Shown: piece by piece, positions 1 through 55,271 of the stretch | How the letters are laid out: each line of letters starts with the position of its first letter | Numbering within the stretch: position 1 is the first letter of the stretch | Virus record (IMG/VR): IMGVR_UViG_3300046804_000671 | Location: 1-55,271 of that record | Reading direction: 5' to 3' (one strand) | Source of the DNA: a virus | DNA length: 55,271 bases | The notes under the pieces: model-generated | The model's database searches: none | The model's input: only the letters and a program-made list of their open reading frames with translations | Told to the model about the DNA's origin: nothing | Made by a program: the position numbers and the translations under genes

Positions 1-3
1 GAT

Positions 4-609
4 ATGGCTACTACAGCCGCACCCTATGGCCTTCGTCCGGTCAATTTGATTGGTGGACTCCCGTATGCTGGATCTACCCGTCTCATTAAGATCGCGTCGG
101 CCTATGCTACAAACATCTTCTATGGTGACATTGTCGCCATTACCGGTGCTACCGGTACGATTGTTAAGGTTACTGCTACCGGTGCTGACGGCACGACTAA
201 CGCCTTCCCGGCGGGCGTCGTTGGCGTCTTCATGGGCTGCACTTACACCGACCCGAACCTCAAGTATAAGGTCTTCAAGCAGTACTGGCCTGCCAGCACC
301 TCCGCTTCAGACGCTTATGCGTATGTTGTTGATGACCCGAACGTTGTGTTTCAGGCTCAGGCCGATGACACGATGGCTCAGGCTACTCTGGGTGCAAACG
401 TCTGCGTTGTTCAGACCGCTGGCTCAACGACAACTGGTGACTCGGCTGTTGCGCTTGACGCTTCTTCAGCGAACACCAGCACATTCCTGCCGTTCCGAAT
501 TGTTGGTTTTGTCGATGGCCCGTTCTCGGCCGTTGGTGACACCTATACGGATTGCCTTGTTAAGTTTAACACGGGAATCCACTCATACACTTCGGCCACT
601 GGCGTTTAA
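4..609 (+). CDS. Virion structural protein, possible capsid decoration protein
   Basis: This 201-residue protein sits directly upstream of the major capsid gene, where head decoration or stabilisation proteins are usually encoded. The sequence is rich in Ala, Thr, Gly and Val with predicted beta character and no membrane segment. That composition suits an exposed capsid protein but is not diagnostic. Only three bases precede the ATG in this window, so its ribosome-binding site and promoter are not visible. The decoration role is inferred from position. Confidence 0.6.
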   Translation: MATTAAPYGLRPVNLIGGLPYAGSTRLIKIASAYATNIFYGDIVAITGATGTIVKVTATGADGTTNAFPAGVVGVFMGCTYTDPNLKYKVFKQYWPASTSASDAYAYVVDDPNVVFQAQADDTMAQATLGANVCVVQTAGSTTTGDSAVALDASSANTSTFLPFRIVGFVDGPFSAVGDTYTDCLVKFNTGIHSYTSATGV

Positions 610-626
610 TAGGGGAGAATAGATAA

Positions 627-1550
627 ATGGCTATTTCTCGCGCACAGCTTCTTAAGGAGCTGCTCCCCGGTCTGAACGCGCTGTTTGGACTGGAGTATAA
701 GAGATACGAGGACGAGCATTCGGAGATCTTCGAGAAGGAGACCTCAGAGCGTTCGTTCGAAGAAGAGGCCAAGCTCAGCGGATTTAACGCTGCGCCGGTC
801 AAGAACGAAGGTCAGGCGATTGCCTACGATAACGCTCAGGAAGTCTGGTCGGCTCGTTATACACACGAGACCATCGCCATGGGCTTCTCGATCACTGAGG
901 AGGCCATGGAGGATAACCTCTATGATTCTCTGTCAGCGCGTTATACCAAGGCTCTGGCTCGCGCCATGGCGTACACCAAGGAAGTGAAGGGCGCTTCGAT
1001 CCTGAACAACGGATTCGATGCGAACTACACCTACGGTGACGGACAGACGCTGTTCAGCACATCTCACCCGCTGGTGAGCGGTGGCACGAACAGCAACCGT
1101 CCGGCGTCAGGCGTTGACCTGAACGAGACCTCGCTTGAGGCTGCGGTCATTCAGATCGCCGCGTTCACTGACGAGCGTGGTCTGCTTATCGCGGCTCGCC
1201 CGACTAAGCTGATCGTTCCCCCGGCGCTGATGTTCGTTGCTACGCGTCTGTTGGAGACTGAGCTTCGCGTTGCGTCAACTGGCGACACTTACGCCAAGAA
1301 CGACGTGAACGCCCTGAAGTCAATGTCTTCAATTCCGGAAGGCTTCGCGGTCAACCACTATCTGACGGACACGAACGGCTGGTTCCTCAAGACCGACGTT
1401 CCGAACGGCCTGAAGATGTTTGAGCGTGTTGCCCTTCAGACGGGCATGGACGGCGACTTCGATACGGGTAACGTGCGCTACAAGGCGCGTGAGCGTTATT
1501 CATTCGGCGTTAGCGATCCTCTGGGCATCTACGGATCTCCGGGCGCTTAA
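627..1550 (+). CDS. Major capsid protein (HK97 fold, Mu gpT-like)
   Basis: This 307-residue protein resembles the Mu-like major head subunit group. It has an N-terminal helical segment rich in Glu (about residues 20-50), the region around residues 75-110 with the FSITEEAMEDNLYD pattern, and a C-terminal RYKARERYSFGVSDP segment typical of phage major head proteins. It is followed at once by a strong intrinsic terminator, as expected for a highly expressed capsid gene. A GGGGAG Shine-Dalgarno lies about 9 bases before the ATG. No separate protease or scaffold gene is seen in the window. Confidence 0.85.
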   Translation: MAISRAQLLKELLPGLNALFGLEYKRYEDEHSEIFEKETSERSFEEEAKLSGFNAAPVKNEGQAIAYDNAQEVWSARYTHETIAMGFSITEEAMEDNLYDSLSARYTKALARAMAYTKEVKGASILNNGFDANYTYGDGQTLFSTSHPLVSGGTNSNRPASGVDLNETSLEAAVIQIAAFTDERGLLIAARPTKLIVPPALMFVATRLLETELRVASTGDTYAKNDVNALKSMSSIPEGFAVNHYLTDTNGWFLKTDVPNGLKMFERVALQTGMDGDFDTGNVRYKARERYSFGVSDPLGIYGSPGA

Positions 1551-1557
1551 TGGATTT

Positions 1558-1589
1558 GGAGGGGGAGAAATCCCCCTCCCTTTCTTTTT
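1558..1589 (+). terminator. Intrinsic terminator after the capsid gene
   Basis: A perfect 9-bp stem (1558-1566 with 1571-1579) closes a GAAA tetraloop and is followed by a T-rich tract at 1581-1589. It lies 8 bases after the capsid stop codon and would separate abundant capsid mRNA from downstream genes. Confidence 0.9.
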
Positions 1590-1601
1590 ATGGAGAGATC
1601 C

Positions 1602-1817
1602 ATGAGCGAAGAAAAAGATTACATCCATAGAGATATGGGAAGAATGGAGTCGGAGATCAAGTCTCTTCAAATTACCCTTGAGGAAGTCAGAAAAGACCTG
1701 AAGGCGGTCAAGCAGTCCTTCGATGAATTAAGAGGCGGGACCAAGTTCCTGATGTCCGCAGCCGCCGCGTGTGGCGCGATGATTGCGATTGCAATCGAAT
1801 GGTTATCAAAGAAATAA
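1602..1817 (+). CDS. Small coiled-coil membrane protein (XhlA/holin-accessory-like)
   Basis: The 71-residue product has a charged amphipathic helix (residues 5-45) followed by one hydrophobic segment near the C-terminus (about residues 49-67). This layout is shared with XhlA-type haemolysin or holin-accessory proteins. The ATG at 1602 is preferred over 1590 because GGAGAG lies 5 bases before it. It is 0.97 kb from the holin, so a lysis role is only a suggestion. Confidence 0.5.
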   Translation: MSEEKDYIHRDMGRMESEIKSLQITLEEVRKDLKAVKQSFDELRGGTKFLMSAAAACGAMIAIAIEWLSKK

Positions 1818-1826
1818 GGATTTAAC

Positions 1827-2108
1827 ATGAGTATGGAATCAGACGTCAAAGCCGTAACAATTACAGGCACAGGTGTAGCCGTTAGCAGACGAGCGCGCGT
1901 TAGAGGTATCTTTTGTCACAATGGCGCTGGTGTTGGAACGCTGACATTTAAGGACGGATCAGATACAACTGTCGATATTACACTTACCCTCAACTCCAAT
2001 ACTCAAAATTACCTGCTGCTTCCGGGCAGGGGTGTGCTGTTTGAGACAAACATTAACTGCACGGCTTTCACAAATCTTACATCCGTGACCCTGTTCTACG
2101 AGGGTTAA
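1827..2108 (+). CDS. Small beta-rich phage protein, probable virion component
   Basis: This 93-residue protein has alternating hydrophobic and polar stretches typical of a small beta domain, with no catalytic motif. Similar small proteins are common between capsid and lysis genes of marine and freshwater phages. AAGGA lies 6 bases before the ATG at 1827. Function is unknown. Confidence 0.6.
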   Translation: MSMESDVKAVTITGTGVAVSRRARVRGIFCHNGAGVGTLTFKDGSDTTVDITLTLNSNTQNYLLLPGRGVLFETNINCTAFTNLTSVTLFYEG

Positions 2109-2109
2109 T

Positions 2110-2469
2110 ATGGACAAGGTTCGTAAGGTTATGAAGGAATTCAAGTCCGGTAAGCTTCATTCAGGAAGTAAGAAGGGACCTGTTGTCAAGAACCCAAAGC
2201 AGGCTGTTGCCATTGCTATGTCGGAGGCTGGTATGAAGAAGAAGTACGCTGAAGGTGGATCAACCTCTTGGGAGGGTTCCGCCAAGGACGAGGCTCAGGA
2301 TAAGAAGCTTGCCAAGAAGTATGGCATGTCAATGGAGCAGTGGGAGAAGTCTTCCATGGACAAGAAGCATGACAGGCAGAAGTCTGCCGTTGGCCTCAAG
2401 TCTGGTGGTGCCGTCTCTCGCGGTGATGGTATTGCCTCTAAGGGCCACACCAAGGGATGCGTGTACTAA
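2110..2469 (+). CDS. Basic DUF6496-like phage protein
   Basis: This 119-residue Lys-rich protein begins with a KVMKEFKSGKLHSGSKKGP segment, resembling DUF6496-type proteins common in phages. The C-terminus ends in a GGAVSRGDGIASKGHTKG tail that recurs in the next gene and, in degenerate form, in the 5241-5456 gene. The stop codon overlaps the next ATG by one base. The basic charge suggests nucleic-acid or head association, but that is inference. Confidence 0.6.
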   Translation: MDKVRKVMKEFKSGKLHSGSKKGPVVKNPKQAVAIAMSEAGMKKKYAEGGSTSWEGSAKDEAQDKKLAKKYGMSMEQWEKSSMDKKHDRQKSAVGLKSGGAVSRGDGIASKGHTKGCVY

Positions 2470-2687
2470 TGCCGCGCCTTCCCAAGGCTCCGTCAGCCAA
2501 GGGCATCAACCCTAGAGCCATAATGAGCATGGCTCAGGGAGATATTCAGGAGGCTGGTCCTACAGGCGCTCCTCCGATGCCGCGCTATAACGCCCGTGCC
2601 CTGCGTCCGGGTGGAATGGCCAAGGGTGGAATGGTCCGTGGAGATGGCGCTGCTACTCGCGGCCACACCAAGGGTCGTATGGTTTAA
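2469..2687 (+). CDS. Small basic protein with RGDG...GHTKG tail
   Basis: This 72-residue protein starts at the ATG in a TAATG overlap with the preceding stop; an in-frame upstream ATG at 2457 lies inside the previous gene. The C-terminus carries GGMVRGDGAATRGHTKGR, nearly the same tail as its upstream neighbour, so the pair probably share a binding partner or targeting signal. Function is unknown. Confidence 0.6.
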   Translation: MPRLPKAPSAKGINPRAIMSMAQGDIQEAGPTGAPPMPRYNARALRPGGMAKGGMVRGDGAATRGHTKGRMV

Positions 2688-2790
2688 TGCCATAGTTTAT
2701 CTATGGCTTATTGCGGCAGGCCCTGTCTTGTCTCGCGTTTCCCGCCACTGTCGCTGAGATAGGATAGGGCCTCCCGCCTTTAGGTGATAT
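2688..2790 (+). promoter_or_regulatory. Structured leader upstream of the holin gene
   Basis: This 103-base gap contains a long-range 7-bp inverted repeat (2718-2724 with 2766-2772) enclosing a smaller TCTC/GAGA pairing. A small CATAG/CTATG hairpin lies at its left edge. The AGGTGAT ribosome-binding site of the holin follows the structure. It may tune holin translation; no promoter is recognised. Confidence 0.4.
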
Positions 2791-3369
2791 ATGCCCCCGT
2801 TTCTGATTCCTCTGCTACTAGGATTGGCTCCCAAGGTTGCTGAATGGGTGGCTGGCAAGCCTGCTGCTCAGGTAGTTGAACAGGTCAGTCAAGTCGCCAA
2901 GGATACTCTAGGCATTGAGAATATCAATGACCTTGAGTCAGCTATTGCCAAGGACCCAGAGAAGGCTTTGCAGTTCAAGTTGGCGATGATCAATGCCGCC
3001 AACGAAGCCAGCAAGAGAGAACATGAAGCCGAGATGGCCGTTCTTCAGGCCAACATTGACGAGATCAAGACAAGACTGAACGACGTTCAGAGCGCCAGAA
3101 ACCAGACAATCGAACTGGCGAAGTCTAAGTCACCTATTGCTTGGGGTGCTGTCGTAGTTTCGTTTCTGGTTCTGGTCTCATTTGGTGCCATGATGTACAT
3201 CACCGCCAAGTTTGACATTCCAGTCTCCCAAAAAGATAACATGAATGGTCTGCTATGGACGCTAAATACTCTGGCGGTTTCTGTAGTTTCATACTGGGTC
3301 GGATCTTCGGCAAGCTCCGCTCAAAAGACATCAGTAATGGAAATGATGGCAAAGGGAAAGTCGTTGTGA
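2791..3369 (+). CDS. Holin, GTA_holin_3TM-like
   Basis: This 192-residue protein has a hydrophobic N-terminus (residues 1-20), a long charged helix (about 60-115) and two C-terminal membrane segments (about 118-140 and 150-168). That order matches the '3TM holin' family first noted in gene transfer agents. It is coupled to the endolysin by a GTGA overlap. It would form inner-membrane lesions at lysis. Confidence 0.8.
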   Translation: MPPFLIPLLLGLAPKVAEWVAGKPAAQVVEQVSQVAKDTLGIENINDLESAIAKDPEKALQFKLAMINAANEASKREHEAEMAVLQANIDEIKTRLNDVQSARNQTIELAKSKSPIAWGAVVVSFLVLVSFGAMMYITAKFDIPVSQKDNMNGLLWTLNTLAVSVVSYWVGSSASSAQKTSVMEMMAKGKSL

Positions 3370-3893
3370 GAAGTAATTTTGATGCGTGTCTTAATGTGAT
3401 TCTTGAGCGTGAGGGTGGGTATGTATACCATCCTCGCGATCCGGGTTCTTATACAAACATGGGCATCACAATCTATACTCTTTCAGAGTACAGAAAGAAG
3501 GAATGCACGCCAGAAGATGTTAAGAATCTCACAGTTGAAGAGGCTGGTAAAATCTACCATGAGAACTACTGGGAACCTCTGTCTTGCGATGATCTTCCTG
3601 CTGGTGTTGACCTCTCCGTTTTTGACATGGGCGTTAATGCCGGGGTTCTTAGAGGGGCCAAGATTCTACAGAATATCGTTGGAGCGCGTCCAGATGGAGT
3701 CATTGGCTCACAGACACTCCTTGCGGTGAACGAATATATCAAGGCAAATGGAACGGAAAAGCTGCTTGACGCATATCGAGACGCCCGCCTTGCTTTTTAT
3801 CGCACGCTCTCAAACTATGACGTCTTCGGTGGCGGTTGGACAAATAGAGCCAACATCATTTACATCGAGTCACTGGAACTTACCAAGGGATAA
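3366..3893 (+). CDS. Endolysin, glycoside hydrolase 108 family
   Basis: The 175-residue product has the GH108 N-terminal pattern REGGYVYHPRDPGSYTNMG (about residues 15-33) with the probable catalytic Glu at position 16. A C-terminal PG_binding_3-like half (PDGVIGSQTL) follows. It would hydrolyse peptidoglycan at lysis. The GTG at 3366 is chosen because it overlaps the holin TGA and removes an unrelated 37-residue extension; no ATG lies at the domain boundary. No signal peptide is seen, consistent with holin-dependent release. Confidence 0.85.
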   Translation: MRSNFDACLNVILEREGGYVYHPRDPGSYTNMGITIYTLSEYRKKECTPEDVKNLTVEEAGKIYHENYWEPLSCDDLPAGVDLSVFDMGVNAGVLRGAKILQNIVGARPDGVIGSQTLLAVNEYIKANGTEKLLDAYRDARLAFYRTLSNYDVFGGGWTNRANIIYIESLELTKG

Positions 3894-3895
3894 TA

Positions 3896-4579
3896 ATGAC
3901 TACATCCGGCACAACCAACTTCAATCCGCAGCTTACTGAGATCATTCAGGAAGCCTACGACCGTGCCGGTATTGTTATGCGTTCTGGTTACGAATACAGA
4001 AGTGCCAGACGAAGCATCGACATCATGATGCAGGAGTGGGCGAACAGGGGAATCAATCTCTGGACGGTTGAGGAAGGCACTCAGGTTCTTACATCCGGAA
4101 CAGCCACCTACAACCTTCCATCTGACACTGTTGATCTGATTGACCATGTAATCAGAACTGGTAGTGGTACGTCTCAGTCGGACCTGACAATTAACAGAAT
4201 GTCAGTGTCAAATTACTCCACCATCCCCAACAAGACAGCTACGGGCCGCCCTATTCGCATCTACGTCGACAGGCAGATTACCCCTAGTTTCACTGTCTGG
4301 CCGGTTCCTGACGCGTCTCAGACCTATACTCTGGTGTACTGGAGACTGCGTAGGATCGAAGATGCTGGCCAGCCCGGAACGAATACCATGGACATGCCGT
4401 TCCGGTTCATGCCCGCCCTTATTGCCGGTCTGGCATACAATCTGGCGCTGAAGAACCCCGGCTCTGAGGCCAGAATTCCCATGCTGGAAGCCGCCTATGA
4501 GAAGCAGTGGCAGCTTGCCTCGGATGAAGATAGAAGCCGTGCCTCGGTAAGATTTATTCCATTCGTGGCTATTAGATGA
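3896..4579 (+). CDS. Head-to-tail adaptor, P22 gp4-like
   Basis: This 227-residue protein resembles the P22 gp4-type tail accessory family. It has an N-terminal helical segment with MMQEWANRGINLWTVE (about residues 43-58), a beta core with LPSDTVDLIDHVIR, and a C-terminal segment for packing around the portal ring. It begins 3 bases after the endolysin stop and overlaps the next gene by ATGA. Confidence 0.75.
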   Translation: MTTSGTTNFNPQLTEIIQEAYDRAGIVMRSGYEYRSARRSIDIMMQEWANRGINLWTVEEGTQVLTSGTATYNLPSDTVDLIDHVIRTGSGTSQSDLTINRMSVSNYSTIPNKTATGRPIRIYVDRQITPSFTVWPVPDASQTYTLVYWRLRRIEDAGQPGTNTMDMPFRFMPALIAGLAYNLALKNPGSEARIPMLEAAYEKQWQLASDEDRSRASVRFIPFVAIR

Positions 4580-4893
4580 GCGTTCTGTACGCAAGAGGCA
4601 AACACGCCTTTGGATTCTGTGATAGGTGCGGATTCAGGGCTGACTTGTCTGAGATGAAGCACCAGATCTACGATCAGAGAGATATCAATCTTCTGGTCTG
4701 TGATACCTGCTGGGATGAAGACCAGCCTCAGCTTCAGATTGGCAGGACGCCCATCAACGATCCTCAGGCGCTGTACAATCCGAGACCTGATATTGCTCAG
4801 GGGGCCAGCAGAAGACTGTTTGGCTGGAACCCAGTGGGCAATCCAGCCATCCAGATTACCTCATATTTGGGTACAGTTAAAGTTATTACTTGA
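4576..4893 (+). CDS. Zinc-ribbon virion-associated protein
   Basis: The 105-residue protein has two CxxC knuckles (C15/C18 and C42/C45), making a four-Cys zinc ribbon at the N-terminus. A Pro/Asn-rich C-terminus follows. Proteins of this form sit between adaptor genes in many podovirus-like phages. Its exact role is unknown. The coding end overlaps the -35 box of the next promoter. Confidence 0.65.
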   Translation: MSVLYARGKHAFGFCDRCGFRADLSEMKHQIYDQRDINLLVCDTCWDEDQPQLQIGRTPINDPQALYNPRPDIAQGASRRLFGWNPVGNPAIQITSYLGTVKVIT

Positions 4894-4950
4894 CAAAATT
4901 TGTTATGTAGTACATAGTGTATACTCGTCTTAACTGTGACGAGTAGAGGA
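4890..4950 (+). promoter_or_regulatory. Promoter with overlapping operator-like inverted repeats
   Basis: TTGACA at 4890-4895 is a perfect -35 box. A plausible -10 (TACATA, 4911-4916) lies at the short spacing of 15; TATACT at 4920-4925 is too far at 24. TATGTA-G-TACATA (4904-4916) is a perfect 6-1-6 palindrome over the spacer and -10. A second inverted repeat, ACTCGTC/GACGAGT (4923-4929 with 4938-4944), lies in the leader. This suggests a regulated internal promoter. Confidence 0.5.
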
Positions 4951-4954
4951 AAGT

Positions 4955-5227
4955 ATGATTGAAAAGAGTGGCGAAAAGTTCGCCGGTTACAACAAGCCTA
5001 AGCGCACACCAAGTCACCCTAAGAAGTCACACGCCGTCCTTGCCAAGGAGGGTTCTAAGGTCAAGCTGATTCGATTCGGTCAGCAGGGTGTTAGTGGCTC
5101 ACCTAAGAAGGCTGGAGAATCGGAGTCTTACCGAAAGCGCCGTGAATCCTTCAAGGCAAGACACGCCTCTAATATCCAACGTGGTAAAATGAGTGCGGCC
5201 TACTGGGCTGACAAGGTTAAGTGGTAG
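4955..5227 (+). CDS. Conserved basic phage protein
   Basis: This 90-residue Lys/Arg-rich protein includes KSHAVLAKEGSKVKLIRFG (about 24-42) and ends in GKMSAAYWADKVKW. That arrangement recurs in a small phage protein family of unknown function near head-tail genes. GAGGAAAG precedes the ATG. It is the first gene after the promoter at 4890. Nucleic-acid binding is possible from charge but unproven. Confidence 0.65.
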   Translation: MIEKSGEKFAGYNKPKRTPSHPKKSHAVLAKEGSKVKLIRFGQQGVSGSPKKAGESESYRKRRESFKARHASNIQRGKMSAAYWADKVKW

Positions 5228-5240
5228 AAAGGATTTAGAA

Positions 5241-5456
5241 ATGGCTATGAAGAAGCAGAAGACCGCCAAGATCGTCAAGATGGCGAAGGGCGGTGCTACA
5301 AACAAGGACATGGGAGCTATGGGTCGCAATCTGGCTCGCGCCAAGACTCAGGAGTCGCCTATGTCAAAGACCAAGATGAAGTTCGCCTCTGGCGGCGTTA
5401 TGCGTGGTGCTGGCGCTGCGACCAAGGGAACCAAGATTTCATCAAAGATGGGGTAA
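5241..5456 (+). CDS. Small basic protein with degenerate RGDG-type tail
   Basis: The 71-residue protein starts at the ATG at 5241, after AAAGGA; the longer frame from 5193 overlaps the previous gene. Its C-terminus, GGVMRGAGAATKGTK, is a degenerate version of the tail in the 2110-2469 and 2469-2687 products, so the three form a family by tail. Function is unknown. Confidence 0.6.
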   Translation: MAMKKQKTAKIVKMAKGGATNKDMGAMGRNLARAKTQESPMSKTKMKFASGGVMRGAGAATKGTKISSKMG

Positions 5457-5460
5457 TAGA

Positions 5461-6102
5461 ATGGCGTTGACATATACGCAGCTTTCGCAGGCTATTCAAG
5501 ATTATTGTGAGTCAACGGAAACTTCGTTTGTCAACAACATTCCCCTTTTTGTCAAGCAGGCAGAGGATCGAATCAATAGATCGGTCGTTCTGCCTGCTTA
5601 CATTAAGAATGTTTCTGGTACTCTTACCGCTGGGAACAGATACCTTTCTACACCTAGCGACTTCCTTGCTCAGTTTTCTCTGACTGTCCTTGATAGTAGT
5701 GGACAGTATGTCAACCTAAACGAAGTTGACACAGCCTTTATCCGTGAGGCTTACGACGATATCACGGAACAAGATATTCCTCAGTATTATTCTCTTTTTA
5801 ATAATATTTCTTTCATTCTGGGTCCGACTCCGGATCAGAGCTATACAGTTAATCTAGAGTATTACTACGAGCCCGCCTCTATTTCCGTAACTGGAACAAG
5901 CTGGCTTGGCGATCATGCCGAAAGCTGCCTTCTGTACGCATGTCTTATTGAGGCTTACACATATTTAAAGGGTGAGCCTAATTTGCTCCAGTTGTACGAT
6001 ACAAAGTACAAGGAGAACCTTGCCAGACTTAAGAATCTTGGTGAAGGTTACAACAATAGAGACAACTTCCGCAGAAGGGACTTCAGCGTACCTGTTACAT
6101 GA
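5461..6102 (+). CDS. Phage adaptor/neck protein (SU10/gp10-adaptor-like)
   Basis: The 213-residue protein has an N-terminal helical segment (VKQAEDRINRSV), a beta-rich core and a C-terminal helical pair (LLYACLIEAYTYLKGEP, then KENLARLKNLGEG). This is the architecture of phage adaptor proteins that extend the portal ring. Start is at 5461, after the previous TAATAG region; the in-frame upstream start lies in the neighbouring gene. It overlaps the next gene by ATGA. Confidence 0.7.
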   Translation: MALTYTQLSQAIQDYCESTETSFVNNIPLFVKQAEDRINRSVVLPAYIKNVSGTLTAGNRYLSTPSDFLAQFSLTVLDSSGQYVNLNEVDTAFIREAYDDITEQDIPQYYSLFNNISFILGPTPDQSYTVNLEYYYEPASISVTGTSWLGDHAESCLLYACLIEAYTYLKGEPNLLQLYDTKYKENLARLKNLGEGYNNRDNFRRRDFSVPVT

Positions 6103-6377
6103 TCACACCAATCATCGGAAATATTAAGGTCTATACGACCAACAATCGTGGTCACAATGCTCAGGAGCTTACAGAAATGCTTCTGGACAAGATCATCTCG
6201 GTGTCTGACACCGCACCGCAGCCTATCAGAGATCAGGCTGTCCAGTACAAGGATATGATAGGAAAGATCATTCTCTGGTACATGGAAACTGCAATTAGAA
6301 ATGACAGAGAAACAGTCTGTCAGAAGCTGGTTGCTGTAGGCCAAACAGAAGCTGCATCCCTAATCAAGAAGATTTAA
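6099..6377 (+). CDS. Small helical phage protein, unknown
   Basis: This 92-residue mostly helical protein is translationally coupled to the adaptor through an ATGA overlap and is followed by a strong terminator. It lacks recognisable motifs. Its place at the end of the adaptor operon suggests a virion-assembly role, by inference only. Confidence 0.6.
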   Translation: MITPIIGNIKVYTTNNRGHNAQELTEMLLDKIISVSDTAPQPIRDQAVQYKDMIGKIILWYMETAIRNDRETVCQKLVAVGQTEAASLIKKI

Positions 6378-6380
6378 TAC

Positions 6381-6407
6381 AAGCCGCCTTCGGGCGGCTT
6401 TTTATTT
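6381..6407 (+). terminator. Intrinsic terminator
   Basis: An 8-bp stem AAGCCGCC/GGCGGCTT with a TTCG tetraloop is followed by TTTATTT. It ends the head-tail operon before the fibre region. Confidence 0.92.
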
Positions 6408-6417
6408 GGAGAACAAA

Positions 6418-6855
6418 ATGGCAATTACTCAAGCTATGTGTACCTCTTTTAAGAAGCAGCTTATGGAGGCAGAGCATAACTTCAAGTCAACGGGTGGAAG
6501 CACATTCAAGATCGCGCTGTACACTTCATCCGCCACACTTGATTCATCAACGACCGCCTACACCACCTCAAATGAGGTTGTTGGTACTGGATATACTGCT
6601 GGCGGAAATACGCTAACAAATATCTCGCCTACATCAAGCGGAACAACAGCGTTTGTAGATTTTAATGATGTCACATGGACAACCGCCACAATCACTGCTC
6701 GCGGTGCCATGATTTACAATTCAAGTTCTACAAACTACACAAATCCTTCTGTTTGCATCCTTGACTTTGGAACAGACAAGTCATCGTCGTCAGGTAATTT
6801 TACAATTCAGTTCCCAACGCCGGATGCTTCTAACGCAATTATCAGGATTGCTTAA
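6418..6855 (+). CDS. Tail/fibre-associated structural protein
   Basis: This 145-residue protein starts at 6418 with TTGGAG 6-8 bases upstream. It has FKIALYTSSATLD near the N-terminus and is rich in Ser/Thr/Asn with predicted beta strands. It resembles small structural proteins encoded just before tail fibres in marine podoviruses. Its stop overlaps the fibre ATG by one base, indicating coupled expression. Confidence 0.65.
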   Translation: MAITQAMCTSFKKQLMEAEHNFKSTGGSTFKIALYTSSATLDSSTTAYTTSNEVVGTGYTAGGNTLTNISPTSSGTTAFVDFNDVTWTTATITARGAMIYNSSSTNYTNPSVCILDFGTDKSSSSGNFTIQFPTPDASNAIIRIA

Positions 6856-9530
6856 TGTCTCTTGTTCTTGCCGACAGAGTACTTGAAACATCAGCTACAA
6901 CAGGAACCGGCAGCTTTACGCTTGCTGGTCCTGTAACTGGTTTTCAGTCGTTTAATACTGCAATCGGCAATGGGAACACAACTTACTATACTATTGAATG
7001 TCCCGCAACTGGAGAGTGGGAGGTTGGTCTTGGAACTTTCACCTCCCCCTCCACCCTTGCTAGAACGCAAGTATATTCCTCTTCAAACGCAGGTTCCGCT
7101 GTAAATTTCTCCGCTGGAGGAAAAAACGTCTTTGTTGATATGTCTGCAACAAAGTGGTCTGGCGGTAAGCTTGCGCTTGCAAATGGTGGTACAAACGCAG
7201 ACCTTTCTTCAACAGGCGGAACCTCTCAGGTTCTTCAGCAGTCAAGTGCTGGAGCGGCAATTACAGTCGGGCAGCTTTCTGCAAGCAATCTAAGCAACGG
7301 CACCACAGGATCTGGGTCGGTGGTTCTGTCCACCAGCCCGACTTTGACGACGCCTAACTTCAGCAGCATCGTCAATACCGGCACGCTCACCCTGCCAACG
7401 TCCACCGATACGCTTGTCGGTCGCGCAACTAGCGACACGCTGACCAACAAGTCGATCAGTGGCAGCACCAACACGCTGACCAACATCGGTAACTCCTCGC
7501 TAACCAATTCGTCTGTCACGATCAACGGATCGAGCGTCTCGCTCGGCGGCAGCGTCACGGTGACCGCTGCCGCGTCGTCAATCACGGTCGGCACGACCAC
7601 AGTTGGCAGCGGAACCAGCGGCTACATCCTCTACAACAACGGCGGGACGCTCGGGAACCTGTCTACCACCGGCACAGCAGGATCGGTGGTGCTGTCGGCG
7701 TCTCCGACGTTGAGCGGAACCGTAGGCGGCGCACTGACCTTTAGCGGCGCTCTTACGCTTTCAAGCGCCCTCACCTACGGCGGCGTCACCCTGTCCAACT
7801 CGGTGACCGGCACCGGGAGCATGGTGCTGAGTGCATCGCCGACGCTCACCGGCACCCTCACCGTGACGAGCGCAGCGGTCTATGGCTTCCCGCTGGTCGT
7901 CTCCAAGGGAGCCTATGGCGGCGGCATCCGCATCACCACGACCACGAGCAACAATTCCGAATTTCAGATGTACGACACCACGGCGGGTGGTTTCGGGTTC
8001 TTTGCTGATAGCGCGGCAAGCGGGAGGTTCAATCTTTATGGCGTGAGCAGCGGCGGTGCCTATGTGGCTACATGGCTGACGGCCAGTGCCTCGGGCATGA
8101 CACTGCCGAACGCCCTGACCTACGGCGGCGTAACGCTGGCGAACAGCGTAACCGGCACTGGGAGCATGGTGCTGTCCACCAGTCCGTCGTTCGGCGGGAC
8201 TGTCGTGTTTAGCTCGATGACCGGCAGCAATCTCTACACGACCGCTGGCGTCATGCAGATGAGCCGCGATAGCTCGACGGGCGGCGGCCTGCTGTTCATC
8301 GACTCGGCGGCGGGCGGACAGAACTGGCAGGCTGGCCCCGGCTCGGGCACGGGCAACAAGGATTACTGGGGCCTCTACAACTTCGGCACGACCACGACCG
8401 TGCTGAACATTGGCAAGACCGGCGATGTGAACGCGGGGTCTTCGTTCGTTGCCCCGTACTTTAGCGCCAGCAGTGCATACCAATTTAGCGGTGCCAATGT
8501 GCTGCTGCGGACCAGCGGCTACACGGTCCTGTACGACGGCTCGACGCGCCAGAACCTGTTCCTCGGCAACACCAGTGATCCGACCAACTACTACCGGAAC
8601 ACCACCCACTTCTTCCAGACCGTGGGCGGCGCGGCCAACATCCTGAGCATGACAGGCACGTTGGCGACGTTCGCGGTGCCTCTCAACTACGGCGGCGTCA
8701 CCCTCGCCAACAGTGTCACCGGCACTGGGAGCATGGTGCTGTCGGCGTCTCCGACGCTGACGGGGACATTAGTAACATCACATACACAAGCCACCGGCAC
8801 AGGTAACGATTTTTATAACTGTGGATTTGAAACAATAGGCAATGGTGTCACAAATACTGTATATCCCGGAGTTGGATTCCATCAGCCCGGAGTCTTTGCC
8901 TCAAGTATTCAATTGCGCGGTGGAGGAGATTTTAGATTCTACTCGCAGGGCGCTGCATCATATGCAAACATTACTGCTGCGGCGGGTACATTTACCAGCA
9001 CTCTAACTTCCAATTCGTATGTGTATAGCAACACCGGAACTGGCGCGATGGCGCGCTTTGTGTTGCAGAATACAAACCGCAGTTGGTCGATTTCGAATTA
9101 CGGGACGACATACACGCCCAATGGCGCGTTCGTTATAGCCGACGAGACGGCGGGCGCTGTCCGCATGACCATCGACACCAGCGGCAACTTTATCTTCGGT
9201 TCTGCCACTCTTGCCGCGCCTTCCACAGCAGCCCCGCTGGCAATGGCGCGCTGCTGGGTCAATTTCAACGGCTCGTCGGGCGCGGTCACCAGTTCGTTGA
9301 ACGTGTCCAGCGTTACACGCTCTGGTTCGGGTCTATACACCGTCAACATGACGACTGCCGCGCCAAACACCACATACGCGCGATTTGCTTCAGCATATGG
9401 TGGTCCCGGCGTGTTTTCCGGCGTTGACTGGAGCGGAGCATCTACGTCAGCGTTCAACGTTTATACAGCAAACACAGTAACTCAAGCATATCAAGACGCC
9501 AACCCAGTATACGCACTAGCATTTTGGTGA
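6855..9530 (+). CDS. Tail fibre protein 1, modular repeats
   Basis: The 891-residue protein has a distinct N-terminal virion-attachment region (about 1-100). Repeats built on YGGVTL(S/A)NSVTGTGSMVLS follow (near residues 305, 420 and 615). The C-terminal about 100 residues start near APLAMARCW and match the C-terminus of fibre 2. Modules beginning QNLFLGNT and ARFVLQNTNR recur in fibre 2 in another order. GC content rises sharply across about 7300-8760 compared with both flanks, suggesting imported or recombined modules. It presumably determines receptor binding. Confidence 0.85.
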   Translation: MSLVLADRVLETSATTGTGSFTLAGPVTGFQSFNTAIGNGNTTYYTIECPATGEWEVGLGTFTSPSTLARTQVYSSSNAGSAVNFSAGGKNVFVDMSATKWSGGKLALANGGTNADLSSTGGTSQVLQQSSAGAAITVGQLSASNLSNGTTGSGSVVLSTSPTLTTPNFSSIVNTGTLTLPTSTDTLVGRATSDTLTNKSISGSTNTLTNIGNSSLTNSSVTINGSSVSLGGSVTVTAAASSITVGTTTVGSGTSGYILYNNGGTLGNLSTTGTAGSVVLSASPTLSGTVGGALTFSGALTLSSALTYGGVTLSNSVTGTGSMVLSASPTLTGTLTVTSAAVYGFPLVVSKGAYGGGIRITTTTSNNSEFQMYDTTAGGFGFFADSAASGRFNLYGVSSGGAYVATWLTASASGMTLPNALTYGGVTLANSVTGTGSMVLSTSPSFGGTVVFSSMTGSNLYTTAGVMQMSRDSSTGGGLLFIDSAAGGQNWQAGPGSGTGNKDYWGLYNFGTTTTVLNIGKTGDVNAGSSFVAPYFSASSAYQFSGANVLLRTSGYTVLYDGSTRQNLFLGNTSDPTNYYRNTTHFFQTVGGAANILSMTGTLATFAVPLNYGGVTLANSVTGTGSMVLSASPTLTGTLVTSHTQATGTGNDFYNCGFETIGNGVTNTVYPGVGFHQPGVFASSIQLRGGGDFRFYSQGAASYANITAAAGTFTSTLTSNSYVYSNTGTGAMARFVLQNTNRSWSISNYGTTYTPNGAFVIADETAGAVRMTIDTSGNFIFGSATLAAPSTAAPLAMARCWVNFNGSSGAVTSSLNVSSVTRSGSGLYTVNMTTAAPNTTYARFASAYGGPGVFSGVDWSGASTSAFNVYTANTVTQAYQDANPVYALAFW

Positions 9531-9534
9531 GAAT

Positions 9535-9930
9535 ATGAAGATTATTATTTGGCCACAAGACAACGGTCCTATTGCAGTTTGTATTCCTTCTGGAGAAATT
9601 TCGCTTGAAGAAGTAATTGCAAAGGACGTTCCCAAAAACGTATCATACAAAGTAATTAATGTTGAAGACTTGCCACTTCAGATGGGGGATGAATTCTTTG
9701 ATGCGGTTAGGATTGAGAATGAATCTATTGTTGTAAGTCTAGAGGCGGCAAAGGCTTTGGTCTTGGTAAAAATCAATAACAATGCAAGAATTGAGGCTAG
9801 AACAAGACAGGAAAACACAAACATTGGCATTCCAAATACACCGGATGACCAGACTTGGATTTCAAATTTGAACAACAAGAGATCATCCGTCAACAGTGCA
9901 ACTACAATTGAAGAGCTTAGGAATATATAA
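9535..9930 (+). CDS. Probable tail-fibre assembly or chaperone-like protein
   Basis: This 131-residue acidic protein starts 5 bases after fibre 1. A short beta-type N-terminus (MKIIIWPQDNG) is followed by helices with an RIEARTRQEN segment and a disordered C-terminus. Small genes right after fibre genes often encode fibre assembly factors, and this is the basis for the call. No family motif is certain. Confidence 0.5.
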   Translation: MKIIIWPQDNGPIAVCIPSGEISLEEVIAKDVPKNVSYKVINVEDLPLQMGDEFFDAVRIENESIVVSLEAAKALVLVKINNNARIEARTRQENTNIGIPNTPDDQTWISNLNNKRSSVNSATTIEELRNI

Positions 9931-10275
9931 ATGTCTATTTCATACTCGCTGAAGATTACACAGATGGATGTAGAGCCTCATGCTGAAGATCAGGTGAATG
10001 TTGTTGTTTGCGCTCACTGGGCCTACACGGGAACAGAGAACAACAAGTCTGCCGGTTATGGTGGCAAGACATATTTCACATATACATCAGGCGATCCGTT
10101 TACGCCCTATGATCAGCTTACAGAAGATCAGGTTTCTGGATGGGTTCTGGGGGCTTGGACACCTGATCAGAAGTCAATCTACGAGTCAGCTATCTCGGCC
10201 TCTCTTGCGTCTCAGGCAGAGCCTCTCCCTTGGGGTGGGAAAAATACTATTGCAAATCCTGTTAAGGAAGATTAA
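9931..10275 (+). CDS. DUF7936-like phage protein
   Basis: This 114-residue protein starts with ISYSLKITQMDVEPHAEDQ, followed by VVVCAHWAYTGT and an SGWVLGAW stretch. This pattern is common in small phage proteins beside tail fibres (the DUF7936-type group from memory). It begins directly after the previous stop. It may be a tail component; function unknown. Confidence 0.55.
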   Translation: MSISYSLKITQMDVEPHAEDQVNVVVCAHWAYTGTENNKSAGYGGKTYFTYTSGDPFTPYDQLTEDQVSGWVLGAWTPDQKSIYESAISASLASQAEPLPWGGKNTIANPVKED

Positions 10276-10301
10276 TATCCTCTTCCTGAAAGGAGCAAAT
10301 A

Positions 10302-10454
10302 ATGTCTGAAGCCAAGTCAATTAAGTTCGATGTGACCACAGAGGAAGCCAACTACATCCTCATCTCGTTGAGCCAGCGTCCTTATAACGAGGTTGCCGCT
10401 CTGCTGATGAAGCTGAAGGCTCAGGCTGACGCTCAGGTCAAGTCGGAAAATTAA
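10302..10454 (+). CDS. 50-residue helical phage protein
   Basis: A short open frame with AAAGGAG 7 bases before its ATG encodes 50 residues. It begins MSEAKSIKFDVTTEEANYIL and contains an amphipathic helix ending KLKAQADAQVKSEN. Similar mini-proteins occur after fibre genes in many phages; function unknown. A strong hairpin follows. Confidence 0.65.
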   Translation: MSEAKSIKFDVTTEEANYILISLSQRPYNEVAALLMKLKAQADAQVKSEN

Positions 10455-10474
10455 ACAAACTGAGAGTAAATATG

Positions 10475-10522
10475 GAAGCTACGTCAAACAAGGCTATTAA
10501 ATGTTTGGCGTAGCTTCTTTTT
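10475..10522 (+). terminator. Terminator/attenuator hairpin spanning the next start codon
   Basis: A 16-bp stem with one G-U pair (10475-10490 with 10502-10517) is followed by TTTTT. The ATG of the 10501 gene sits at the loop-stem junction, and its first codons form the 3' arm. A 13-codon frame (10473-10514) with an upstream GAGAG runs through the hairpin, so its translation could open the stem. It may act as terminator and as control of the repeat protein. Confidence 0.75.
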
Positions 10523-11265
10523 CTTCAAGACCATACAGCACGTATGTATTACCACTAAGTCAGACATTCTCTGTAAATGGAGTATCTGCAAGTGGGGGTG
10601 AAGGTTCTGTAAATGTAGTCTTTGGCTCCAGTGTTATTCCGACTGGAGTTCAATCGACAGGATACATAAATAGTGTATCTATTATCGGTTCTGCCACAGT
10701 ACAGACAACTGGAAATTCTTCGTCTGTAAGCGTTGGCAATGTCTCTATTTCCGCATCGGCAAATGTTTACCCAACTGGAGTCAACGGAAGCGTACTACAG
10801 GGAACTGTAGTTGTAAAATTTGGATCTACTGTATTCCCAACTGGAGTAAGCTCCACAGGATATACTGGAAGCGTAACTGTAAAGGGTTACGCAAATGTAT
10901 TTCCAACTGGAAATGTTTCCACTGGCAGCATAGGAAACGTTTCAATCATTGGCAAAGCCAATGTTTTCCCAACTGGCGTAAACTCAAATGTTTCAGTTGG
11001 AACTGTATCAGTATCTGCTTCTGCAAATGTATACCCATCCGGAACAAGTGCAACAACCGGCCAGGGTTCAGTTTCAGTAACTGGAACTGCAAACGTATTC
11101 CCTGTTAGCGCGACAGGATATGGAATGATTGGCAGGCCAAATATTTGGGGCCTCATCAACACCGACCAAAACCCTGACTGGAATACAATTAATTCTTCCC
11201 AGACTGCGGGATGGAATACCATAAATGATTCACAAACACCTGATTGGCAGGTTATCCCTACATAG
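10501..11265 (+). CDS. Repeat-containing tail/structural protein
   Basis: The 254-residue protein has about seven imperfect beta repeats built on ANV(F/Y)PTGV with about 20-30 residue spacing. A C-terminal WNTIN.SQT.GW/DW triple motif (about residues 222-252) follows. Similar repeats occur in phage tail proteins. Its first codons lie inside a hairpin, so expression may be controlled; a start further downstream is possible but no better candidate is seen. Confidence 0.65.
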   Translation: MFGVASFSSRPYSTYVLPLSQTFSVNGVSASGGEGSVNVVFGSSVIPTGVQSTGYINSVSIIGSATVQTTGNSSSVSVGNVSISASANVYPTGVNGSVLQGTVVVKFGSTVFPTGVSSTGYTGSVTVKGYANVFPTGNVSTGSIGNVSIIGKANVFPTGVNSNVSVGTVSVSASANVYPSGTSATTGQGSVSVTGTANVFPVSATGYGMIGRPNIWGLINTDQNPDWNTINSSQTAGWNTINDSQTPDWQVIPT

Positions 11266-11273
11266 AGGTATGA

Positions 11274-13487
11274 ATGCCTAGTACATATTCAACAAATCTA
11301 AAGATCGAGCTTATCTCAACTGGCGAACAGTCAGGCACTTGGGGAACAACAACAAACACAAACCTTGGAACACTGCTTGAGGAGGCGATCTGTGGCGTTG
11401 GCGCTGTCACTATGCTTGATGCTGACACCACCATCACTATTTCAAATGGAGCCTCATCAACAGCAAGAAAGGTTATTCTGACAGTAACTGGCACTCTAAC
11501 GGCCAACAGAAACCTTATTGTTCCTTCCATCAATAAAACATATATCGTTTATAACAATACAACTGGCGGGTATGCTGTTACTGTTAAGACATCTGCCGGA
11601 ACAGGAATCTCTGTCCCTAATGGGCAGAAGAGAATGGTTTACGGAGATAGCACAAATATCAACGAGGCAGTAAACAGCGTTGGAAGTTTCTGGGTTAACG
11701 GAACGCTTACTTCTACTGGCGCAGGAACATTTACCGGTGCCTTGACTTCAAACAATTATGTTTATAGCAATACAGGCACAGCCGCAATGGCTCGGTTTGT
11801 TTTGCAAAATACAAACCGCACATGGTCAATCTCCAATTACGGAACATCATATTCCCCTAATGGTAGATTCACAATTGCTGATGAAACCGCTGGCACAACT
11901 TGGTTTTCAATTGATGTTGGTGGACTGACATCAATTAATGGAGCGCTGAACTACGGCGGCGTGACATTGGCAAATGCCGTTACTGGTACAGGCAACATGG
12001 TGCTGTCGGCCAGCCCGACGCTGACCGGCACCGTGAACCTCACGACCGCGCGCGGGAGTTACTTCATTTCGCCCGCTGACGCGACCACGGACGTCGTCAC
12101 CTACGGCTTCAACAATTCAAACGGACCCACTCTTGTGGCGTGGGGATCAGGTAGCGGTGGAGCCGGGCAATTCCAGATCTATACCGGCGGCAACAGCCGC
12201 ATGGTCATTAGCTCGACTGGCACGACCACTTTCACCGGAGCCCTCAACTACGGCGGCGTGACCCTGAACAACAGCGTGACAGGCACCGGCTCGATGGTGT
12301 TGTCGAACACGCCGACGATCACCAGCTATGCCGACATCGCTGGCATTCGCTACGGTGCGTACACCACTGGCGCTTCGTTTGGAGGCGACGGTTCCAACAT
12401 TGCAATTCGTCCTTATGCATCCGGCAGTACGTACTTTCAAAGTTCTTCCGGGTCTACATGGGCGTTCATTAGCAGCACTGTTTTTAATTGCAGTGTACCT
12501 CTGGCTTACGGCGGCGTCACCTTGTCTAACAGCGTCACCGGAACTGGGTCGATGGTGTTGTCGAACGCGCCGACGTTTACCGGCACTGTCAACATTCCGA
12601 CGCTCAACGTCACTTCCAGTATTAGCTGGGCTGGTTCGACATGGATGCTACAGACCAGCGGATATTCTGTTTTCTATGACGGCTCTGCTCGTCAGAACCT
12701 GTTCCTCGGCGGAACGGGCGATCCGACTAACTATTACCGAAACAGCACTCACTTCTTCCAGACCGTGGGCGGCTCGGCCAACATCCTTAGCATGACAGGC
12801 TCGTTGGCAACATTCTCGGTGCCTATCAACTACGGCGGTGTTACTCTCAGCAATGCTGTCACTGGAACTGGGTCGATGGTGCTGTCAAATGCGCCTACAT
12901 TCACAGGAACAGTTTCTGGGTCAACATATAACTTTACAACTGCCGATACTGCCGTTGGTGGTCGCATCAGCGGAGCATCTGGAAAGATCAGGCTGTGGGG
13001 GTATTTTTCTGGCGCTTCGACAATCGATGCTGCTGTTCCCGGTGAGTCTACTTATGGCCCGCTTCGCCTTACAGGAAACTCTCTGTACCTTAATGGAAAT
13101 GGTGTAGATGTTGTTACAGTAACATCGTCAAGAGTTACTACTTCTGTACAGGCTAGATTTGGTTCTGCGGACATGGATGTTCCGTCAGGGTCCGCCCCGC
13201 TTGCCATGGCTCGCGCTTGGGCCAACTGGACAGGAGGAACCACAACAATTAATACCTCTATGAATGTGTCAAGCATCACTAGAATATCTGCTGGTGTATA
13301 TTACGCTAACTTCACAACATCAGCTCCTCACGCAACTTATGCTACTGTTGTTTCCGGTCAAGGTGGTCCGGGTATTTTTACAGGATCACAACCTGATGAC
13401 GCAACAAAGGCTCTTGTTATAAGCGCAAATACCCTTTCGCAATCATATCAAGATGTTTCTGTGTATTCATTTGTTGCTTACTGGTAA
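11274..13487 (+). CDS. Tail fibre protein 2, paralogue of fibre 1
   Basis: The 737-residue protein begins with the NLKIELISTGEQSGTWGTTTN anchor, typical of marine-phage fibres. It carries YGGVTL..VTGTGSMVLS repeats and ends with the same C-terminal domain as fibre 1 (GSAPLAMAR to the end). The ARFVLQNTNRTWSISNYG module is near residue 165 here but near residue 730 in fibre 1, evidence of shuffling. Two related fibres suggest hetero-fibres or two receptors. Confidence 0.83.
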   Translation: MPSTYSTNLKIELISTGEQSGTWGTTTNTNLGTLLEEAICGVGAVTMLDADTTITISNGASSTARKVILTVTGTLTANRNLIVPSINKTYIVYNNTTGGYAVTVKTSAGTGISVPNGQKRMVYGDSTNINEAVNSVGSFWVNGTLTSTGAGTFTGALTSNNYVYSNTGTAAMARFVLQNTNRTWSISNYGTSYSPNGRFTIADETAGTTWFSIDVGGLTSINGALNYGGVTLANAVTGTGNMVLSASPTLTGTVNLTTARGSYFISPADATTDVVTYGFNNSNGPTLVAWGSGSGGAGQFQIYTGGNSRMVISSTGTTTFTGALNYGGVTLNNSVTGTGSMVLSNTPTITSYADIAGIRYGAYTTGASFGGDGSNIAIRPYASGSTYFQSSSGSTWAFISSTVFNCSVPLAYGGVTLSNSVTGTGSMVLSNAPTFTGTVNIPTLNVTSSISWAGSTWMLQTSGYSVFYDGSARQNLFLGGTGDPTNYYRNSTHFFQTVGGSANILSMTGSLATFSVPINYGGVTLSNAVTGTGSMVLSNAPTFTGTVSGSTYNFTTADTAVGGRISGASGKIRLWGYFSGASTIDAAVPGESTYGPLRLTGNSLYLNGNGVDVVTVTSSRVTTSVQARFGSADMDVPSGSAPLAMARAWANWTGGTTTINTSMNVSSITRISAGVYYANFTTSAPHATYATVVSGQGGPGIFTGSQPDDATKALVISANTLSQSYQDVSVYSFVAYW

Positions 13488-13495
13488 AATATACA

Positions 13496-15346
13496 ATGAC
13501 ACCTGAACTCCTTCCTATTCAGATCAAACCGGGAATCGTAAGAGATTCGACTCATTATGCAAACAAAGGAGGATGGTGGGATTGTAATTGGGTCAGGTTC
13601 AGAAATGGTTTTCCAGAGAAGATGGGTGGATGGACAACAGACCTTCATGAAACATTTCAGGGTGCATGCCGCTCTCTAATCAACTGGACTACAAACAACG
13701 GGCTTAACCGTACAGGATTTGGAACAAACCTCAAGTACTATATTCTGACAGGCGGAAACTACCAAGACATCACGCCAATCAGACGCACTGTTACACTTAC
13801 AAATCCATTCACCACAAACGGCACAACTACAGTTGTTGTGACTGATGCATCTCACGGATGTGTTGTGAATGACTTTGTGACATTCTCTGGCGCGTCTGCT
13901 GTTGGAGGAATACCGGCTGACGATCTAAACCAAGAACACCAGATTACAGAAATTGTAGATACAAACAACTACAAGATTGTAGTCAGCACTGCGGCAACAT
14001 CGTCAACGACTGGCGGCGGAACTGTCACCGCAGAATATCAGGTCAACACAGGACTTGATACATACGTCCCCGGCGTTGGTTGGGGTGCGGGGACTTGGGG
14101 AAGAAACGGATGGGGAACAGCCGCAGGCACTCCTACGGTTGGAACCCAGATTGGTCTTTGGTCTAATGCTCTGTTTGGAGAAGACCTTCTGATCAACCAG
14201 AGAAATGGTGGAATCTATTATTGGAGCGCAAGCACACCAAACGACAGGGCCATCAATATTACCGCCCTTCCATACGCTTCTGATGCTCCGACAATTGCAA
14301 CTGAAGTTCTTGTATCTGACGTAGACCGCCATGTCATCGCGCTAGGCTGCAACCAAATTGGAGATGCAGATCAGGACTTTATGAATGTCAGATGGTCCGA
14401 CACTGAAAGCTCCTCAAATTGGACGCCTCAGTCAACAAACACTGCTGGTGGATTCAGACTGTCAAACGGTTCAAAGATTGTAACAGGACTCAGAACCCGT
14501 CAGGAAATCCTTATTTGGACTGACAGTGCGATCTACTCAATGCAGTATATCGGCGCTCCATACGTGTTCAACCTTAACCTTCTTTCTGGATATACAAATA
14601 TCTCAGGGCCAAAGGCAAAGATTGTGGTCAATGATGTTGTATACTGGATGGGAAGGGATCAGTTCTATATCTACAACGGTAGAGTCAGTACGCTTCCATG
14701 TCCTGTAAGAGATTATATCTTTAGCAGACTGAATACAGATCAGATTGAAAAGGTGTATGCTGGATCTAATATTGCATACAATGAAATCATTTGGCTGTAT
14801 CCATCGACAAATTCAAATGAGAATGATTCTTACGTTGTATTTAATTACGTAGAAAATGTGTGGTATTTTGGTTCTATCTCAAGAACCGCTTGGCTTGACA
14901 AGACATTCGGACAGTATCCTACCGCTACAGATACTAATGGGAATTATTATTATCATGAATTTGGATTCGACGATGGTTCGACGAACCCGCCGTCTGCTAT
15001 TGACGCGTACATTGAGAGTAGTCCGATTGAAATTGGCACGGGCAATGACTTCATGTTCGTTCGACACGCAATCCCAGACCTTACGTTCAGGTCATCGACG
15101 GCTACTAGCCCTACTGTAACCTTCATCATGGAGGCACAGCAGCAGCCCGGAGGTCCGTATTCTGGAGAGCAGGATAAGAATGTTATAAAAACAGGTTCTT
15201 ATCCTGTTGACCAATTTACAGAAAAGCTGTATACTAGGATAAGGTGCCGTTCTCTTATCTTCAAGGTTGAGTCCAACCAGACTGGCGTAGGCTGGCGAGT
15301 TGGCACTCCCCGTATTATGGCCTCTACAGATGGTCTTAGAGGATGA
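13496..15346 (+). CDS. Tail stabilisation protein, P22 gp10-like
   Basis: This 616-residue protein has the N-terminal pattern PIQIKPGIVRDSTHYANKGGWWDCNWVRFRNG of the phage stabilisation family, followed by beta-propeller-like repeats. Typical elements include FGEDLLINQRNGGIYYW and LTGYTNISGPKA-type segments. In P22, gp10 attaches below gp4, which matches the gp4-like gene at 3896. It overlaps the next gene by ATGA. Confidence 0.75.
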   Translation: MTPELLPIQIKPGIVRDSTHYANKGGWWDCNWVRFRNGFPEKMGGWTTDLHETFQGACRSLINWTTNNGLNRTGFGTNLKYYILTGGNYQDITPIRRTVTLTNPFTTNGTTTVVVTDASHGCVVNDFVTFSGASAVGGIPADDLNQEHQITEIVDTNNYKIVVSTAATSSTTGGGTVTAEYQVNTGLDTYVPGVGWGAGTWGRNGWGTAAGTPTVGTQIGLWSNALFGEDLLINQRNGGIYYWSASTPNDRAINITALPYASDAPTIATEVLVSDVDRHVIALGCNQIGDADQDFMNVRWSDTESSSNWTPQSTNTAGGFRLSNGSKIVTGLRTRQEILIWTDSAIYSMQYIGAPYVFNLNLLSGYTNISGPKAKIVVNDVVYWMGRDQFYIYNGRVSTLPCPVRDYIFSRLNTDQIEKVYAGSNIAYNEIIWLYPSTNSNENDSYVVFNYVENVWYFGSISRTAWLDKTFGQYPTATDTNGNYYYHEFGFDDGSTNPPSAIDAYIESSPIEIGTGNDFMFVRHAIPDLTFRSSTATSPTVTFIMEAQQQPGGPYSGEQDKNVIKTGSYPVDQFTEKLYTRIRCRSLIFKVESNQTGVGWRVGTPRIMASTDGLRG

Positions 15347-15666
15347 ACAGGCTGCCAGCCTTCCCGGCCACCTATGATCAGGCATGGGGAAACACATACA
15401 CAAGAACGCTGGAAATCAACTTTAACCAGCTATCTCAGCCTATCTCTACCGGTTGGTATGTCAGCGTAACAAGTCCAACCAGAACATTGCAGCCTACATC
15501 AGCGGTAGGTCAGGTAGGCAATGTAGCAGTTTCCATTAACGGAAGCGCCAACATTTCCATTCCTGTCACCGGGGTCGGTGGCTCCTATAACGGAACATTG
15601 CAAAGCACTAACGATGTCCTAGAGACTCTAATCTCGGACATGAAGACAAGAGGTCTGCTCGCATGA
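15343..15666 (+). CDS. Small beta-rich virion protein
   Basis: This 107-residue protein is coupled by ATGA overlaps to both the stabilisation gene upstream and the Gly-rich gene downstream. It is rich in Ser/Thr/Val with VAVSINGSANISIPVTG near the middle, a beta-sheet pattern. It is probably a minor tail component. Function is unknown. Confidence 0.6.
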   Translation: MNRLPAFPATYDQAWGNTYTRTLEINFNQLSQPISTGWYVSVTSPTRTLQPTSAVGQVGNVAVSINGSANISIPVTGVGGSYNGTLQSTNDVLETLISDMKTRGLLA

Positions 15667-17576
15667 ACATGAACGATATCGCCAACTACTTGGCTCCTCC
15701 AGCGGTTAAGAATATGATGGCCGCTCAGTCTGCTCCTGCCGCTCCTGCCGCTGGCGCACGCCCTAACATGGCACTGGATGGCAGCGAGATTAGCAAGGGT
15801 CCTAATCAGTATATCGGCGCTCAGAGCAACTCAGTCACAAGACCTATTGGAGTTGACTACGGTATCTTTCAGGGTAGCGCTGATGGTGCTACAGGGGCTG
15901 CTGGAGTTGGAGGAGTTGGCGCAGGAGTTGGCACTGGAGAGGGTGTCGCCGGTGTAGATGCGGGAAGTGTCGGACCATCCAGCGCTGATGCTGCTGACTA
16001 TGCGAGGGGTGGGGTTGTTAGATCCAGATACTATGCTGGTGGAGGAAACGTAAACGCTCCTTCAGCCAGCGCGGCGACCGCTGCCTCTACCCCTGAGGAG
16101 GCTATGCGTAAGTATAGGGAAATCTATGGAGACCCTCAGTCTGACTCAACACAAACAACACAGCCTCAGTCTGGTGGCAATCCTAATGATTACATTGGGC
16201 AGTGGGCGTATGACATTGGTCAGGGCAACATTGGCGGAATCCTGAAGGGTCCGGGTATGCGTGCGCTTGAGAAGGGAGACATTGTCTCTGCTCTTTCTCC
16301 TGCTGCCATGGTCATCAAGGGTCTTGCCGAGGGCGGTCCTGTTCAGGCCAACCAGCAGATGGCTCAGCATCTTGCGTCTCAGGGCACAAACAACGACAGC
16401 ATGCTTGTGCATATGACACCAAGAGAGGTTCAGGGTCTTGGCTCGCTGCACCCATCAGGTCGTATGCCAATCAATCCGAGAACCGGCCTGCCAGAGGCTG
16501 ACTTCCTTACAGACATCCTTCCGGGTATTGCAGGTACTGTTATCGGCTCTGTCGTTGGCATGCCTTGGCTTGGTGCTGCCGTTGGTGGTCTTGGAACATG
16601 GGCGGCGACAGGTAATCTTGGCAAGGGTATCCTTTCAGGATTGATGTCGTTTGGGTTGGGATCTCTTGGCGGGATGCTTGGGGAAGCTGGTGCTGGCGCT
16701 GCCGAGGGAATCACAGGCACGGCGGCAAAGAGTGCGGCTGGCGCGCTAGATCCATCAAAGATGGTTTCAACTTCAGCAATTGACAGGGCAATCGATCCAT
16801 CTATTGGCTCCATTGCTGGTGATGCTACGGCACCGACAACTAGCGCAACAACATTGGCGGCACCAGCGAAGCAATCGCTAGGATTCTTTGATAAGATTTC
16901 TTCTGGATTCCAGAACGCTCCTCAGACTTTCCAGAACATTGGAACTGGTATTGTAAATCCACAGAACTGGAGCAGCAAGATGTTTTTGCCTGCTGCTATG
17001 ACTTTGGGCAGTGCTTACGGTCTAGCTCAGGGCAGCCAGCAGCCTCCATCTGCTCCACAACCCATGATGCCGCAGCAGGGTCAGGCTCCCACCCTCACTA
17101 CCGCAGCCAACCCTCCTAGAATTCCAACTGGCGGTGTTGTTCCTCCGGGTTACGACCCTAAAACATATAGGGGTGAGCTTTCATATTTCCAGCCTAATCC
17201 TGCTTGGGGCGGGTATCCTTCCTACGCCGCCACTGGAGGCCAGCAGCACGCCTACATTCAGCCTGACGGCACACCCTATGAACTTGCTGGTGGAGGAGTA
17301 GCTCAGCTTCCCTCTGGTATGATCAGGGGTCCGGGTGCTGGTATGGATGACAAAATCAAGGGAACCATCGACGGGCGTAGGGATGTCTACCTGAGTGATG
17401 GTGAGTATGTTGTCGATGCCCAGACTATCTCTGCCCTTGGGGATGGGTCAAGCAAGGCGGGCGCTCAGAGGATGAAGAAGATTGTCGAGGAGATTCGACA
17501 CAAGAAGTTCGGCTCCAAGAAGCAGCCGCCAAAGATGGCAGAGACAGGAGGCCTTGCTTCTTTGAGGTCTGTCTGA
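15663..17576 (+). CDS. Gly/Ala-rich internal or tail virion protein
   Basis: This 637-residue protein has a hydrophobic Gly-rich block (about 278-335) able to insert in membranes, flanked by low-complexity Pro/Gln/Ala stretches. The C-terminus has IDGRRDVYLSDGEYVVDA followed by GDGSSKAGAQRM, a module frequent in podovirus-like virion proteins near the DNA-ejection genes. It probably belongs to the ejection apparatus. Start M1 or M3 cannot be separated. Confidence 0.65.
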   Translation: MNMNDIANYLAPPAVKNMMAAQSAPAAPAAGARPNMALDGSEISKGPNQYIGAQSNSVTRPIGVDYGIFQGSADGATGAAGVGGVGAGVGTGEGVAGVDAGSVGPSSADAADYARGGVVRSRYYAGGGNVNAPSASAATAASTPEEAMRKYREIYGDPQSDSTQTTQPQSGGNPNDYIGQWAYDIGQGNIGGILKGPGMRALEKGDIVSALSPAAMVIKGLAEGGPVQANQQMAQHLASQGTNNDSMLVHMTPREVQGLGSLHPSGRMPINPRTGLPEADFLTDILPGIAGTVIGSVVGMPWLGAAVGGLGTWAATGNLGKGILSGLMSFGLGSLGGMLGEAGAGAAEGITGTAAKSAAGALDPSKMVSTSAIDRAIDPSIGSIAGDATAPTTSATTLAAPAKQSLGFFDKISSGFQNAPQTFQNIGTGIVNPQNWSSKMFLPAAMTLGSAYGLAQGSQQPPSAPQPMMPQQGQAPTLTTAANPPRIPTGGVVPPGYDPKTYRGELSYFQPNPAWGGYPSYAATGGQQHAYIQPDGTPYELAGGGVAQLPSGMIRGPGAGMDDKIKGTIDGRRDVYLSDGEYVVDAQTISALGDGSSKAGAQRMKKIVEEIRHKKFGSKKQPPKMAETGGLASLRSV

Positions 17577-17587
17577 TATAATCAGGA

Positions 17588-18010
17588 ATGCATATTAAAC
17601 AAGTTCCTTCTCAGTATGTATCACTGGTCTGGCCGGTGATCAAGGCATTTGTAGATAAGTCAGCAAAGTACTCTGGAGACAGAACAGAGTCAGAAGATAT
17701 CAGGCAAGACTGTGAAAATGGAACAGTCTTTCTCTGGGTTGCCCATGATGACAATCATGATACCCATGGATTTGTTACAGGTCAATTTCTTGACTATCCG
17801 GGAATGAAGGTTCTCGCCCTCCAGTTCACAGGAGGAAGAAGATTGCGTGAGTGGTCTTCAGATATGTGGAACACATTGGAATCATTTGCTCGCGACAACG
17901 GTTGCTCAAAGATTGAGGGCGCTGGCCGAATTGGTTGGTTGCGCTTCATGAAGCAATTTGGATGCACGCCAGCATTCTATATATATGAAAAGGATTTAAG
18001 AGATGGGTAA
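17588..18010 (+). CDS. GNAT-like internal virion protein
   Basis: The 140-residue protein has GNAT-like order: a W/HD beta core (VFLWVAHDDN), an acceptor region, and ALQFTGGRRLREWSSDMWNTLESFARDNGCSKIEGAGRIGW near the end. Similar acetyltransferase-like proteins accompany T7 gp13-type internal virion genes. It need not be catalytic, because the canonical acetyl-CoA loop is weak. It overlaps the next gene by 8 bases. Confidence 0.6.
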   Translation: MHIKQVPSQYVSLVWPVIKAFVDKSAKYSGDRTESEDIRQDCENGTVFLWVAHDDNHDTHGFVTGQFLDYPGMKVLALQFTGGRRLREWSSDMWNTLESFARDNGCSKIEGAGRIGWLRFMKQFGCTPAFYIYEKDLRDG

Positions 18011-19535
18011 AGGTGGACAGCAGCAACAGCAGCCGCAGCCTACAAGCTCTACGGTTACACAGTCAAACATTCCTGAGTACGCGCGTCCGTATTTCGAAAA
18101 CCTGCTCCAGAGAGCGCAGGCTACAAGCGAGCAGCCATATACTCCTTATACAGAACAGAGGATTGCAGACCTAGCGCCGCAGACAACTAAAGCCATCAGC
18201 AATATCTCAGCCAGCCAAGGCATCGCCACACCATATATTAACGCCGCTGGAGGCGCTCTTGGGAATGCCTCAGCAAGCATCAATAATGCTGCTGGGTATC
18301 AGGCACCGACAATCGAGAGTCAGTATCAAGCTTCGCCAATTACATCAAGCTATCAGCCGGGGCAGATTGGAAGCAACTACACTCCCGGAATTATCAGCAG
18401 CACGTATCAGGCTCCAAATATCCAAAATACGTATAACGCCGGAAACATTAGCTCACAGTATCAGGCTGGCAGCTATACGCCTACGTCAGGAATTATGCAG
18501 CCTGCTCAGATGTGGAATCAGCAGCAGGCCCAGCAGTATATGAGTCCGTACCAGCAGTCTGTTACAGATGTCGCCAAGAGAGAGGCGGCCAGACAGTCGG
18601 CTATTGGTGGACTTGGAGAGCAGGCTCAGGCCACTCAGGCTGGAGGATACGGCGGCTACAGACACGGACTTGTTGAAGCAGAGAGAGCCAGAAACCTTAG
18701 CCAGCTTCAGAACCAGATTCAGGTTCAGGGAGATCAGGCAGCGTATAATCAGGCGGCTCAGCAGTTTGGAGCAGATAGAGCCGCCCAGCTTGCGGCAGCG
18801 CAGGCGGCGCAGAACGCTTCCCAGTTCCAGTATGGAGCGACCCAGCAGGCACAGCAGACACAGGGCGCGCAGAGCCTTCAGGCACAGCTTGCCGCAGAAC
18901 AGGCCAGACAGACTCAGGGAGGTATGTCTCTGCAAGCTCAGCAGGCGATGGCACAGGCTCTACAGGCTCAAGGAGCGCAGAGTCTACAGGCTCAACAGGC
19001 CACAGAACAGGCAAGACAGACTGGAGGAGCGCAGTATCTTCAGGGTCAGCAGCTTGCAGAACAGGCTGGTCAGGCCGCAGGAGCGCAGGGAATTCAGGCG
19101 CAACAGGCCACGCAGCAGGCTCTACAGAATCAGGGCCTACAGTCATTGCAGGCGCAGCAGGCCAATGCTCAGGCTCAGCAGCAGGCCGCCAATCTTTGGC
19201 TCGGCGCTGGGCAGGCTGGTCTTGGACTAGCTCAAGGCTTGGGTTCACTTGGCACCACCGCTCAGAAAGCCGGTGCGTTCGATACCAGTCAACTTCTCAC
19301 TGCTGGCAATATTCAGCAGCAGGCACAGCAGGCGCAGCTTAATCAGAAATATCAGGACTTTCTATCTCAACAGTACTACCCGATGCAGCAGGAACAGTTC
19401 CTCAGTTCAATCCTCAGAGGACAGGTCATTCAGCCCAGCACTCTTCAGGCTACATACCAGCAGCCGTATGATCCTGTGTCTCAGGCTCTTGCTCTGGGCA
19501 TTGGTGGCGCTGGCCTTGCTAGGGCTTTCGGATAA
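18003..19535 (+). CDS. Gln/Ala-rich repeat internal virion protein
   Basis: This 510-residue protein starts with a Gln-rich tract, then PEYARPYFENLLQRAQ, which recurs in podovirus internal proteins. Tandem Gln/Ala heptad-like repeats follow (about 250-400, e.g. GAQSLQAQQA). The repeats predict long helices or coiled coils suited to a trans-envelope channel. The last segment is hydrophobic (ALALGIGGAGLARAFG). Confidence 0.65.
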   Translation: MGKGGQQQQQPQPTSSTVTQSNIPEYARPYFENLLQRAQATSEQPYTPYTEQRIADLAPQTTKAISNISASQGIATPYINAAGGALGNASASINNAAGYQAPTIESQYQASPITSSYQPGQIGSNYTPGIISSTYQAPNIQNTYNAGNISSQYQAGSYTPTSGIMQPAQMWNQQQAQQYMSPYQQSVTDVAKREAARQSAIGGLGEQAQATQAGGYGGYRHGLVEAERARNLSQLQNQIQVQGDQAAYNQAAQQFGADRAAQLAAAQAAQNASQFQYGATQQAQQTQGAQSLQAQLAAEQARQTQGGMSLQAQQAMAQALQAQGAQSLQAQQATEQARQTGGAQYLQGQQLAEQAGQAAGAQGIQAQQATQQALQNQGLQSLQAQQANAQAQQQAANLWLGAGQAGLGLAQGLGSLGTTAQKAGAFDTSQLLTAGNIQQQAQQAQLNQKYQDFLSQQYYPMQQEQFLSSILRGQVIQPSTLQATYQQPYDPVSQALALGIGGAGLARAFG

Positions 19536-19545
19536 GGAAATAAAA

Positions 19546-22341
19546 ATGGCTCTTTCACTTAATCAGGCTCAGGCCATTGTTCAGAAGCTCTCAAACGAAC
19601 AGCTTATGCAGGCCTATACAAGCGGAACCATTCCACAGTTTGTGGTCTTCTCAGAGATGCAGAGAAGACAGAACATGGCGAACTCTCAGGCCAAGGCACC
19701 AACACAGACTGTTGCCGAGAAGATGATTGGCAGCGAGGAGCCAGAAGGCATTGCCTCAATGCAGCCGCCACAAATGGCAGCCAAGGGCGGAATCACAAAG
19801 GTTTCGCCTCTCTCAATGGGTTATTCAGAAGAACTCCCCAGAGAAGCATTGAAGATTATTGAAATGCGCCGAAAGCAGATGCAGGATCTGGAGGAACCCG
19901 ATTACAATCCTCCTCAGTATGCTGCTGAGGGTGGCGCTCTCAGGCTTGCTGGTGGCTCCGATGGAGATTACGTGTACTCAGGAGACACAGAAATTGCAGA
20001 GGCACCAGTTTCTAGAACTGACATTCCGTCTCCAAGCCCACCTCCAGTTGTTTCTAAGGGTGATTTTAATCCTTCAGGTATTGTTTCTCCTGAATATATT
20101 TTCAACAAGTTTAAGCAGCTTGGATATTCGGATCAGGCTGCCGCCGCGCTTGCCGGTAATGCTCAGCATGAAAGCTATGGAAACCCTAGACAGAAGCAGA
20201 TCAAAGGACCCGGAATGGGTCTCATGCAGTGGAGTCCTGACAGATTCAACAGCTTGATTGATTATGCCAATTCGAAAAACATCAACCCATATGATGTAGA
20301 TACACAGATTGATTTCATTCATAATGAACTTGGTGGAAAAGAGGCATCAAGCGGAAAGAAGCTCAGATCAGCAAGCAGCCTGAATGACGCGAATAACGCA
20401 GTTCTTTCTTATCTTAGGCCAAAGAATTATTCCGCAAAAGACCCGACAAAGACAATTCATTATAATGACAGATACAGGAACGCGGCACAAATTCTTGGAA
20501 TTGGTTCAGAGCCTCCCAGAGTTAGGCCAGAGGGAGCTGATACATATGTTCCGCAAAGGCAGGGAGCCATCAATCCCACTCAGGGAGGAGATGTATATTA
20601 TTCTAGATTTATGTACCCAGAAAAGAAAAAAGAACAGACAGATTCAGAAAGAGGTCTCGCTGCGTTGAGGGCCGCCCAGATTGTTCAGTCAATTGGCAGA
20701 CCTCCAATGAACAGAAACAATGGTGGTCCTATTTATCTTAATGAAAGTTCAGACGGAACACCTGTTAGCTCTGGAGAAGTAAAGAAAACTCCTTTTGGAA
20801 ATATGCTTACACTATCAAATGGAGAAGAAGTTATCATTCCTCCGGGCATGAGTGTAGATGACGCAAAAAGAATTTTCTCAAGAACTCCAACATCTACTCC
20901 GGGTGTAAACCCTCAGGCTGCTCCTGTGCATACAGATTCTGGATCAGTCCCTCAGAAGATTTACGAAGGAACAAAGGGTCTGATCGGGAGAATGTGGGAT
21001 GCTGTCCCGTCTAGGGAGGAAGCTGGTCAGGCTGTCGACAGATTTGGATCTGGCATCAAGAGTATCTACGAAGGTGCCACGGCTGGAAAGCGCAGACTTG
21101 AGAGTGCCAGAACTGCTACTCCCGGCGCTCCTTATACAGCCACTGGAATTGGACTTCCCGGTATCGGAGACGATGAGGCTTATCAGGAGGAGGCTCCCAA
21201 GTCTTCTATTGCCGGTCGCTGGCTTGATGAATCAACCAGCGGACTAAGCACTTGGCTGAAAGGAAACCCGCTTTCTCACGAACTTCAGGCTCTCATTGAT
21301 GAGAGAGAGAAGTATGAAACAGGCCTCTTTGAGGAGCTTACTGACAAGCAGAGAGAAGAGAGAGCTAAGAAAATTTCTCAGATCGATACACAGATTGCTG
21401 CTGTCCGCGCAAGAATGAAGGAAGGCTTCGAAGACCCAAGCACCAATAGATCTATGCAGCCTAAGCCTGACGGCACTACTTTTCCTAGGTCTGTTGATGG
21501 CGGTGGACCGGCTGGGACTGAGCCTCCTGTTCCTCCTCAGGGTATTCCGGGCGCTCCGAGGGCCAGACCTCCTGTTGGAGGAGATAAGGGTATTCCTACC
21601 GCTGGTTCTGCTCAAGGTGGTGTCGGAGGAGTTGGTGGCTCTGGTGCTGGCGCTCCGGGTGGTGCTGGAGAAGATCAGTCATTCTCTCAGGTTCTCAAGC
21701 AGGTCAAGGATGCCATTGGATCAAGTGTTCCTGACGAAATGAAGGAACAGATGAAGCAGCATCAGAATGCTCTGCGAGAGATGGGCAATAATAAGTTTAT
21801 TGACGCCATGCTTTCTGCCGCGAAGACACTTGCCGGTCAGAGAAAGGGTAGCGTCAACTTTGCCGACGCGGTTGCAAACGCTGGACTTGCTGCTCAGGTT
21901 GCCAAGGAAAAAGAAAGAAAAGCTGAAGATGACATGCGTAAGTATAGAATTGAGGCAATCAAGCTTGAGCAGGAGGGCAACAAGACCGCCGCTACTCAGG
22001 CCATGAACTATGTCATTCAGGCTAACCATGACAAGAGAGCGCTCCAGACTGCGATGATGCAGACATCAAAGATGATTCAGGCTCAGGAAGCTTCCGACAG
22101 AAGAGCAAATATTGCCGCTTCTACAAAGGAACTTGTTGCGGCAGAATCAAAGCTTGCTGATCTCAATAGAATGATTCTCAATCCTCAATCATTTGGCATC
22201 ACCGATACGAAGGCTCTTGAGATTGAGAGAGACAGACTTAATCAGCAGATCCAAGGCGCTGAAGCGGCCCTAAAGTACTGGCAGACAGGAACCAACTATG
22301 ATGCGGTTCGTGCCGAAGCCAAAAGAAGAGGACTTATTTAG
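19546..22341 (+). CDS. Internal virion protein with tail-lysozyme domain
   Basis: The 931-residue product begins at 19546 after AAGGA. Residues about 181-320 match the Phage_lysozyme2/tail-lysozyme fold: FNKFKQLGYSDQAAAALAGN, a candidate catalytic Glu at 209 in AQHES, and GPGMGLMQWSPDRF. It would digest peptidoglycan during DNA ejection. The C-terminal third is Gly/Pro-linked helix and coiled coil. A longer frame upstream overlaps the previous gene and is rejected. Confidence 0.75.
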   Translation: MALSLNQAQAIVQKLSNEQLMQAYTSGTIPQFVVFSEMQRRQNMANSQAKAPTQTVAEKMIGSEEPEGIASMQPPQMAAKGGITKVSPLSMGYSEELPREALKIIEMRRKQMQDLEEPDYNPPQYAAEGGALRLAGGSDGDYVYSGDTEIAEAPVSRTDIPSPSPPPVVSKGDFNPSGIVSPEYIFNKFKQLGYSDQAAAALAGNAQHESYGNPRQKQIKGPGMGLMQWSPDRFNSLIDYANSKNINPYDVDTQIDFIHNELGGKEASSGKKLRSASSLNDANNAVLSYLRPKNYSAKDPTKTIHYNDRYRNAAQILGIGSEPPRVRPEGADTYVPQRQGAINPTQGGDVYYSRFMYPEKKKEQTDSERGLAALRAAQIVQSIGRPPMNRNNGGPIYLNESSDGTPVSSGEVKKTPFGNMLTLSNGEEVIIPPGMSVDDAKRIFSRTPTSTPGVNPQAAPVHTDSGSVPQKIYEGTKGLIGRMWDAVPSREEAGQAVDRFGSGIKSIYEGATAGKRRLESARTATPGAPYTATGIGLPGIGDDEAYQEEAPKSSIAGRWLDESTSGLSTWLKGNPLSHELQALIDEREKYETGLFEELTDKQREERAKKISQIDTQIAAVRARMKEGFEDPSTNRSMQPKPDGTTFPRSVDGGGPAGTEPPVPPQGIPGAPRARPPVGGDKGIPTAGSAQGGVGGVGGSGAGAPGGAGEDQSFSQVLKQVKDAIGSSVPDEMKEQMKQHQNALREMGNNKFIDAMLSAAKTLAGQRKGSVNFADAVANAGLAAQVAKEKERKAEDDMRKYRIEAIKLEQEGNKTAATQAMNYVIQANHDKRALQTAMMQTSKMIQAQEASDRRANIAASTKELVAAESKLADLNRMILNPQSFGITDTKALEIERDRLNQQIQGAEAALKYWQTGTNYDAVRAEAKRRGLI

Positions 22342-22343
22342 TA

Positions 22344-25300
22344 ATGGACCTTTCATCTCTCTCTGACGAAGAACTGATGCATCTGTATAACAGCGGAGGC
22401 AAGAAGTCAAAAGATCTTTCGTCTATGTCTGACCAGCAGCTTATGGATTTGTATGGAAGGCTTTCTCCACCAAAGCCTCCCGCTACCAGAGCAGAAGAGA
22501 AGAAGGCACAGGAAGAGCCGGGAGTATTTGGTAGGCTTGGCAAAGAGTTTAGTCGCCAGACAGAAAGCCTTATCTCTTCAGGCAGAACAGCATACGAGAC
22601 TCTCACAGAAGAAGACAAGGCTGCTGTTGCTCATAGAGCAGAAGAGAGACAGAAGAAGATTGCGGAGAAGTATGGGCCGGAGAGAGGCCTTGCTGAAGTT
22701 CAGAAGGCATACGAAGAGAAGGGAATTCTTCCTGCCGCTGGAGAAGTTCTGTATCAGGTTCCGGGTGCCATTGGTTCTATTCTTCCGACAATGGCTGGTG
22801 GTATTGTTGGCGGATTGGTTGGAGGCCCCGCTGGTGCCGCTATTGGCATGGGTGCTGTTTCTGGCGCTACACAGTTGGGAACAAATCTAGAGCGTCAGTT
22901 TGAGAAGCAGGCAAATGAAGGGAAGCCAATCGACCCGGATGTAGGAGCCGCTGCCATTGGCGCTCTTGCTCAGGCTGGACTTGATACCGCTGGCTTCATG
23001 ATTCCATTCGGTAAGGCAATCATTGCTCCATTCTCAAAGGTTGCATCCAAGAGCGGGACTGCTGCCGCTGAGAAGCTTGCCGCCGAGTCAATCACCAAGA
23101 CCCTTGCAAAGGGTACTGCTGTTGGAATGATCGCTGAAGTTCCGACAGAAGTCGCACAGCAGATGATCGAAAGATATCAGGCTGGATTGGATCTGTTCTC
23201 GGATGATGCTCTAAAGGAATATGCAGAGATTGCATATAAGACTTCAATCAGCGTTGCTCCTCTTGGCGGCCCCGGAAGGATGATTGAGAAATCAGGAGCC
23301 AAGGCTCAGGTTGCAAAAGCAGCCGCCGACGAGGAAGAGAAGAAGCGTCTTGCCGCAGAGGAGACGCAGTACGTTGGTCAGAGACAGCAGGAATTCATTC
23401 AGGCTGATGAGGCCAGACGACAGCAGGAGCAGGCTCAGTCTGAAGAGGCTGCTAAAGCTGCTGGAATGGGATATGTTCCCAAGCTTGAAGCTCCACCAAA
23501 GAGAGCAGAGGATAGTGCCCCCGCTCCAGAAGAGAGAACATACCCAGAACTCAGGGGTGACAATTTTGTAATTGTTGGAGAGAAGAGCGGAAACCCTGTT
23601 CAGGGTGGCTTCAGAACAATGGAAGAGGCAAAGGCTGCTTCAGATAAATTCAATTCATTGTTTGAAGAATCGGAAGGTAGGGCAGAAGAAGAAGAACTTA
23701 AGTCTATTCGCAAACAGCACGGCGATCTTCTTAAGGCTCTTGCAAACCCAGACTATATTCCAATTGACAAGTCTAAGCTTAAGGGGTCTGACGGTTGGCT
23801 CGCGCTTAAAATCAATGAACATAGAAGAAACCGTGGCGCTGACGACCGCACAATTGCATCTAACATTACATATCCTGCTGAAATTGCAGAACTGAATATT
23901 CACAACCCGAAGGAACTGTCTGACAGACTTATTGAAGAGCAGTACCCCGGAGTAAAGGCAAAGGGTCTAACAATCCCCGCGCTTGGTGCTACGGCAAGAG
24001 GTGAAGCTCTAATTAATAAGCATGATACAATCGATTCAATTCCGAAGAGAATGACCAAAGATCTAAAGGTCATCGCTGCCGAAAATGGAATTGAAGTAAA
24101 TGCAGGAACAAAGCCTCTAGATGTAATCAACAACCTTAGAAAGATTTCTGGAAGAGATGCTCTTGTTAAGGAAGAAGAGCAGCTTGGAAAAAATAGACCT
24201 GCAATTGTTAGCGCCCAGCCAGATAGCATAACTAGGCAGGCCAGAGAGCAGCAGATCGCTGAAGAGAGAGCCTCTAAAGATTGGGAGAACAGCCCTGTCC
24301 GTCCGTTTTCTGAGGCTGTTGAGAAGCAGCAGGATAGAGTAAACAAGCTTACAGAAGCTGCCGAAAAAGCCAAAAACAACAAGGCCAAGGTCGCTCTACA
24401 GAAGCGTATCGACAAGGCTCAGGAACAGCTTAATGAGGCCCAGAATAATCTTAACGAGGCCAAGAAGAAGTACGGAGTAACAGAAGGACCGTACCGCCCA
24501 GCGGAAGTAATCGGCCAGCAGAAGGTTCAGGAACAGTCCAAGATGAAGGCTGCCCTGAAGACCGCATTCGACAGGATGGGTCTGACCAAGCAGGGCATCT
24601 CGCCTCAGGTCGTGGACTATCTGGCCAATGAACAGGGTCAGGCACAGAGAGGTGCCGGTGCTGTAGAGGCCGAGTACAATCCTCAGGCCAAGACAATTAC
24701 CTTCGCCTCAGATATCTACGATCCAAACCTTTCTGTTGACCAGATCGTTGACAAAATGATGGACGTTCTCAACCATGAGATCATCCATTCCCTGAAGGCC
24801 GCTGGTCTTTTCACCAAGCCTGAATGGAACATCCTTGAGAACTTCGTGAAGAGCGGAGAAGGCAAGAGATTCCTTGAGCGTGCCAAGATTGTCTATCCAG
24901 ACTTGTCCACAGAGGCACAGATCGAAGAGGCTGTTGCGGAGGCTGCCCGTGCCTTCAAGGCTGGCGACTTCAAGCCTGTTGGAAAGCCAAGAAGTCTTTT
25001 CGAACGCATCATCAACTTCTTCAAGAGTATCTTTTCAACAGCCAAGACAAACAACACCACACCTGACGCCATCTTCAATGCAATAAGAACTGGAGAGATT
25101 GGTGGTCGCAAGGCCACGCAGGATGCCGCCAAGACGCAGCCTATGCAGTCAAGGGTTGGCGACAATGGAGGCCCTCCACTGGAGGAAAAGAAGAACTGGA
25201 TCAACGTTCCTAGACTTCTCCAGTTCCTTGGCAGTCAGATGTACAAGAATGACATTGGTCAGGTTGCTTCGAAGGAGCTTATTCAGAATGCCTTTGACTC

Positions 25301-28300
25301 AGTGAAGATGGCTCAAGCTCAGGGCGTGTTGCTTGGGCCGGGAAAGATTATCTATGATTATCATTCCAAAGAAAACATCATGAAGGTGTCCGATAACGGT
25401 ATCGGAATGGACGAAGATGTTCTTCGCAAGGCGTTCTTTACTGTATTCGGAAGCGACAAGAAGGGACTTGATCCAAAGGAAAGATCAGGTGGATTTGGTC
25501 TTGCAAAACTTGCTTATCTTCTTGCGGCTGAAGACATCAAAATCAAAACTACAAAGGATGGAGTAACGTATAGAATTCATACTTCTGGTGAAGCCATCAA
25601 GAAGATGTATGAAGATGGAACTGACATTAAGATTGACAAGGAGTCAACTCCCAGCGCGCCAAATGGAACTTCTGTCGAGGTTAAAATTCCCAAGGAATCT
25701 GTCGACAGAATGTCTGGGAATAAAGTTGAGAATTCAGTTTTGTATCCTCGTGTTCTTCATGGACGTAATAGAAAGTTCATCGGCAACGCCAAGTTCTACG
25801 AAAGAGCTTACTGGCAAAGAGATGAAGAGCCTGAAGAGATCAAAGAACTTACAGACCTAAGTGAGTTTGATCCTCCTCAAACAAAAAAGTTTTCATGGGG
25901 AGAAGTTGACGTATATCTTGGCAGGAAGCTTGAAGAAGGCAGCGAACGCGCTCAGGTTTTGAGCGCTGGAGTTTATCAGTTCAATTATTCTATTATGGAT
26001 AATTTTAAGTCTCCAAAGATTAAGTCGATATTCAATGTAAAGCCATACAACACTCCAGCCCCAATTGATCTTGAGGAGTACATCGGAGAAGGAAAGAAAG
26101 AAGGAACATCAACAGCATATCCGTTTACACCTGATAGAGAGAACTTCTCTGAGTTTGTCAAGGGAGACTTGGGGACACTTGAAGCAATTGTCTGGAAGAG
26201 GCATAACGATTTGGTTATGCAGAGCCAAGTCAAGGCGATGTCATCGTTTTATAAGATGAAGCAGTCTAGTGGAGAGTCTGGCGGTGGATTTAGATTCAAG
26301 AGCATTAGCAGCCCAACAAATACCTCAGGCAAGTCAACCCAGTTTGAGAAGGTTGATGTCGGTCTTAGCGACATAGACATTAAAAACAATGTTTTTACTG
26401 GAGACAAGAGTAAATTTCCTTCTTTTGAGCCTTACTTCCACAACAATCTTGACATTGACATTGTAGAAAAGGCCGCTAGCGAACACGGCATCCAGCCAGA
26501 AAGAGCAAGGCAGTTCTTCTTTGAGCTTGGCAAGGTTGTTCATGATTTTTCGTTTAAGAATATTGCTGCTGTTGCTGAGGTAAATCCTGATTATAAGTCA
26601 TATCTCCCCGGAGCGGAAGAAAGAATTGCTGGAATATCACTGGATAAGGATTACGCTGGAGTCAATGCAAGATTCCCACTTTCCGGCATGTACCTAAATC
26701 CTTTCTACACTGAATTCTTTTCATCTAGAAATATCAAACTTACTCCGTCAATAATGGGTCCGTACTGGCTCAGAGTAATGAAACACGAAGCAGCTCATGA
26801 AGTTGCAAGAGGACATAACAATGATTTCTGCGTAGAAGAGGTTGTGCTTGACACACTTCTTCACGACACCGATGGTAAAGCTGGACCAACCATGTCAAAC
26901 CTCATGAAGAGGTTTGAAAAAATCTATTCAGATTATCTAACAGAATATGAGGCGATGAAAGATGTCTACGACAGAGATGATACGAAAAACAATTCTACTT
27001 CCCTCGATGACCAAAGGCTCAGCGAAGGACCCGAACTGGAAGAAGACTCTGGAAGAAAGGCTGTTCGGTCTAGAGATGAGTATGTTTCTGGTAGAGAAAG
27101 ACAAGAGGTCGCGTCCGGAAGACAAGAAGGAAGCGAAGGAGGTTTCTTTGTTCCTAAAGGAATGTCTATCGAAGCTGAAAGCGTCACCGACCAAGGAAGT
27201 GTTCGCCAAAAGAATGGGCCTGTAAAGCAGGCAAGAGTTGGTCCTTCCAATCCTGTGAATATTAATCTTAATACACCTACGCAGGTTGGAAGAAGCAACC
27301 AGATCAACCAGCTTATCATTAACAACAATAGATATCTTTCTCAGCTTACCGCTGAAGAGGGCACTCGCACTTCCCAAACCTACAAAGACTATATCAAGGA
27401 AGTGATTGACCCATTCCATATGCTTGGTAAGGGTGCTGACAAGTTCCGCATTGCTAGGGCGCTTCTTGTCGGAAACATTGCCGAGATGACCAGAAAGGTC
27501 AATGACTACGTCAAGGCTATCGGTGATGCCAAGGGAGACAAGAAGGCTATCTACGATTACCTGACAACAAGAGGTGCCCTGCCTGACCGTATTGGTAATG
27601 CTGAAGCAAGAAGGGCGGCGGTCGCCGTCAAGGATATCATCAACGATATCGGAGACGAGCTTGTCAGGCAGAATCTGATCAGCCAGAACGAAAGAAACCG
27701 CTTCCTTGATTCGTATCTGCCCAGAGTATATCTGGCTTATATCGATAAGAAGCATGTCAGGGGAGGCATCAAGCCTTCTTACCAGTACTACCTTGAGCAT
27801 CGTCAAGACTTGACTGAGGAGGAGAGAACCCGCCTCGGAGAGATTGACGATCCTGCATTCCTTGTTCAGGAAGCTCTGTTCTCTCCGCTCCGTGATCTTG
27901 CCATTCTAAACTTCTTCAAGAAGATCAATGACATTGGACAGGGTCAATGGATCATTGGGATGGATGCAATCAGATATACAAACCCTTCAGGGCATACATA
28001 CCAGAAGTCACTGCCTGAACTGAAGATGTTCAAGCATAGACTTGAAAGCATGATCTCTGATGGAACGGTTGAGCCTTCAAGGGCTGCTGTTGCAAACGAC
28101 GAGCTTGCTCATCTCACTTCGTTCATCAATAACGTCGAGAGCCAGCTTGACGCCAACGTTGACAAGGGAAGATACATTAAGGTTGCCAAGGACCCGAAGA
28201 GATTCGGTCCTTTGGCTGGAGTGTGGCTTGCTCGCCCAATCTACAGAGACATCATGGGAATGGGTTCATTCGTTCCAAACGACATGAGCGCCGTTGCTGC

Positions 28301-29771
28301 CGCGTTCTCTGATGGTGGCCTAATGGCCAAGGCTACCCGCCACTTCAAGGTGGCAAAGGTCGCCATGAATCCTCCTACCATTGTCACAAACATTATCTCC
28401 AATACACTTATGATGCATTTCGCTGATGTGCCAATGCGTCTAATCTTCCCTAGGGTTGCCAGCGTGTTCAAGGAGATTGTTGTAGACAAGAGAGGAAGAT
28501 ACTACGATCTCGTCCATAAGTACGGACTCAAGGAAACAACACTGTCTGAGGTTGAGCTTCACCGTCTGTACGATGAACTCCGCAATAGACAGATTGGTTC
28601 ATCTGGACTCGGCAATGTCATGGGCATGTTCAATGCACTTGGCAGAGCATATGGAAATCTTGAAGACAAGGCCAGCAATATGTACGGCTCAATCGAGACC
28701 GTCTTCAAGGCGGCCGTCATCAAGGATGCCATCGAGCGTCAGGGTCTGTCTGAGGAGCAGGCTGTACTCAAGGCAAACAAGTACCTGTTCGATTACAGCG
28801 AGGTTCATGACTCAGTTAAGGCTCTCAGAAACGTTCCGTTCGGAGCGCCGTTCTTGACTTGGTCCTACAAAATGACTCCGCTGCTCATCGAGACGGCTCT
28901 TACAAAGCCTTGGAAGTTCGCCCCATATGCCATGCTGTTCGCTGGCGTGTCAATGTACGCCTCTGCTGCAATGACTGATGCTGGCGGCGATCCTGAAGAC
29001 AAGGACAAGATGAAAAAGTTCATCTCGCTCAAGGCTGCACAGAACCCAATGCTTCTTGCATACAGCCCAACAGATGCGTTCGATTTCGGCAAGTACATGC
29101 CTTTCAACAACATCTATAAGTTTGCCGACGCTCTTCTTAAGGGTGACTTTGTTGAGGCGTTCAAGGCGTTCGGATTCTTCGGAGGACCAATCGCTGATCT
29201 TGGTGTGGCGTTGCTTGCCAAGAAGGACCCATTCACTGGTAACGATATCTTCCCGAAGGGAGCATCATACGACGAGAAGGTTGCCCTGTCATTCAACTAC
29301 CTTCTCAACTCCTTCACTCCTTCATTCATGAAGGATATGCCTAGGTTCATTGCTGGGCACGGCATCAGCGATACTGAGCTTATCGCTGGCGCTGAGTCTC
29401 CGGTTGTCAACCTGTTGAAGAAGGTGTTTGAAGATCCAACTGGCAAGAAGCCCGGAATGCCTACAAAGGATTACGGTGAAATCTTTGCCAACATCTTTGG
29501 GTTCAATATCTACCATCCGTCATTCGCTCAGTATGCAATGAACCTAAACAAGTTCAACAGAGAGATCGATGACATCAAGACTGGTAGAAGAAACGCATTG
29601 ATGGACCCCACCCTGTCAAAGGGTGAGATCGAAAGCATCAACAAGAAGTATACAAAAATGCTTGAGGAGAAATCCAAGGAACTCCGAGACTTTGTCAAGG
29701 ACTCCAAGATTTCTCCACAAGTTATGGAAGTCATCAGGCAGAGCGTTGAGGGTACAGCGAGGAGCAAATGA
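22344..29771 (+). CDS. Giant polyvalent virion protein: zincin, GHKL ATPase, second zincin
   Basis: This 2475-residue protein starts with short DLSS(L/M)SD repeats. A Gly/Ala membrane-active segment follows at about 139-179. HEIIH (811-815) is a HExxH zincin motif. A GHKL ATPase core comes next: N-box E978..N982, G1 box D1017-N-G-I-G, and G2 box GGFG at 1049-1052. A second zincin follows, HEAAH (1481-1485) with H1491. The C-terminal half resembles large polyvalent-protein domains (LPD38-type PFLTWSYKMTPL near 2168) with a hydrophobic segment near 2192-2211. It is probably injected with the genome and acts in the host. Confidence 0.8.
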   Translation: MDLSSLSDEELMHLYNSGGKKSKDLSSMSDQQLMDLYGRLSPPKPPATRAEEKKAQEEPGVFGRLGKEFSRQTESLISSGRTAYETLTEEDKAAVAHRAEERQKKIAEKYGPERGLAEVQKAYEEKGILPAAGEVLYQVPGAIGSILPTMAGGIVGGLVGGPAGAAIGMGAVSGATQLGTNLERQFEKQANEGKPIDPDVGAAAIGALAQAGLDTAGFMIPFGKAIIAPFSKVASKSGTAAAEKLAAESITKTLAKGTAVGMIAEVPTEVAQQMIERYQAGLDLFSDDALKEYAEIAYKTSISVAPLGGPGRMIEKSGAKAQVAKAAADEEEKKRLAAEETQYVGQRQQEFIQADEARRQQEQAQSEEAAKAAGMGYVPKLEAPPKRAEDSAPAPEERTYPELRGDNFVIVGEKSGNPVQGGFRTMEEAKAASDKFNSLFEESEGRAEEEELKSIRKQHGDLLKALANPDYIPIDKSKLKGSDGWLALKINEHRRNRGADDRTIASNITYPAEIAELNIHNPKELSDRLIEEQYPGVKAKGLTIPALGATARGEALINKHDTIDSIPKRMTKDLKVIAAENGIEVNAGTKPLDVINNLRKISGRDALVKEEEQLGKNRPAIVSAQPDSITRQAREQQIAEERASKDWENSPVRPFSEAVEKQQDRVNKLTEAAEKAKNNKAKVALQKRIDKAQEQLNEAQNNLNEAKKKYGVTEGPYRPAEVIGQQKVQEQSKMKAALKTAFDRMGLTKQGISPQVVDYLANEQGQAQRGAGAVEAEYNPQAKTITFASDIYDPNLSVDQIVDKMMDVLNHEIIHSLKAAGLFTKPEWNILENFVKSGEGKRFLERAKIVYPDLSTEAQIEEAVAEAARAFKAGDFKPVGKPRSLFERIINFFKSIFSTAKTNNTTPDAIFNAIRTGEIGGRKATQDAAKTQPMQSRVGDNGGPPLEEKKNWINVPRLLQFLGSQMYKNDIGQVASKELIQNAFDSVKMAQAQGVLLGPGKIIYDYHSKENIMKVSDNGIGMDEDVLRKAFFTVFGSDKKGLDPKERSGGFGLAKLAYLLAAEDIKIKTTKDGVTYRIHTSGEAIKKMYEDGTDIKIDKESTPSAPNGTSVEVKIPKESVDRMSGNKVENSVLYPRVLHGRNRKFIGNAKFYERAYWQRDEEPEEIKELTDLSEFDPPQTKKFSWGEVDVYLGRKLEEGSERAQVLSAGVYQFNYSIMDNFKSPKIKSIFNVKPYNTPAPIDLEEYIGEGKKEGTSTAYPFTPDRENFSEFVKGDLGTLEAIVWKRHNDLVMQSQVKAMSSFYKMKQSSGESGGGFRFKSISSPTNTSGKSTQFEKVDVGLSDIDIKNNVFTGDKSKFPSFEPYFHNNLDIDIVEKAASEHGIQPERARQFFFELGKVVHDFSFKNIAAVAEVNPDYKSYLPGAEERIAGISLDKDYAGVNARFPLSGMYLNPFYTEFFSSRNIKLTPSIMGPYWLRVMKHEAAHEVARGHNNDFCVEEVVLDTLLHDTDGKAGPTMSNLMKRFEKIYSDYLTEYEAMKDVYDRDDTKNNSTSLDDQRLSEGPELEEDSGRKAVRSRDEYVSGRERQEVASGRQEGSEGGFFVPKGMSIEAESVTDQGSVRQKNGPVKQARVGPSNPVNINLNTPTQVGRSNQINQLIINNNRYLSQLTAEEGTRTSQTYKDYIKEVIDPFHMLGKGADKFRIARALLVGNIAEMTRKVNDYVKAIGDAKGDKKAIYDYLTTRGALPDRIGNAEARRAAVAVKDIINDIGDELVRQNLISQNERNRFLDSYLPRVYLAYIDKKHVRGGIKPSYQYYLEHRQDLTEEERTRLGEIDDPAFLVQEALFSPLRDLAILNFFKKINDIGQGQWIIGMDAIRYTNPSGHTYQKSLPELKMFKHRLESMISDGTVEPSRAAVANDELAHLTSFINNVESQLDANVDKGRYIKVAKDPKRFGPLAGVWLARPIYRDIMGMGSFVPNDMSAVAAAFSDGGLMAKATRHFKVAKVAMNPPTIVTNIISNTLMMHFADVPMRLIFPRVASVFKEIVVDKRGRYYDLVHKYGLKETTLSEVELHRLYDELRNRQIGSSGLGNVMGMFNALGRAYGNLEDKASNMYGSIETVFKAAVIKDAIERQGLSEEQAVLKANKYLFDYSEVHDSVKALRNVPFGAPFLTWSYKMTPLLIETALTKPWKFAPYAMLFAGVSMYASAAMTDAGGDPEDKDKMKKFISLKAAQNPMLLAYSPTDAFDFGKYMPFNNIYKFADALLKGDFVEAFKAFGFFGGPIADLGVALLAKKDPFTGNDIFPKGASYDEKVALSFNYLLNSFTPSFMKDMPRFIAGHGISDTELIAGAESPVVNLLKKVFEDPTGKKPGMPTKDYGEIFANIFGFNIYHPSFAQYAMNLNKFNREIDDIKTGRRNALMDPTLSKGEIESINKKYTKMLEEKSKELRDFVKDSKISPQVMEVIRQSVEGTARSK

Positions 29772-30028
29772 CAGACTTCTCGGATAGATACCAACTGGTA
29801 GACAGGCTTGCATATCAGTTGGGAGACAGAGAAAAGGCTATCAAAATCTTGCAGAGTCGCGGACACCTGATGCCTGATGGAAAGACACTGACTCCAAGCG
29901 GACATGCAAGAAACATGATGACAGCAGAAGAGAGAGCCATTGACAGGGGCGCGAGAAAGTTAAGCACAGACCCATCAAGGCTCATCTACAACAAGAACAA
30001 CAACAGGGTTTACGTCAGGAAGAAGTAA
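29768..30028 (+). CDS. Small basic protein after the polyvalent gene
   Basis: The 86-residue product overlaps the giant gene by ATGA and is the last plus-strand gene of the virion arm. It has two short helices, a GREKAIKILQSRG-like segment and a basic C-terminus with NRVYVRKK. It may package with the polyvalent protein. Function is unknown. Confidence 0.6.
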   Translation: MTDFSDRYQLVDRLAYQLGDREKAIKILQSRGHLMPDGKTLTPSGHARNMMTAEERAIDRGARKLSTDPSRLIYNKNNNRVYVRKK

Positions 30029-30190
30029 CTACAGTTTCTTGTAGGCTCCTGTCTTGTCCCTGACGACAACCTCGCAGCAGTTGACGCAGAACGTCAACTC
30101 TGACCTTCTATCATCCGGCGCATGGAACACATCTGTCTCGCAGAAGTGATCCGTGTGCCGCTTCTTACGCAGCCAGAAAGACCTTTCCAC
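30029..30190 (-). CDS. Small Cys/His protein
   Basis: The proposed 53-residue gene starts at GTG 30190 and overlaps the end of the phosphoesterase gene by 26 bases. It contains HTDHFCETDVFHAP and FCVNCC, possible metal ligands. The longer frame from 30322 runs antiparallel to nothing real but overlaps the phosphoesterase out of frame. It is convergent with the virion arm: its stop abuts the plus-strand stop. No strong terminator is visible at the junction. Confidence 0.45.
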   Translation of the reverse strand: MERSFWLRKKRHTDHFCETDVFHAPDDRRSELTFCVNCCEVVVRDKTGAYKKL

Positions 30191-31253
30191 TTGCCTTGGA
30201 CTTGGTTTCGTCGCAGTAGATTGGCCAGTGGTTCGTGATGCCGTTGTCTTGATGGACAAACCAGAGCGCCTGAATTGGGCGTTCAGGCTTCGCACGTAGC
30301 TTGAGGTGGGCATACTCATCAAATCCTTTCAGGCTTCCGTTGATAATGATCTTCGGAGTAGGGAAGTAGGTGTGCCAGTGACCAAGCACCAGCACATCAT
30401 ACGGCATACCAATAGCAGACTGCGCGTTCCTGATCTTGAAGTCACCGCGCATCACCGGACCAATCAGTCCGATAATACCGTCACCACCGTTGACACCAAG
30501 GTTATCACCATGTGTCAGCAGGAACTTGGTATTATACACAGAGAACATCGCATCGGCCCCATCAGGGATCAAGAACTGGATGTTCGCATTCCCCTTATAA
30601 TGAGTCCTCAGAAGCTGGTACACGATCCAGTCGTAGTTCGTGTACTGCCTGTTCTTGAAGCGCGGCTTCTTGTTTGTGCGTCCATGATTGCCAGCAACGC
30701 CAACAACCCATACCTTGCCAAACTTCGCCAGAAACTTATCAATACCAGCAATAAGATTCTCTAGCAGATCAATAAGAACAGGGCCAGCAGGGACCTCGTT
30801 CGTGATCTCAAGTTCATCATGGATGTCTCCTGACACCATGTCACCACCCAGCATCAGGATAATACCCGGATACTTGGGGTTGACCATGTGTTCGTAGCAC
30901 AGGCTGATGGTCTTATCCACCAGACGGTGGAGACGCTGGCGTGCGATGGTCAGGTTGAACGAGTTCAGGCCATGCACCTGATTGCTCTTCACCACCTCAC
31001 CCCAATGGAAGTCAGACCAGATGGTCATGGGAATGCCGGGAGAGCCAGCATGGGCGGGCTTGGATGTCCAGACCGGAGGCACAGGCTTCCTGTCCTTGAC
31101 GCCAAGGATCAGTTCCTTGACCTTGTCCTCGGACAGAAGACGACCGTGCAAGGAATCAACCTCCTTGGCATAGTCGCGCACAGCAATGCGAAGCTGCTTG
31201 TTCTCAGCAGCCAGCACATTCTCAGCCGACAGGACTTCCTTCACGTTCTTCAC
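30165..31253 (-). CDS. Calcineurin-like metallophosphoesterase
   Basis: This 362-residue protein has all main motifs of the family: DFHWGE (about 82-87), GGDMVSGD (about 136-143), AGNHGR (about 192-197), LLTHGDN and a late LGHWH. It may be a nuclease or nucleotide phosphoesterase with two metal ions. The N-terminal about 50 residues are coiled-coil-like. Start is GTG at 31253 with GGAG 8 bases before it. Confidence 0.8.
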   Translation of the reverse strand: MKNVKEVLSAENVLAAENKQLRIAVRDYAKEVDSLHGRLLSEDKVKELILGVKDRKPVPPVWTSKPAHAGSPGIPMTIWSDFHWGEVVKSNQVHGLNSFNLTIARQRLHRLVDKTISLCYEHMVNPKYPGIILMLGGDMVSGDIHDELEITNEVPAGPVLIDLLENLIAGIDKFLAKFGKVWVVGVAGNHGRTNKKPRFKNRQYTNYDWIVYQLLRTHYKGNANIQFLIPDGADAMFSVYNTKFLLTHGDNLGVNGGDGIIGLIGPVMRGDFKIRNAQSAIGMPYDVLVLGHWHTYFPTPKIIINGSLKGFDEYAHLKLRAKPERPIQALWFVHQDNGITNHWPIYCDETKSKASGKVFLAA

Positions 31254-31302
31254 TTAAGCTTCTCCAGTGCTGCTAGGCCGATGGCTTTAGTAATGGCCTT
31301 GT

Positions 31303-31599
31303 TTAAGCGCCAAGTCTTTTAAGAGTTTCTTTCTTTATTAGGTTCTTTAAGGCAGCTTCAAGCGTCTTACCCTTTGGCATTGCAGGAACAGTTGCTTCAT
31401 AGCAAGGATCATCCTTTGTCATAGAAAGATCTGTGATGGGATCATTGTATGGGGTCCCAAAACACGCACGCCAGTTAGTGGTAAACTTCATGATTGTGAA
31501 GTGACCATCATGATCTCTATCTGCAACTTCTTCTATTTTCTTCAGGAGTTCAAGAATTTTCTTTTCATTCTTGAATGTATCTTTTGTCCTAGGTGCCAA
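31303..31599 (-). CDS. Unknown small phage protein
   Basis: This 98-residue protein has a Lys-rich N-terminal helix, a central GHFTIMKFTTNWRACFGTP segment and a basic C-terminus. Start is TTG at 31599 with AAGGAG 7 bases before it. It lies directly downstream of a structured region that may regulate it. No family recognised. Confidence 0.55.
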   Translation of the reverse strand: MAPRTKDTFKNEKKILELLKKIEEVADRDHDGHFTIMKFTTNWRACFGTPYNDPITDLSMTKDDPCYEATVPAMPKGKTLEAALKNLIKKETLKRLGA

Positions 31600-31782
31600 G
31601 AGACTTCTCCTTGTTTGTTCCGGTTACGACATCCGGAGTAGGCATTCGCCCCTACCGCTTTAATGTGCGTCCTGTGGTAGCCACACAGGATTAGCCTTGT
31701 GATTGTGGGCTAGTCTCTAGACGTAAGCATGCATGTCCGTGGTCTAACTAGCAGCATCCACGTAGCCGTTCCACAATCACAA
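31600..31782 (-). ncRNA. Candidate structured RNA with pseudoknot
   Basis: Read on the minus strand, a 12-bp stem pairs 31771-31782 with 31697-31708. Inside it, 31758-31762 pairs with 31738-31742, and the loop (31747-31752) can pair with 31709-31714, an H-type pseudoknot. Three hairpins follow: 31670-31676/31684-31690, 31638-31642/31651-31655 and 31619-31623/31633-31637. A promoter-like site puts a start near 31780, at the base of the first stem. It could be a free RNA or a leader of the 31303-31599 gene. Confidence 0.5.
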
Positions 31783-31786
31783 AGAC

Positions 31787-31814
31787 ACTCTACACTAGAT
31801 CGAACTAACGTCAA
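31787..31814 (-). promoter_or_regulatory. Candidate sigma70 promoter for the structured RNA
   Basis: On the minus strand TTGACG (31809-31814) is 16 bases from TAGAGT (31787-31792). The -35 matches consensus at 5 of 6, the -10 at 4 of 6. The N16 spacer matches the two other minus-strand promoters at 33840 and 51857. Confidence 0.45.
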
Positions 31815-31822
31815 GAAGAAAA

Positions 31823-31899
31823 TGGTCGGAGTAGCAGGATTCGAACCTACGACCCTCTGCTCCCAAAGCAGATGCTCTACCAAGCTGAGCTACACTCCG
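31823..31899 (-). tRNA. tRNA-Pro (TGG)
   Basis: A full cloverleaf is visible: 7-bp acceptor (CGGAGTG with TACTCCG, one G-U), D-arm GAGC, anticodon loop TTTGGGA with anticodon TGG, T-loop TTCGAAT, discriminator A and an encoded CCA. Confidence 0.95.
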
Positions 31900-31912
31900 T
31901 GCCATTTAGTCT

Positions 31913-33820
31913 TTAAGTGAGGTCCACGACCTCGCATACTCCTGCGGAACACGCAAGGTCTTGCGAACCTGTCGTTCTGTCTCCCTGTTCAAACTTCCCA
32001 AGCTCTCTCCAATCAATAGCCGTAGGCATAGAACTGAGAAGCTTCTCGTAAGTCTCCTTATCGCATTCCTCATAGGGGGCCTGTCTGTATGAGTGGTCTG
32101 AGTGAGGCAGGAACGAGATGCCTGACACTTCATCGAAGTGCTTCCAGACCCACGCACCAACCTCAACCCATTCATGTTCCTTCACCGTCACAGTGATTGA
32201 CGGCTTGTGTTCGCACCAATGACGCTGAATCTTGAGCCAAAGTTCAAGCTGCTCGATGGCACTGAGATCGTTCCGCGTGATGCTTCCTTCCGGAGCCTTG
32301 ATCGGGAAGGAGAACACGGCGGTCGCCTCAGGTTTCATCACATCATCTTCAACCGGGATATTAGCCAGCGACATAAATGTAGTAATTGGGTCCTTCTTGT
32401 CCCCGCGAACGCGCCGAATATAATAAGGGCTGTGACGTGCATGAATACCACTAGCACTATCAACAAGCTGGCTAACCGTACCAGAAGGCTTGACGCAAGT
32501 GACGGCAGTCGATTGATTGATGCCAAGCTTCTCCGAAAGCTTCTTGTTAACAAAGACAGCATGATCTCTCCACGCCTCAAGATGTTCAGCAGGAGCGTCA
32601 TACACAAACTTGCTATCAAGGATGCCAGTCAGCGAGACTCCAAGCAGCCGCTCTTCCTCAGTGTTCTTCTTCCAGATACGACGAAGATAACGGAAGTCAG
32701 TCATGGTTGACTGGATTGTGCCAAGAATAGCGGCGACCTCGACCTTACGCATCATATCGTTATGGTCATCACCGGCACGGCACACCAGTTCAGTCAGGTT
32801 ACAGAACTGGTAAGGACGCAGGATGATCTCGGAGCAGGGGTTGGTTCCCCACTCATGACCACCCTCGCGACGACCGTTCTTTACAGCCTGCTTCTCGGAA
32901 GCTACTCTGTTAAAAATACCACGCTCTCCTGACTTGCTTTGGTAAAGAGCCAGCCATTCCTGCATGAAACTCCCAGTGTCGGGTCTTTCGGTATAACACA
33001 CAGAGTTATTTGCGAGAGCGCGTTGGGGTTCTGTTTCCCACCAAGCTCCTGACTTTGCTTGGCGCATTCTGTCATCGCTAAGGTTAGAAAGAGAAATAAG
33101 AGCAGAACGACGAACCCCGCCCACGACCACAACTTCCGCAACCTTGCAAGCAAGGTCATGGCACTCGATACTTGTGAGTTTTCTTCCCTTTGCATTCTGG
33201 AACAACCTTACTGCAAACTTAAACAAATCAACAAGAGGCTCAGGACCTGAGGCACGACCTCCGAAAGTCTTGAGGCGAGCGCCAGCAGGACGTACCTTAG
33301 ACACATCCCACTTGGGAATGCGACCACCGTACAGCATTGATACAAGTTCGCGGAACGCCTTTGCCCAGCCTTCCTTGCTATCCTCAACTACAATTGTAGT
33401 AGATGATTCATCGAACTGGTCCGAGATCACAGGGAGTTCGTTAACAAATTGACGCTCAACGCTAAACCCAACCCCAGTGCCACACATAAGGATATATAGC
33501 AACTCGTCAAACGCTCGCTGATCATCAATAGGAAGGTAGCTACAATTATACCCAGCCACATTGCAACGCTCCAGAGCAGGGCCAGCCGTCATCATGGCGC
33601 GCATAGACGGCATAACATCAAGGTTGATGATCGATGTGCGAATCTTGTTGAGGGTCTTGGCATCAAAGGAGAAGTCAAAGTTCTCCTTCAGATGATTTGT
33701 AAAGAAACTAATATATCTATCTACAGTCTCCTCCCATGTCTCTCTGCGTTGCTTATCATCAAGATATCGTGCATATCTTGATGCATGGATGAAAGACTGG
33801 TAATCTGTAGGTAGTGACAT
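31913..33820 (-). CDS. Ribonucleoside-triphosphate reductase, adenosylcobalamin-dependent (class II)
   Basis: The 635-residue enzyme reduces ribonucleotides to supply dNTPs. It matches monomeric class II reductases: redox Cys 93 in YNCSY, active-site NPCSE with Cys 329 and Glu 331, and the C-terminal CSAGVC shuttle (Cys 624, Cys 629). B12 must come from the host. The start is 33820, with GGAG 6-7 bases upstream; the ATG at 33841 lies in the promoter -10 and is excluded. Confidence 0.93.
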   Translation of the reverse strand: MSLPTDYQSFIHASRYARYLDDKQRRETWEETVDRYISFFTNHLKENFDFSFDAKTLNKIRTSIINLDVMPSMRAMMTAGPALERCNVAGYNCSYLPIDDQRAFDELLYILMCGTGVGFSVERQFVNELPVISDQFDESSTTIVVEDSKEGWAKAFRELVSMLYGGRIPKWDVSKVRPAGARLKTFGGRASGPEPLVDLFKFAVRLFQNAKGRKLTSIECHDLACKVAEVVVVGGVRRSALISLSNLSDDRMRQAKSGAWWETEPQRALANNSVCYTERPDTGSFMQEWLALYQSKSGERGIFNRVASEKQAVKNGRREGGHEWGTNPCSEIILRPYQFCNLTELVCRAGDDHNDMMRKVEVAAILGTIQSTMTDFRYLRRIWKKNTEEERLLGVSLTGILDSKFVYDAPAEHLEAWRDHAVFVNKKLSEKLGINQSTAVTCVKPSGTVSQLVDSASGIHARHSPYYIRRVRGDKKDPITTFMSLANIPVEDDVMKPEATAVFSFPIKAPEGSITRNDLSAIEQLELWLKIQRHWCEHKPSITVTVKEHEWVEVGAWVWKHFDEVSGISFLPHSDHSYRQAPYEECDKETYEKLLSSMPTAIDWRELGKFEQGDRTTGSQDLACSAGVCEVVDLT

Positions 33821-33839
33821 ATTGATCTCCAAAACCCCC

Positions 33840-33867
33840 ATTATACTAGATGTAGCTTAAATGTCAA
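33840..33867 (-). promoter_or_regulatory. Consensus sigma70 promoter for the reductase
   Basis: On the minus strand a perfect -35 TTGACA (33862-33867) and a perfect -10 TATAAT (33840-33845) are separated by 16 bases. Transcription would start near 33833, just before the reductase ATG. The -35 overlaps the dUTPase stop. Confidence 0.88.
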
Positions 33868-34322
33868 GCCACATCGAATGCGCGTGTGCCAGTTGATCCG
33901 AACCCACCAGCGCCACGGTCAGTTTCGTCTAGCAGACCATCAACAAACTGGACCCGTTCGTATCTGGCGATTACCATCTGAGCGATGCGGTCGCCCTGAT
34001 TGATGGGGAACGGCTCGGTGCCAAAGTTCATGAGGATGACGCTGATCTCACCACGGTAGTCAGAGTCGATGGTGCCGGGGCTGTTCAGGACCATGACGCC
34101 CTTCTTGGCAGCAAGGCCTGAGCGTGACCGAATCTGGGCCTCAAGACCCACAGGAAGGCCAAGCTTGACGCCAGTAGGAACCATGACGCGCTGCCCCGGA
34201 AGCAGCACGATAACGTCCCTAGAGGCAGACACAAGGTCATACCCAGCAGACCCAGCGGTGGCACGCTCCGGGTTGGGAGGGAGCCATCCGTCTCGCTCAA
34301 TCTTCTCAATCTTTGCAAACAT
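33864..34322 (-). CDS. dut: dUTP diphosphatase (trimeric dUTPase)
   Basis: The 152-residue protein has all five dUTPase motifs: [30 protein letters not shown] and the C-terminal [10 protein letters not shown]. It converts dUTP to dUMP, limiting uracil in DNA and feeding dTMP synthesis. It lies upstream of the reductase on the same strand, though the reductase also has its own promoter. Confidence 0.95.
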
Positions 34323-34334
34323 ATCTCACCTATC

Positions 34335-34408
34335 TGGAGCGGGCAAAGGGATTCGAACCCTTCTCTTCAGCTTGGAAGGCTGAGGCACAGCCCCTATACC
34401 ATGCCCGC
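34335..34408 (-). tRNA. tRNA-Gly (TCC)
   Basis: Cloverleaf with acceptor GCGGGCA/TGCCCGC, anticodon loop CTTCCAA (anticodon TCC), T-loop TTCGAAT, and encoded TCCA 3' end. It sits between dUTPase and a membrane microprotein. Confidence 0.94.
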
Positions 34409-34412
34409 TGTG

Positions 34413-34529
34413 TTACATACAGAACCGAATGTGTGACAGATAGTAGAGGCCACCAATCACACACATTGCAAACAGGATGGCCGCACTAAAGATAGACCAA
34501 GCCACAATCTTTGTGATTAAGTCTTTCAT
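34413..34529 (-). CDS. 38-residue membrane microprotein
   Basis: A short frame starting at 34529, after AGGGG, encodes MKDLITKIVAW followed by one hydrophobic segment (about 8-31) and a short basic end. It would be a single-pass inner-membrane peptide. Its role is unknown. Confidence 0.55.
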   Translation of the reverse strand: MKDLITKIVAWSIFSAAILFAMCVIGGLYYLSHIRFCM

Positions 34530-34531
34530 AT

Positions 34532-34771
34532 CTACCCCTGAAAGTTAGGACGAGTAGCCAGACCACAATACCCATGAGTCTCTGACTCAATGTAGGGAGG
34601 CGGGTCAGTGCGGTAGTCACGACCATCCTCAATGATCATCATGTCATGCTTAGGATTCCAGTCAGGATTCAACTCAGGCTTCCACCTCCACATGGCGCAA
34701 CCAGAGCCAAGGCAAACATCCTTGTGAACTGGGCACGAATATGATTTAGACCTCATATCGATGATATACAT
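34532..34771 (-). CDS. Unknown Cys-containing phage protein
   Basis: The 79-residue product starts at ATG 34771, overlapping the upstream stop in TGATG, with AAGGGG before it. Four Cys (SCPVHKDVCLGSGC and GYCG) could bind metal. Function unknown. Confidence 0.55.
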   Translation of the reverse strand: MYIIDMRSKSYSCPVHKDVCLGSGCAMWRWKPELNPDWNPKHDMMIIEDGRDYRTDPPPYIESETHGYCGLATRPNFQG

Positions 34772-35103
34772 CACTTGTTCCCCTTCATGATATGCTCAGG
34801 CATCTGCATGAAACCCTTCATGGCTTCCTTCCAGATGCCCTCGATGTACGGAAGTTCCTTGTCCTGCATTACCTGAGCCATAGCCATGACGGCCTGCCTG
34901 TGGTGGGCAAGGAGAAGGTCTGTCGTGCCACGCAGGGTCTTGAGGTAGGTGTCGACGGGCTGGCCGCCCTTCTTCTCCTGCTCCTTGTAGGCGCACAGTT
35001 GCTTCCAAGTTAGGCCATCAGGCACATACTCGGACGGCTCGACGGCATACACCAGATTGCTAAGCCGCTCTACTTCCTTCTCAAGTTCTTCAATCTTGCT
35101 CAT
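34771..35103 (-). CDS. Unknown helical phage protein
   Basis: This 110-residue protein has an N-terminal heptad-like helix (EELEKEVERLSNL) and further helices to the C-terminus. It is coupled to the following gene by TGATG. No family recognised. Confidence 0.6.
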   Translation of the reverse strand: MSKIEELEKEVERLSNLVYAVEPSEYVPDGLTWKQLCAYKEQEKKGGQPVDTYLKTLRGTTDLLLAHHRQAVMAMAQVMQDKELPYIEGIWKEAMKGFMQMPEHIMKGNK

Positions 35104-35117
35104 GCTTCACCTGTAGT

Positions 35118-35207
35118 TGGCGGAAGGGGCGCGATTCGAACGCGCGGTGCAGTTTCCCACACGCTAGTTTTCAAGACTAGAGCCTTAAACCACTCGGCCA
35201 CCCTTCC
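35118..35207 (-). tRNA. tRNA-Ser (TGA)
   Basis: A 90-nt type II tRNA: acceptor GGAAGGG/CCCTTCC, anticodon loop CTTGAAA (anticodon TGA), a long variable arm, T-loop TTCGAAT and encoded GCCA. Its 5' base overlaps the stop codon of the next gene. Confidence 0.94.
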
Positions 35208-35452
35208 TAGTTGCAAATGAATCCGTTGCCAATCTTGGCGCAGGACTTACGCTCACCCAGAAAATACACACCACCAAAGTTAGTGATGCTCTCTCCGGTT
35301 GTATAAGTACTCGTCGTGGTTCCATCAGTGGTCACGCCACTCGGGAATGTCGGTGAGTAGATCGGATACTCCTGCCCTCTAACTTCCCTGAATGTAATCA
35401 GTGAAATCATAAGGACAATAAACCCGAACACAAGCCAGCTAAACCAGTTCAT
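35207..35452 (-). CDS. Small exported or membrane-anchored protein
   Basis: This 81-residue protein starts at 35452 (MNWFSWLVFGFIV) with one hydrophobic segment at about 2-22. A Thr-rich extracytoplasmic part and two Cys near the C-terminus follow. The segment could be a signal peptide or anchor. The stop TAG shares one base with tRNA-Ser. Ribosome-binding site is weak. Confidence 0.5.
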   Translation of the reverse strand: MNWFSWLVFGFIVLMISLITFREVRGQEYPIYSPTFPSGVTTDGTTTSTYTTGESITNFGGVYFLGERKSCAKIGNGFICN

Positions 35453-35624
35453 GTGTCTTCTTCTTTCTGTAGAGCCAAGTGGTATGCAGGGCACGCACAC
35501 TTGTATGTGTATAGAAAGGTTCAGGCATGTACATCGGAGGCATGTACTGGTTCAACAGTACTGCCTCGATGAACTTGGCTGGAGTGATGTCCTTAAGACG
35601 CACTGAACTGGTCCTTGTAGACAT
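35439..35624 (-). CDS. Unknown small phage protein
   Basis: The 61-residue product begins MSTRTSSVRLKDITPAKFIEAV and has a Met/Pro-rich centre (YMPPMYMPEPFY). Start is uncertain: ATG 35624 has GGAGG only two bases before it, and TTG 35636 has none. It overlaps both neighbours. Confidence 0.45.
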   Translation of the reverse strand: MSTRTSSVRLKDITPAKFIEAVLLNQYMPPMYMPEPFYTHTSVRALHTTWLYRKKKTHELV

Positions 35625-35811
35625 GACCTCCAGCAATCAGAAGCATCTGGAAGACGTTGCCATGTGACTCGGAGTTGATGGAGTACGCCATCTCACCATC
35701 CTTTGTCAAGGCAATAACAACGAACTCCTCGTATTCTTCCTTCAGCCTGTCGATAACACTGGAGGGAATCTTGCCAGACTTCTTGCTCATCTTAACAACG
35801 TTGTCGCTCAC
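35593..35811 (-). CDS. Conserved small phage protein (MSDNVV type)
   Basis: Start GTG 35811 with GGAGGG 4-5 bases before it gives a 72-residue protein beginning MSDNVVKMSKKSGK, a common phage small-protein opening. Helix ERLKEEYEEF-like and a beta hairpin follow. The longer frame from 35838 lies within the upstream gene. Confidence 0.6.
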   Translation of the reverse strand: MSDNVVKMSKKSGKIPSSVIDRLKEEYEEFVVIALTKDGEMAYSINSESHGNVFQMLLIAGGHVYKDQFSAS

Positions 35812-35812
35812 A

Positions 35813-36052
35813 TCACCCTCCAAGTTTCTTTTGTACAAGCCAAGCTATCTTATCTAGGCACAGCTTGCCAAGTCTTTCCTTTGTGTATCCAGAATAACCA
35901 TAATCATCACTGGTGTCTATAGTATGAGGATACACATTAATTCTCCAACCTTCTTGCTTAGAATATGATACATCTACAAGATCATAATCTTTTGAGGTTT
36001 TTACGAGATTAAGAAGTTTGTCAAGCTGTTCAGTGTCGTCTTTACTAAGCAT
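35813..36052 (-). CDS. Unknown acidic phage protein
   Basis: The 79-residue protein starts at ATG 36052, GGAG lying 6-7 bases before it. The N-terminus is helical and acidic, and the rest has YTKERLGKLCLDKIAW. It lies between tRNA-Arg and the MSDNVV-type gene. Function unknown. Confidence 0.55.
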   Translation of the reverse strand: MLSKDDTEQLDKLLNLVKTSKDYDLVDVSYSKQEGWRINVYPHTIDTSDDYGYSGYTKERLGKLCLDKIAWLVQKKLGG

Positions 36053-36068
36053 GTCAGACTCCAGCAAT

Positions 36069-36145
36069 TGGCGTGCCCGACTGGACTTGAACCAGTAACC
36101 CTCAGCTTAGAAGGCTGATGCTCTTTCCAGTTGAGCTACGGGCAC
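36069..36145 (-). tRNA. tRNA-Arg (TCT)
   Basis: Acceptor GTGCCCG/CGGGCAC, D-arm GCTC/GAGC, anticodon loop CTTCTAA (anticodon TCT), T-loop TTCAAGT and encoded GCCA. Confidence 0.94.
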
Positions 36146-36153
36146 TAGACAAT

Positions 36154-36228
36154 TGGTGCTGGGTGAGGGATTCGAACCCCCAACCTTGGCCTTACAAAGA
36201 CCCTGCACTACCGTTGTGCTAACCCAGC
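36154..36228 (-). tRNA. tRNA-Thr (TGT)
   Basis: Acceptor GCTGGGT/ACCCAGC is perfect, D-arm GCAC/GTGC, anticodon loop TTTGTAA (anticodon TGT), T-loop TTCGAAT and encoded ACCA. The anticodon stem has a G-A mismatch at its outer pair. The stop of the upstream DUF3310 gene lies in its 5' acceptor. Confidence 0.88.
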
Positions 36229-36626
36229 GAATCAGAACCATTTGGATATCCAAGCATGGCCTTGGATTCAAGTTCTTTCCTCTTCTCCTCATCCATTTTA
36301 TATCTGAGGAACATATTCTTTTGATCAATCCACGCCTGATGTGCTGTGGCAGCAGTAATGGAGAACGGAGAAGCGTCAGCCTGATTCTTGCCATCGAGAG
36401 CGTTGGCAACCTTGGAGGCGATGCGGGCTTCCTCCTTCTCGATGGCCTTCTTCAAATACCAAGAGGCCTTCTTCAAGTCCTCAAGATGGCTTCCCTTGTA
36501 CGGTGCGCGAGCAACATACTTAATGACATTACCGCAAGCGAAGTCAAGGTTCCATGCTTCGATGAAGTCATAGACCTCGATGCTGCCAGCGGTGTAGTGT
36601 CTAGGATGGTTGATCTTGTCAGACAT
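36219..36626 (-). CDS. DUF3310 protein (T7 gp1.7-like)
   Basis: The first 65 residues show the DUF3310 pattern: INHPRHYTAG..EVYDFIEAW and VIKYVARAPYKG...EDLKKASWYLKKAIE. In T7, gp1.7 has been described as a nucleotide kinase. The C-terminal half is unrelated and helical. The 3' end overlaps tRNA-Thr by 10 bases. Confidence 0.8.
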   Translation of the reverse strand: MSDKINHPRHYTAGSIEVYDFIEAWNLDFACGNVIKYVARAPYKGSHLEDLKKASWYLKKAIEKEEARIASKVANALDGKNQADASPFSITAATAHQAWIDQKNMFLRYKMDEEKRKELESKAMLGYPNGSDSLG

Positions 36627-36634
36627 GATAGCAC

Positions 36635-36739
36635 CTAAAGAATAGCGCAGACGAAAATGCCAAGGCAGAACGCGGTGATGCAGTTGGAGATAGTGTTGGA
36701 GACTTCAGCCTTCCAACCAATCTTGTCGTAATCCTTCAT
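36635..36739 (-). CDS. 34-residue membrane microprotein
   Basis: A short frame with AAGGTG upstream and start at 36739 encodes MKDYDKIGWKAEVSNTISNC and then a hydrophobic tail to the C-terminus. It overlaps the stop of the previous gene by 4 bases. Role unknown. Confidence 0.5.
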   Translation of the reverse strand: MKDYDKIGWKAEVSNTISNCITAFCLGIFVCAIL

Positions 36740-37131
36740 GCGGCACCTTGCTGTTCGTTGCAAGCCAAGAAATACATATCGATGATGTCAATCATCTTCT
36801 GTCTCCTGAACGTGACATTGCTGTCAGGCATCAATGAATCATACAGCCTGACGAAGTAAGACAGGCCCATCGTAGACACGTTGTCCTTGTTGAGTCCGAC
36901 CAGCAAACCATTGGTCACGGCATGCGACAGTCCACCAAGCATAACGTTCATGGCTATATCAGCCCAGTTCGTATTGACTCCCTGAAGTCCGAACGAATCT
37001 GTTCGAACTTCATTATAGCCTTCTGGTTTGTCTTCAATTCTGACCGGCTCTTTACTCCGCAGAACTTTCTTACCGCCTTTGCCGCTTCGTCCTCGGACTG
37101 CCCGCTTGACAGTTTTTCTTTCACGAGCCAT
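36736..37131 (-). CDS. Unknown protein with a highly basic N-terminus
   Basis: This 131-residue protein has about 27 basic N-terminal residues followed by a helical body (ADIAMNVMLGGLSHAVTNG and on). Its first about 59 codons overlap the upstream gene out of frame. Start ATG 37131 has AAAGG 8 bases before it; an internal start at 36951, just past the upstream stop, lacks a ribosome-binding site. Confidence 0.5.
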   Translation of the reverse strand: MARERKTVKRAVRGRSGKGGKKVLRSKEPVRIEDKPEGYNEVRTDSFGLQGVNTNWADIAMNVMLGGLSHAVTNGLLVGLNKDNVSTMGLSYFVRLYDSLMPDSNVTFRRQKMIDIIDMYFLACNEQQGAA

Positions 37132-37397
37132 TGTTGAAACCTTTCATTCCTGCATAGGGCGGCTGCCGATCTGTGTGCCCGCTCACCCATCTCCATTAGG
37201 TAAGGTTTCTGCACAGAGCCATCGTCAGACATCTGGACTGCTGCGACCATGAAGATACCACCGATCTTCATATCAAGCAGGATATCAGTCACATCATCGG
37301 GTGCTACAACAAGCGTGATCTTTGCGGTCTTGTCAGCGTTAGGCTCAATCGAAGTTAGTAGTGCTTCGAATCGGTAAGCTGATTCCGAAATGCTCAT
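36954..37397 (-). CDS. Unknown phage protein
   Basis: The 147-residue product starts at 37397 with GGAGG about 9 bases before it. The N-terminal half is beta rich (AKITLVVAPDDVTDILLDMK), with a helical C-terminal half (VRKFCGVKSRSELKTNQKA). It overlaps the HNH gene by 53 bases and the next gene by 178 bases. Confidence 0.55.
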   Translation of the reverse strand: MSISESAYRFEALLTSIEPNADKTAKITLVVAPDDVTDILLDMKIGGIFMVAAVQMSDDGSVQKPYLMEMGERAHRSAAALCRNERFQQWLVKEKLSSGQSEDEAAKAVRKFCGVKSRSELKTNQKAIMKFEQIRSDFRESIRTGLI

Positions 37398-37650
37398 TGA
37401 GAAAATCCTCCGGGTTGACACCCTGAAGTTCCCACCATAGACGCTCATCTCCATTAGCATGCAGATCCATATGGTGCGTGCGGCACAGCGGAACTGTATA
37501 CTTGTCGTCAACCTTCATTGCCATTGCCTTGGGTTGAGCGAACGTGAGGTGATGAGCGTCTACGGTGGTAGTTCTACATATGAGACAGGGAAAGCTACGC
37601 ACCCGCCTCATATGTAGTTTGCTTCTAGACCGACGATCTTTCCTTATCAA
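37345..37650 (-). CDS. HNH nuclease, YbcO/DUF968-like
   Basis: This 101-residue protein has CxxC (C22, C25), H33-H34 and CxxHH (C56, H59, H60), a zinc-stabilised HNH layout as in YbcO/DUF968 proteins. Its place next to SSB, ERF and RusA genes suggests recombination or repair. Start TTG 37650 overlaps the SSB stop as TTGA; a later ATG at 37611 is possible. Confidence 0.65.
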   Translation of the reverse strand: MIRKDRRSRSKLHMRRVRSFPCLICRTTTVDAHHLTFAQPKAMAMKVDDKYTVPLCRTHHMDLHANGDERLWWELQGVNPEDFLNEHFGISLPIRSTTNFD

Positions 37651-37904
37651 AATGGAACGTCATCGTCGTTGGTAGAAGCACGCTGCCCGCCACTGTTGTT
37701 GCTCTTCTCATAGGGGGCAGACACACGAAGGCTGATGTACTTGCTACCAGCCTTCGAAGTCTTGAGCCAGCCAGCAAGCTGAATCTTCTCAGCCCCGCTC
37801 TGGACAAGATCGATCAGTTCCTTGTCAACGTCAATGTTCCCGTTGTAGTCGGGAGCCTTGTCGTTGCGCTTTTGCTTAACCTTGAACAATGCACCAAACG
37901 GCAT
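37647..37904 (-). CDS. SSB-like protein with DDDVPF acidic tip
   Basis: The 85-residue protein has a compact beta domain (IQLAGWLKTSKAGSKYISLR) and ends in STNDDDVPF, matching the SSB C-terminal tip that docks repair partners. It is shorter than bacterial SSB and closer to small DUF736-like proteins. It lies 9 bases after ERF, with AGGAG before the ATG. It probably coats ssDNA during ERF annealing. Confidence 0.65.
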   Translation of the reverse strand: MPFGALFKVKQKRNDKAPDYNGNIDVDKELIDLVQSGAEKIQLAGWLKTSKAGSKYISLRVSAPYEKSNNSGGQRASTNDDDVPF

Positions 37905-37913
37905 ATCAATCTC

Positions 37914-38639
37914 CTAGAGTTCGCTCTTACGCTTCTTGAGGTACTCAAGAGCCTCGTTGAACAAGGCTTCGTTATTATTCTTCAGGTAGTCGATGGCCTT
38001 CTTGTTGTTGGCCTCTCGATACCAATCGTTCAATTCATCCTTGGACCGCGCCATGTCGGCGCACATCTTGACTGCCTTGAGAAGAACCTCGCACGACTTC
38101 TCTTGCGTGTCAAGCTTCGGAAGCGGCGGAAGCTCATCATCTTCCTGCTTCTTGGCATGCTTGTGGTTCTCGTCCTTCTCAGGATCGTCGCCAGTGGCAA
38201 GGCTGAACAGCTTGAGTAGTGCGTACTTTGACGCACCAGTCATAGCCTTGTAGATACCCTTGTCACCAACGCCGTTGCGGTTCTTGTCATTCCCTGCGGC
38301 AGCGACATTGAACTCGATGAAGTCACCGCTGACATGATACAGGCGGTAGTTCACGATGATGTTCGTGTTGCCGTGCTGATCCTGATTCACAGTGTCAACA
38401 TGAGGAATAAGCATAAGTCCATTCGCAACCATGTGGGGACGAACGGATTCAACAACATCAGCCTCAGTAGCATAGTCGTAACCATGGAAATCGTTACGGC
38501 CAGTCTTCGCCACCATCCCCGTCGCCTTCATGACGTTGAGGATCGCCTGAAATAGAGGCTTGGTACTGGGAGCAGAACTGGGAAACTGAACAGTAGTTCC
38601 CTTCGCATCTGACGTTTCGTCCGTGACGGAGTTGGACAT
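37914..38639 (-). CDS. erf: ERF-family single-strand annealing protein
   Basis: The 241-residue protein matches ERF: LFQAILNVMKATG, DYATEADVVESVRPHMVANGL, YRLYHVSGDF and the signature KYALLKLFSLATGDDPE. It anneals ssDNA in phage recombination. Starts at 38639 (AGGA 4-5 upstream) and 38666 (AAGGA 8 upstream) are both possible. The N-terminal about 30 residues are disordered and overlap the nuclease gene. Confidence 0.88.
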   Translation of the reverse strand: MSNSVTDETSDAKGTTVQFPSSAPSTKPLFQAILNVMKATGMVAKTGRNDFHGYDYATEADVVESVRPHMVANGLMLIPHVDTVNQDQHGNTNIIVNYRLYHVSGDFIEFNVAAAGNDKNRNGVGDKGIYKAMTGASKYALLKLFSLATGDDPEKDENHKHAKKQEDDELPPLPKLDTQEKSCEVLLKAVKMCADMARSKDELNDWYREANNKKAIDYLKNNNEALFNEALEYLKKRKSEL

Positions 38640-39387
38640 AGCTTCCTGCTTTCGACTCGCTGACATCTTCAGCTTCCTTTCTGCTGTTACAAAGCTTTAT
38701 AGCACGCTTGTACTTTGGATGCAATACTGCATACTTGGTTTCTGTACTCCACATATCCTCCGCTGTACAGAGGTAGTTCTCTGTGGCAATGGTATGGAAT
38801 GCAACTCTACGCTTGATGTACTCATCTCTAGTCTCAAAAGACCAGAGAGTAATTGGAATCTTTACTATAGGAGCCTTAGGATAGTTGTACTCACCAACCT
38901 TCCTGCGGTTCCAGTCCCTGACTATAGCATAAATCTCAAGTCCGTCAACAGTCACGCCCTTCTCTTTTTCAACAAGCCAAGCGTAACAATTGAGTTGACG
39001 TTCCCATTCCTTCTTGCCTGCCATGACAGAGTATGCCGAGGTGAACTTGTAGTCACCAATGACATTCCTGCCATCGCTAGTGCGCTGCATGTCGATGCCG
39101 CCGCTGATGGTGATGTCTCCAACACGGGAGAATACTCGCTCTTCAGCACGCTCGGTGCCGTCCGTGTGTGTCTCTGCAATAAGATGCAGCGCAGATCCGA
39201 CGAGCCTCCAGATTTCTTCCGACAAGTCTGTGGTGATTTCATCTGCATGCTTCTCTTTCAGCTTGACAATCCTAGGACTATCTATAAGCTGCGTGATGGA
39301 CATATCAGACTTTCCACGGCTATAAGAAAACCGCTTCACGGCGTTCATAAGAGACTGTGGCAAGTCATACTTGTTGGTGATCGGCAT
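38494..39387 (-). CDS. PD-(D/E)XK exonuclease (Cas4/RecB-like)
   Basis: The 297-residue protein has GSALHLIAE, GGIDMQ, the DYK active-site motif in VIGDYKFTSAY, QLNCYAWLVE, and a late Cys set (first Cys about 261, then YCSVSQFCSQY). It would resect DNA for ERF. Start at 39387 shares a CATG with the divergent RusA start; earlier in-frame starts (39507, GTG 39534) lie inside RusA. Its Cys cluster is encoded in the overlap with ERF. Confidence 0.75.
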   Translation of the reverse strand: MPITNKYDLPQSLMNAVKRFSYSRGKSDMSITQLIDSPRIVKLKEKHADEITTDLSEEIWRLVGSALHLIAETHTDGTERAEERVFSRVGDITISGGIDMQRTSDGRNVIGDYKFTSAYSVMAGKKEWERQLNCYAWLVEKEKGVTVDGLEIYAIVRDWNRRKVGEYNYPKAPIVKIPITLWSFETRDEYIKRRVAFHTIATENYLCTAEDMWSTETKYAVLHPKYKRAIKLCNSRKEAEDVSESKAGSYVQLRHGRNVRCEGNYCSVSQFCSQYQASISGDPQRHEGDGDGGEDWP

Positions 39388-39871
39388 GTCATACACTCTC
39401 ACGAAAAAGGACGGACTGTCAACAGTCTCGTTTGAAATTCTTGGAGAGCCTGCATCGAAGGCAAACAGCAGGCGTCTCGTATACTTCGGTAAGCGACCAG
39501 CCTTCATCAAGTCCAACAAGGCAAGATCATACACTGAATCGTTCAGGAGTCAATGTCCAAATCTGGACATTCCAATATCCGGGGATGTAATAGTTACAAT
39601 AAATATCTGGTACGCATCACGCCGCCCGGACTTGGATGAATCAATTATCCTAGATGCAATGCAAGGTCTTATCTATGTCAACGACAGACAAGTCAAAGTC
39701 AAGCACATCTACTGGCATCTCGACAAGGACAACCCGAGATCGCAGATTTGCGTACAGGAAATTTGTTCAGTCACTCCTGATAGGAAGCGTCGAGGACATG
39801 AAGAAGAACAAGAAGATGGAAATAGAAGCGGTAAAGTGGTTGGCAGGAGAAAGCGCGGGAGAGATACTTGA
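39386..39871 (+). CDS. rusA: RusA-like Holliday junction resolvase
   Basis: The 161-residue protein has FEILGEPASKANSRRL and the acidic core RPDLDESIILDAMQGLIYVND, the active-site pattern of RusA. The C-terminal 45 residues are charged and probably disordered. ATG 39386 follows GGTGAT. It belongs with the ERF/nuclease cassette, though on the opposite strand. Confidence 0.8.
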   Translation: MSYTLTKKDGLSTVSFEILGEPASKANSRRLVYFGKRPAFIKSNKARSYTESFRSQCPNLDIPISGDVIVTINIWYASRRPDLDESIILDAMQGLIYVNDRQVKVKHIYWHLDKDNPRSQICVQEICSVTPDRKRRGHEEEQEDGNRSGKVVGRRKRGRDT

Positions 39872-40010
39872 TGACGTAGAGATTAACAGGAAGGAAGTAT
39901 TGACGATCCTGAAATCAATCGTCACCAAGGATGGATTAGAGAAAAGATTCTATATTAGCAAACTAGAAAAGCTTATCAATGAAACACTTGAGGATCGCGA
40001 AGATGTCTGA
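39798..40010 (+). CDS. Unknown small helical phage protein
   Basis: A 70-residue frame from ATG 39798 (MKKNKKMEIEAVKWLAGESA) is all helical and Lys/Glu rich. It overlaps the disordered RusA tail. Start could also be 39816. It is coupled to the next gene by an 8-base overlap. Function unknown. Confidence 0.5.
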   Translation: MKKNKKMEIEAVKWLAGESAGEILDDVEINRKEVLTILKSIVTKDGLEKRFYISKLEKLINETLEDREDV

Positions 40011-40224
40011 CAAGAACTCATACCCGCCTAGAGTTCCCACTAGAGATATGATCAAGCACGGCATGAAGCACTGGGATAAGGTTAAGGGTCTATCTACAGA
40101 AGTTAATATGCTACAGGCATGGATCGCCATGCATGACTACTGGATGAGGGTCGAGCAGTTCAGAGTCAAGGAACAAGAACTTGCGGAACTGGACGGTCGT
40201 AGACCCCCATATGTAGTACGTTGA
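40003..40224 (+). CDS. Unknown small helical phage protein
   Basis: This 73-residue protein starts at 40003 (MSDKNSYPPRVPTRDM) with GAGG about 9 bases before it. The body is helical (VNMLQAWIAMHDYWMRVEQF) and the end is PPYVVR. Its last codons overlap a promoter -35. Function unknown. Confidence 0.55.
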   Translation: MSDKNSYPPRVPTRDMIKHGMKHWDKVKGLSTEVNMLQAWIAMHDYWMRVEQFRVKEQELAELDGRRPPYVVR

Positions 40225-40249
40225 TTCCTAGCGTCAAATCAGTTACAAT
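40221..40249 (+). promoter_or_regulatory. Candidate sigma70 promoter for the non-coding region
   Basis: TTGATT (40221-40226) and TACAAT (40244-40249) are separated by 17 bases, matching consensus at 4 and 5 of 6. Transcription would start near 40256, at the base of the first predicted stem of the structured region. Confidence 0.5.
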
Positions 40250-40255
40250 GTACTC

Positions 40256-40620
40256 TTGTTGTTGAGGGTGGTTGGCTTGCTTCCCTCATTAGATTGATTG
40301 CAGGCCCCCGGTCTTGGGTGTTCTCCCGTGCCAAGAACATCAAACAACAGCGGCTCTGGTGTGCCATTCCATCCGCGACCTATACGATGCCGGGATATCC
40401 CGGTCATGGTGACGAACAGATATTCATTCCATCAGGTGTGACTGCCTGACTATTGAGTGTTTGCCTACAGCCTAAAAAATGTAGGGGTGGTTGCCAGTTT
40501 GGTAGACTGGCAAGGACGTAAGTCCGAAGGATAACAAGTACCCGGAGCATTGCTCTCCCCCTAGTCAGGGGCTTCTGGTTGGTCCCAATGACCATATCGG
40601 AAGGTGGGAAAGGCGATAGC
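40256..40620 (+). ncRNA. Candidate large structured RNA
   Basis: About 365 bases without a credible gene hold many stems. P1 TGTTGTT/AACAACA (40257-40263/40343-40349) encloses GAGGG/CCCTC (40264-40268/40283-40287) and TCTTGG/CCAAGA (40312-40317/40331-40336). Then come a palindrome CCGGGATATCCCGG (40390-40403), a 6-bp hairpin (40464-40485), an 8-bp stem TTGCCAGT/ACTGGCAA (40491-40513), an abutting GGAC-GTAA-GTCC GNRA hairpin (40514-40525) and CCCCT-AGTC-AGGGG (40558-40571). It may be a free RNA or a long leader of the methyltransferase. No known class recognised. Confidence 0.55.
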
Positions 40621-40637
40621 TATGTCTGGAGAGTTGC

Positions 40638-41279
40638 ATGGCAAGAATTCTAGTAGCCTGTGAGATAAGCGGGAAAGTCAGGGATGCGTTCAGGGTTGCA
40701 GGCCACGATGCTTGGTCATGCGATATTGCTGCCATTCAAGATAATGAAGCAGCTAAACAAAAGTTCCCTGAGTTTCATCACGTTTGTGATGCTTCTTCTA
40801 TCCTAGACGATGGATGGGATGCGCTGATTGCTTTCCCTCCATGTACTTATTTGTCTGTGTCTGGGATGCACTGGACGGCAAGAGGACTGAGGGATTCGAA
40901 GCTTACGGATCAGGCGCTCGATCTTGTTAAGACGTTTATGTTTGCTGATATAAAGTATATAGCAATCGAGAATCCAGTTGGTGTGATTGGCACAAGGATC
41001 AGGAAGCCAGACCAAACTATCCAACCGTATATGTTTGGCCACGATGCATCTAAAAGAACTTGCCTATGGCTTAAGAATTTACCAAAGCTTAAAGCAACTT
41101 CTTTTGTCCAGCCTAGGATAGTGAAGAAAGGTTCAACTGATCTAAAGAGATGGAGCAATCAGACTGACTCAGGCCAAAACAAACTAGGACCCAGCGAAAG
41201 CAGGGCGGCAAAAAGGGCTGAGACATACGATGGAATTGCTGCCGCAATGGCGGATCAATGGGGTTGTGTGATAAGATAA
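40638..41279 (+). CDS. DNA cytosine methyltransferase-like protein
   Basis: This 213-residue protein starts with a nucleotide-binding-like MARILVACEISGKVRDAF. It has FPPCTY (PPC at 67-69), matching the catalytic motif of C5-cytosine methyltransferases, and an ENP at 111-113 like motif VI. It is about half the usual length and lacks a clear target-recognition domain. It could modify phage DNA against restriction. Confidence 0.7.
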   Translation: MARILVACEISGKVRDAFRVAGHDAWSCDIAAIQDNEAAKQKFPEFHHVCDASSILDDGWDALIAFPPCTYLSVSGMHWTARGLRDSKLTDQALDLVKTFMFADIKYIAIENPVGVIGTRIRKPDQTIQPYMFGHDASKRTCLWLKNLPKLKATSFVQPRIVKKGSTDLKRWSNQTDSGQNKLGPSESRAAKRAETYDGIAAAMADQWGCVIR

Positions 41280-41286
41280 ATCATAC

Positions 41287-41303
41287 TTCCCAACTGTTGG
41301 GAG
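41287..41303. repeat. Palindrome TTCCCAACtGTTGGGAg over a ribosome-binding site
   Basis: This copy of the dispersed 8-1-8 palindrome has one terminal mismatch. Its right half supplies the GGGAG Shine-Dalgarno for the gene at 41311, so a protein bound to DNA or a hairpin in RNA would affect that gene. Confidence 0.75.
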
Positions 41304-41310
41304 ACGCAGA

Positions 41311-41475
41311 ATGAAGCAAAGTGCTGAGGCTATCCAGAAGCGGATTGACTTTCTCAGGAACTCTGGTAGACCAGTACCTCTTATCCTTGAGACTAGGCTA
41401 TTCAGGATTAATTCTGGGAAGAAGCTGAAGCTTCCTTCCTTCTCAAGGAAAGGTTTCGTAAAGGATAAAAGATGA
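41311..41475 (+). CDS. 54-residue basic protein
   Basis: A frame from ATG 41311 encodes MKQSAEAIQKRIDFLRNSGR followed by a Lys-rich C-terminus. Its Shine-Dalgarno is in the palindrome at 41287. Its stop overlaps the next start as ATGA. Function unknown. Confidence 0.6.
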   Translation: MKQSAEAIQKRIDFLRNSGRPVPLILETRLFRINSGKKLKLPSFSRKGFVKDKR

Positions 41476-41654
41476 ACCGTAGAAGCTTGTTCAGGATGAT
41501 CCCTGTTGCTCCGGTCGTTGGCGCATCAGCTATTATGTCAAGCGTCAAGCCGAAGCTTGATGTTAAGCTGCCTCAGGTTGGAGAGATGAACTGGGGTCAG
41601 ACTATCAACAAGGCCATCAGGGATATTCAGGAAGAGATCAACAAGAGGGGATGA
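41472..41654 (+). CDS. Small protein with Tat-like signal
   Basis: The 60-residue product begins MNRRSLFRMIPVAPVVGASA, with a twin-arginine pair, a hydrophobic stretch and AxA-like end, resembling a Tat signal peptide. A short helical remainder follows. Export in the host is possible; purpose is unknown. Overlap with the primase gene indicates coupling. Confidence 0.55.
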   Translation: MNRRSLFRMIPVAPVVGASAIMSSVKPKLDVKLPQVGEMNWGQTINKAIRDIQEEINKRG

Positions 41655-43366
41655 TGAATTCTATTTCATCCCTGTTCAGGAGATACGGAAACAAGATACA
41701 GTTCAAGACTGTATGCCCGTTCTGTTCCGAACTAAGGAAGCCATCGAATAGGAAAGCTGCCTGCATGTCAGTGAGACAGGAGGCAGATCACTGGGTTTAC
41801 AATTGCTGGCACTGCTCAGCAAAGGGAAGAGAGGAAAAAATGGAAGCTGCTGCTGTCGTTGCACCGGTCAAGACTTCAAGCCTTGAGGACAAGCATTATG
41901 ATTTCTTTAAGTCTCGCGGCATCACACGCGATACTGTTGATAACTATTCTGTTACTGCATCCACTCAATGGATTCGGAGCGTTAACGGCAATACTGATTG
42001 CGTTGGCTTTGCATATCGCAACAATGGGGTACCTTATGCATATAAGTGGAGAGCTGTCGAAGCTAAGGGCTTCACCTGCTCTGCTGCTCCTCAGCACTTC
42101 TATCTTCATGATCGAGTGTCTGTTGGCAGTGATGTTGTGATCTGCGAGGGAGAGATCGACGCCCTGTCTCTCCGTCAAGCTGGTATCGAGAACGCCATCT
42201 CTGTTCCCAATGGCGCACCTATGAAGGTGTCAGAGGGTAAGGTTTCCCCTGAGGAAGACCGCAAGTTTGCCTACGTCTGGAACAGCCGGAACGTACTGAA
42301 CGCAGCGAAGAAGGTATACCTTGCCATCGACAACGACGATCCGGGTATGGCGCTTGGCGAGGAACTGAGCCGTCGCATCGGGCGCGCCAAGTGCTGGCTG
42401 GTGAAGTGGCCGGAAGGCTGCAAGGATGCCAACGATGTGCTGGTGAAGCACGGTCCTGAAGCCATTAAGGCTGCGCTGGAAGCGTCTGAACCGTGGCCGG
42501 TGGCTGGCCTGTTCGAAGCCAAGCACTACACCGAGAAGGTGGGAACCCTTTGGGAGAAGGGCAACGCCAAGGGTATGTCGGCTGGTTACGATGAGGTCGA
42601 TGAGATTTATTCTGTCGTGCCGGGACAGATGACAATCGTTACTGGCATCCCGTCTTCGGGTAAGTCAGAGTTCATCGATCAGGTTATGGTTAACCTTGCC
42701 CTGAAGAACGATCTCAAGTTTGCTATCTGTTCGTTTGAGAATCCGCCTGAAGCGCACATCGTCAAGCTGATTGAGAAGAAGGTTGGCAAGCCATTCTTCG
42801 CTGGACCCAAGCCTCGCATGACTGAACTGGAAAGAGACGGCGCATTGCAGTGGGTGAACAACCACTTCTCATTCATTGATACCAGTGATGGTGAACCGTC
42901 AACAATCGACTCGATCCTTGACAGAGCAAGTTCTGCTGTCATGCGTATGGGTATTCGTGGTCTGATCATCGACCCGTATAACTTCATCGAGCGTGACTTC
43001 AAGAACAGCGAGACTGATTACATCAGCGCCATGCTTACCAAGGTTCGTAACTGGGCGCGTGGTAACGAGGCGCATGTCTGGTTTGTTGCACACCCTGCCA
43101 AGATGATGCGTACTGATGGTAAGGTTCCCGTTCCGGGTGGCTACGACATCAGCGGATCGGCTGCTTGGTTCGCCAAGGCTGACTTCGGAATGACCGTTGA
43201 CCGACAGAAGGGGCCGCCTGAAGTCCACATCTGGAAGTGCCGGTTCAAGTGGGCGGGGAAGATGGGTAATGCCGTACTTAATTATGATCCTGCATCAGGC
43301 CGCTACATGTCTCCTAAGGATGTTCCGATTGAGGACTTCGGAAGCATCGATGAAGACGGCTTCTAA
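41651..43366 (+). CDS. Primase-helicase (T7 gp4/Twinkle-like)
   Basis: This 571-residue protein has a zinc ribbon (C22, C25, C52, C55), a Toprim domain (EGEID at 166-170, D227 and D229 in IDNDDPG) and a DnaB-like helicase with Walker A GIPSSGKS (332-339). It would prime and unwind at the phage fork. M1 (41651) and M2 (41654) are both possible. No phage DNA polymerase is visible nearby. Confidence 0.9.
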   Translation: MMNSISSLFRRYGNKIQFKTVCPFCSELRKPSNRKAACMSVRQEADHWVYNCWHCSAKGREEKMEAAAVVAPVKTSSLEDKHYDFFKSRGITRDTVDNYSVTASTQWIRSVNGNTDCVGFAYRNNGVPYAYKWRAVEAKGFTCSAAPQHFYLHDRVSVGSDVVICEGEIDALSLRQAGIENAISVPNGAPMKVSEGKVSPEEDRKFAYVWNSRNVLNAAKKVYLAIDNDDPGMALGEELSRRIGRAKCWLVKWPEGCKDANDVLVKHGPEAIKAALEASEPWPVAGLFEAKHYTEKVGTLWEKGNAKGMSAGYDEVDEIYSVVPGQMTIVTGIPSSGKSEFIDQVMVNLALKNDLKFAICSFENPPEAHIVKLIEKKVGKPFFAGPKPRMTELERDGALQWVNNHFSFIDTSDGEPSTIDSILDRASSAVMRMGIRGLIIDPYNFIERDFKNSETDYISAMLTKVRNWARGNEAHVWFVAHPAKMMRTDGKVPVPGGYDISGSAAWFAKADFGMTVDRQKGPPEVHIWKCRFKWAGKMGNAVLNYDPASGRYMSPKDVPIEDFGSIDEDGF

Positions 43367-43601
43367 GCTAACGCCTATGGTGTCTAGGGTCCTGTATGTA
43401 CACAGGAACCTAGGCCCCGGCTTCACCCATTTCGATAGCATGGATTGTCCATGCAGTCCAGTTCCTATTGATAGAGATTACAATGAAGAAGAATACAATC
43501 GATACCGGAACACCGGAGGGAATGAAGCACAAGAAGATGGTGGCGGTCCCCGCTCCGGGGCGGCCGGGGAAGATTCATCTGAGGGTGGTGGATCAGATTG
43601 A
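43350..43601 (+). CDS. Small Cys/His-containing phage protein
   Basis: An 83-residue frame starts at 43350 with GGAAG about 6 bases upstream. It has YVHRNLGPGFTHFDSMDCPCSP, then an acidic Gly-rich tail. The Cys/His set could bind metal. It overlaps the primase end and the next gene, so the tail may be partly a by-product of the overlap. Confidence 0.45.
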   Translation: MKTASKLTPMVSRVLYVHRNLGPGFTHFDSMDCPCSPVPIDRDYNEEEYNRYRNTGGNEAQEDGGGPRSGAAGEDSSEGGGSD

Positions 43602-43938
43602 ACTGGACCGCATGCTTGACAGGGGACAGATCACGCAGGACGAGTGGTCCTCTGGCGAGCAAGTCTACCGACTGCTCTACAAGGCAGGCATGCTCGGCGC
43701 TTCCAAGTCAACGCTCAATGTGTCGGGGAATAGTGGTGATCCTCAGCATATATCAGAGAAGAAGTCAGACTCTATTCTCATGCTGAGCCAGTTGATTGAT
43801 CACCTTGATATGTCTTGTGGGCGTGCTGCCCGCCGTGTCTTCATCGACATGCTGATGCTTGACCGGCCCGTCAAGACTGACGAACAGGTCAAGCAAGTGA
43901 AGCGTGCGTTGTCTGAGGTTGATAACGCATTCGGTTAA
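43483..43938 (+). CDS. DUF6456-like phage protein
   Basis: This 151-residue protein starts at 43483. It has ITQDEWSSGEQVYRLLYKAGML, resembling DUF6456 (often in alphaproteobacterial phages), and a helical C-terminus ending in RALSEVDNAFG. It is the last plus gene; its stop overlaps the minus-strand stop in TTAA. DNA binding is possible but unproven. Confidence 0.55.
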   Translation: MKKNTIDTGTPEGMKHKKMVAVPAPGRPGKIHLRVVDQIELDRMLDRGQITQDEWSSGEQVYRLLYKAGMLGASKSTLNVSGNSGDPQHISEKKSDSILMLSQLIDHLDMSCGRAARRVFIDMLMLDRPVKTDEQVKQVKRALSEVDNAFG

Positions 43939-44177
43939 AGCTTATCCATCACCAGCCTAGTGATCAGCCTGCGTGCCTGATCCCTATATCCAGCACCAAG
44001 TTCCTCATCATTTGCCATGTCAGTGATGAGGTTCCTTGCTTCAAGGAAAAACTCGTAATCTTTGTACGATATAACCTTTTGTGTAAGTTGTGCCTGATTC
44101 GCTGAGGTTAATGTGAATGTTCCTGAATTAGGAACGCTTATAGTATTTTGATACGGCTTGACGGCAGTCATCTTCAT
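43935..44177 (-). CDS. Unknown phage protein
   Basis: The 80-residue product starts at ATG 44177, overlapping the upstream stop as ATGA. The N-terminal half is Thr/Ser-rich and beta-like (SVPNSGTFTLTSANQAQ) and the rest is helical (YEFFLEARNLITDM). Function unknown. Confidence 0.55.
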   Translation of the reverse strand: MKMTAVKPYQNTISVPNSGTFTLTSANQAQLTQKVISYKDYEFFLEARNLITDMANDEELGAGYRDQARRLITRLVMDKL

Positions 44178-44710
44178 GCTTCCTTTCTTTGGTTGTTGTG
44201 GTCCCATTCCCATGACCATACTCCCTTCTTCGCGGCATCAACCAATCGCCTAATCTTTTCGTTCTCCATGTACTTGGCGAACGCTTCGCTTTCAGCTTCG
44301 TATCTGCTGAATGACTTCAGCATGTACATACATGACGTATGATCCTTGTTTAGCAAGGAAGCAATATCGGGAAACGACCTCTTGTTAAGAGTTCGCTCAA
44401 GATATGTGAAGATGGAACGCGCAACAGCCATGCTGTGGTACCTCTTGTGGGGCACGCGGAGATCATCAAGATTAAATCCGCTAGCCTCATTGATTGACTT
44501 TAGTATGTGCAAAGTAAGCTTGTAGTCTGCCCTGTCTTTCCATCTAGACATGAAGCTATCAGGATGGTGAGCAGTTCCCACAAACTTCTTGAGATTGATC
44601 ATCTTAGACATATCAATCTCATTGATTGACATCTTCTTATAAGAAGATCCAATATAATCTTGCTGGGTCTTTGAAAGCTTTCTAACAAGCACAGGATCAA
44701 GTGGCTCCAT
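44174..44710 (-). CDS. DnaA domain IV-like DNA-binding protein
   Basis: The 178-residue protein has at about 75-145 the layout of the DnaA C-terminal domain: LDDLRVPHKRYHSMAVARSI, a helical bridge, FPDIASLLNKDHTSCMYML, where KDHTS matches the GRDHTT signature. It lacks the AAA+ part of DnaA. It could bind DnaA-box-like sites in phage or host. Start 44710 has AAGGAG 7 bases before it. Confidence 0.65.
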   Translation of the reverse strand: MEPLDPVLVRKLSKTQQDYIGSSYKKMSINEIDMSKMINLKKFVGTAHHPDSFMSRWKDRADYKLTLHILKSINEASGFNLDDLRVPHKRYHSMAVARSIFTYLERTLNKRSFPDIASLLNKDHTSCMYMLKSFSRYEAESEAFAKYMENEKIRRLVDAAKKGVWSWEWDHNNQRKEA

Positions 44711-45155
44711 CGTGCTTCTCCTTCCACTTCTTTGCTCTATTGAGCGCATGTTTTGTTACGGGCCAAGACGGCCTATCTAAGTAGGCCAGTGCAATGTGCC
44801 TCAAATAATGAAGCTCTGCAAACTTATCGTTTCCTCTTTTCCTCCAGTAATCATACCTCATGTATGACCTTTTTATTTTTACCTCAATCCCAAAAGGAAA
44901 GTCCCTCCAATATGGAACGTGATCAGAAAGCCCCATCCCGTTTTCCATACTATCCAAATACAAAACATCTATATTGTATTTTTTCATTATGATGTCTGTT
45001 TCTTCCTTGGCCGCTGCCATATACTTATTAAGTCTCTTCCTTATTCCATCATGATATTCAGAAGATCGGTATAAATATACTCTGTATATATTGTACCAAT
45101 TAAAAGATTTTTTTACAGAATCAAGAGAGTCTATCTCTTTGTAAGCGTCTTTCAT
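44697..45155 (-). CDS. Unknown phage protein
   Basis: The 152-residue protein starts at 45155 with AGGAGA upstream. It is rich in Tyr, Lys and Arg with WYNIYRVYLYRSSEYHDGI. It overlaps the DnaA-like gene by 14 bases. No family recognised. Confidence 0.6.
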   Translation of the reverse strand: MKDAYKEIDSLDSVKKSFNWYNIYRVYLYRSSEYHDGIRKRLNKYMAAAKEETDIIMKKYNIDVLYLDSMENGMGLSDHVPYWRDFPFGIEVKIKRSYMRYDYWRKRGNDKFAELHYLRHIALAYLDRPSWPVTKHALNRAKKWKEKHDGAT

Positions 45156-45176
45156 AATTGATCTCCTGTATAACAG

Positions 45177-45644
45177 TTATACATTCCACCAGTCAGGTTG
45201 TCCGTTCTTCCAAGTAGCAAATCCAGTCTTTTCCCCAAGGTAGTAGTTCCTATACGCAACAACTGCATCTTTGTTCTTGTATTCATCAGGCATAGCCTGA
45301 GCAAACGGGGTTAGTCCAACATCAGGCATACGCTTTACAGCATGCCATGCTGCATTGATACCAATATCCACGCTCTTGTGTACCTTGCCATACCGTGCAG
45401 TATACTCCCTTCCAAGGGCAACAAGCAACGCAGCAAGCCATCGTGTGTTGGCGGCAGACTGCCTGACCCATACAGAACATGGGTGGTTGATGTGCGTTGT
45501 CTTGTAACCAACACGATCATTAAGCACGCCGTTTGCTGTAGTAGATAATAGCTGAGCGTACTCAAGACACATCTTAACAACATGCTTGTCGCAGTGGTAC
45601 GCGGCAGCCTTGTTGATGTCTTTGTCTAGAACAAAGATGTTCAT
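45177..45644 (-). CDS. Conserved phage protein (HCDKHVVKM type)
   Basis: The 155-residue protein begins MNIFVLDKDINKAAAYHCDKHVVKM and contains HPCSVWVRQS. This pattern is familiar in a marine-phage family of unknown function. Conserved His/Cys/Asp residues suggest a metal site or enzyme. GGAGG precedes the ATG. Confidence 0.65.
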   Translation of the reverse strand: MNIFVLDKDINKAAAYHCDKHVVKMCLEYAQLLSTTANGVLNDRVGYKTTHINHPCSVWVRQSAANTRWLAALLVALGREYTARYGKVHKSVDIGINAAWHAVKRMPDVGLTPFAQAMPDEYKNKDAVVAYRNYYLGEKTGFATWKNGQPDWWNV

Positions 45645-45653
45645 ATATACCTC

Positions 45654-46109
45654 CTACAACTTCTTCTTGAAGAACACAGCAGCCTTCTCACTAGTCTCAA
45701 CAGTGGGCCACTCATCCTTTCCACAAACACTGTATCCACAGGCGATCAGGTTATTCATGGAATAGTGGTTGTTAACGTGTGCTGTAGTAACCGAGATAAG
45801 AACACCTCGATCCTTCATGTTGCGTTCGCGGAAGCGGATCATGTGTCGCTGGAACTCCATGCCCCTCCACTTGGGAAGAACGCCAGCCCTGCACAGTTCA
45901 CCAACCTGACCGTTGACGTTGCGCCATCCAGAATATCCTACATACTTACCATCGTATTCCAATAGATACCAGTTTGCACCTTCGAATTCGAACGGTTCGT
46001 ATTCAGGAAAGCAGATGGCATCCATCCACCTTAACCAGCGTCCACCATCGGAATCATGTTCATGTACTGATTCCATGTATTTGAGATCGCCGTCCTCATT
46101 AATGCTCAT
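45654..46109 (-). CDS. GNAT-family acetyltransferase
   Basis: This 151-residue protein has the GNAT core: WYLLEYDGKYVGYSGW, then LCRAGVLPKWRGMEFQRHM with the acetyl-CoA loop, and a late helix. Substrate is unknown. It overlaps the Gp88-like gene end by about 11 bases. Confidence 0.75.
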   Translation of the reverse strand: MSINEDGDLKYMESVHEHDSDGGRWLRWMDAICFPEYEPFEFEGANWYLLEYDGKYVGYSGWRNVNGQVGELCRAGVLPKWRGMEFQRHMIRFRERNMKDRGVLISVTTAHVNNHYSMNNLIACGYSVCGKDEWPTVETSEKAAVFFKKKL

Positions 46110-46740
46110 GATAGTTCACTCCTTTGATCTTGTTGTTCCAGCACTGGTCACAGCCAAGGCATTTGTTGCCTTGGTCTGGAGCCTTACATTGCTTAAGCCA
46201 CTTACTCTTTGCGTCTACAGTGGAGAACGGAAGACGGTGTGTCTTCTTGAATGTAGCACCAACCATTGGATTAGATTGGCGTACAGTAAGATTGAATGAG
46301 AAGTCTCCGTGCTTCTTCATCCATGCTGCAACGATGCCTGCCTCCTTGGTAGGAAGCCAGTGACGTACAGTCGGTGTTGCCTTTGCTATGTTGTTGATCT
46401 TGGTCAGGTGTTCTTCAGACTGAATGTCTCCGCTGTCAAACCACCTGAACCTGTTCTCTCCTTCCTTGCTCCTCGCCCATAGATCAGTAAGTACAACAAT
46501 GAAAGCATCCTCAAACCTTGGATCATCCATTGCCTTGAGCCTGCGATCAAGAGCCTTGCGTACAACAGGCATGTTGTAGAAACCCTTGAGTGCATAACAG
46601 TTATGGCAGACAGTTCCGTGAGTCTGAGCCAACACAGATCCCGTCTTGCATGCGGTGGCGGGAATTGAGTAGGACCACCAAGGCATCTTGGATGGCTTAC
46701 TCAATCCGCCAATAAGTTCCCATGCTTCCTTGAATTGCAT
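46099..46740 (-). CDS. Gp88-like Cys-rich phage protein
   Basis: The 213-residue protein has C31 (ACKTG), C45 and C48 (CHNCYA), RWFDSGDIQSEEHL and a C-terminal CLGCDQCW cluster. It resembles the Gp88 group of phage proteins, whose Cys spacing could hold an Fe-S cluster. Start 46740 overlaps the upstream stop as TGATG, with GGAGG before it. Confidence 0.6.
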   Translation of the reverse strand: MQFKEAWELIGGLSKPSKMPWWSYSIPATACKTGSVLAQTHGTVCHNCYALKGFYNMPVVRKALDRRLKAMDDPRFEDAFIVVLTDLWARSKEGENRFRWFDSGDIQSEEHLTKINNIAKATPTVRHWLPTKEAGIVAAWMKKHGDFSFNLTVRQSNPMVGATFKKTHRLPFSTVDAKSKWLKQCKAPDQGNKCLGCDQCWNNKIKGVNYHEH

Positions 46741-47441
46741 CACGAACCTCCAATCCTAGACGCAATCTTGCGACCGATAGCACGCCGCATACCGTTAGCA
46801 CACAGCCTGTAGTCTGTATGGTAATAGGTGATGCCGCTGTTGCTATCCTTCATGATGTAGCAGTCCATACTCTTGTACTTCTTCGACCCATTGTTATAGG
46901 AGTAGGTGAAGTAACAAGCGGACCAGCACTTGTATGTGTCGTGATGGTGCGTCCTAGACCAAACAAGAACCTTGTTGGTACCGAGAGAGCCAATCTCCTT
47001 GATGTGATTGCTGTACATCATTGGCACAACAAACTTCTTCAGTCCTCCAGTTTCAGTATAGAAAACACCACACCCATCAGCCGTGGTGTTTACCTCTACA
47101 AGCCAAGGCGTGGAGTTGCTGATCTTGCTGTTGAGTTCTGAAAGCATAGACCTCTTGGCTTGGTTCTTCTTTGCGTCCATCTTTGATACAGACTTGCTTT
47201 CGTTAAAGATTTCACGAAGTTGAAGGACGGCATCCAAGGCGCCACACCTGTGTCCGATATACGAAGTGGTTGTTTTGCCAAGTTCATAGAACAACTTGTT
47301 CATGATGTTGGACTTGTCGGTGATGCCACGGTCACGGGCAAGCTTGAACATGCCAGACGCAGCGGCTGCAATCTTGCGTGCCTCAAGCTTGAACTTCTCT
47401 TTGAAGTACTTGTCGTCTGTCTTAACCCTATTATCGGACAT
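46740..47441 (-). CDS. Unknown phage protein
   Basis: The 233-residue protein starts at 47441 (TGAGG upstream). It has a helical N-terminal part (ARKIAAAASGMFKLARDRG), then a Tyr/His/Cys-rich beta part (WSRTHHHDTYKCWSACYF). It overlaps the VWA gene by 11 bases and may belong to that cassette. No family recognised. Confidence 0.6.
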   Translation of the reverse strand: MSDNRVKTDDKYFKEKFKLEARKIAAAASGMFKLARDRGITDKSNIMNKLFYELGKTTTSYIGHRCGALDAVLQLREIFNESKSVSKMDAKKNQAKRSMLSELNSKISNSTPWLVEVNTTADGCGVFYTETGGLKKFVVPMMYSNHIKEIGSLGTNKVLVWSRTHHHDTYKCWSACYFTYSYNNGSKKYKSMDCYIMKDSNSGITYYHTDYRLCANGMRRAIGRKIASRIGGS

Positions 47442-48576
47442 TGATAACCTCACCAAACGGAGCGGTGTTGATGTCGGAAGTGGACACCCAGATCACGGGG
47501 TAATGAGGCGGCGCGTCAGGAAACGAACCGTACATATCCGTGAAGTATACGAGAGCCTGAGGAGATACACCGTTATCCTCAGTCCACTTGAATGCGGGGC
47601 GGAAGTCAGTGCCTCCACCGCCACGGGGACGGGCGACGATCTCATCGCCAGCTTCGAATGTATCGACACCGGAAACTTCCGAGTCGATATACAGGATGTG
47701 AACCTTCTCCGGAATAACCTCCTCTGCAATTGCTGCAAGCTCTGAGAAAAACGTGGTCAGTTCCTTCTTGCCGATGGACCCGGACGTATCGATACCGACA
47801 ACGATCTCACCGGCACCTTCACGCAGGATGGACGGGGCGTAGATACCCTCACCCTCAAGGCGACGATTGAACCGACGCCAAGTGTAGTCAACGGGATACA
47901 TACCAGTGACAACGGCACGCAGCTTCTCACGCCAATCAACCTGAGGCTTGAGCAGCTTGTCGATGAAACGCTCCATGTTGGCAGGCATCTTGCCCTGTTT
48001 CTTGGCGACAGCTACCGCATTGGAAATGGTAGACTTCATGTCAGCCTCCATGACTTTCATCTCGGACTCTGACAGTTCCTGTCCGTTCTTGTCGGTCGGC
48101 TTCATTACCTGACCCCACGGACCCTTGCCTTCCTCGCCGTCACCACTGCCACCACCCTGCGGAGGAGGAGGGGGAGGGTTCTTCATAAGATCATCGTAGA
48201 TATCTTCGAAGGTCCAGTTGGCGTACTTGGGATCGTTACACCCACCAGCAGGAAGGGTATAGCGTTCGCAGATAGTGGGATTGATAGCGTAATCCATAGC
48301 AATGTTGGCGGGCAGATGCTCACGCTTACCGAGGCGCAGCATATGGAGCAACGCAACATGCATGGCTTCATGCACAATGACACCAAGCAACTCGTCGTCA
48401 GTGAGTCCTTGGACAAACTGACTATTGTAATACAAGTTGTTGCCATCAGTTGCCATCGTATCGGTATGCGCTTCGACAACCTCCCAGCGCATACAGATTA
48501 CGCCGAAGAACGGATCGTCAAGGACAAGCTTGATGCGTGCCTTGGCAATACGATCATGAACACTGAGCGTAGACAT
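47431..48576 (-). CDS. Zincin-like plus VWA protein (DUF2201-type)
   Basis: This 381-residue protein has an N-terminal HEAMH (69-73) in VIVHEAMHVALLH, a Pro/Gly-rich linker (about 134-150), and a C-terminal VWA domain with MIDAS D263-T-S-G-S, T323 and D347. This is the putative metallopeptidase-VWA pairing associated with MoxR ATPases. It lies with the MoxR gene at 50033 and a coiled-coil gene at 48983. Confidence 0.8.
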   Translation of the reverse strand: MSTLSVHDRIAKARIKLVLDDPFFGVICMRWEVVEAHTDTMATDGNNLYYNSQFVQGLTDDELLGVIVHEAMHVALLHMLRLGKREHLPANIAMDYAINPTICERYTLPAGGCNDPKYANWTFEDIYDDLMKNPPPPPPQGGGSGDGEEGKGPWGQVMKPTDKNGQELSESEMKVMEADMKSTISNAVAVAKKQGKMPANMERFIDKLLKPQVDWREKLRAVVTGMYPVDYTWRRFNRRLEGEGIYAPSILREGAGEIVVGIDTSGSIGKKELTTFFSELAAIAEEVIPEKVHILYIDSEVSGVDTFEAGDEIVARPRGGGGTDFRPAFKWTEDNGVSPQALVYFTDMYGSFPDAPPHYPVIWVSTSDINTAPFGEVINVR

Positions 48577-48585
48577 TGATGCCTC

Positions 48586-48654
48586 CTAACCTATAGCAAT
48601 GAAAAAGAAAGCTATCAACACAAAGAAGATAGCACCGATGATTAGTCCATCCAT
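48586..48654 (-). CDS. 22-residue membrane microprotein
   Basis: A very short frame with GGGAG upstream encodes MDGLIIGAIFFVLIAFFFIA, an almost entirely hydrophobic peptide. It lies between the VWA gene and a basic protein and may target the cassette to the membrane. Coding status rests on the ribosome-binding site and tight packing. Confidence 0.45.
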   Translation of the reverse strand: MDGLIIGAIFFVLIAFFFIAIG

Positions 48655-48655
48655 A

Positions 48656-48817
48656 TCATTCTCCCTTTTTAAGAAGGGACTTCACGAACCTCCTTACTCT
48701 CTTGCGGAACCCGCGCTTGATCTTCTTGCGAGTTCCAGACTTGAACCTGAAATACTTACGCCATCCAGAGAGGGCGTCATACTCGCCGCCCCCTCTCATA
48801 GGTATCTCACCTTTCAT
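48656..48817 (-). CDS. 53-residue basic protein
   Basis: The frame from 48817 (AGGAG 6 bases upstream) encodes MKGEIPMRGGGEYDALSG, then a strongly basic C-terminus (KKIKRGFRKRVRRFVKSL). It could bind nucleic acid or acidic membranes. It overlaps the preceding gene's stop. Confidence 0.5.
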   Translation of the reverse strand: MKGEIPMRGGGEYDALSGWRKYFRFKSGTRKKIKRGFRKRVRRFVKSLLKKGE

Positions 48818-48980
48818 TGGCGACTCCTGTATAGTTGTCAGCTTGTACCGTTTCACTGCCCATGACACGAACATCTAGCAATAACAGAACAGTACCTTGT
48901 ATGGCCTGCGGTGTCTGCATGTATCCAAGCAGAGTTTCCTCACCATCGCCCGTTGCTGACGCGGCTGCGGGAGGAGGCAT
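48807..48980 (-). CDS. 57-residue protein in the MoxR cassette
   Basis: A frame from ATG 48980 encodes MPPPAAASATGDGEETLLGY and then GTVLLLLDVRVMGSET, a beta-like domain. It begins 2 bases after the upstream stop and overlaps the next start. No clear Shine-Dalgarno is visible, so it may rely on coupling. Confidence 0.45.
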   Translation of the reverse strand: MPPPAAASATGDGEETLLGYMQTPQAIQGTVLLLLDVRVMGSETVQADNYTGVANER

Positions 48981-48982
48981 TG

Positions 48983-49840
48983 CTAGATGTAGGCGGACAC
49001 CTTGTTCAGAATATCACGCGCAGTCTGAGCGGCGGCGATGCGGCTGCTCTGGTTCTCGCGCAGATCATCAGATGTAATGGTGGCAAGGTCATGCTTGATC
49101 TGCATGGCAATGCCGTCAATGTCAGGATTGTTGGTGATGTTAAGCTTGGGCAGAATGTCAGCGAGGTCACTGATGTTGCTCATCATGGACTCACGGATAC
49201 CCTTGCCATCGTTGGCTTCCACCTCCTTGAGACGCTTGAGCATGTGTTCCATACGCATGGACACACGCTGAAACACATCACGCACAGCGTTGTCCTGTGC
49301 CTCCGAAAGATTCTGTTCGATCTCCTGCTTGGTGGATTGGAACTCCGACTCAGACAGGGAGACACGGAAGTCATTGGAGTCAGGCAGATTGAACACACGC
49401 ACATTGAAGGCATGCTTGCGGCGGATGCTTTCCGCGCTCGGGTAATCAGACTCCTTGAACAGACCATTGAGATCGAGGCGAGCCTGCTTGACCAGAGCAT
49501 CATACTCCACAAGCAACTTCTCCACAGCCTGATTGAACTGGCTGCGGTACTCAGACATACGCTGCACATATTCCAGATAGATATCCACGGGGATGATGCG
49601 GATACCATCGTTAAGCCAAGGCAGGGTGACGCTCATGGTATAGTTACGAGCGTTGCCTGCGATGCTGGTGATATCCTTAAGAGAGATAGGGTTCACCAGA
49701 ATCTTGTTGAAGCGACCGGCGCGAGAGGCGTCGGTGCCGTGGTTCTGTGCAACTTCAGCGGTCGCATCCTTGTCGTACTTGCGCCCCGACCAAGCAGAGA
49801 TCGAGAGAGCAACGAGCATAGCCTTTTCACTGATATTCAT
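48983..49840 (-). CDS. DUF3150-like coiled-coil protein
   Basis: This 285-residue protein has a small N-terminal domain with AWSGRKYDKDATAEV and a helical rest. The stretch about 90-230 (EKLLVEYDALVKQARLDLNG, MRMEHMLKRLKEVEAND) is coiled-coil-like. It resembles DUF3150 proteins, often found with MoxR ATPases in phages. It may bridge the ATPase and VWA protein. Assignment is from memory of the family pattern. Confidence 0.6.
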   Translation of the reverse strand: MNISEKAMLVALSISAWSGRKYDKDATAEVAQNHGTDASRAGRFNKILVNPISLKDITSIAGNARNYTMSVTLPWLNDGIRIIPVDIYLEYVQRMSEYRSQFNQAVEKLLVEYDALVKQARLDLNGLFKESDYPSAESIRRKHAFNVRVFNLPDSNDFRVSLSESEFQSTKQEIEQNLSEAQDNAVRDVFQRVSMRMEHMLKRLKEVEANDGKGIRESMMSNISDLADILPKLNITNNPDIDGIAMQIKHDLATITSDDLRENQSSRIAAAQTARDILNKVSAYI

Positions 49841-49849
49841 GACAACCTC

Positions 49850-50023
49850 CTAGATGTTACGAAACAGACCGGCCCAATACATAAGGGCGAAAGACAAGAC
49901 AGTCGAGAAGAACGACACATAGAAATTGTATCGTATCGCAGGTTTGGGTGTGTCATGCAAGATGATTACAGACACAAGGTTGACGGTCCATAGGGCGATG
50001 ATCGCCCACTCACCGTAGTTCAT
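49850..50023 (-). CDS. 57-residue two-pass membrane protein
   Basis: The frame from 50023, after GGAGG, encodes MNYGEWAIIALWTVNLVSVI, a loop (HDTPKPAIRYN) and a second hydrophobic segment. It sits between MoxR and the DUF3150-like gene and may anchor the machine to the membrane. Confidence 0.6.
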   Translation of the reverse strand: MNYGEWAIIALWTVNLVSVIILHDTPKPAIRYNFYVSFFSTVLSFALMYWAGLFRNI

Positions 50024-50032
50024 GATGCCTCC

Positions 50033-51049
50033 TTACAGGATCACGTTAGAGAAGGACACGGCCAGATCGATACCAGCCTTGGTCTTCATAAGGTTGGGAT
50101 TACGAGCCTGCATTTCCTTGAGGCAGGAGACGCAGTACTCCTTCTTCTTGAACTCGTCGCTGGAGATACGATTGAGGATGCGACGAACCACATCCATGTT
50201 GCGTGGAGTGGCGTGGTTAGCGACCGCACCCATCAACGCATAGATGGTAGCAGGATCGTTGGCAATACGGACACCCTCAGGATTGTCGAAGATATCCTTG
50301 ATAAGAGGCAGACCAGACGCGATCTTCATGAAACCGTAGAACTCGTTGGTCACACCCTCGCCGTTCAGACCAGTGACCAATGCGCGCTCAGCGTACTGAG
50401 GCAGACCAATGGACAGAACGTCGGACACCTTCTCCCAAGTACGCGGAGAGGCGTTGGCGTACTGAGACGCATCGAACATAGACAGATGATCGGGACGCCA
50501 CTCAAGGTATGCGGTGATCATTGGATTGATATCCCTGCTACCGCAATACGCACGGAAGTCATCACGGTCAGCGACCATCTCGACATGGGCGAGACGATTA
50601 CGAAGATGCGTAGGCATCTCAAATGTACCGGCCTTGTGTTGACGCATGTTGCCAGACAGAACGATGGCAGTGCTATCGGGAAGCTTATGCTCACCAAGCA
50701 CACGATCATGAACGATACGAGACGCAATGTTCTGCATCATCATGACAGCCTGAGGCACCTCGTCCAGATGGAGAAGGGTAGGACGATCCGACTCCTCGAT
50801 CTTACGGATGATATCGCTACGAGACAGACGCATCTCTATACCGTCACGGTAACAATGACCGACAACATCAGGCGCCTCACGCTCAGCGAGGATGACCTGA
50901 ATATAGTTGTAACCTTCCTCCTCTGCGGACTGACCGGCGACCGCAGTCTTGCCGATACCCGGAGCGCCCCAGACCATGGGCACGATGGATTTGCGGCGCA
51001 TGGCGGCCTTGGTAATGTCCTTAATTTCGGTCGGCTTAAGCTTAAGCAT
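50033..51049 (-). CDS. MoxR-family AAA+ ATPase
   Basis: The 338-residue protein has Walker A GAPGIGKT (28-35), Walker B LLHLDE (92-97), a sensor-1-like SGNM (Asn 134) and LRNRLAH (149-155). This is the MoxR/RavA-type motor that works with VWA partners to remodel target proteins. In this cassette the likely partners are the zincin-VWA and DUF3150-like proteins. Confidence 0.85.
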   Translation of the reverse strand: MLKLKPTEIKDITKAAMRRKSIVPMVWGAPGIGKTAVAGQSAEEEGYNYIQVILAEREAPDVVGHCYRDGIEMRLSRSDIIRKIEESDRPTLLHLDEVPQAVMMMQNIASRIVHDRVLGEHKLPDSTAIVLSGNMRQHKAGTFEMPTHLRNRLAHVEMVADRDDFRAYCGSRDINPMITAYLEWRPDHLSMFDASQYANASPRTWEKVSDVLSIGLPQYAERALVTGLNGEGVTNEFYGFMKIASGLPLIKDIFDNPEGVRIANDPATIYALMGAVANHATPRNMDVVRRILNRISSDEFKKKEYCVSCLKEMQARNPNLMKTKAGIDLAVSFSNVIL

Positions 51050-51050
51050 G

Positions 51051-51548
51051 TCATTTGTCCTTGAAGTTGATGATGACAGGATCGTTGAGGTTTACTTCCA
51101 TCTCGTCAAGAGACTTGTAGTGGAAGTACTGCTCGATGCTACTCTGGTATACGTAGAACTCCTCTGGTTTGCATTCTAGGAATTGCTCTGGGCTGTTGTA
51201 CTTGACGCTGTACCTGTTGCCCTTCTCTCCGCTGATATACGGATCACCTACGTGTCCTTCGTTCTGAATCCTAACCATGGCTAGAGCGCCAAGGATTTTA
51301 CTGTAAACATCAACATCTTTGATGAAGTTACCAATTATGTAACCCCTCCGTATAACTAGATACGGCATCTTGTTGTTGTGCCTCATTGACCTTGCGATCT
51401 GAGCGGGAACGCCTCCTCCCTTTATGATGCCTGTCTTTGCGTAGTTATAAAGCTTTTTCTTCTGCGAAGGACCGAACGAACTTACATCGACCTCCGCGTA
51501 TAGGTTCTTGAGGTGACTCATTACAGAGTCGGAGATATTGTATGACAT
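51051..51548 (-). CDS. Unknown phage protein
   Basis: The 165-residue protein begins at 51548 with GAGAGG upstream, overlapping the previous stop as TAATG. It has ARSMRHNNKMPYLVIRRGYI and a C-terminal acidic part. It is the gene next upstream of MoxR and could be a cassette member or substrate. No family recognised. Confidence 0.55.
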   Translation of the reverse strand: MSYNISDSVMSHLKNLYAEVDVSSFGPSQKKKLYNYAKTGIIKGGGVPAQIARSMRHNNKMPYLVIRRGYIIGNFIKDVDVYSKILGALAMVRIQNEGHVGDPYISGEKGNRYSVKYNSPEQFLECKPEEFYVYQSSIEQYFHYKSLDEMEVNLNDPVIINFKDK

Positions 51549-51778
51549 TACAGGCACCTCTCGATGTTGATGAGGCGGCGTGCTGCCCTGCGGTACACAC
51601 CGCCGATGAACCCACCCATGAGCGACAGTTCCTTCAGATCATCAATGATCCAGCGGAGAGCATCGCGCTCGCCCCGCTTGGCTGCCTGCCACACTCGCGG
51701 ATGTACTACACCACGGAAACGCATACGCTCAGAGTAACGTATGTCATGCTTGAAACTGCGGATGCTCTTGATCTGCAC
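51548..51778 (-). CDS. Unknown basic phage protein
   Basis: The 76-residue Arg-rich product starts at GTG 51778 with AGGAG 7 bases upstream. It has VHPRVWQAAKRGERDALRW and a helical end. Function unknown. Confidence 0.5.
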   Translation of the reverse strand: MQIKSIRSFKHDIRYSERMRFRGVVHPRVWQAAKRGERDALRWIIDDLKELSLMGGFIGGVYRRAARRLINIERCL

Positions 51779-51851
51779 CTCTCAACTCCTCTTCCCAACG
51801 GTTACGAACTACAACCAAAGGCACCATGTCTCTGGTCAACTTGCTAAGCAT
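51744..51851 (-). CDS. 35-residue reading frame, possibly leaderless
   Basis: A frame from ATG 51851 encodes MLSKLTRDMVPLVVVRNRWE and ends in the next gene. The promoter -10 lies 6 bases before it, so the mRNA would start at or beside the ATG. The frame carries a degenerate copy of the palindrome (51792-51808). It could be a leader peptide coupling to the GTG at 51778. Confidence 0.35.
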   Translation of the reverse strand: MLSKLTRDMVPLVVVRNRWEEELRGADQEHPQFQA

Positions 51852-51856
51852 ATACA

Positions 51857-51884
51857 ATTATAGCACCTCCATTCTTGGTGTCTA
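51857..51884 (-). promoter_or_regulatory. Sigma70 promoter for the MoxR cassette
   Basis: On the minus strand TAGACA (51879-51884) and TATAAT (51857-51862) are 16 bases apart, with TGC before the -10 (extended -10). It would drive the operon from 51851 toward the MoxR, DUF3150-like and VWA genes. Confidence 0.75.
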
Positions 51885-51908
51885 TAGTTCCAGGAAAATT
51901 TATCTTTA

Positions 51909-52094
51909 TCATCTCAGCTTTTGCACCACCCTTTCCGCTGTTAGTTCGTTGACCATAGTAGAAAGCCTGTCGTGGATGTTCGCCCAGTAGGCTGGTCCTT
52001 CAGGCGTTTCTTTCCAGACGAAGGCAGTCATCAGGTTGTCTCTGGTTTGAGCCAGAAGCTGAAAGCTCGCGTTTTCTCTCCACTTGTACATCAT
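51909..52094 (-). CDS. Unknown small phage protein
   Basis: The 61-residue product (MMYKWRENASFQLLAQTRDN) starts at 52094 or 52091, with GGAG upstream. It is helical with two Trp-containing segments. It follows a microprotein gene directly. Function unknown. Confidence 0.5.
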   Translation of the reverse strand: MMYKWRENASFQLLAQTRDNLMTAFVWKETPEGPAYWANIHDRLSTMVNELTAERVVQKLR

Positions 52095-52193
52095 TTACTC
52101 CATAAACAGAGTGATCATGAAGATCAGCATCAGGAACGTGTATCCCATGCAGAGATACAGTACCAGAGTCAGGCATTCCTTGATGATATCCAT
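52095..52193 (-). CDS. 32-residue membrane microprotein
   Basis: A short frame, GGAGG 6 bases upstream, encodes MDIIKECLTLVLYLCMGYTF and continues hydrophobic to the C-terminus. Single-pass peptide; role unknown. Confidence 0.5.
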   Translation of the reverse strand: MDIIKECLTLVLYLCMGYTFLMLIFMITLFME

Positions 52194-52221
52194 ATATTCC
52201 TCCTAGGTTTATGCCGTAAAC

Positions 52222-52458
52222 TCAGACGATGCGGACCTTGATGCCCTTCTGGATGCGGATAGTCACATCCGAGATGACACGCTCACGCTTGATGTGCGGA
52301 CGCTTGGACTTGATGCCGGAATCCATGTCGAGCGCGGATTCCATGACCATGCGGGTGATGCCCGCCATCGAGATTCCCGCCTTGAACGCCTCCTTACGCA
52401 GGCGATTGAACATGCGGGGAGGGAGGGTGTACCCAACGTAGCGATTGCTGTTCTTCAT
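52222..52458 (-). CDS. Ribbon-helix-helix-like DNA-binding protein
   Basis: Start 52458 (AGGAG 7 bases upstream) gives 78 residues with YVGYTLPPRMFNRLRKEAFK, then SMAGITRMVMESAL: a strand-helix-helix order like Arc/MetJ proteins. The C-terminus is basic. It is a candidate regulator of the palindromes nearby; the link is inference. The longer frame from 52665 lies in the next gene. Confidence 0.55.
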   Translation of the reverse strand: MKNSNRYVGYTLPPRMFNRLRKEAFKAGISMAGITRMVMESALDMDSGIKSKRPHIKRERVISDVTIRIQKGIKVRIV

Positions 52459-52468
52459 GACATATCTC

Positions 52469-52669
52469 CTAGTAGTCGTAGTCGATTGGTTCGTCGGTGT
52501 AGTAGTTGTCGTCTGTGAAAATATCGGTACGAAACCTGGATTTCTTAGCCTCCTCGCACTTGTTGCAGACATATCCAATGGGGATGCCGCGAGCATCGTA
52601 TGCCAGCCATGACACCCCATCGCTCTTTCTATGAGGGAACCTTTTGTCTCCGTTGCACTTCCCAACCAT
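52469..52669 (-). CDS. Small Cys-containing phage protein
   Basis: The 66-residue product has VCNKC plus an N-terminal Cys/His (KCNGDKRFPHRK), a possible zinc site, and an acidic Tyr-rich tail. AAAGGAG precedes the ATG, which lies inside a palindrome copy (52659-52675). Function unknown. Confidence 0.55.
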   Translation of the reverse strand: MVGKCNGDKRFPHRKSDGVSWLAYDARGIPIGYVCNKCEEAKKSRFRTDIFTDDNYYTDEPIDYDY

Positions 52670-52675
52670 TGGGAA
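52659..52675. repeat. Palindrome copy spanning a start codon
   Basis: TTCCCAACcaTTGGGAA has one mismatch to the dispersed palindrome. The complement of its centre holds the ATG of the 52469-52669 gene, so binding or RNA folding would block initiation. Confidence 0.7.
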
Positions 52676-53017
52676 CTACTCCTTTACAGGGGTTGGTTGA
52701 ATGTACGGGGTGAACGAGGTCCACTTCTTGACTCGCCACCCATGATCCTTGACCCAAAACGGAGCGCCGCCGCCGCTTCGCTTGGATTGACAGAAGGAGA
52801 ACATTGGACTGCCTCCCTTGCTGCCCTTGACGCCGAGGAACTCACGTAGAGCCTTGGCGCAGGGATCACCATACATTTCAGGGGTTTGCAGCAGAGACAC
52901 CACCATCGCGGCACCTCCCCTGCGATATGCGTGCAGGACCGTCAGCAGCGTCTTGTCATAGGCTTTGCCCATGTCAAGGCTGTAGATGTACCTGATCGCG
53001 TTAGGAACATCGCTCAT
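52676..53017 (-). CDS. Unknown phage protein
   Basis: The 113-residue protein starts at ATG 53017 (GGGA 9 bases upstream), following the stop at 53019. It has RYIYSLDMGKAYDKTLLTVL and a Gly/Ser-rich part (GSKGGSPMFSFCQSK). The GTG at 53047 is less likely. Function unknown. Confidence 0.55.
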   Translation of the reverse strand: MSDVPNAIRYIYSLDMGKAYDKTLLTVLHAYRRGGAAMVVSLLQTPEMYGDPCAKALREFLGVKGSKGGSPMFSFCQSKRSGGGAPFWVKDHGWRVKKWTSFTPYIQPTPVKE

Positions 53018-53018
53018 T

Positions 53019-53138
53019 TTAGCAATCCCAATAACAGGCGAAGTCACAGTCCACGAAGAAGAACAGGCTGATGTTGTGATCCACGTTCAGATTGGCAGCA
53101 TCATTCAGCCTGCGCCACACACTGGTATAAACCATCAT
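53019..53138 (-). CDS. 39-residue reading frame
   Basis: A frame from 53138 (or 53135) encodes MMVYTSVWRRLNDAANLNVD and a Phe/Cys-rich end (FFFVDCDFACYWDC). GGCGGTGAG lies upstream. It is the first gene of this minus-strand run and is tightly followed by the next. Coding is plausible, not proven. Confidence 0.4.
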   Translation of the reverse strand: MMVYTSVWRRLNDAANLNVDHNISLFFFVDCDFACYWDC

Positions 53139-53162
53139 GTCTCACCGCCTTCCAACTTGTGC

Positions 53163-53179
53163 TTCCCAACCGTTGGGAA
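53163..53179. repeat. Palindrome TTCCCAACcGTTGGGAA
   Basis: A perfect 8-1-8 palindrome in the leader of the minus-strand run starting at 53138. It is one of about seven dispersed copies. Confidence 0.8.
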
Positions 53180-53250
53180 GCTTCTCAACCGGAGCCTCGC
53201 TGCATTTGCGAGTTGCATTTCGTCCGATTGTTCTGTATTATCTCATGTTT

Positions 53251-53308
53251 TATGGTCTTTGTATATATGTCCAGGAAAAAACCTGGACATTTTGACCATA
53301 TATTTTTT
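53251..53308 (+). promoter_or_regulatory. Compound inverted repeat before the small terminase gene
   Basis: TATGGTC (53251-53257) pairs with GACCATA (53294-53300), enclosing ATGTCCAGG/CCTGGACAT (53267-53275 with 53282-53290) around an A6 loop. A T8 run follows on the plus strand at 53302-53309. It could be an intrinsic terminator or attenuator, an operator, or a packaging recognition site beside terS. Confidence 0.6.
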
Positions 53309-53343
53309 TTAACCTAGCGAACGCCTCGCTTTCAAGGTGCCAC

Positions 53344-53796
53344 ATGACCAAACACAAGATGACTATCAAGCAGGAAGACTTTGCAAGATTGGTAGGATAC
53401 GAGGGAGTATCCCAGATTGATGCCTACAGACAGGCATATAACCCAAAGACAAAGTCTCCCACTGCACTAGCCTCAATGGCATATAGATTGTCTATCCATC
53501 CCCTAGTGTCTCAGGCAATCACCAAGTACAGGGATCAGAGAGAACAGGACAAGAAGATTGATGCCGGTACGATTAGAGAACTCCTTCTGAATACCTTGAT
53601 TAGTAAGGTCAAGGAAGCCAAGACGGAATCCAATCAATTAAGGGCAGTGGAATTGCTGGGTAAGACGGAGGATATTGGATTGTTCAAGGAGAGAATTGAA
53701 ACAACGACAGTCAAGTCAAGCGATGATTTGGAAAAGGAATTGAGGGAAAAGTTACACAATCTATTTGGGAAGCCCAAGATTGTTGCAAGTAATTGA
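53344..53796 (+). CDS. Terminase small subunit
   Basis: The 150-residue protein has FARLVGYEGVSQIDAYRQAY, SPTALASMAYRLSIHPLVSQ and a helical C-terminus (LRAVELLGKTEDIGLF), matching the Terminase_2-like small subunits that bind the packaging site. AAGGTG precedes the ATG. The large subunit is not in this window. Confidence 0.8.
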   Translation: MTKHKMTIKQEDFARLVGYEGVSQIDAYRQAYNPKTKSPTALASMAYRLSIHPLVSQAITKYRDQREQDKKIDAGTIRELLLNTLISKVKEAKTESNQLRAVELLGKTEDIGLFKERIETTTVKSSDDLEKELREKLHNLFGKPKIVASN

Positions 53797-54015
53797 TTTG
53801 CCTAGAGATTAGGCAGATCGAGATTATTAGGATTTGTTTTTTATATCTGGTTTGATTGTGGTTGGTTAATGCCGGGAGATTGGGGGATTTTGGTAGGGGG
53901 ATTAGGATTTTGCAGGCAAACGATTTGATTTTTTTATAAAAACCACATCTCCAGGCCTTCCCAACCGTTGGGAAACTGCTATTGAGAATCATTCTCATTC
54001 CTGGACCTAGGCAAC
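53797..54015. other. Non-coding right-end segment
   Basis: No credible gene. It holds a TGCCTA/TAGGCA hairpin after terS, a G-rich stretch with three G3-5 runs (53874-53900), a perfect TTCCCAACcGTTGGGAA (53958-53974) and a TGAGAATCATTCTCA (53983-53997). Confidence 0.65.
53958..53997. repeat. Paired palindromes: TTCCCAAC type and Fur-box-like
   Basis: The two palindrome families sit 8 bases apart here, as they also do at 54844-54883 and 54905-54937. This repeated pairing suggests they work together. Confidence 0.8.
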
Positions 54016-54048
54016 AAAAAGCCCCCTAGACCTAAGCCTAGGGGGCTT
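54016..54048 (-). terminator. Intrinsic terminator for the 54053-54676 gene
   Basis: An 11-bp stem (54019-54029 with 54038-54048) is followed on the minus strand by TTTTT. It lies 4 bases past the stop codon of the minus-strand gene and may also stop plus-strand terS transcripts. Confidence 0.88.
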
Positions 54049-54052
54049 CCTG

Positions 54053-54676
54053 TTACTTCTTAAAGGTGATCACAACCGTGCCATGCTGGGCGCTGTAGAC
54101 CGCCTCGGCCTTCGCCTCGTGGGCCTGCCACAGCAGCAACTCGACAAGCTGGCTGTGACCGCCGGTTGCGGCGGGCGTTTCGGCCAGCGTGGCAATGTGG
54201 GGCCGGTTGTAGTTCATGACCTTGTCGAGCGCCGTTCCCGGCCCCTGTCCGCCCTTGCCCTTCGCCTTGGGCTTGTCAGACTTCTTTTCGGCGGCGTTCA
54301 CTGACTTAATCGATACGCTCGCGAGCGCCTCGCCCTTGCCTTCAATGTCAATCGCCTTGCGGGCGTTCGTGACATAGTTGGAAAGATACTTCTTTGCGCC
54401 CTTCTCATCCGTGCCGCGCTTCTCGGCGACCGCGTCCAGCAACGGGCGCATGGCAAGCTCGCGCTCGCGCCCCTCAACCGTGAGCTTGAAGATCGCCATG
54501 ATGGCGGCCGTAAGCCGCTCGCCGATCTTCGTATAGACGTCGAACGCGGTCGAGTGTTCCAAGAACACTGCGATGGCCGTATCCGACGCCGCCTTGATAG
54601 CAGCGGCACGGTCGACTGGCTTGGCATCCGCAACGGGGATGACCGGAGCAACCTTAGCCTTGATAACCTTTGCCAT
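54053..54676 (-). CDS. Unknown Ala/Lys-rich protein, GC-rich gene
   Basis: The 207-residue protein has an Ala/Val/Lys-rich N-terminus, a helical middle (about 25-120), a Lys/Gly-rich linker (KPKAKGKGGQGPG) and a short C-terminal domain. Its GC content is well above its neighbours, and it has its own terminator and an AGGAG 6 bases before the ATG. It may be a DNA-binding or moron-type gene of foreign origin. No family recognised. Confidence 0.6.
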   Translation of the reverse strand: MAKVIKAKVAPVIPVADAKPVDRAAAIKAASDTAIAVFLEHSTAFDVYTKIGERLTAAIMAIFKLTVEGRERELAMRPLLDAVAEKRGTDEKGAKKYLSNYVTNARKAIDIEGKGEALASVSIKSVNAAEKKSDKPKAKGKGGQGPGTALDKVMNYNRPHIATLAETPAATGGHSQLVELLLWQAHEAKAEAVYSAQHGTVVITFKK

Positions 54677-54843
54677 TTGACACTCCTAATGGCTCCCATG
54701 CAAAAAAAACCCGTTCCACGCGCGGGGAGCCAGCGCGGGCAGATGGGGTTTCAGACGATGCATAGAGCGGTCGGCGAATGGAACCGACACGCACACAGTA
54801 CAGGTACCAGCGGCACGGTCAAGGGGGGCTGTGGATTTTTTCC
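54677..54843. other. Non-coding segment upstream of the GC-rich gene
   Basis: No gene is supported. On the minus strand TTGACC is followed 16 bases later by TACTGT, a weak promoter candidate for the 54053-54676 gene. TGTGGATTT near 54834 resembles a DnaA box with two mismatches. Confidence 0.45.
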
Positions 54844-55098
54844 TTCCCAACGGTTGGGAAAAAGTTAATGCGAATCATTCGCAACCTGGAGTCCAGGATG
54901 CAATTGAGAATCATTCTCACTTCCCAACGGTTGGGAAACTGCAATTGATAATCATTCGCAACTCGGCCGTTGATGCAAATGAGAATCATTCGCAACCCGT
55001 TGTCAGGTGCAATTGATAATCATTCGCATATAGATCCAAGATGCAATTGATAATCATTATCACCTGGAGATCCAGGATACGATTAAGAATCATTTGCA
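54844..55098. repeat. Tandem array of Fur-box-like palindromes with two TTCCCAAC palindromes
   Basis: Seven 15-bp units of the form TGAnAATCATTnnCA start at 54869, 54905, 54946, 54980, 55014, 55048 and 55084. The spacing is 36, 41, 34, 34, 34 and 36. The unit at 55048 is TGATAATCATTATCA, an exact 7-1-7 Fur-box form; 54869 and 54905 are also perfect palindromes. TTCCCAACgGTTGGGAA lies at 54844 and 54921. Two spacers are CCTGGA..TCCAGG palindromes. It may be a regulator array, an origin or a decoy. Confidence 0.85.
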
Positions 55099-55271
55099 AC
55101 TAGCTGCGGCTGGCTGGTCGTGGGCGCGCTCAGACCGGCAGGGGGGGGCGACCCCACCCACCGGCACCCCCCTGTGCGGCAGCGGGTCCCCCGGCGGCAA
55201 GCCACGCCAACTAATCCGCACACCCGGTACCCCCACATATAAAAATTAATTCCCCCAAATAAAAATTATCC
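55099..55271. other. Non-coding right edge
   Basis: A GC-rich segment with a G8 run and C-rich blocks is followed by an AT-rich end (ATATAAAAATTAATT, AAATAAAAATTATCC). No gene seen. The sharp composition change resembles an origin or packaging boundary, but no defined element can be named. Confidence 0.5.

What the first reader, a model, noticed from the sequence alone, without database searches (positions are those of the whole stretch)
22344..29771. Giant injected-type protein carrying a GHKL ATPase between two zincin motifs
The sequence shows N-box E978/N982, DNGIGM at 1017, SGGFGLAK at 1048 and GTSVEV near 1108, the complete GHKL order of Hsp90/histidine-kinase/MutL ATPases. HEIIH (811) and HEAAH-x5-H (1481-1491) flank it. 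Virion polyvalent proteins are known to carry effector domains; a GHKL ATPase with two putative proteases in one is unusual. It may act as an injected chaperone-protease or as counter-defence.
Basis: partly seen in the sequence, partly recalled or inferred. Interest (0 to 1): 0.88.

Follow-up and report, generated by a model that had tools for sequence, protein, structure and literature searches.

The report
Phage Hsp90-like clamp fused to protease
A giant phage protein, probably carried in the virus particle and injected into the host, contains an Hsp90-type ATP-driven clamp permanently joined to a zinc protease resembling the yeast DNA-repair protease Wss1; the same pair recurs, always together, in dozens of uncultured phages, which suggests an undescribed kind of ATP-controlled protease used early in infection.

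Summary
ORF 22344-29771 encodes 2475 residues with complete GHKL boxes at the stated positions, HEIIH at 811 and HEAAHEVARGH at 1481. Pfam HATPase_c_3 is over cut-off, and AlphaFold2 of residues 940-1571 gives an Hsp90-type N-terminal plus S5 middle domain (Z 20).
The interpretation needs redrawing. HEIIH-811 is a gluzincin-like domain of the type polyvalent phage proteins are thought to use for self-processing. The second zincin belongs to the GHKL: residues about 945-1571 form one module (GHKL, S5 with invariant YP-R, then HExxHx5H) whose protease half resembles Wss1/WLM, the DNA-protein-crosslink protease type. Searching from the zincin side alone found 45 loci; all 44 readable ones carry the GHKL upstream. 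In 31 non-redundant members every catalytic residue of both halves is invariant. The module moves as a cassette between polyvalent proteins that also carry LPD38, LPD39, ART-PolyVal, ddrB-ParB or MuF domains. Four queries found no full module in 50,697 named phages.
Best reading: a virion-delivered, ATP-gated clamp-protease, possibly stripping proteins from incoming DNA. Fold (predicted) and co-inheritance are shown; ATP hydrolysis, proteolysis, packaging and target are inferred.

The parts
22344..29771 (+). giant polyvalent-type ORF, 2475 aa
   Evidence: open frame with ATG and AGAGGA-like upstream sequence
22731..23018 (+). N-terminal Gly/Ala-rich hydrophobic stretch, residues about 130-225; the N-terminal region has relatives in giant ORFs with and without the module
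   Evidence: sequence; BLAST to L162, L131 and to L169-L171, which lack the module
24501..25139 (+). zincin 1 domain (gluzincin-like metallopeptidase of polyvalent-protein type), residues 720-932
   Evidence: iterated HMM: homologues in L076, L129, L140 keep HExxH and EEA(V/A)AE
24774..24788 (+). HEIIH, residues 811-815; proposed third ligand in EEAVAE 861-866 (24924-24941)
25176..25748 (+). GHKL (Bergerat) ATPase domain, residues 945-1135
   Evidence: Pfam PF13589 over cut-off; AF2 model, Hsp90 Z 20
25275..25298 (+). N-box ELIQNAFD, residues 978-985
   Evidence: E, Q, N, D invariant in 31/31
25392..25409 (+). G1 box DNGIGM, residues 1017-1022
   Evidence: D, G1021, M invariant in 31/31; N or D at 1018
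25488..25508 (+). G2 box GGFGLAK, residues 1049-1055
   Evidence: GG-G-AK invariant in 31/31
25665..25682 (+). G3 box GTSVEV, residues 1108-1113
   Evidence: G 30/31, T 29/31
25746..26228 (+). S5-type middle/transducer domain, residues about 1135-1295, with invariant Y, P and R in YPFTPDR (26118-26138, residues 1259-1265)
   Evidence: Y, P, R invariant 31/31; model residues 6-354 align to Hsp90 N+middle
26406..27056 (+). zincin 2, Wss1/WLM-like metalloprotease domain, residues about 1355-1571
   Evidence: AF2 domain model pLDDT 81.9; Wss1 top in Foldseek and VIA; Pfam WLM in 7/31 relatives
26784..26828 (+). HEAAHEVARGHNNDF, residues 1481-1495, HExxHx5HxxxF
   Evidence: H, E, H, H invariant in 31/31
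27411..29768 (+). C-terminal conserved region of polyvalent-type proteins, residues 1690-2475
   Evidence: 105 viral stretches matched, best 80 kept; 65 relatives, only 1 with the module
19249..22341 (+). upstream gene with SLT/tape-measure-like match (putative internal virion protein); true start may lie further downstream
   Evidence: PHROG tail/lysis matches

Best explanation
The giant protein is a phage polyvalent protein, most likely packaged in the virion and ejected with the DNA. Residues about 945-1571 are a self-contained effector module in which an Hsp90/TopoVI-B/MORC-type ATP-operated clamp (GHKL + S5 domain) is hard-wired to a Wss1/WLM-type zinc protease. Proposed cycle: after delivery, the separate zincin 1 (HEIIH-811) frees or trims the module; the module dimerises; ATP binding closes the GHKL domains around a client, with Arg1265 as the S5-domain sensor; closure activates the protease or presents the client to the HExxHx5H site; hydrolysis resets the clamp. 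The likeliest class of client is host protein bound to the incoming phage DNA (roadblocks, nucleoid proteins, DNA-bound defence complexes), because Wss1-type proteases act on DNA-bound proteins and GHKL-S5 clamps of the TopoVI/MORC type act on DNA. Shown here: the domains, their catalytic residues, the predicted fold of the ATPase half, the Wss1-like resemblance of the protease half, and strict co-inheritance. Inferred: virion delivery, self-processing, ATPase and protease activity, dimerisation, client.
For: GHKL: Pfam and NCBIfam matches; AF2 model (12 sequences, pLDDT 75.7, pTM 0.71) matches Hsp90 with Foldseek E 2e-12 and VIA Z 20, 292 residues, also TopoVI-B Z 19.9. Protease: domain model pLDDT 81.9, pTM 0.82; Foldseek ranks 1-5 all Wss1; VIA top four all Wss1, Z 6.9, 115 of 126 residues; profile search of PDB sequences ranks WLM/Wss1 first, E 0.016-0.037; Pfam WLM in 7 of 31 relatives, best 1.5e-5. 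One unit: a scan from the zincin side gave 45 loci, 44 readable, all with GHKL about 440 aa upstream; catalytic residues of both halves invariant in 31/31; distance matrices of the halves correlate, r=0.94, 0 of 2000 permutations; a free-standing 732-aa version contains both halves. Cassette: N- and C-terminal relatives mostly lack it. Polyvalent/virion: LPD38 in 7/24 records, ART-PolyVal, LPD39, ddrB-ParB, MuF, SLT in relatives; DNA ejection protein gene just upstream in L132 and close upstream in L133.
Against: No experiment. Wss1 structural matches are individually weak (Foldseek E 0.6-1.8; Z under 8). The window's own zincin does not reach Pfam WLM. No direct evidence of DNA binding; Hsp90 is as good a structural match as TopoVI-B, so a free protein client is equally possible. 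No LPD or ART domain of Pfam is found in the window protein itself. No virion proteomics. Co-variation of two halves is also expected from plain vertical inheritance.
Confidence: 0.55

Rival explanations
1. The module is an ATP-controlled protease for virion assembly: it processes or folds internal virion proteins in the infected cell or the procapsid, and is not a host-directed effector.
For: The gene sits at the end of the virion-gene block next to an SLT/tape-measure-like gene; MPTases of polyvalent proteins are thought to process proteins before packaging (P1 DdrB, PMC5512222).
Against: Patchy cassette distribution among otherwise similar giant proteins (1 of 65 C-terminal relatives) is unlike an assembly function and like an effector.
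Confidence: 0.2
2. Hsp90-like chaperone-protease acting on soluble host or defence proteins, not on DNA-bound ones.
For: Best structural match of the ATPase half is Hsp90 N+middle; best PDB profile match is HtpG.
Against: TopoVI-B matches equally well (Z 19.9); the protease half resembles Wss1, whose known role is on DNA (PMC5127644).
Confidence: 0.25
3. Two independent effectors that merely lie next to each other: a GHKL ATPase of rIIA-like counter-defence type and a separate protease.
For: The GHKL half is recognisably similar to T4-type rIIA (tblastn E 2e-4; profile E 7e-17), and rIIA-type GHKL proteins combine with variable C-terminal parts (PMC7824862).
Against: All 44 readable zincin-side loci keep the GHKL; both halves are invariant at catalytic positions; the free-standing 732-aa protein has both. 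None of 10 other GHKL relatives has the zincin.
Confidence: 0.15
4. Degenerate remnant without activity, kept as a structural filler in a giant virion protein.
For: Identity of members to the window copy is only 18-35% over the module.
Against: Every ATP-site and metal-site residue is invariant in 31 members at such divergence.
Confidence: 0.03

Closest known systems
Polyvalent proteins of phages and conjugative elements (Iyer et al. 2017, PMC5512222)
   Same: giant multidomain protein at the end of a virion-gene block, with a zincin MPTase; relatives carry LPD38, LPD39, ART-PolyVal, ddrB-ParB, MuF, SLT
   Different: the main text names no GHKL, Hsp90, WLM or SprT domain; this effector module is not in it
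Hsp90/HtpG, TRAP1
   Same: GHKL plus S5-type middle domain with conserved Arg; Z 20
   Different: far below HtpG/HSP90 equivalog cut-offs; a protease domain follows where Hsp90 has its C-terminal dimerisation domain
T4 rIIA family
   Same: N-terminal GHKL-S5, phage protein, variable C-terminal part; closest named-phage tblastn hits
   Different: no HExxH in the four rIIA proteins examined; those are separate 640-801 aa proteins, not polyvalent
Wss1 / WLM and SPRTN DNA-protein-crosslink proteases
   Same: HExxHx5HxxxF spacing (Wss1); top structure and profile matches
   Different: known ones work with Cdc48/p97, SUMO or ubiquitin (PMC5127644), not fused to a GHKL clamp; the match is weak and the window copy alone does not reach Pfam WLM
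MORC, paraMORC and GHKL-containing restriction systems (PMC2292703)
   Same: GHKL + S5 ATPase module in DNA conflicts; weak matches to restriction-enzyme GHKLs
   Different: those carry nucleases or methylase partners; the paper mentions no peptidase

Membership tests
GHKL / Bergerat ATPase superfamily | N, G1, G2, G3 boxes in order, over curated cut-off | tested here: met
   PF13589 31.3 bits vs 25; all 31 relatives match PF13589
GHKL / Bergerat ATPase superfamily | Bergerat fold | tested here: met
   AF2 model to Hsp90 NTD-MD Z 20; a prediction
Hsp90/HtpG orthologue | NCBIfam equivalog cut-off | tested here: not met
   35.9 bits vs 455 (PRK14083), 15.5 vs 371 (HtpG)
Hsp90/HtpG orthologue | GHKL followed by S5-type middle domain with a conserved Arg | tested here: met
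   R1265 invariant; model residues 6-354 aligned
T4 rIIA | detectable similarity of the GHKL-S5 half | tested here: met
   tblastn E 2e-4; profile E 7e-17
T4 rIIA | rIIB partner gene next to it | not tested
   no rIIB search was made; neighbour genes examined in the window gave other or no matches
WLM/Wss1 metalloprotease | HExxHx5HxxxF metal site | tested here: met
   HEAAHEVARGHNNDF; H, E, H, H 31/31
WLM/Wss1 metalloprotease | Pfam PF08325 match of the window protein | tested here: not met
   not among matches at E up to 1; 7 of 31 relatives match, best 1.5e-5
WLM/Wss1 metalloprotease | Wss1 fold | tested here: inconclusive
   Wss1 is top in Foldseek and VIA, but E 0.6 and Z 6.9
WLM/Wss1 metalloprotease | DNA-dependent proteolysis | not testable with these tools
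   needs biochemistry
Phage polyvalent protein | several unrelated domains incl. zincin MPTase in one giant virion-region protein | tested here: met
   zincin 1, GHKL-WLM module, conserved C-terminal region; virion-gene neighbours
Phage polyvalent protein | shares recognised polyvalent domains (LPD, ART-PolyVal) in the family | tested here: met
   relatives with the module: LPD38 7/24, ART-PolyVal 4/16; none in the window protein itself
Phage polyvalent protein | packaged and injected | not testable with these tools
   context only

The most novel reading that the evidence does not exclude
This is a new class of energy-dependent protease: a protease gated by a GHKL clamp and not by an AAA+ ring, delivered in phage particles to strip proteins from the incoming genome or to destroy host defence complexes.
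Probability: 0.4. Interest if true: 0.93.

Novelty: new variant of a known kind. Interest (0 to 1): 0.82.

Why it matters
Known energy-dependent proteases of bacteria and phages use AAA+ motors (own knowledge). A GHKL clamp and a Wss1-like protease kept together at 18-35% identity, with every catalytic residue invariant, point to an ATP-controlled protease of a different design. Because it sits in a probably injected protein, it would act before any phage gene is expressed, which makes the question 'what must an incoming phage genome have removed or destroyed first?' directly testable. If the protease does act on DNA-bound proteins, it would be a prokaryotic-virus counterpart of eukaryotic crosslink proteases with a new power source.

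Tried and rejected
Single-protein search of viral contigs with the module alone found nothing; a profile of two sequences was needed. The 9-sequence zincin alignment had no stretch conserved enough to scan. phmmer of the module against PDB sequences found nothing; profiles did. 'Bacteriophage sp.' MT837560.1, the best named 'phage' hit by E-value, was set aside: its ORFs look bacterial (HtpG-like, sigma-factor-like). Simple rIIA homologue rejected: shared GHKL only. Known defence system rejected: PADLOC gives only weak matches, mostly to restriction-enzyme GHKLs. LPD38 is not detected in the window protein. A megablast of 24 kb of the window found no related named phage, only short matches at a tRNA-Pro gene.

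Full report
Observation. The ORF 22344-29771 on the + strand is real and intact: 2475 aa from an ATG, two bases after the previous gene. The window is a 55.3-kb virus record with a major head protein, tail-like and virion proteins on the + strand up to the giant gene, and nucleotide-metabolism and replication genes beyond it. Statistical support for GHKL does not rest on motifs: Pfam HATPase_c_3 reaches E=2.4e-7, over its curated cut-off, HATPase_c scores 27.8 bits over its cut-off in the genome scan, and the HSP90-family model matches 962-1130 with E=3e-9.

First relatives. The C-terminal third matches other giant phage proteins. A three-sequence profile (A1) fetched 80 viral loci. Among 46 of those records only one has a GHKL domain: a 2828-codon frame in L025/L093. 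Aligned to the window, its GHKL boxes and its second zincin (HEASHEIERNHGASF) are conserved, and the 620-residue stretch that holds both aligns at 36% identity. This suggested that GHKL and second zincin are one module.

The family. A two-sequence profile of that module fetched 24 viral loci and one genome locus. Twelve distinct ORFs among them have the GHKL boxes and, 400-500 residues after DNGIGM, HExxHx5H. I then scanned from the other side, with only the region around the zincin (window residues about 1353-1519) and without any GHKL sequence (A6). Of 45 loci, 44 have a readable frame and all 44 carry the GHKL N-box and GG-G-AK motif upstream in the same ORF of 1039-4225 codons; L166 is a broken frame. 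The 45 loci include repeats of a few already known and close copies; at 80% identity the whole family gives 31 members. Over these, E978, Q981, N982, D985, D1017, G1021, M1022, K1039, G1049, G1050, G1052, A1054, K1055, Y1259, P1260, R1265, P1453, H1481, E1482, H1485 and H1491 are invariant, although identity to the window is 18-35% over the module and 13-32% over the protease half. Distance matrices of the two halves correlate with r=0.94; none of 2000 permutations reached it, as expected of halves inherited together.

A cassette. Of 65 relatives of the window's C-terminal region, one has the module; relatives of its N-terminal region include proteins with (L162, L131) and without it (L169-L171). 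A separate HExxH metallopeptidase lies before the module in some members and after it in others. In L103 the module is a free-standing 732-aa gene, with a portal gene upstream and helicase genes on both sides. So the module is an exchangeable unit.

Folds. AlphaFold2 of residues 940-1571 with 12 sequences (pLDDT 75.7, pTM 0.71) matches Hsp90 N-terminal plus middle domains: Foldseek E 2e-12, VIA Z 20.1 over 292 residues, with TopoVI-B at 19.9 and GyrB at 19.6. The invariant YP-R lies in the S5-type domain, where related ATPases have a catalytic basic residue (PMC2292703). The protease half (residues 1276-1571, 31 sequences) is predicted with pLDDT 81.9 and pTM 0.82. Foldseek's first five matches are all Wss1, but with E 0.6-1.8; VIA ranks Wss1 in the first four places, best Z 6.9, 115 of 126 residues, 3.4 A. 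By sequence, the profile's first two PDB matches are WLM/Wss1 (E 0.016 and 0.037), and 7 of 31 members match Pfam WLM, best 1.5e-5. Each line is weak or partial; their agreement makes a Wss1-like zincin the best call. The window copy itself does not reach Pfam WLM.

Zincin 1. Residues 720-932 have homologues in L076, L129 and L140 that keep HExxH and, about 50 residues later, an EEA(V/A)AE motif. HExxH on one helix and a glutamate on the next is the layout described for polyvalent-protein MPTases, which are thought to process these proteins (PMC5512222). No structure was predicted for it.

Polyvalent and virion context. Giant proteins with the module carry LPD38 (7 of 24 records) and, among 16 scanned, ART-PolyVal (4), LPD39 (2), and single cases of ddrB-ParB, Mu F, SLT, helicase and others. 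In L132 the gene directly before the giant one, and in L133 the gene two before it, match a 'DNA ejection protein' family. In the window the preceding gene has SLT/tape-measure matches. Packaging and injection are thus likely but not shown.

Mechanism. Shown: complete ATP site, S5 domain with invariant Arg, complete metal site, Hsp90-type fold of the ATPase half (predicted), strict co-occurrence. Inferred from knowledge of the families: ATP-driven dimer closure, zinc proteolysis, coupling. I think it most likely that ATP binding closes the clamp on a client and presents it to the protease. The client is open. Wss1/SPRTN proteases resolve DNA-protein crosslinks (PMC5127644), and TopoVI/MORC GHKLs work on DNA, so DNA-bound host proteins on the incoming genome are my first choice; a soluble Hsp90-type client is the main alternative.

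Known or new. The 2017 survey of polyvalent proteins does not mention GHKL, Hsp90, WLM or SprT in its main text. The 2021 jumbo-phage survey describes rIIA as GHKL with variable C-terminal part and a poorly understood counter-defence role (PMC7824862). Four module queries against 50,697 named phage records gave only GHKL-half matches or nothing. I found no paper on a GHKL-protease fusion in phages, in an open-access library only. I file the whole protein as a polyvalent protein and the module as a new variant; whether it is a new class of ATP-dependent protease must be tested at the bench.

Noticed in passing
L103:9614-11812: A free-standing 732-aa GHKL-zincin gene with a portal gene upstream and phrog_62-type helicase genes on both sides: the parts of a polyvalent protein as separate genes.
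   Followed up: partly
L116 (JAUYMQ010000012.1): The module in a 6.4-kb contig of a Deltaproteobacteria MAG, in a giant open-ended ORF; probably phage or prophage.
   Followed up: partly
31823-36228: Five tRNA genes on the minus strand interspersed with ribonucleotide reductase and dUTPase genes.
   Followed up: no
L006 (MT837560.1): A 'Bacteriophage sp.' GenBank record from faeces whose ORFs look bacterial (HtpG-like protein, sigma-factor-like and repeat proteins).
   Followed up: partly
L093:5876-14359: The closest relative also carries an ART-PolyVal domain and, by eye, a second YHGT-type region, so ADP-ribosyltransferase and clamp-protease are in one protein.
   Followed up: no
22344-22460: Imperfect N-terminal repeat DLSSLSDEELMHLY / DLSSMSDQQLMDLY; not found in the other module proteins by a simple pattern.
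   Followed up: partly

Follow-up and report, generated by a model that had tools for sequence, protein, structure and literature searches.

The minus strand of a 55-kb phage record carries, at 31616-31658, what is probably a member of an undescribed family of phage RNAs, acting in cis as a leader element. The window, by which we mean the whole stretch of DNA analysed, is IMG/VR record IMGVR_UViG_3300046804_000671, 55,271 nt long. Conservation is confined to the last ~40 nt of the region, directly before a ribosome-binding site, and only the two 3' hairpins are kept elsewhere. By undescribed we mean absent from Rfam 15, which gave no match over the element in the window or the examined relatives at gathering or relaxed thresholds, and not found in the open-licence PMC literature, where the sequence was also searched as text.

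The locus is flanked by a tRNA-Pro gene and a 98-aa ORF, and its same-strand surroundings include genes for a ribonucleotide reductase (RNR, 31913-33841), a dUTPase-like protein and a metallophosphatase/exonuclease. The protein of the 98-aa ORF has no relatives by tblastn, and a DNA similarity search with the whole 251 nt found none for the region. The nearest relative of the window is the locus L002, whose RNR and metallophosphatase are 79% and 68% identical to those of the window. The features of the region, all on the minus strand, are the following.

31823-31899: tRNA-Pro (TGG), by ARAGORN and the Rfam tRNA model
31787-31814: promoter-like TTGACG-N16-TAGAGT, 9 of 12 matches, chance level
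31697-31782: perfect 12-bp stem (31782-31771 with 31708-31697) around a 62-nt interior, by inverted-repeat and fold analysis
31762-31758 with 31742-31738: hairpin CGTGG/CCACG inside the 12-bp stem, from the sequence
31752-31747 with 31714-31709: GCTAGT/ACTAGC, proposed pseudoknot with a competing nested alternative, from the sequence
31671-31689: hairpin 0, CCTGTG..CACAGG, fold z -3.2; L002 has CCCGG..CCGGG at the equivalent place
31616-31658: core element, GCG + hairpin 1 + hairpin 2 + ACA tail, by model R2; arrangement common to about 70 phage loci
31656-31658: GCG (RCG in the family), directly 5' of hairpin 1, possibly pairing with the CGU of loop 2; letters invariant in the scan counts
31638-31655: hairpin 1, GTAGG (GGCGAATG) CCTAC, present in the lowest-energy fold; in the family the stem sequence is free and pairing kept
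31619-31637: hairpin 2, TCCGG (ATGTCGTAA) CCGGA, abutting hairpin 1 with zero unpaired bases between; closing pair covaries in the family and is U-A here
31624-31628: CGUAA, conserved 3' half of loop 2
31607-31612: ribosome-binding site AAGGAG, from the sequence, 6 nt past the last base of hairpin 2
31303-31599: 98-aa ORF behind the element, TTG start at 31599; weak PHROG match of unknown function (E 1e-4)

The family was recovered with a pattern drawn from the window and L002. Run against 2.9 million viral contigs, it returned, besides L002, one coherent set carrying ACGGYGGTGAAAGCCCGCGCCGGAGACGTAACCGGC in unrelated phages, and BLAST with the ACGGYGGTGAAAGCCCGCGCCGGAGACGTAACCGGC core found matches in phages P1, P7, D6 and SJ46, in Bordetella phages IFTN2, IFTN6 and PHB04, in Enterobacter phages Tyrion and Arya, and in coliphages Bas97, Alux-21 and ECO1230-10. 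The core arrangement is present in about 70 diverse phage loci, including P1, Bordetella phages and Jilinviruses, a count that reflects CCGG-type members, as the CCGG stem of hairpin 2 was fixed by the scan. These loci show the form of the family: RCG, a hairpin 1 of free sequence and strict pairing, an abutting hairpin 2 with a fixed A..CGUAA loop, and an unstructured tail. The locus L302 has two CG-hairpin-hairpin arrangements with a CGUAA loop and a non-CCGG hairpin-2 stem, at 5383 and 5564 (+), 180 nt apart; given this pair, the CCGG scan may understate the breadth of the family. When the P1 form was used as query, 566 plasmid records matched, nearly all of them P1-like in size and host, and 543 of 5426 complete E. 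coli genomes (about a tenth) had a match, almost always on plasmids. Elements are rare in bacterial chromosomes, with one found by model R2 in 398 Pseudomonadota genomes; model R2 was clean there, whereas model R1 gave misleading E-values in GC-rich genomes and spurious weak matches in 50 of the 398. Phage records usually hold a single element (48 of 50).

The evidence for a folded RNA comes from how the parts of the element vary together. A loose scan of IMG/VR by hairpin 2 alone gave 100 distinct non-repeat places, and at 40 of these a CG followed by hairpin 1 stood in the exact abutting register, against 0.9 (maximum 3) in mononucleotide shuffles; other spacings from hairpin 2 accounted for 0-1 among the same 100 places. 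The closing pair of hairpin 2, which played no part in selecting loci, is paired in 69 of 70 loci with five pair types (G-C 57, C-G 4, U-A 3, G-U 3, A-U 2; the remaining locus has A-C), compared with at most 63 in 10,000 shuffles. The 70 loci had been selected for a hairpin 1, which biases their stem statistics; the bias-free statistics are the register count and this closing pair. Among 19 gap-free aligned sequences, four of the five pairs of hairpin 1 change on both sides, with a covariation of 0.279 against 0.078 in shuffled sequences and at most 0.072 with slid partners, and in the P1-like plasmid L347 the first pair has undergone a double change from G-C to A-U. The stem sequence and the loop of hairpin 1 are free across the family. 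In a strand-symmetric count of wobbles G-U occurs 11 times and A-C once, and therefore the functional molecule is most likely the RNA of the element's strand. On these comparative grounds the analysis shows an RNA whose fold is strongly selected for and which, in the data searched, is specific to phages and phage-plasmids.

The conserved letters behave differently from the hairpin-1 stem, whose sequence is free: RCG and the CGU of loop 2 are invariant. A control scan in which loop 2 was barred from containing CG, and in which compensatory variants were sought, gave 44 chance matches and no element, so the CG in loop 2 is essential. As its letters never vary, a pairing between RCG and CGU lies beyond the reach of covariation; such a short pseudoknot within the conserved part, distinct from the one marked further 5' in the list above, is possible.

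Membership of the family was judged by a CG immediately 5' of hairpin 1, a hairpin 1 with four or more pairs that runs directly into hairpin 2, a hairpin 2 of the form CCGGA-n(1-5)-CGUAA-CCGG with its closing pair, and a co-directional intergenic site before a start codon or tRNA. In the window we found GCG, then GTAGG/CCTAC running directly into TCCGG, then CCGGATGTCGTAACCGG with a closing U-A, at a site 20 nt before the TTG of the 98-aa ORF on the same strand. The window and L002 differ in hairpin 1 in a compensatory manner (GUAGG..CCUAC vs GCUGG..CCAGC), and CCGGA..CGUAACCGG follows in both. Model R2, which was built without either of them, ranked 31661-31616(-) highest in the window (23.5 bits, E 0.0015) and found L002 at E 3e-5, E-values of short covariance models being rough; in 739 kb from 80 other RNR-bearing phage loci it had no match. 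The score of the window is modest, its loop 2 being longer by one base and its hairpin-1 loop different, as would be expected if the two hairpins were unrelated to the P1-type element and resembled it by chance. We consider this extremely improbable: the register, the GCG, the U-A closing pair and CGUAACCGG all agree with the family, and the pattern drawn from the window and L002 retrieved nothing but true family members (plus L002).

The part of the region 5' of the core has a different standing. A previous sequence-only reading had proposed a pseudoknotted RNA, either independent or a riboswitch-like leader, beginning exactly at a promoter start near 31780. Its stem, hairpins, GCTAGT/ACTAGC match and TTGACG-N16-TAGAGT were all located on the minus strand where it had placed them, and the three further hairpins that it saw running up to the ribosome-binding site are hairpins 0, 1 and 2, followed by AAGGAG. 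The promoter exists as letters, 9 nt downstream of the end of the tRNA-Pro gene, but sites of this kind occur at chance level (2 observed vs 1.0 expected in 800 bp). The stem is of a kind commoner than chance, with 3 perfect 12-bp inverted repeats in the 55-kb window vs 0.2 in shuffled windows; the other two, at 37438-37562 and 48871-48990, likewise exceed the chance expectation. Stem and loop complementarity are present and the fold z is -2.8 for the 88-nt stem region (-2.3 for the whole 186 nt), in agreement with the proposal. Nevertheless, a 6-bp loop-to-outside pseudoknot of the GCTAGT/ACTAGC kind also turns up when the interior is shuffled (6% of shuffles), and in the minimum-energy fold GCUAGU and ACUAGC form a nested stem, not a pseudoknot. 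In L002 the stem, the pseudoknot and the promoter part are all absent, and the conserved core follows 8 nt after the end of a protein-coding gene. The covariation across relatives that this reading had suggested as a check is found in the two 3' hairpins, and the 5' pseudoknot has no relatives. We therefore consider it very unlikely that a pseudoknotted RNA starts from a promoter at 31780; the broader idea of a structured leader RNA before the next gene is borne out, since the last two hairpins belong to the covarying family. A riboswitch-like role is unsupported because the genes behind the element are diverse and share no function.

Long stems do occur upstream of other members, in 9 of 63 compared with 7 of 189 random windows, which also speaks for the 5' stem of the sequence-only reading. 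In L093, L100, L161, L183, L208 and L259, perfect stems of 13-19 bp with loops of 41-81 nt lie 85-260 nt upstream of the element. These are possibly RNase III sites, and the 12-bp stem of the window may belong with them.

Most elements run in the same direction as their neighbours. Their sites are gaps between phage genes or non-coding phage sequence, and many stand right at the 5' edge of the next unit, be it a ribosome-binding site with its start codon or the 5' end of a tRNA. In a large class the element fills a two-gene gap, with the preceding stop codon 5-30 nt away and the following start codon 14-36 nt away. In 5 of 70 loci, vs 0 of 1400 control windows, a tRNA begins 5-12 nt downstream of the element, and among P1 relatives the distance to the first tRNA stays at about 4 nt even though this tRNA changes from Asn to Arg. 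In three phages the same pair of genes flanks the element, and its hairpin-1 sequences are unrelated from phage to phage. RNR lies upstream of it in the window, L002, L199 and L234, and no common function was found among the proteins encoded around elements. Other copies lie within long structured non-coding stretches, with no start codon or tRNA directly behind, and many members end in an unstructured 3' tail rich in A and T. The P1 element is followed by two tRNAs and by sequence antisense to plp/upl, beyond which lie tciA and ban. Arya and Bas97 have a promoter-like site before the element and an intrinsic terminator about 185 nt after it; across the family, intrinsic terminators within 400 nt are in slight excess downstream (7 of 61, vs 2 of 61 upstream), and promoter scores around elements are equal upstream and downstream. 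The idea of a replication origin was rejected, as there was no element-specific turn in GC skew beyond the change of gene direction.

Other phage RNAs were seen alongside. The P1 leader that carries the element, between the ban promoter and tRNA-Asn, also holds an annotated dicF-like region and then a terminator-like hairpin (L103 1984-2085). Bordetella phage PHB04 (MF663786, L104 1500-1741) has a permuted tmRNA match (RF04321, 104 bits, above the gathering score) inside an extended array of tRNAs and long perfect stems, where the new element lies as well. A second conserved non-coding module, GTGAATGCGCAGGC...GGTGAAAGCCTAGTTCGCTGG, is 80% identical between L094 10500-10684 and L099 4001-4183 (Stenotrophomonas phage CUB19); it lies upstream of a tRNA cluster in CUB19 and has no Rfam match.

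We compared the element with known structured RNAs. ROOL and GOLLD, ornate RNAs, are also often found near tRNAs. They resemble the new element as structured non-coding phage RNAs (PMC12286853); the element, however, has about 40 nt and no Rfam match. HDV-like theta ribozymes are phage RNAs beside tRNA genes (PMC10879173), with a nested double pseudoknot P1-P4 that the element appears to lack; a simple home-made descriptor matched 1 of 70 regions vs 5 of 70 controls, and this class was rejected. In the P1 subgroup two adjacent loops carry UGAAA / CGUAA-like letters and lie beside tRNAs, a likeness to the interdigitated double T-loop of RNase P and T-box stem I (PMC4810234); however, conservation of loop 1 does not extend to the wider family, and a contact with tRNA is only a candidate. 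The closest likeness in arrangement is to the put RNA of phage HK022, in which a pair of adjoining hairpins on the emerging RNA binds RNA polymerase and counteracts termination, with antitermination passing via the beta' zinc-binding domain (PMC9378689). Both are pairs of adjacent hairpins in a phage leader transcript, and no dedicated phage protein is known for either. In contrast, put has about 70 nt and a 5' AGACG/CGUCU duplex, and the element about 40 nt; comparison with putL (about 28294(-) of NC_002166) gave no common motif, and model R1 had no match in 22-36 kb of HK022. Membership of put was thus rejected on sequence, and a put-like activity is a candidate.

By this analogy, the mechanism that we tentatively favour as most likely is a put-like action on RNA polymerase. 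Hairpins 1 and 2 would stack on each other, RCG would dock onto the CGU of loop 2, and a host factor would recognise the resulting surface as the transcript emerges. The element would act on elongating RNA polymerase as HK022 put RNA does, so that transcription continues into the genes or the untranslated tRNA stretch behind. In P1, an untranslated transcript would cross the tRNAs and the plp/upl antisense stretch toward tciA and ban, where protection from Rho would help. Against this stand the unlikeness of its sequence to put and the terminators behind elements, which are not clearly enriched (7 vs 2 of 61); the benefit of antitermination in structural-gene and RNR operons, which are translated, is unclear.

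Possibly, and to a comparable degree, the fold serves as a 5' boundary that would set or shield the 5' end of the mRNA or tRNA precursor behind it, through processing and stability, or would leave the ribosome-binding site accessible, with RNA polymerase uninvolved. The start codons 14-36 nt behind, the five tRNAs 5-12 nt behind, the kept spacing in P1 relatives and the A/T-rich unstructured tails all agree with such a role, but the strictly kept CGUAA loop and 5' CG exceed the needs of a protective hairpin, and neither the copies in long non-coding stretches nor the usual single copy per phage would be expected from it. The single copy, together with the very different neighbours and the kept loop letters, would instead suit a trans-acting small RNA or decoy that is cut from a carrier transcript and binds a host factor (tRNA, ribosome, RNase or a defence component), and the copies that lie between a promoter-like site and a nearby terminator point the same way. 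Precise placement 5' of tRNAs and start codons favours action in cis, and we regard a trans-acting RNA as rather unlikely.

An RNA element that covaries, carried by the textbook phage P1 and by roughly one in ten complete E. coli genomes, appears to be unlisted. Its small size, a tractable laboratory host and the fixed distance from tRNAs in P1 relatives make its function directly testable. It is conceivable, if doubtful, that it represents something categorically new: a protein-independent, pseudoknotted two-hairpin device of 40 nt, found roughly once per phage in unrelated tailed phages, P1 among them, that would manipulate a universal host machine (RNA polymerase, the ribosome or tRNA maturation) to express the unit behind it. 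If the element is put-like, protein-free antitermination would be far commoner than the few known put phages suggest, and in general the element may help the expression of the genes or tRNAs behind it.

Follow-up and report, generated by a model that had tools for sequence, protein, structure and literature searches.

A candidate structured RNA beside the replication genes of a phage, and RF02932-type RNAs in its relatives

Several large structured RNAs, among them GOLLD, ROOL and OLE, have functions that are unknown or debated, and some of them are phage-borne. Structures of these large, ornate RNAs have been described (PMC12286853). In some phages related to the one studied here, the RNA that Rfam names 'Betaproteobacteria-1' (RF02932) lies 5' of the primase gene. 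Here we set these systems beside the stretch at positions 40221-40637 of a 55,271-base phage sequence, one IMG/VR virus record, which as a whole is called the window below. A sequence-only reading had taken this stretch for a structured non-coding RNA of about 365 nt with its own promoter.

RF02932-type RNAs beside the primase genes of related phages

We defined the phage clade for comparison by the primase/helicase gene of the window (41651-43366). RF02932 RNA is found 5' of the primase in L091 and L092 (87 bits), and a diverged form 5' of the primase in G009 falls short of the gathering cut-off at 39.8 bits (E 1e-7). R1, an extended covariance model of the RF02932-type group, finds such RNAs 5' of the primase in L259, L275, L282 and L283 as well (E 1e-19 to 1e-25). 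Promoter-like hexamers stand just 5' of the RNA in L091 (TTGCAT-N17-TATAAT) and L259 (TTGCAA-N17-TAATAT). RF02932-type RNAs adjoin primase/helicase genes and are GC-richer than their surroundings, with AT-rich DNA following. They lie at:

L091, 4627-4825: RF02932-type RNA
L259, 3482-3674: RF02932-type RNA
L282, 3517-3712: RF02932-type RNA
L110, 1171-1380: RF02932-type RNA (G009)
L113, 5772-5890, - strand: RF02932-type RNA
L116, 1222-1340, - strand: RF02932-type RNA
L117-L235: further loci with RF02932-type RNA
L354, 2501-2562 (OM049504.1, 11939-12000): RF02932-type RNA in the isolate Acidovorax phage AP1, in an unannotated stretch

A pattern derived from these RNAs matches at least 120 IMG/VR stretches, and our comparison covered 102 distinct phage sequences, 53 of them non-redundant. 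Of the 53, 43 show complementarity between the strand 5' of GAANGNCT and the upstream loop of the same sequence, where 4.5 would be expected from swapped pairs. A hairpin stem is complementary in 47/53 (cross 21%) and the NN/NN pair in 50/53 (cross 46%). Two pseudoknots are supported by covariation, one joining the loop of hairpin 2 to the strand after hairpin 3 and the other joining the loop of hairpin 3 to the strand after that. RF02932 is thus the core of a large group of pseudoknotted phage RNAs located by replication genes, far commoner in phages than the Rfam name implies. This wider group is a firmer discovery than the window RNA described below. The RNA of Acidovorax phage AP1 sits just 3' of the helicase and primase genes, and this phage could serve as an experimental system for the group. 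In L245 (3590-3970), a GC-rich gap 5' of the primase with CTACCGTGGG and hairpins resembles the RF02932-type RNA by eye and is missed by model R1.

The gene-free stretch at 40221-40637 and its predicted fold

The studied stretch lies among recombination and replication genes of the window:

On the - strand: recombination block of exonuclease, Erf and a possible SSB
39371-39871, + strand: rusA, 5' of the studied stretch along with two small + strand ORFs
40638-41279, + strand: DNA methyltransferase gene (PHROG 757, PHROGs E 2.3e-56), with its ATG at 40638
41651-43366, + strand: DNA primase/helicase gene (PHROG 239, E 1.2e-84), with Toprim_2 and DnaB_C domains

The stretch lies in the replication module near the primase, with the methyltransferase and two small ORFs in between. 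The primase relatives L082-L089 (44-48% identity) keep the order exonuclease (-), rusA (+), primase (+), and at the syntenic position they have neither the methyltransferase nor the window RNA; AT-rich sequence stands in its place. Since the methyltransferase cassette is missing there, the region has been reworked. Inverted repeats of the ACTAGTTATAA type occur between rusA and primase in L083-L088. As AT-rich arrays they stand immediately 5' of the primase in L083 (4729-4860), L084, L085, L088 and L243 (3810-3900), where they are candidate replication origins. Elsewhere in the window, five tRNA genes (Pro, Gly, Ser, Arg and Thr; 31823-36228, - strand) are interspersed with genes that include ribonucleotide reductase, and a gene at 44174-44749 (- strand), whose product bears the C-terminal DNA-binding domain of DnaA (Bac_DnaA_C, E 1.6e-9), adjoins the replication module. 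This product might be a phage-encoded origin-binding protein.

The letters of the claimed promoter are exactly as read, with TTGATT at 40221-40226, TACAAT at 40244-40249 and a spacer of 17. An 81-aa ORF immediately 5' ends in a stop codon that shares bases with the -35 hexamer. The match to consensus (9 of 12 positions) is no better than chance, as 2.4 kb hold 5 sites as good as this one and shuffled sequences hold 3.0 +/- 1.8. What follows the promoter-like site is a gene-free stretch of ~380-390 bases with a GC content of ~50%, ending at the methyltransferase start codon. That it is gene-free agrees with the shortness of its start-to-stop ORFs, at most 51 aa (+ strand) and 63 aa (- strand). 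Six-frame pieces of the stretch found no relatives when compared with 2.4 Mb of phage loci, and we saw in it no iterons, no AT-rich tract and no repeats of the kind that mark mobile elements. The terminator candidate is just CCCCTAGTCAGGGG followed by CTTCTGGTTG and is weak; 5' of the methyltransferase there is nothing stronger than the weak stem at 40558-40571. That the stretch makes a non-coding RNA with its own promoter therefore stays a proposal, given the chance-level promoter match, the want of a better terminator than this stem, the continuation into a start codon and the pairing of that gene's Shine-Dalgarno sequence in the last helix.

RNAfold predicts three domains for the + strand (pairing probabilities in brackets):

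40221-40249, + strand: weak sigma-70-like promoter TTGATT-N17-TACAAT, by direct reading, with a predicted start near 40256
40257-40352, + strand: 5' domain, with P1 (40257-40264/40345-40352) around hairpins 40274-40306 and 40317-40341
40353-40548, + strand: core domain, closed by the long-range helix GCUCUGG-U-GUGC / GUAC-CCGGAGC (0.99)
40390-40403, + strand: CCGGG-AUAU-CCCGG hairpin (1.0)
40417-40463, + strand: 10-bp helix CAGAUAUUCA/UGAGUGUUUG around UCAGGU/GCCUGA (0.99)
40464-40485, + strand: CCUACA/UGUAGG hairpin (0.96)
40491-40513, + strand: UUGCCAGUUU/AGACUGGCAA hairpin, the 8-bp stem of the sequence-only reading (0.88-0.93)
40514-40525, + strand: GGAC-GUAA-GUCC hairpin with a GNRA tetraloop, abutting the stem at 40491-40513 (0.95-1.0)
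40552-40634, + strand: 3' domain, in which GCUCUCC (40552-40558) pairs with GGAGAGU (40628-40634) (0.94)
40628-40633, + strand: Shine-Dalgarno sequence GGAGAG of the methyltransferase, by direct reading, paired in the predicted fold

Several of the elements that had been read by eye recur in this fold. The stem TTGCCAGTTT/AGACTGGCAA (40491-40513) is present and directly abuts GGAC-GTAA-GTCC (40514-40525), and so is the CCCCT-AGTC-AGGGG stem at 40558-40571. In the 5' domain, the two hairpins said to be enclosed by P1 are well defined (0.90-0.99), while P1 itself is weakly supported, with a mean pairing probability of 0.45-0.58. The 3' domain encloses CCCCU-AGUC-AGGGG and a hairpin at 40572-40603 (0.98). 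Its closing helix (40552-40558/40628-40634) would sequester the Shine-Dalgarno sequence, and the start codon of the methyltransferase follows 4 nt 3' of the latter.

The number of stems, which had been held to be unexpected by chance, is ordinary: helices of 4 bp or more number 16 in the stretch and average 17.1 +/- 1.9 over 200 dinucleotide shuffles. The fold is nevertheless significantly stable on the + strand. Its energy is -149.1 kcal/mol (z ~ -3.5, and -3.6 in a separate run), none of the 200 shuffles is as stable, and the - strand reaches a z of -1.5. It is also well defined, with 13 helices that reach a pairing probability of 0.9 or more; shuffles have 4.7 +/- 3.1 such helices, and 3 of the 200 attain 13. 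The signal is concentrated in the core (40353-40548; z -5.1, 0/300 shuffles), an optimistic value because the boundary was picked after folding. Taken alone, the 5' domain is not significant (z -1.5), and the 3' domain (40549-40637; z -1.7) is not unusual either. Across the genome, 382-nt windows (n=110) have a median z of ~ -1.0 and a 5th percentile of -3.5, so the studied stretch, near that percentile, is notable and not unique. Two - strand windows, 53001-53382 and 54001-54382, fold better than the studied stretch (z ~ -5); the former overlaps ORFs partly and the latter wholly.

Searches for relatives of the window RNA

That the RNA belongs to no recognised class fits the evidence, as no credible Rfam match appeared up to E 10 for a stretch whose + strand fold is significant. 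At gathering score, the 4227 Rfam families give five tRNAs in the whole window and nothing else. The single Rfam match to the stretch (E 7.4, to a flavivirus element) is a chance hit, and no tRNA or tmRNA is predicted there. A blastn search of the stretch against phages, plasmids and our collected loci returned chance-level matches only, the best of which (G037) lies inside a 565-aa ORF, and nhmmer and blastn across the collected phage loci found no homologue. Scanning IMG/VR for the exact patterns GGACGTAAGTCCGAAGGNTAA and GGTGGGAAAGGCGATAGC likewise gave no match.

We also searched with R2, a single-sequence covariance model of the core. It had no credible match in primase loci, methyltransferase loci (~160 viral loci bearing one or the other gene), 49 whole records of related viruses, 27 genome loci or 398 bacterial genomes, a set of records that may omit close relatives of the window genome; an empty genome search carries little weight unless a positive control accompanies it. 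One match, in L268 (E 0.067), was rejected, being a 26-nt hairpin that lacks the core.

An all-against-all comparison of the gene-free gaps 5' of related primases showed that the window shares nothing with them. Two other conserved gene-free sequences did emerge. One, ACTCCACACGATAGCAAGAGTTCAACCTGACTGCGTGGAATAAAAGGGTT..., lies 5' of the primase in two phages (L266 3480-3640 and L267 2540-2720; 77% identity over 168 nt) and has no Rfam match; the other lies immediately 5' of the primase in L277 (3745-3910) and L288 (3720-3890), with 78% identity over 176 nt.

The window RNA stands outside the RF02932-type group, and the genomic neighbourhood alone is common to both. There is no RF02932 match up to E 10, and with filters off R1 reaches at best 2.3 bits in the stretch, on the minus strand. 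The invariant GGYGGSGAAG-NNAG and GAANGNCTNNCGRGT, with their complementary NN/NN, are absent, as is the GAANGNCT element; the stretch has GGTGGGAAAGGC, in which one invariant G is changed. An nhmmer search with the extended group found nothing in the stretch. Some short strings do recur, namely AAACAACAGCGGC in the window and L113/L116, and GGTGGGAAAGGC in the window against GGTGGGGAAGGC in G009, but with so many sequences compared these are within the reach of chance. Together with the equivalent region and the promoter-like hexamers 5' of it, such strings are what would speak for a highly diverged RF02932-type RNA of the replication module. Against the empty Rfam search, the wrong-strand R1 score, the missing GAAG-NNAG and GAANGNCTNNCGRGT and the empty nhmmer search, we regard that descent as very improbable.

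Competing explanations and comparison with known systems

Our leading but tentative reading is that the stretch encodes a structured phage non-coding RNA of the replication module, with the RNA itself as the main product. It draws on the stability of the + strand (0/200 shuffles; z -3.5 against -1.5 on the - strand), on the 13 well-defined helices, on the want of any ORF or protein remnant, and on the covarying RF02932-type RNA that relatives in the primase clade bear 5' of the primase, in L091 and L259 behind promoter-like hexamers. It also draws on the methyltransferase family elsewhere, in which many genes begin at, or overlap, the gene before them, so that the RNA does not routinely come with the gene. 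It is weakened by the lack of a homologue and hence of covariation, the chance-level promoter and the missing strong terminator, as well as by the 5th-percentile fold, the methyltransferase and two ORFs that precede the primase, and the AT-rich sequence in L082-L089. We infer that the stretch is transcribed, that the RNA is independent of the mRNA and that it is itself the functional product. Positions 40256-40637 would be transcribed from their own weak sigma-70-like promoter, by read-through from the rusA operon, or both, giving a structured RNA of perhaps ~325-380 nt. On either side of its compact core would stand the 5' domain and the 3' domain, the latter masking the Shine-Dalgarno sequence of the methyltransferase. 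The RNA would be the product, at a site between recombination genes and primase where some relatives have unrelated structured RNAs, and basal translation of the methyltransferase could come from read-through molecules with the 3' domain open.

A cis-acting 5' leader of the methyltransferase fits nearly as well, because the RNA meets the start codon, with no clear terminator before it, and its last helix, spanning the entire Shine-Dalgarno sequence, pairs it with a probability of 0.94. Such a leader, controlled as a riboswitch, a thermosensor or by a protein, would open its 3' domain on a signal sensed by the upstream domains. However, no conserved structure was found 5' of homologous methyltransferase genes; many genes of this family begin at, or overlap, the gene before them, and the core model matches none of ~60 methyltransferase loci. 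A purine-rich Shine-Dalgarno sequence also pairs easily by chance, and the 3' domain by itself is of ordinary stability. On this evidence we consider a leader rather unlikely. We are similarly doubtful of a DNA-level element or plain spacer, be it the region of a replication origin or intergenic DNA close to the primase, whose foldability would be incidental. The adjoining replication module, the repeat-rich AT tracts between rusA and primase in L083-L088 and a foldability near the genome's 5th percentile are consistent with it, but the stretch has ~50% GC and neither iterons nor an AT-rich tract, its stability is strand-specific, and a compact phage genome would not usually leave 390 nt as unused spacer. 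That the stretch is what is left of a decayed gene or of an inserted element is the least credible explanation and very improbable: the region has been reworked, to judge from the syntenic L082-L089, yet six-frame fragments have no relatives and no repeats mark a mobile element.

The best reading, not a proven one, is that the stretch encodes an orphan structured RNA of the phage, which either stands alone or leads the methyltransferase mRNA; it does not amount to a demonstrated new class. It is tempting to speculate further that the window RNA is the first of a new class of large structured RNAs in phages, replacing the pseudoknotted RF02932-type RNA of its relatives, and that the primase-adjacent region is a hotspot at which phages exchange structured RNAs that are analogous but not homologous and share a role in replication or host takeover; we think this unlikely. 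If real, the window RNA would be a ~380-nt orphan in a phage replication region, with no described relative and at a site where related phages have other structured RNAs, and it would make directly testable why phages retain structured RNA beside the primase.

Among known systems, riboswitches and RNA thermometers resemble the window RNA in having a 3' helix that engages the Shine-Dalgarno sequence of the gene that follows. They differ in that the window RNA matches no known aptamer and is not conserved 5' of the family's other methyltransferases. RF02932 and its R1 extension likewise are structured RNAs of a phage replication module, 5' of the primase in L091, L259, L275, L282, L283 and G009 and with promoter-like hexamers in L091 and L259. 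However, the interlocking pseudoknots and the invariant GGYGGSGAAG / GAANGNCTNNCGRGT belong to RF02932 and are missing from the window RNA. Compared to GOLLD, ROOL and OLE, the window RNA is shorter and has no Rfam match; what it has in common with them is that all are large structured RNAs, some of them phage-borne.

Follow-up and report, generated by a model that had tools for sequence, protein, structure and literature searches.

The best-known networks of dispersed operators are those of temperate phages that infect actinobacteria. Phage phiC31 has conserved inverted repeats (CIR), dispersed palindromic operators of ~17 bp to which a known phage repressor binds in Streptomyces, and on plasmid RK2 the dispersed KorB operators, palindromic around an odd central base, serve a global regulator. 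Stoperators, described in Cluster A mycobacteriophages such as L5 and Bxb1 and in Streptomyces phage R4, are many short sites spread genome-wide, few of them at promoters and most elsewhere, with a consensus that varies between lineages (PMC6550527; PMC10276819). Work on Cluster K mycobacteriophages describes repeated words right before start codons, termed SAS and ESAS, the latter being 17-bp inverted repeats whose left copy is better conserved (PMC3203893).

A comparable set of sites is found in the 55,271-nt phage record analysed here (the window). A motif scan of the whole window located seven copies of TTCCCAACnGTTGGGAA with 0-2 mismatches each, exactly where the first-pass annotation had placed a dispersed palindrome. 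Four are perfect 8-1-8 copies, as had been claimed (53163, 53958, 54844 and 54921), those at 41287 and 52659 carry one mismatch, and that at 51792 carries two. Beyond these seven sites, the window holds no match at <4 mismatches; there is a single site with four mismatches, at 10966, for a chance expectation of ~2.4 at ≤4 mismatches. Shuffled sequence does not contain the motif at a similar frequency: at ≤3 mismatches, dinucleotide shuffles gave a mean of 0.25 sites per window and a maximum of two (n=100 shuffles). The copies and the features around them are the following.

41287..41303, plus strand: palindrome with one mismatch, flanked by a methyltransferase-like gene (stop 41279) and by a small ORF (ATG 41311); the arm lies 7 bp before this ATG and 347 bp 5' of the primase/helicase gene
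41651..43366, plus strand: primase/helicase, whose orthologue is preceded by a palindrome in several relatives
51792..51808, minus strand: degenerate palindrome with two mismatches in the leader of the P2 cassette, 13 bp before the GTG (51778) of ORF 51548-51778
51857..51898, minus strand: predicted leftward promoter P2, resembling P1 (TTTTCCTGGA box, TAGACA-16-TATAAT with TG)
52222..52458, minus strand: ribbon-helix-helix-like protein of 78 aa, candidate regulator
52659..52675, minus strand: palindrome with one mismatch that fills a gene junction; the start codon of the minus-strand ORF 52469-52669 lies within it and the stop codon of 52676-53047 adjoins it
53163..53179, minus strand: perfect palindrome in the leader of the P1 cassette, 24 bp before the ATG (53138) of ORF 53019-53138
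53237..53279, minus strand: predicted leftward promoter P1 (TTTTCCTGGA box, TATACA-17-GATAAT with TG), a consensus match only
53344..53796, plus strand: terminase small subunit (terS)
53958..53974, no strand assigned: perfect palindrome 161 bp past terS, with a Fur-like box 8 bp on
54844..54860, no strand assigned: perfect palindrome with a Fur-like box 8 bp on
54921..54937, no strand assigned: perfect palindrome within the Fur-like array, with a Fur-like box 8 bp on
53983..55098, no strand assigned: eight Fur-like 7-1-7 boxes (53983, 54869, 54905, 54946, 54980, 55014, 55048 and 55084)

The distances listed agree with the earlier statement that the copies at 41287, 52659 and 53163 coincide with a Shine-Dalgarno sequence, a start codon or a leader. 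The pairing of right-end copies with Fur-like sites was likewise confirmed, the spacing being exactly 8 bp at all three copies concerned (53958, 54844 and 54921). Two similar promoter-leader cassettes, P1 and P2, each contain the palindrome word; promoter prediction returned the same count in the window as in shuffles, and the TTTTCCTGGA box is found twice in the window.

Phages with the same primase and virion genes carry dispersed palindromes of their own, with another sequence and a like layout. Among 25 records, each compared with shuffles, ten were accepted (the window, MinM2, G001-G004, L080, L082, L084 and G010), the closely related L080-L085 being counted as one lineage. These ten contain five motif types including that of the window; the other four are CGGTTCAGnCTGAACCG (MinM2), AAGTTCAnnTGAACTT, AAGTTRAnnTYAACTT and YTAGGACnGTCCTAR, and the motif-by-record table is nearly diagonal. 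Eleven of the 25 records, many of them fragments, showed no palindrome family above shuffles, and four marginal records were not accepted (G011, G013, G016 and HTVC027P; in the first three, the motif checked lies mostly within genes). In three of the four non-window motif types, as in the window, a copy precedes the primase gene. Such copies occur in MinM2, the L080-L085 group and G010/G011, with two TTAGGACnGTCCTAA-type sites there common to G010 and G011. A palindrome also follows terS in the window, G001 and G010. With our own gene caller, only a minority of the G001-G004 sites lie near starts. The ATPase gene (50033-51049) and the gene at 54053-54676 found no nearer relatives when used as queries, and terS gave no phage tblastn match.

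MinM2 carries 33 copies of CGGTTCAGnCTGAACCG against none in shuffles. As our gene caller is crude and disagrees with the deposited annotation, the deposited genes were used for the MinM2 statistics. Intergenic DNA, 7.9% of the genome, holds 18 of the 33 sites (p 4e-12), and 16 of the 33 lie ≤30 bp before a start codon, compared with 5.0% (p 7e-13). Within the leftward region, 8 of 19 sites are placed exactly 20-21 bp before a start. Copies often stand directly after a stop codon, and others are located within virion genes.

These sites share with stoperators the presence of many dispersed short sites of one consensus, genome-wide and beyond chance, and a consensus that differs between lineages. 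Stoperators, however, are 13 bp long, asymmetric and aligned with the direction of transcription, and serve a known repressor of temperate phages, whereas the present sites are palindromic with an asymmetry that follows the genome strand, and Pfam recognised neither a repressor of a known family nor an integrase among 33 window and 56 MinM2 proteins. SAS contain AGGAG no more than a few bases from the start and are not palindromic, and the 17-bp arms of ESAS are separated by 4-13 bp; the palindromes described here span 15-18 bp in all and also occur outside gene starts. Further, SAS and ESAS lie immediately before starts and at non-structural genes only, whereas the MinM2 sites beyond the 16 near starts include copies in virion genes. 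The CIR of phiC31 are similar as dispersed palindromes of ~17 bp. KorB operators differ in sequence from the palindromes described here, and a KorB-like protein was not found.

The mirror-image sites suggest landing sites of a master regulator whose target changes as the viruses diverge. We estimate a probability of about 0.5 that the palindromes are dispersed operators for one sequence-specific dimeric regulator, with a specificity particular to each lineage and sites that changed alongside it. By analogy with mycobacteriophage stoperators, they may be read as a dispersed operator or roadblock network. A DNA-binding protein is favoured because the MinM2 arms lack RNA-pair covariation (289 of 363 paired versus 297 in shuffled arms), the half-sites being symmetric with no pairwise covariation, and because some copies lie inside genes. 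In control regions, that is, upstream of the primase, around terS and in the leftward promoter leaders, sites bound by the putative protein would switch transcription on or off, possibly by repression; at gene junctions within operons, bound sites may work in the manner of stoperators, as roadblocks or silencing sites. If the specificity of the regulator shifted between lineages and the sites shifted with it, each lineage would come to have its own palindrome at comparable places. The regulatory role proposed in the first-pass annotation finds support in the placement of the sites, the rarity of the word elsewhere and the like layout with different sequence in relatives, while the route through an RNA hairpin is weakened.

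No regulator common to the palindrome-bearing phages was found among the relatives compared. Pfam detected an AlpA-type HTH among the 56 MinM2 proteins and a DnaA-type HTH among the 33 window proteins. The candidate at 52222-52458 has a poor predicted structure (pLDDT 63) with Arc as its best solved match (E 0.55); searches of Pfam, PHROG and phage sequences (tblastn) returned nothing for it, and it is shared by no relative in the set.

Control at the RNA level, in which an mRNA hairpin hides the Shine-Dalgarno sequence or start codon or marks intergenic mRNA processing, is unlikely. The copies at 41287, 51792 and 52659 do lie on or next to a ribosome-binding site or start, and the hairpins at 52659 (-15.1 kcal/mol, z -3.0) and 41287 would mask a Shine-Dalgarno sequence or start codon. 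Further, AAGTTRA sites pooled with those of G001 show more pairing between arms than shuffles do (176 of 210 versus 166, reached by 0.1% of shuffles), in a test that mixes lineages and related copies. However, the hairpin envisaged for every copy forms at some copies only: that at 51792 does not fold (z +0.9), the MinM2 arms do not covary, and copies occur both next to Fur-like boxes, in non-coding DNA, and within coding sequence, including virion genes. The hairpin-like sites and a 2475-aa virion protein had suggested N4-type virion RNA polymerase hairpin promoters, an idea that was dropped, as Pfam assigns this protein an HSP90-like ATPase domain and not a polymerase. Host transcription factor sites, like the adjoining Fur-like boxes, through which the phage would sense host physiology or titrate host regulators, are improbable as well, even though the constant 8-bp spacing and the lack of a conserved phage regulator speak in their favour. 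MinM2 sites within genes and at junctions do not resemble promoter input. Moreover, the exact word occurs about as often as expected by chance both in IMG/VR and across 85,000 bacterial genomes, and is therefore neither common nor an obvious host repeat: bacterial contigs hold 59 TTCCCAACnGTTGGGAA loci in 257 Gb where ~60 are expected (257e9/4^16), and 15 viral contigs have one exact copy apiece. On these counts, the window's word was judged not to be a widespread or host repeat. The word is present in 3 of 274 genomes of one class and none of the 274 has more than one copy at ≤1 mismatch, although the host need not be among the genomes searched and real sites may differ from the consensus.

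Partition or clamp-loading sites of the ParB/KorB type, from which a protein spreads, are quite improbable. The odd-length dispersed palindromes recall the KorB operators of RK2, and in genome G404 the MinM2 palindrome is present four times (0-1 mismatch) within 20 kb of a chromosomal element with genes for ParA and a ParB-like protein, once inside the parB-like gene. Nevertheless, the G404 proteins have no match in the 25 phage records, the word is absent from two related ICE-type regions, and no ParA/ParB domain was recognised in the scanned MinM2 and window early proteins, the window record, in which no large terminase or portal region was seen, probably lacking part of the genome. Selfish or recombination-linker repeats spreading between gene junctions are very improbable: MinM2 copies after stop codons and the two window cassettes would suit them, but the similar placement of unlike words in different lineages, together with the intragenic copies, points to a positional function.

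It is doubtful, but conceivable, that the clade as a whole (mostly uncultivated and podovirus-like) has a genome-wide regulator network in which palindrome words turn over while the places (primase, terS and early starts) stay, possibly with a ParB/KorB-like clamp instead of a classical repressor, and which in the window is wired to an iron-sensing (Fur-like) array. The environmental phage clade compared here, in which no lysogeny genes were recognised, shows at least five sequence-divergent versions of the palindromes in a comparable layout. Such a series would suit the study of a regulator and all its sites changing together, and the words would serve as a signature by which uncultivated phages could be grouped. 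If the sites are coupled to the Fur-like boxes, the response of a phage to host iron would become testable.

A literature search by the full palindrome letters returned no matching papers. Some bacterial or archaeal loci (L022, L027, L028, L037, L044, L065 and L067) have 2-4 copies of the window's word at ≤3 mismatches, which are local clusters or tandems. The arms retain an asymmetry that tracks the genome strand and is not accounted for by a simple symmetric operator: all four mismatches of the seven window copies are in the right arm and none in the left, and MinM2 has 25 in the left and 11 in the right. On the plus strand, CTTCCCAAC and the C preceding it are identical in all seven window copies (P = 0.003 for one uniform flank column anywhere among 12).

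The 17-bp palindrome (eight-base arms around one base) reported in the first-pass annotation is present at all seven proposed sites (41287, 51792, 52659, 53163, 53958, 54844 and 54921), a count far beyond that in shuffled sequence. Every mismatch falls in the right arm; on the + strand, 7/7 copies share an unchanged CTTCCCAAC. In collection scans, the exact word occurred in 15 viral contigs, once in each; bacterial and archaeal genomes totalling 257 Gb yielded 59 loci. As ~60 loci are expected arithmetically for 16 fixed bases, the word is not enriched elsewhere. Within one class, 3 of 274 genomes held a copy at ≤1 mismatch, never more than one per genome.

Genes recognized in the window, an IMG/VR virus record of 55,271 bases:
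53344-53796, terminase small subunit (terS)
Head protein; virion stabilisation-like protein
Ribonucleotide reductase; dUTPase
Erf-like annealing protein; exonuclease
Primase/helicase

Neither a terminase large subunit nor a portal was seen among the window proteins scanned, which makes it probable that part of the genome is missing from the record.

A primase search retrieved 14 IMG/VR loci with identities of 35-48%, a further three at 22%, and Synechococcus phage MinM2. The motif scan of the genome and relatives proposed in the first pass (25 records, the window included) revealed dispersed palindromes with words of their own; families above shuffles were accepted in 10 records, namely the window, MinM2, G001, G010 and the related G002-G004, L080, L082 and L084. 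Words differ between lineages and the word-by-record cross-table is nearly diagonal, the exception being two AT-rich words similar to each other. MinM2 contains 33 sites at ≤2 mismatches (0 in shuffles), 18 of them intergenic and 16 within 30 bp before a start; some of the remainder lie inside genes, including a very large virion gene. MinM2 and Pag-Yong1 (L096/L097, L141), reported from different cyanobacteria, are both 65,014 bp long and show no difference across the 5 kb compared; in length and match scores, a third record, Pra-JY27, equals them. The named hosts are doubtful given a GC content of 69%.

Comparison of records places a palindrome upstream of the primase in the window, MinM2, the L080-L085 group and G010/G011, and after terS in the window, G001 and G010. 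G001 has no site within 400 bp upstream of its primase, and absence proves little because several records are fragments. A second palindrome, CTAGTTATAACTAG, is repeated upstream near the primase in L080, L082, L083 and L084 and is possibly origin-related.

The 41287 copy is intergenic, upstream of the primase. The 52659 copy occupies a gene junction, with the start codon of the next gene inside the palindrome. The 51792 and 53163 copies lie within two similar promoter-leader cassettes (predicted promoters at 51857-51898 and 53237-53279) sharing a TTTTCCTGGA box, which, searched with adjoining bases, occurs only twice in the window. A leftward sigma-70-like promoter is predicted in each, such matches being no commoner than in shuffles, and the palindrome falls ~42-51 nt downstream of the estimated transcription start in both. 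A perfect inverted repeat, TGTCCAGG-6-CCTGGACA, adjoins the 53237-53279 promoter.

The suggested pairing of right-end copies with Fur-like sites holds for all three, the box following the palindrome at exactly 8 bp. Eight Fur-like 7-1-7 boxes, one exactly matching the Fur consensus, form an array (53983-55098) that follows terS in largely non-coding DNA; none of the 24 other records scanned has anything comparable. Duplication of a unit may partly explain the constant spacing, as the 53958 and 54921 copies share flanking sequence. A 207-aa gene (54053-54676) sits between palindrome and Fur-like sites; its only Pfam match is sub-threshold, and it has no PHROG, phage or IMG/VR match.

Recognition as DNA is favoured over recognition as RNA. 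The hairpin proposed for each copy folds well at 52659 and does not fold at 51792. Moreover, MinM2 arms oriented by transcription pair no better than shuffled ones (289/363 pairs versus a mean of 297), and copies lie both in non-coding DNA and inside genes. A pooled set of the AAGTTRA and G001 palindrome types did pair better (176/210 versus 166 shuffled), though it mixes lineages and related copies. At 52659 and 41287, RNA structure could conceivably contribute as well.

The palindromes of the window and its relatives are best read as a putative dispersed operator network, on which a presumed regulator would act in a way that is likewise conjectural. No shared DNA-binding protein was found among the palindrome-bearing phages compared. 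The window encodes a DnaA-type DNA-binding (HTH) domain protein (44174-44749) and a ribbon-helix-helix-like protein (52222-52458; weak structure model, top solved match Arc, E 0.55), and MinM2 an AlpA-type HTH protein. Exact copies of the MinM2 word occurred in one of 299 genomes drawn from one phylum; in that genome, a 20-kb stretch holds four copies at 0-1 mismatch:
G404 C3 805001-865000 (L182-L184), bacterial mobile element with the four MinM2-word copies

The element encodes ParA, an AcaB-type regulator and a ParB-like protein, so called because it resembles ParB family proteins of plasmids; the word is absent from two related ICE-type regions. On this single case, a ParB/KorB-type protein could bind the sites.

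Dispersed operator networks are a known kind, of which the version described here would be a new form. The phiC31 CIR and KorB operators offer comparisons. The closest known systems are stoperators (PMC6550527, PMC10276819) and ESAS (PMC3203893). The literature searched contained none of six full palindrome spellings, nor any study of such sites in MinM2 or Pag-Yong1, and 'palindrom' does not occur in the main text of the DSL-LC04 paper (PMC10611076).

The window also encodes a 2475-aa virion protein with an HSP90/histidine-kinase-like ATPase domain (22344-29771) and five tRNA genes (31823-36228).
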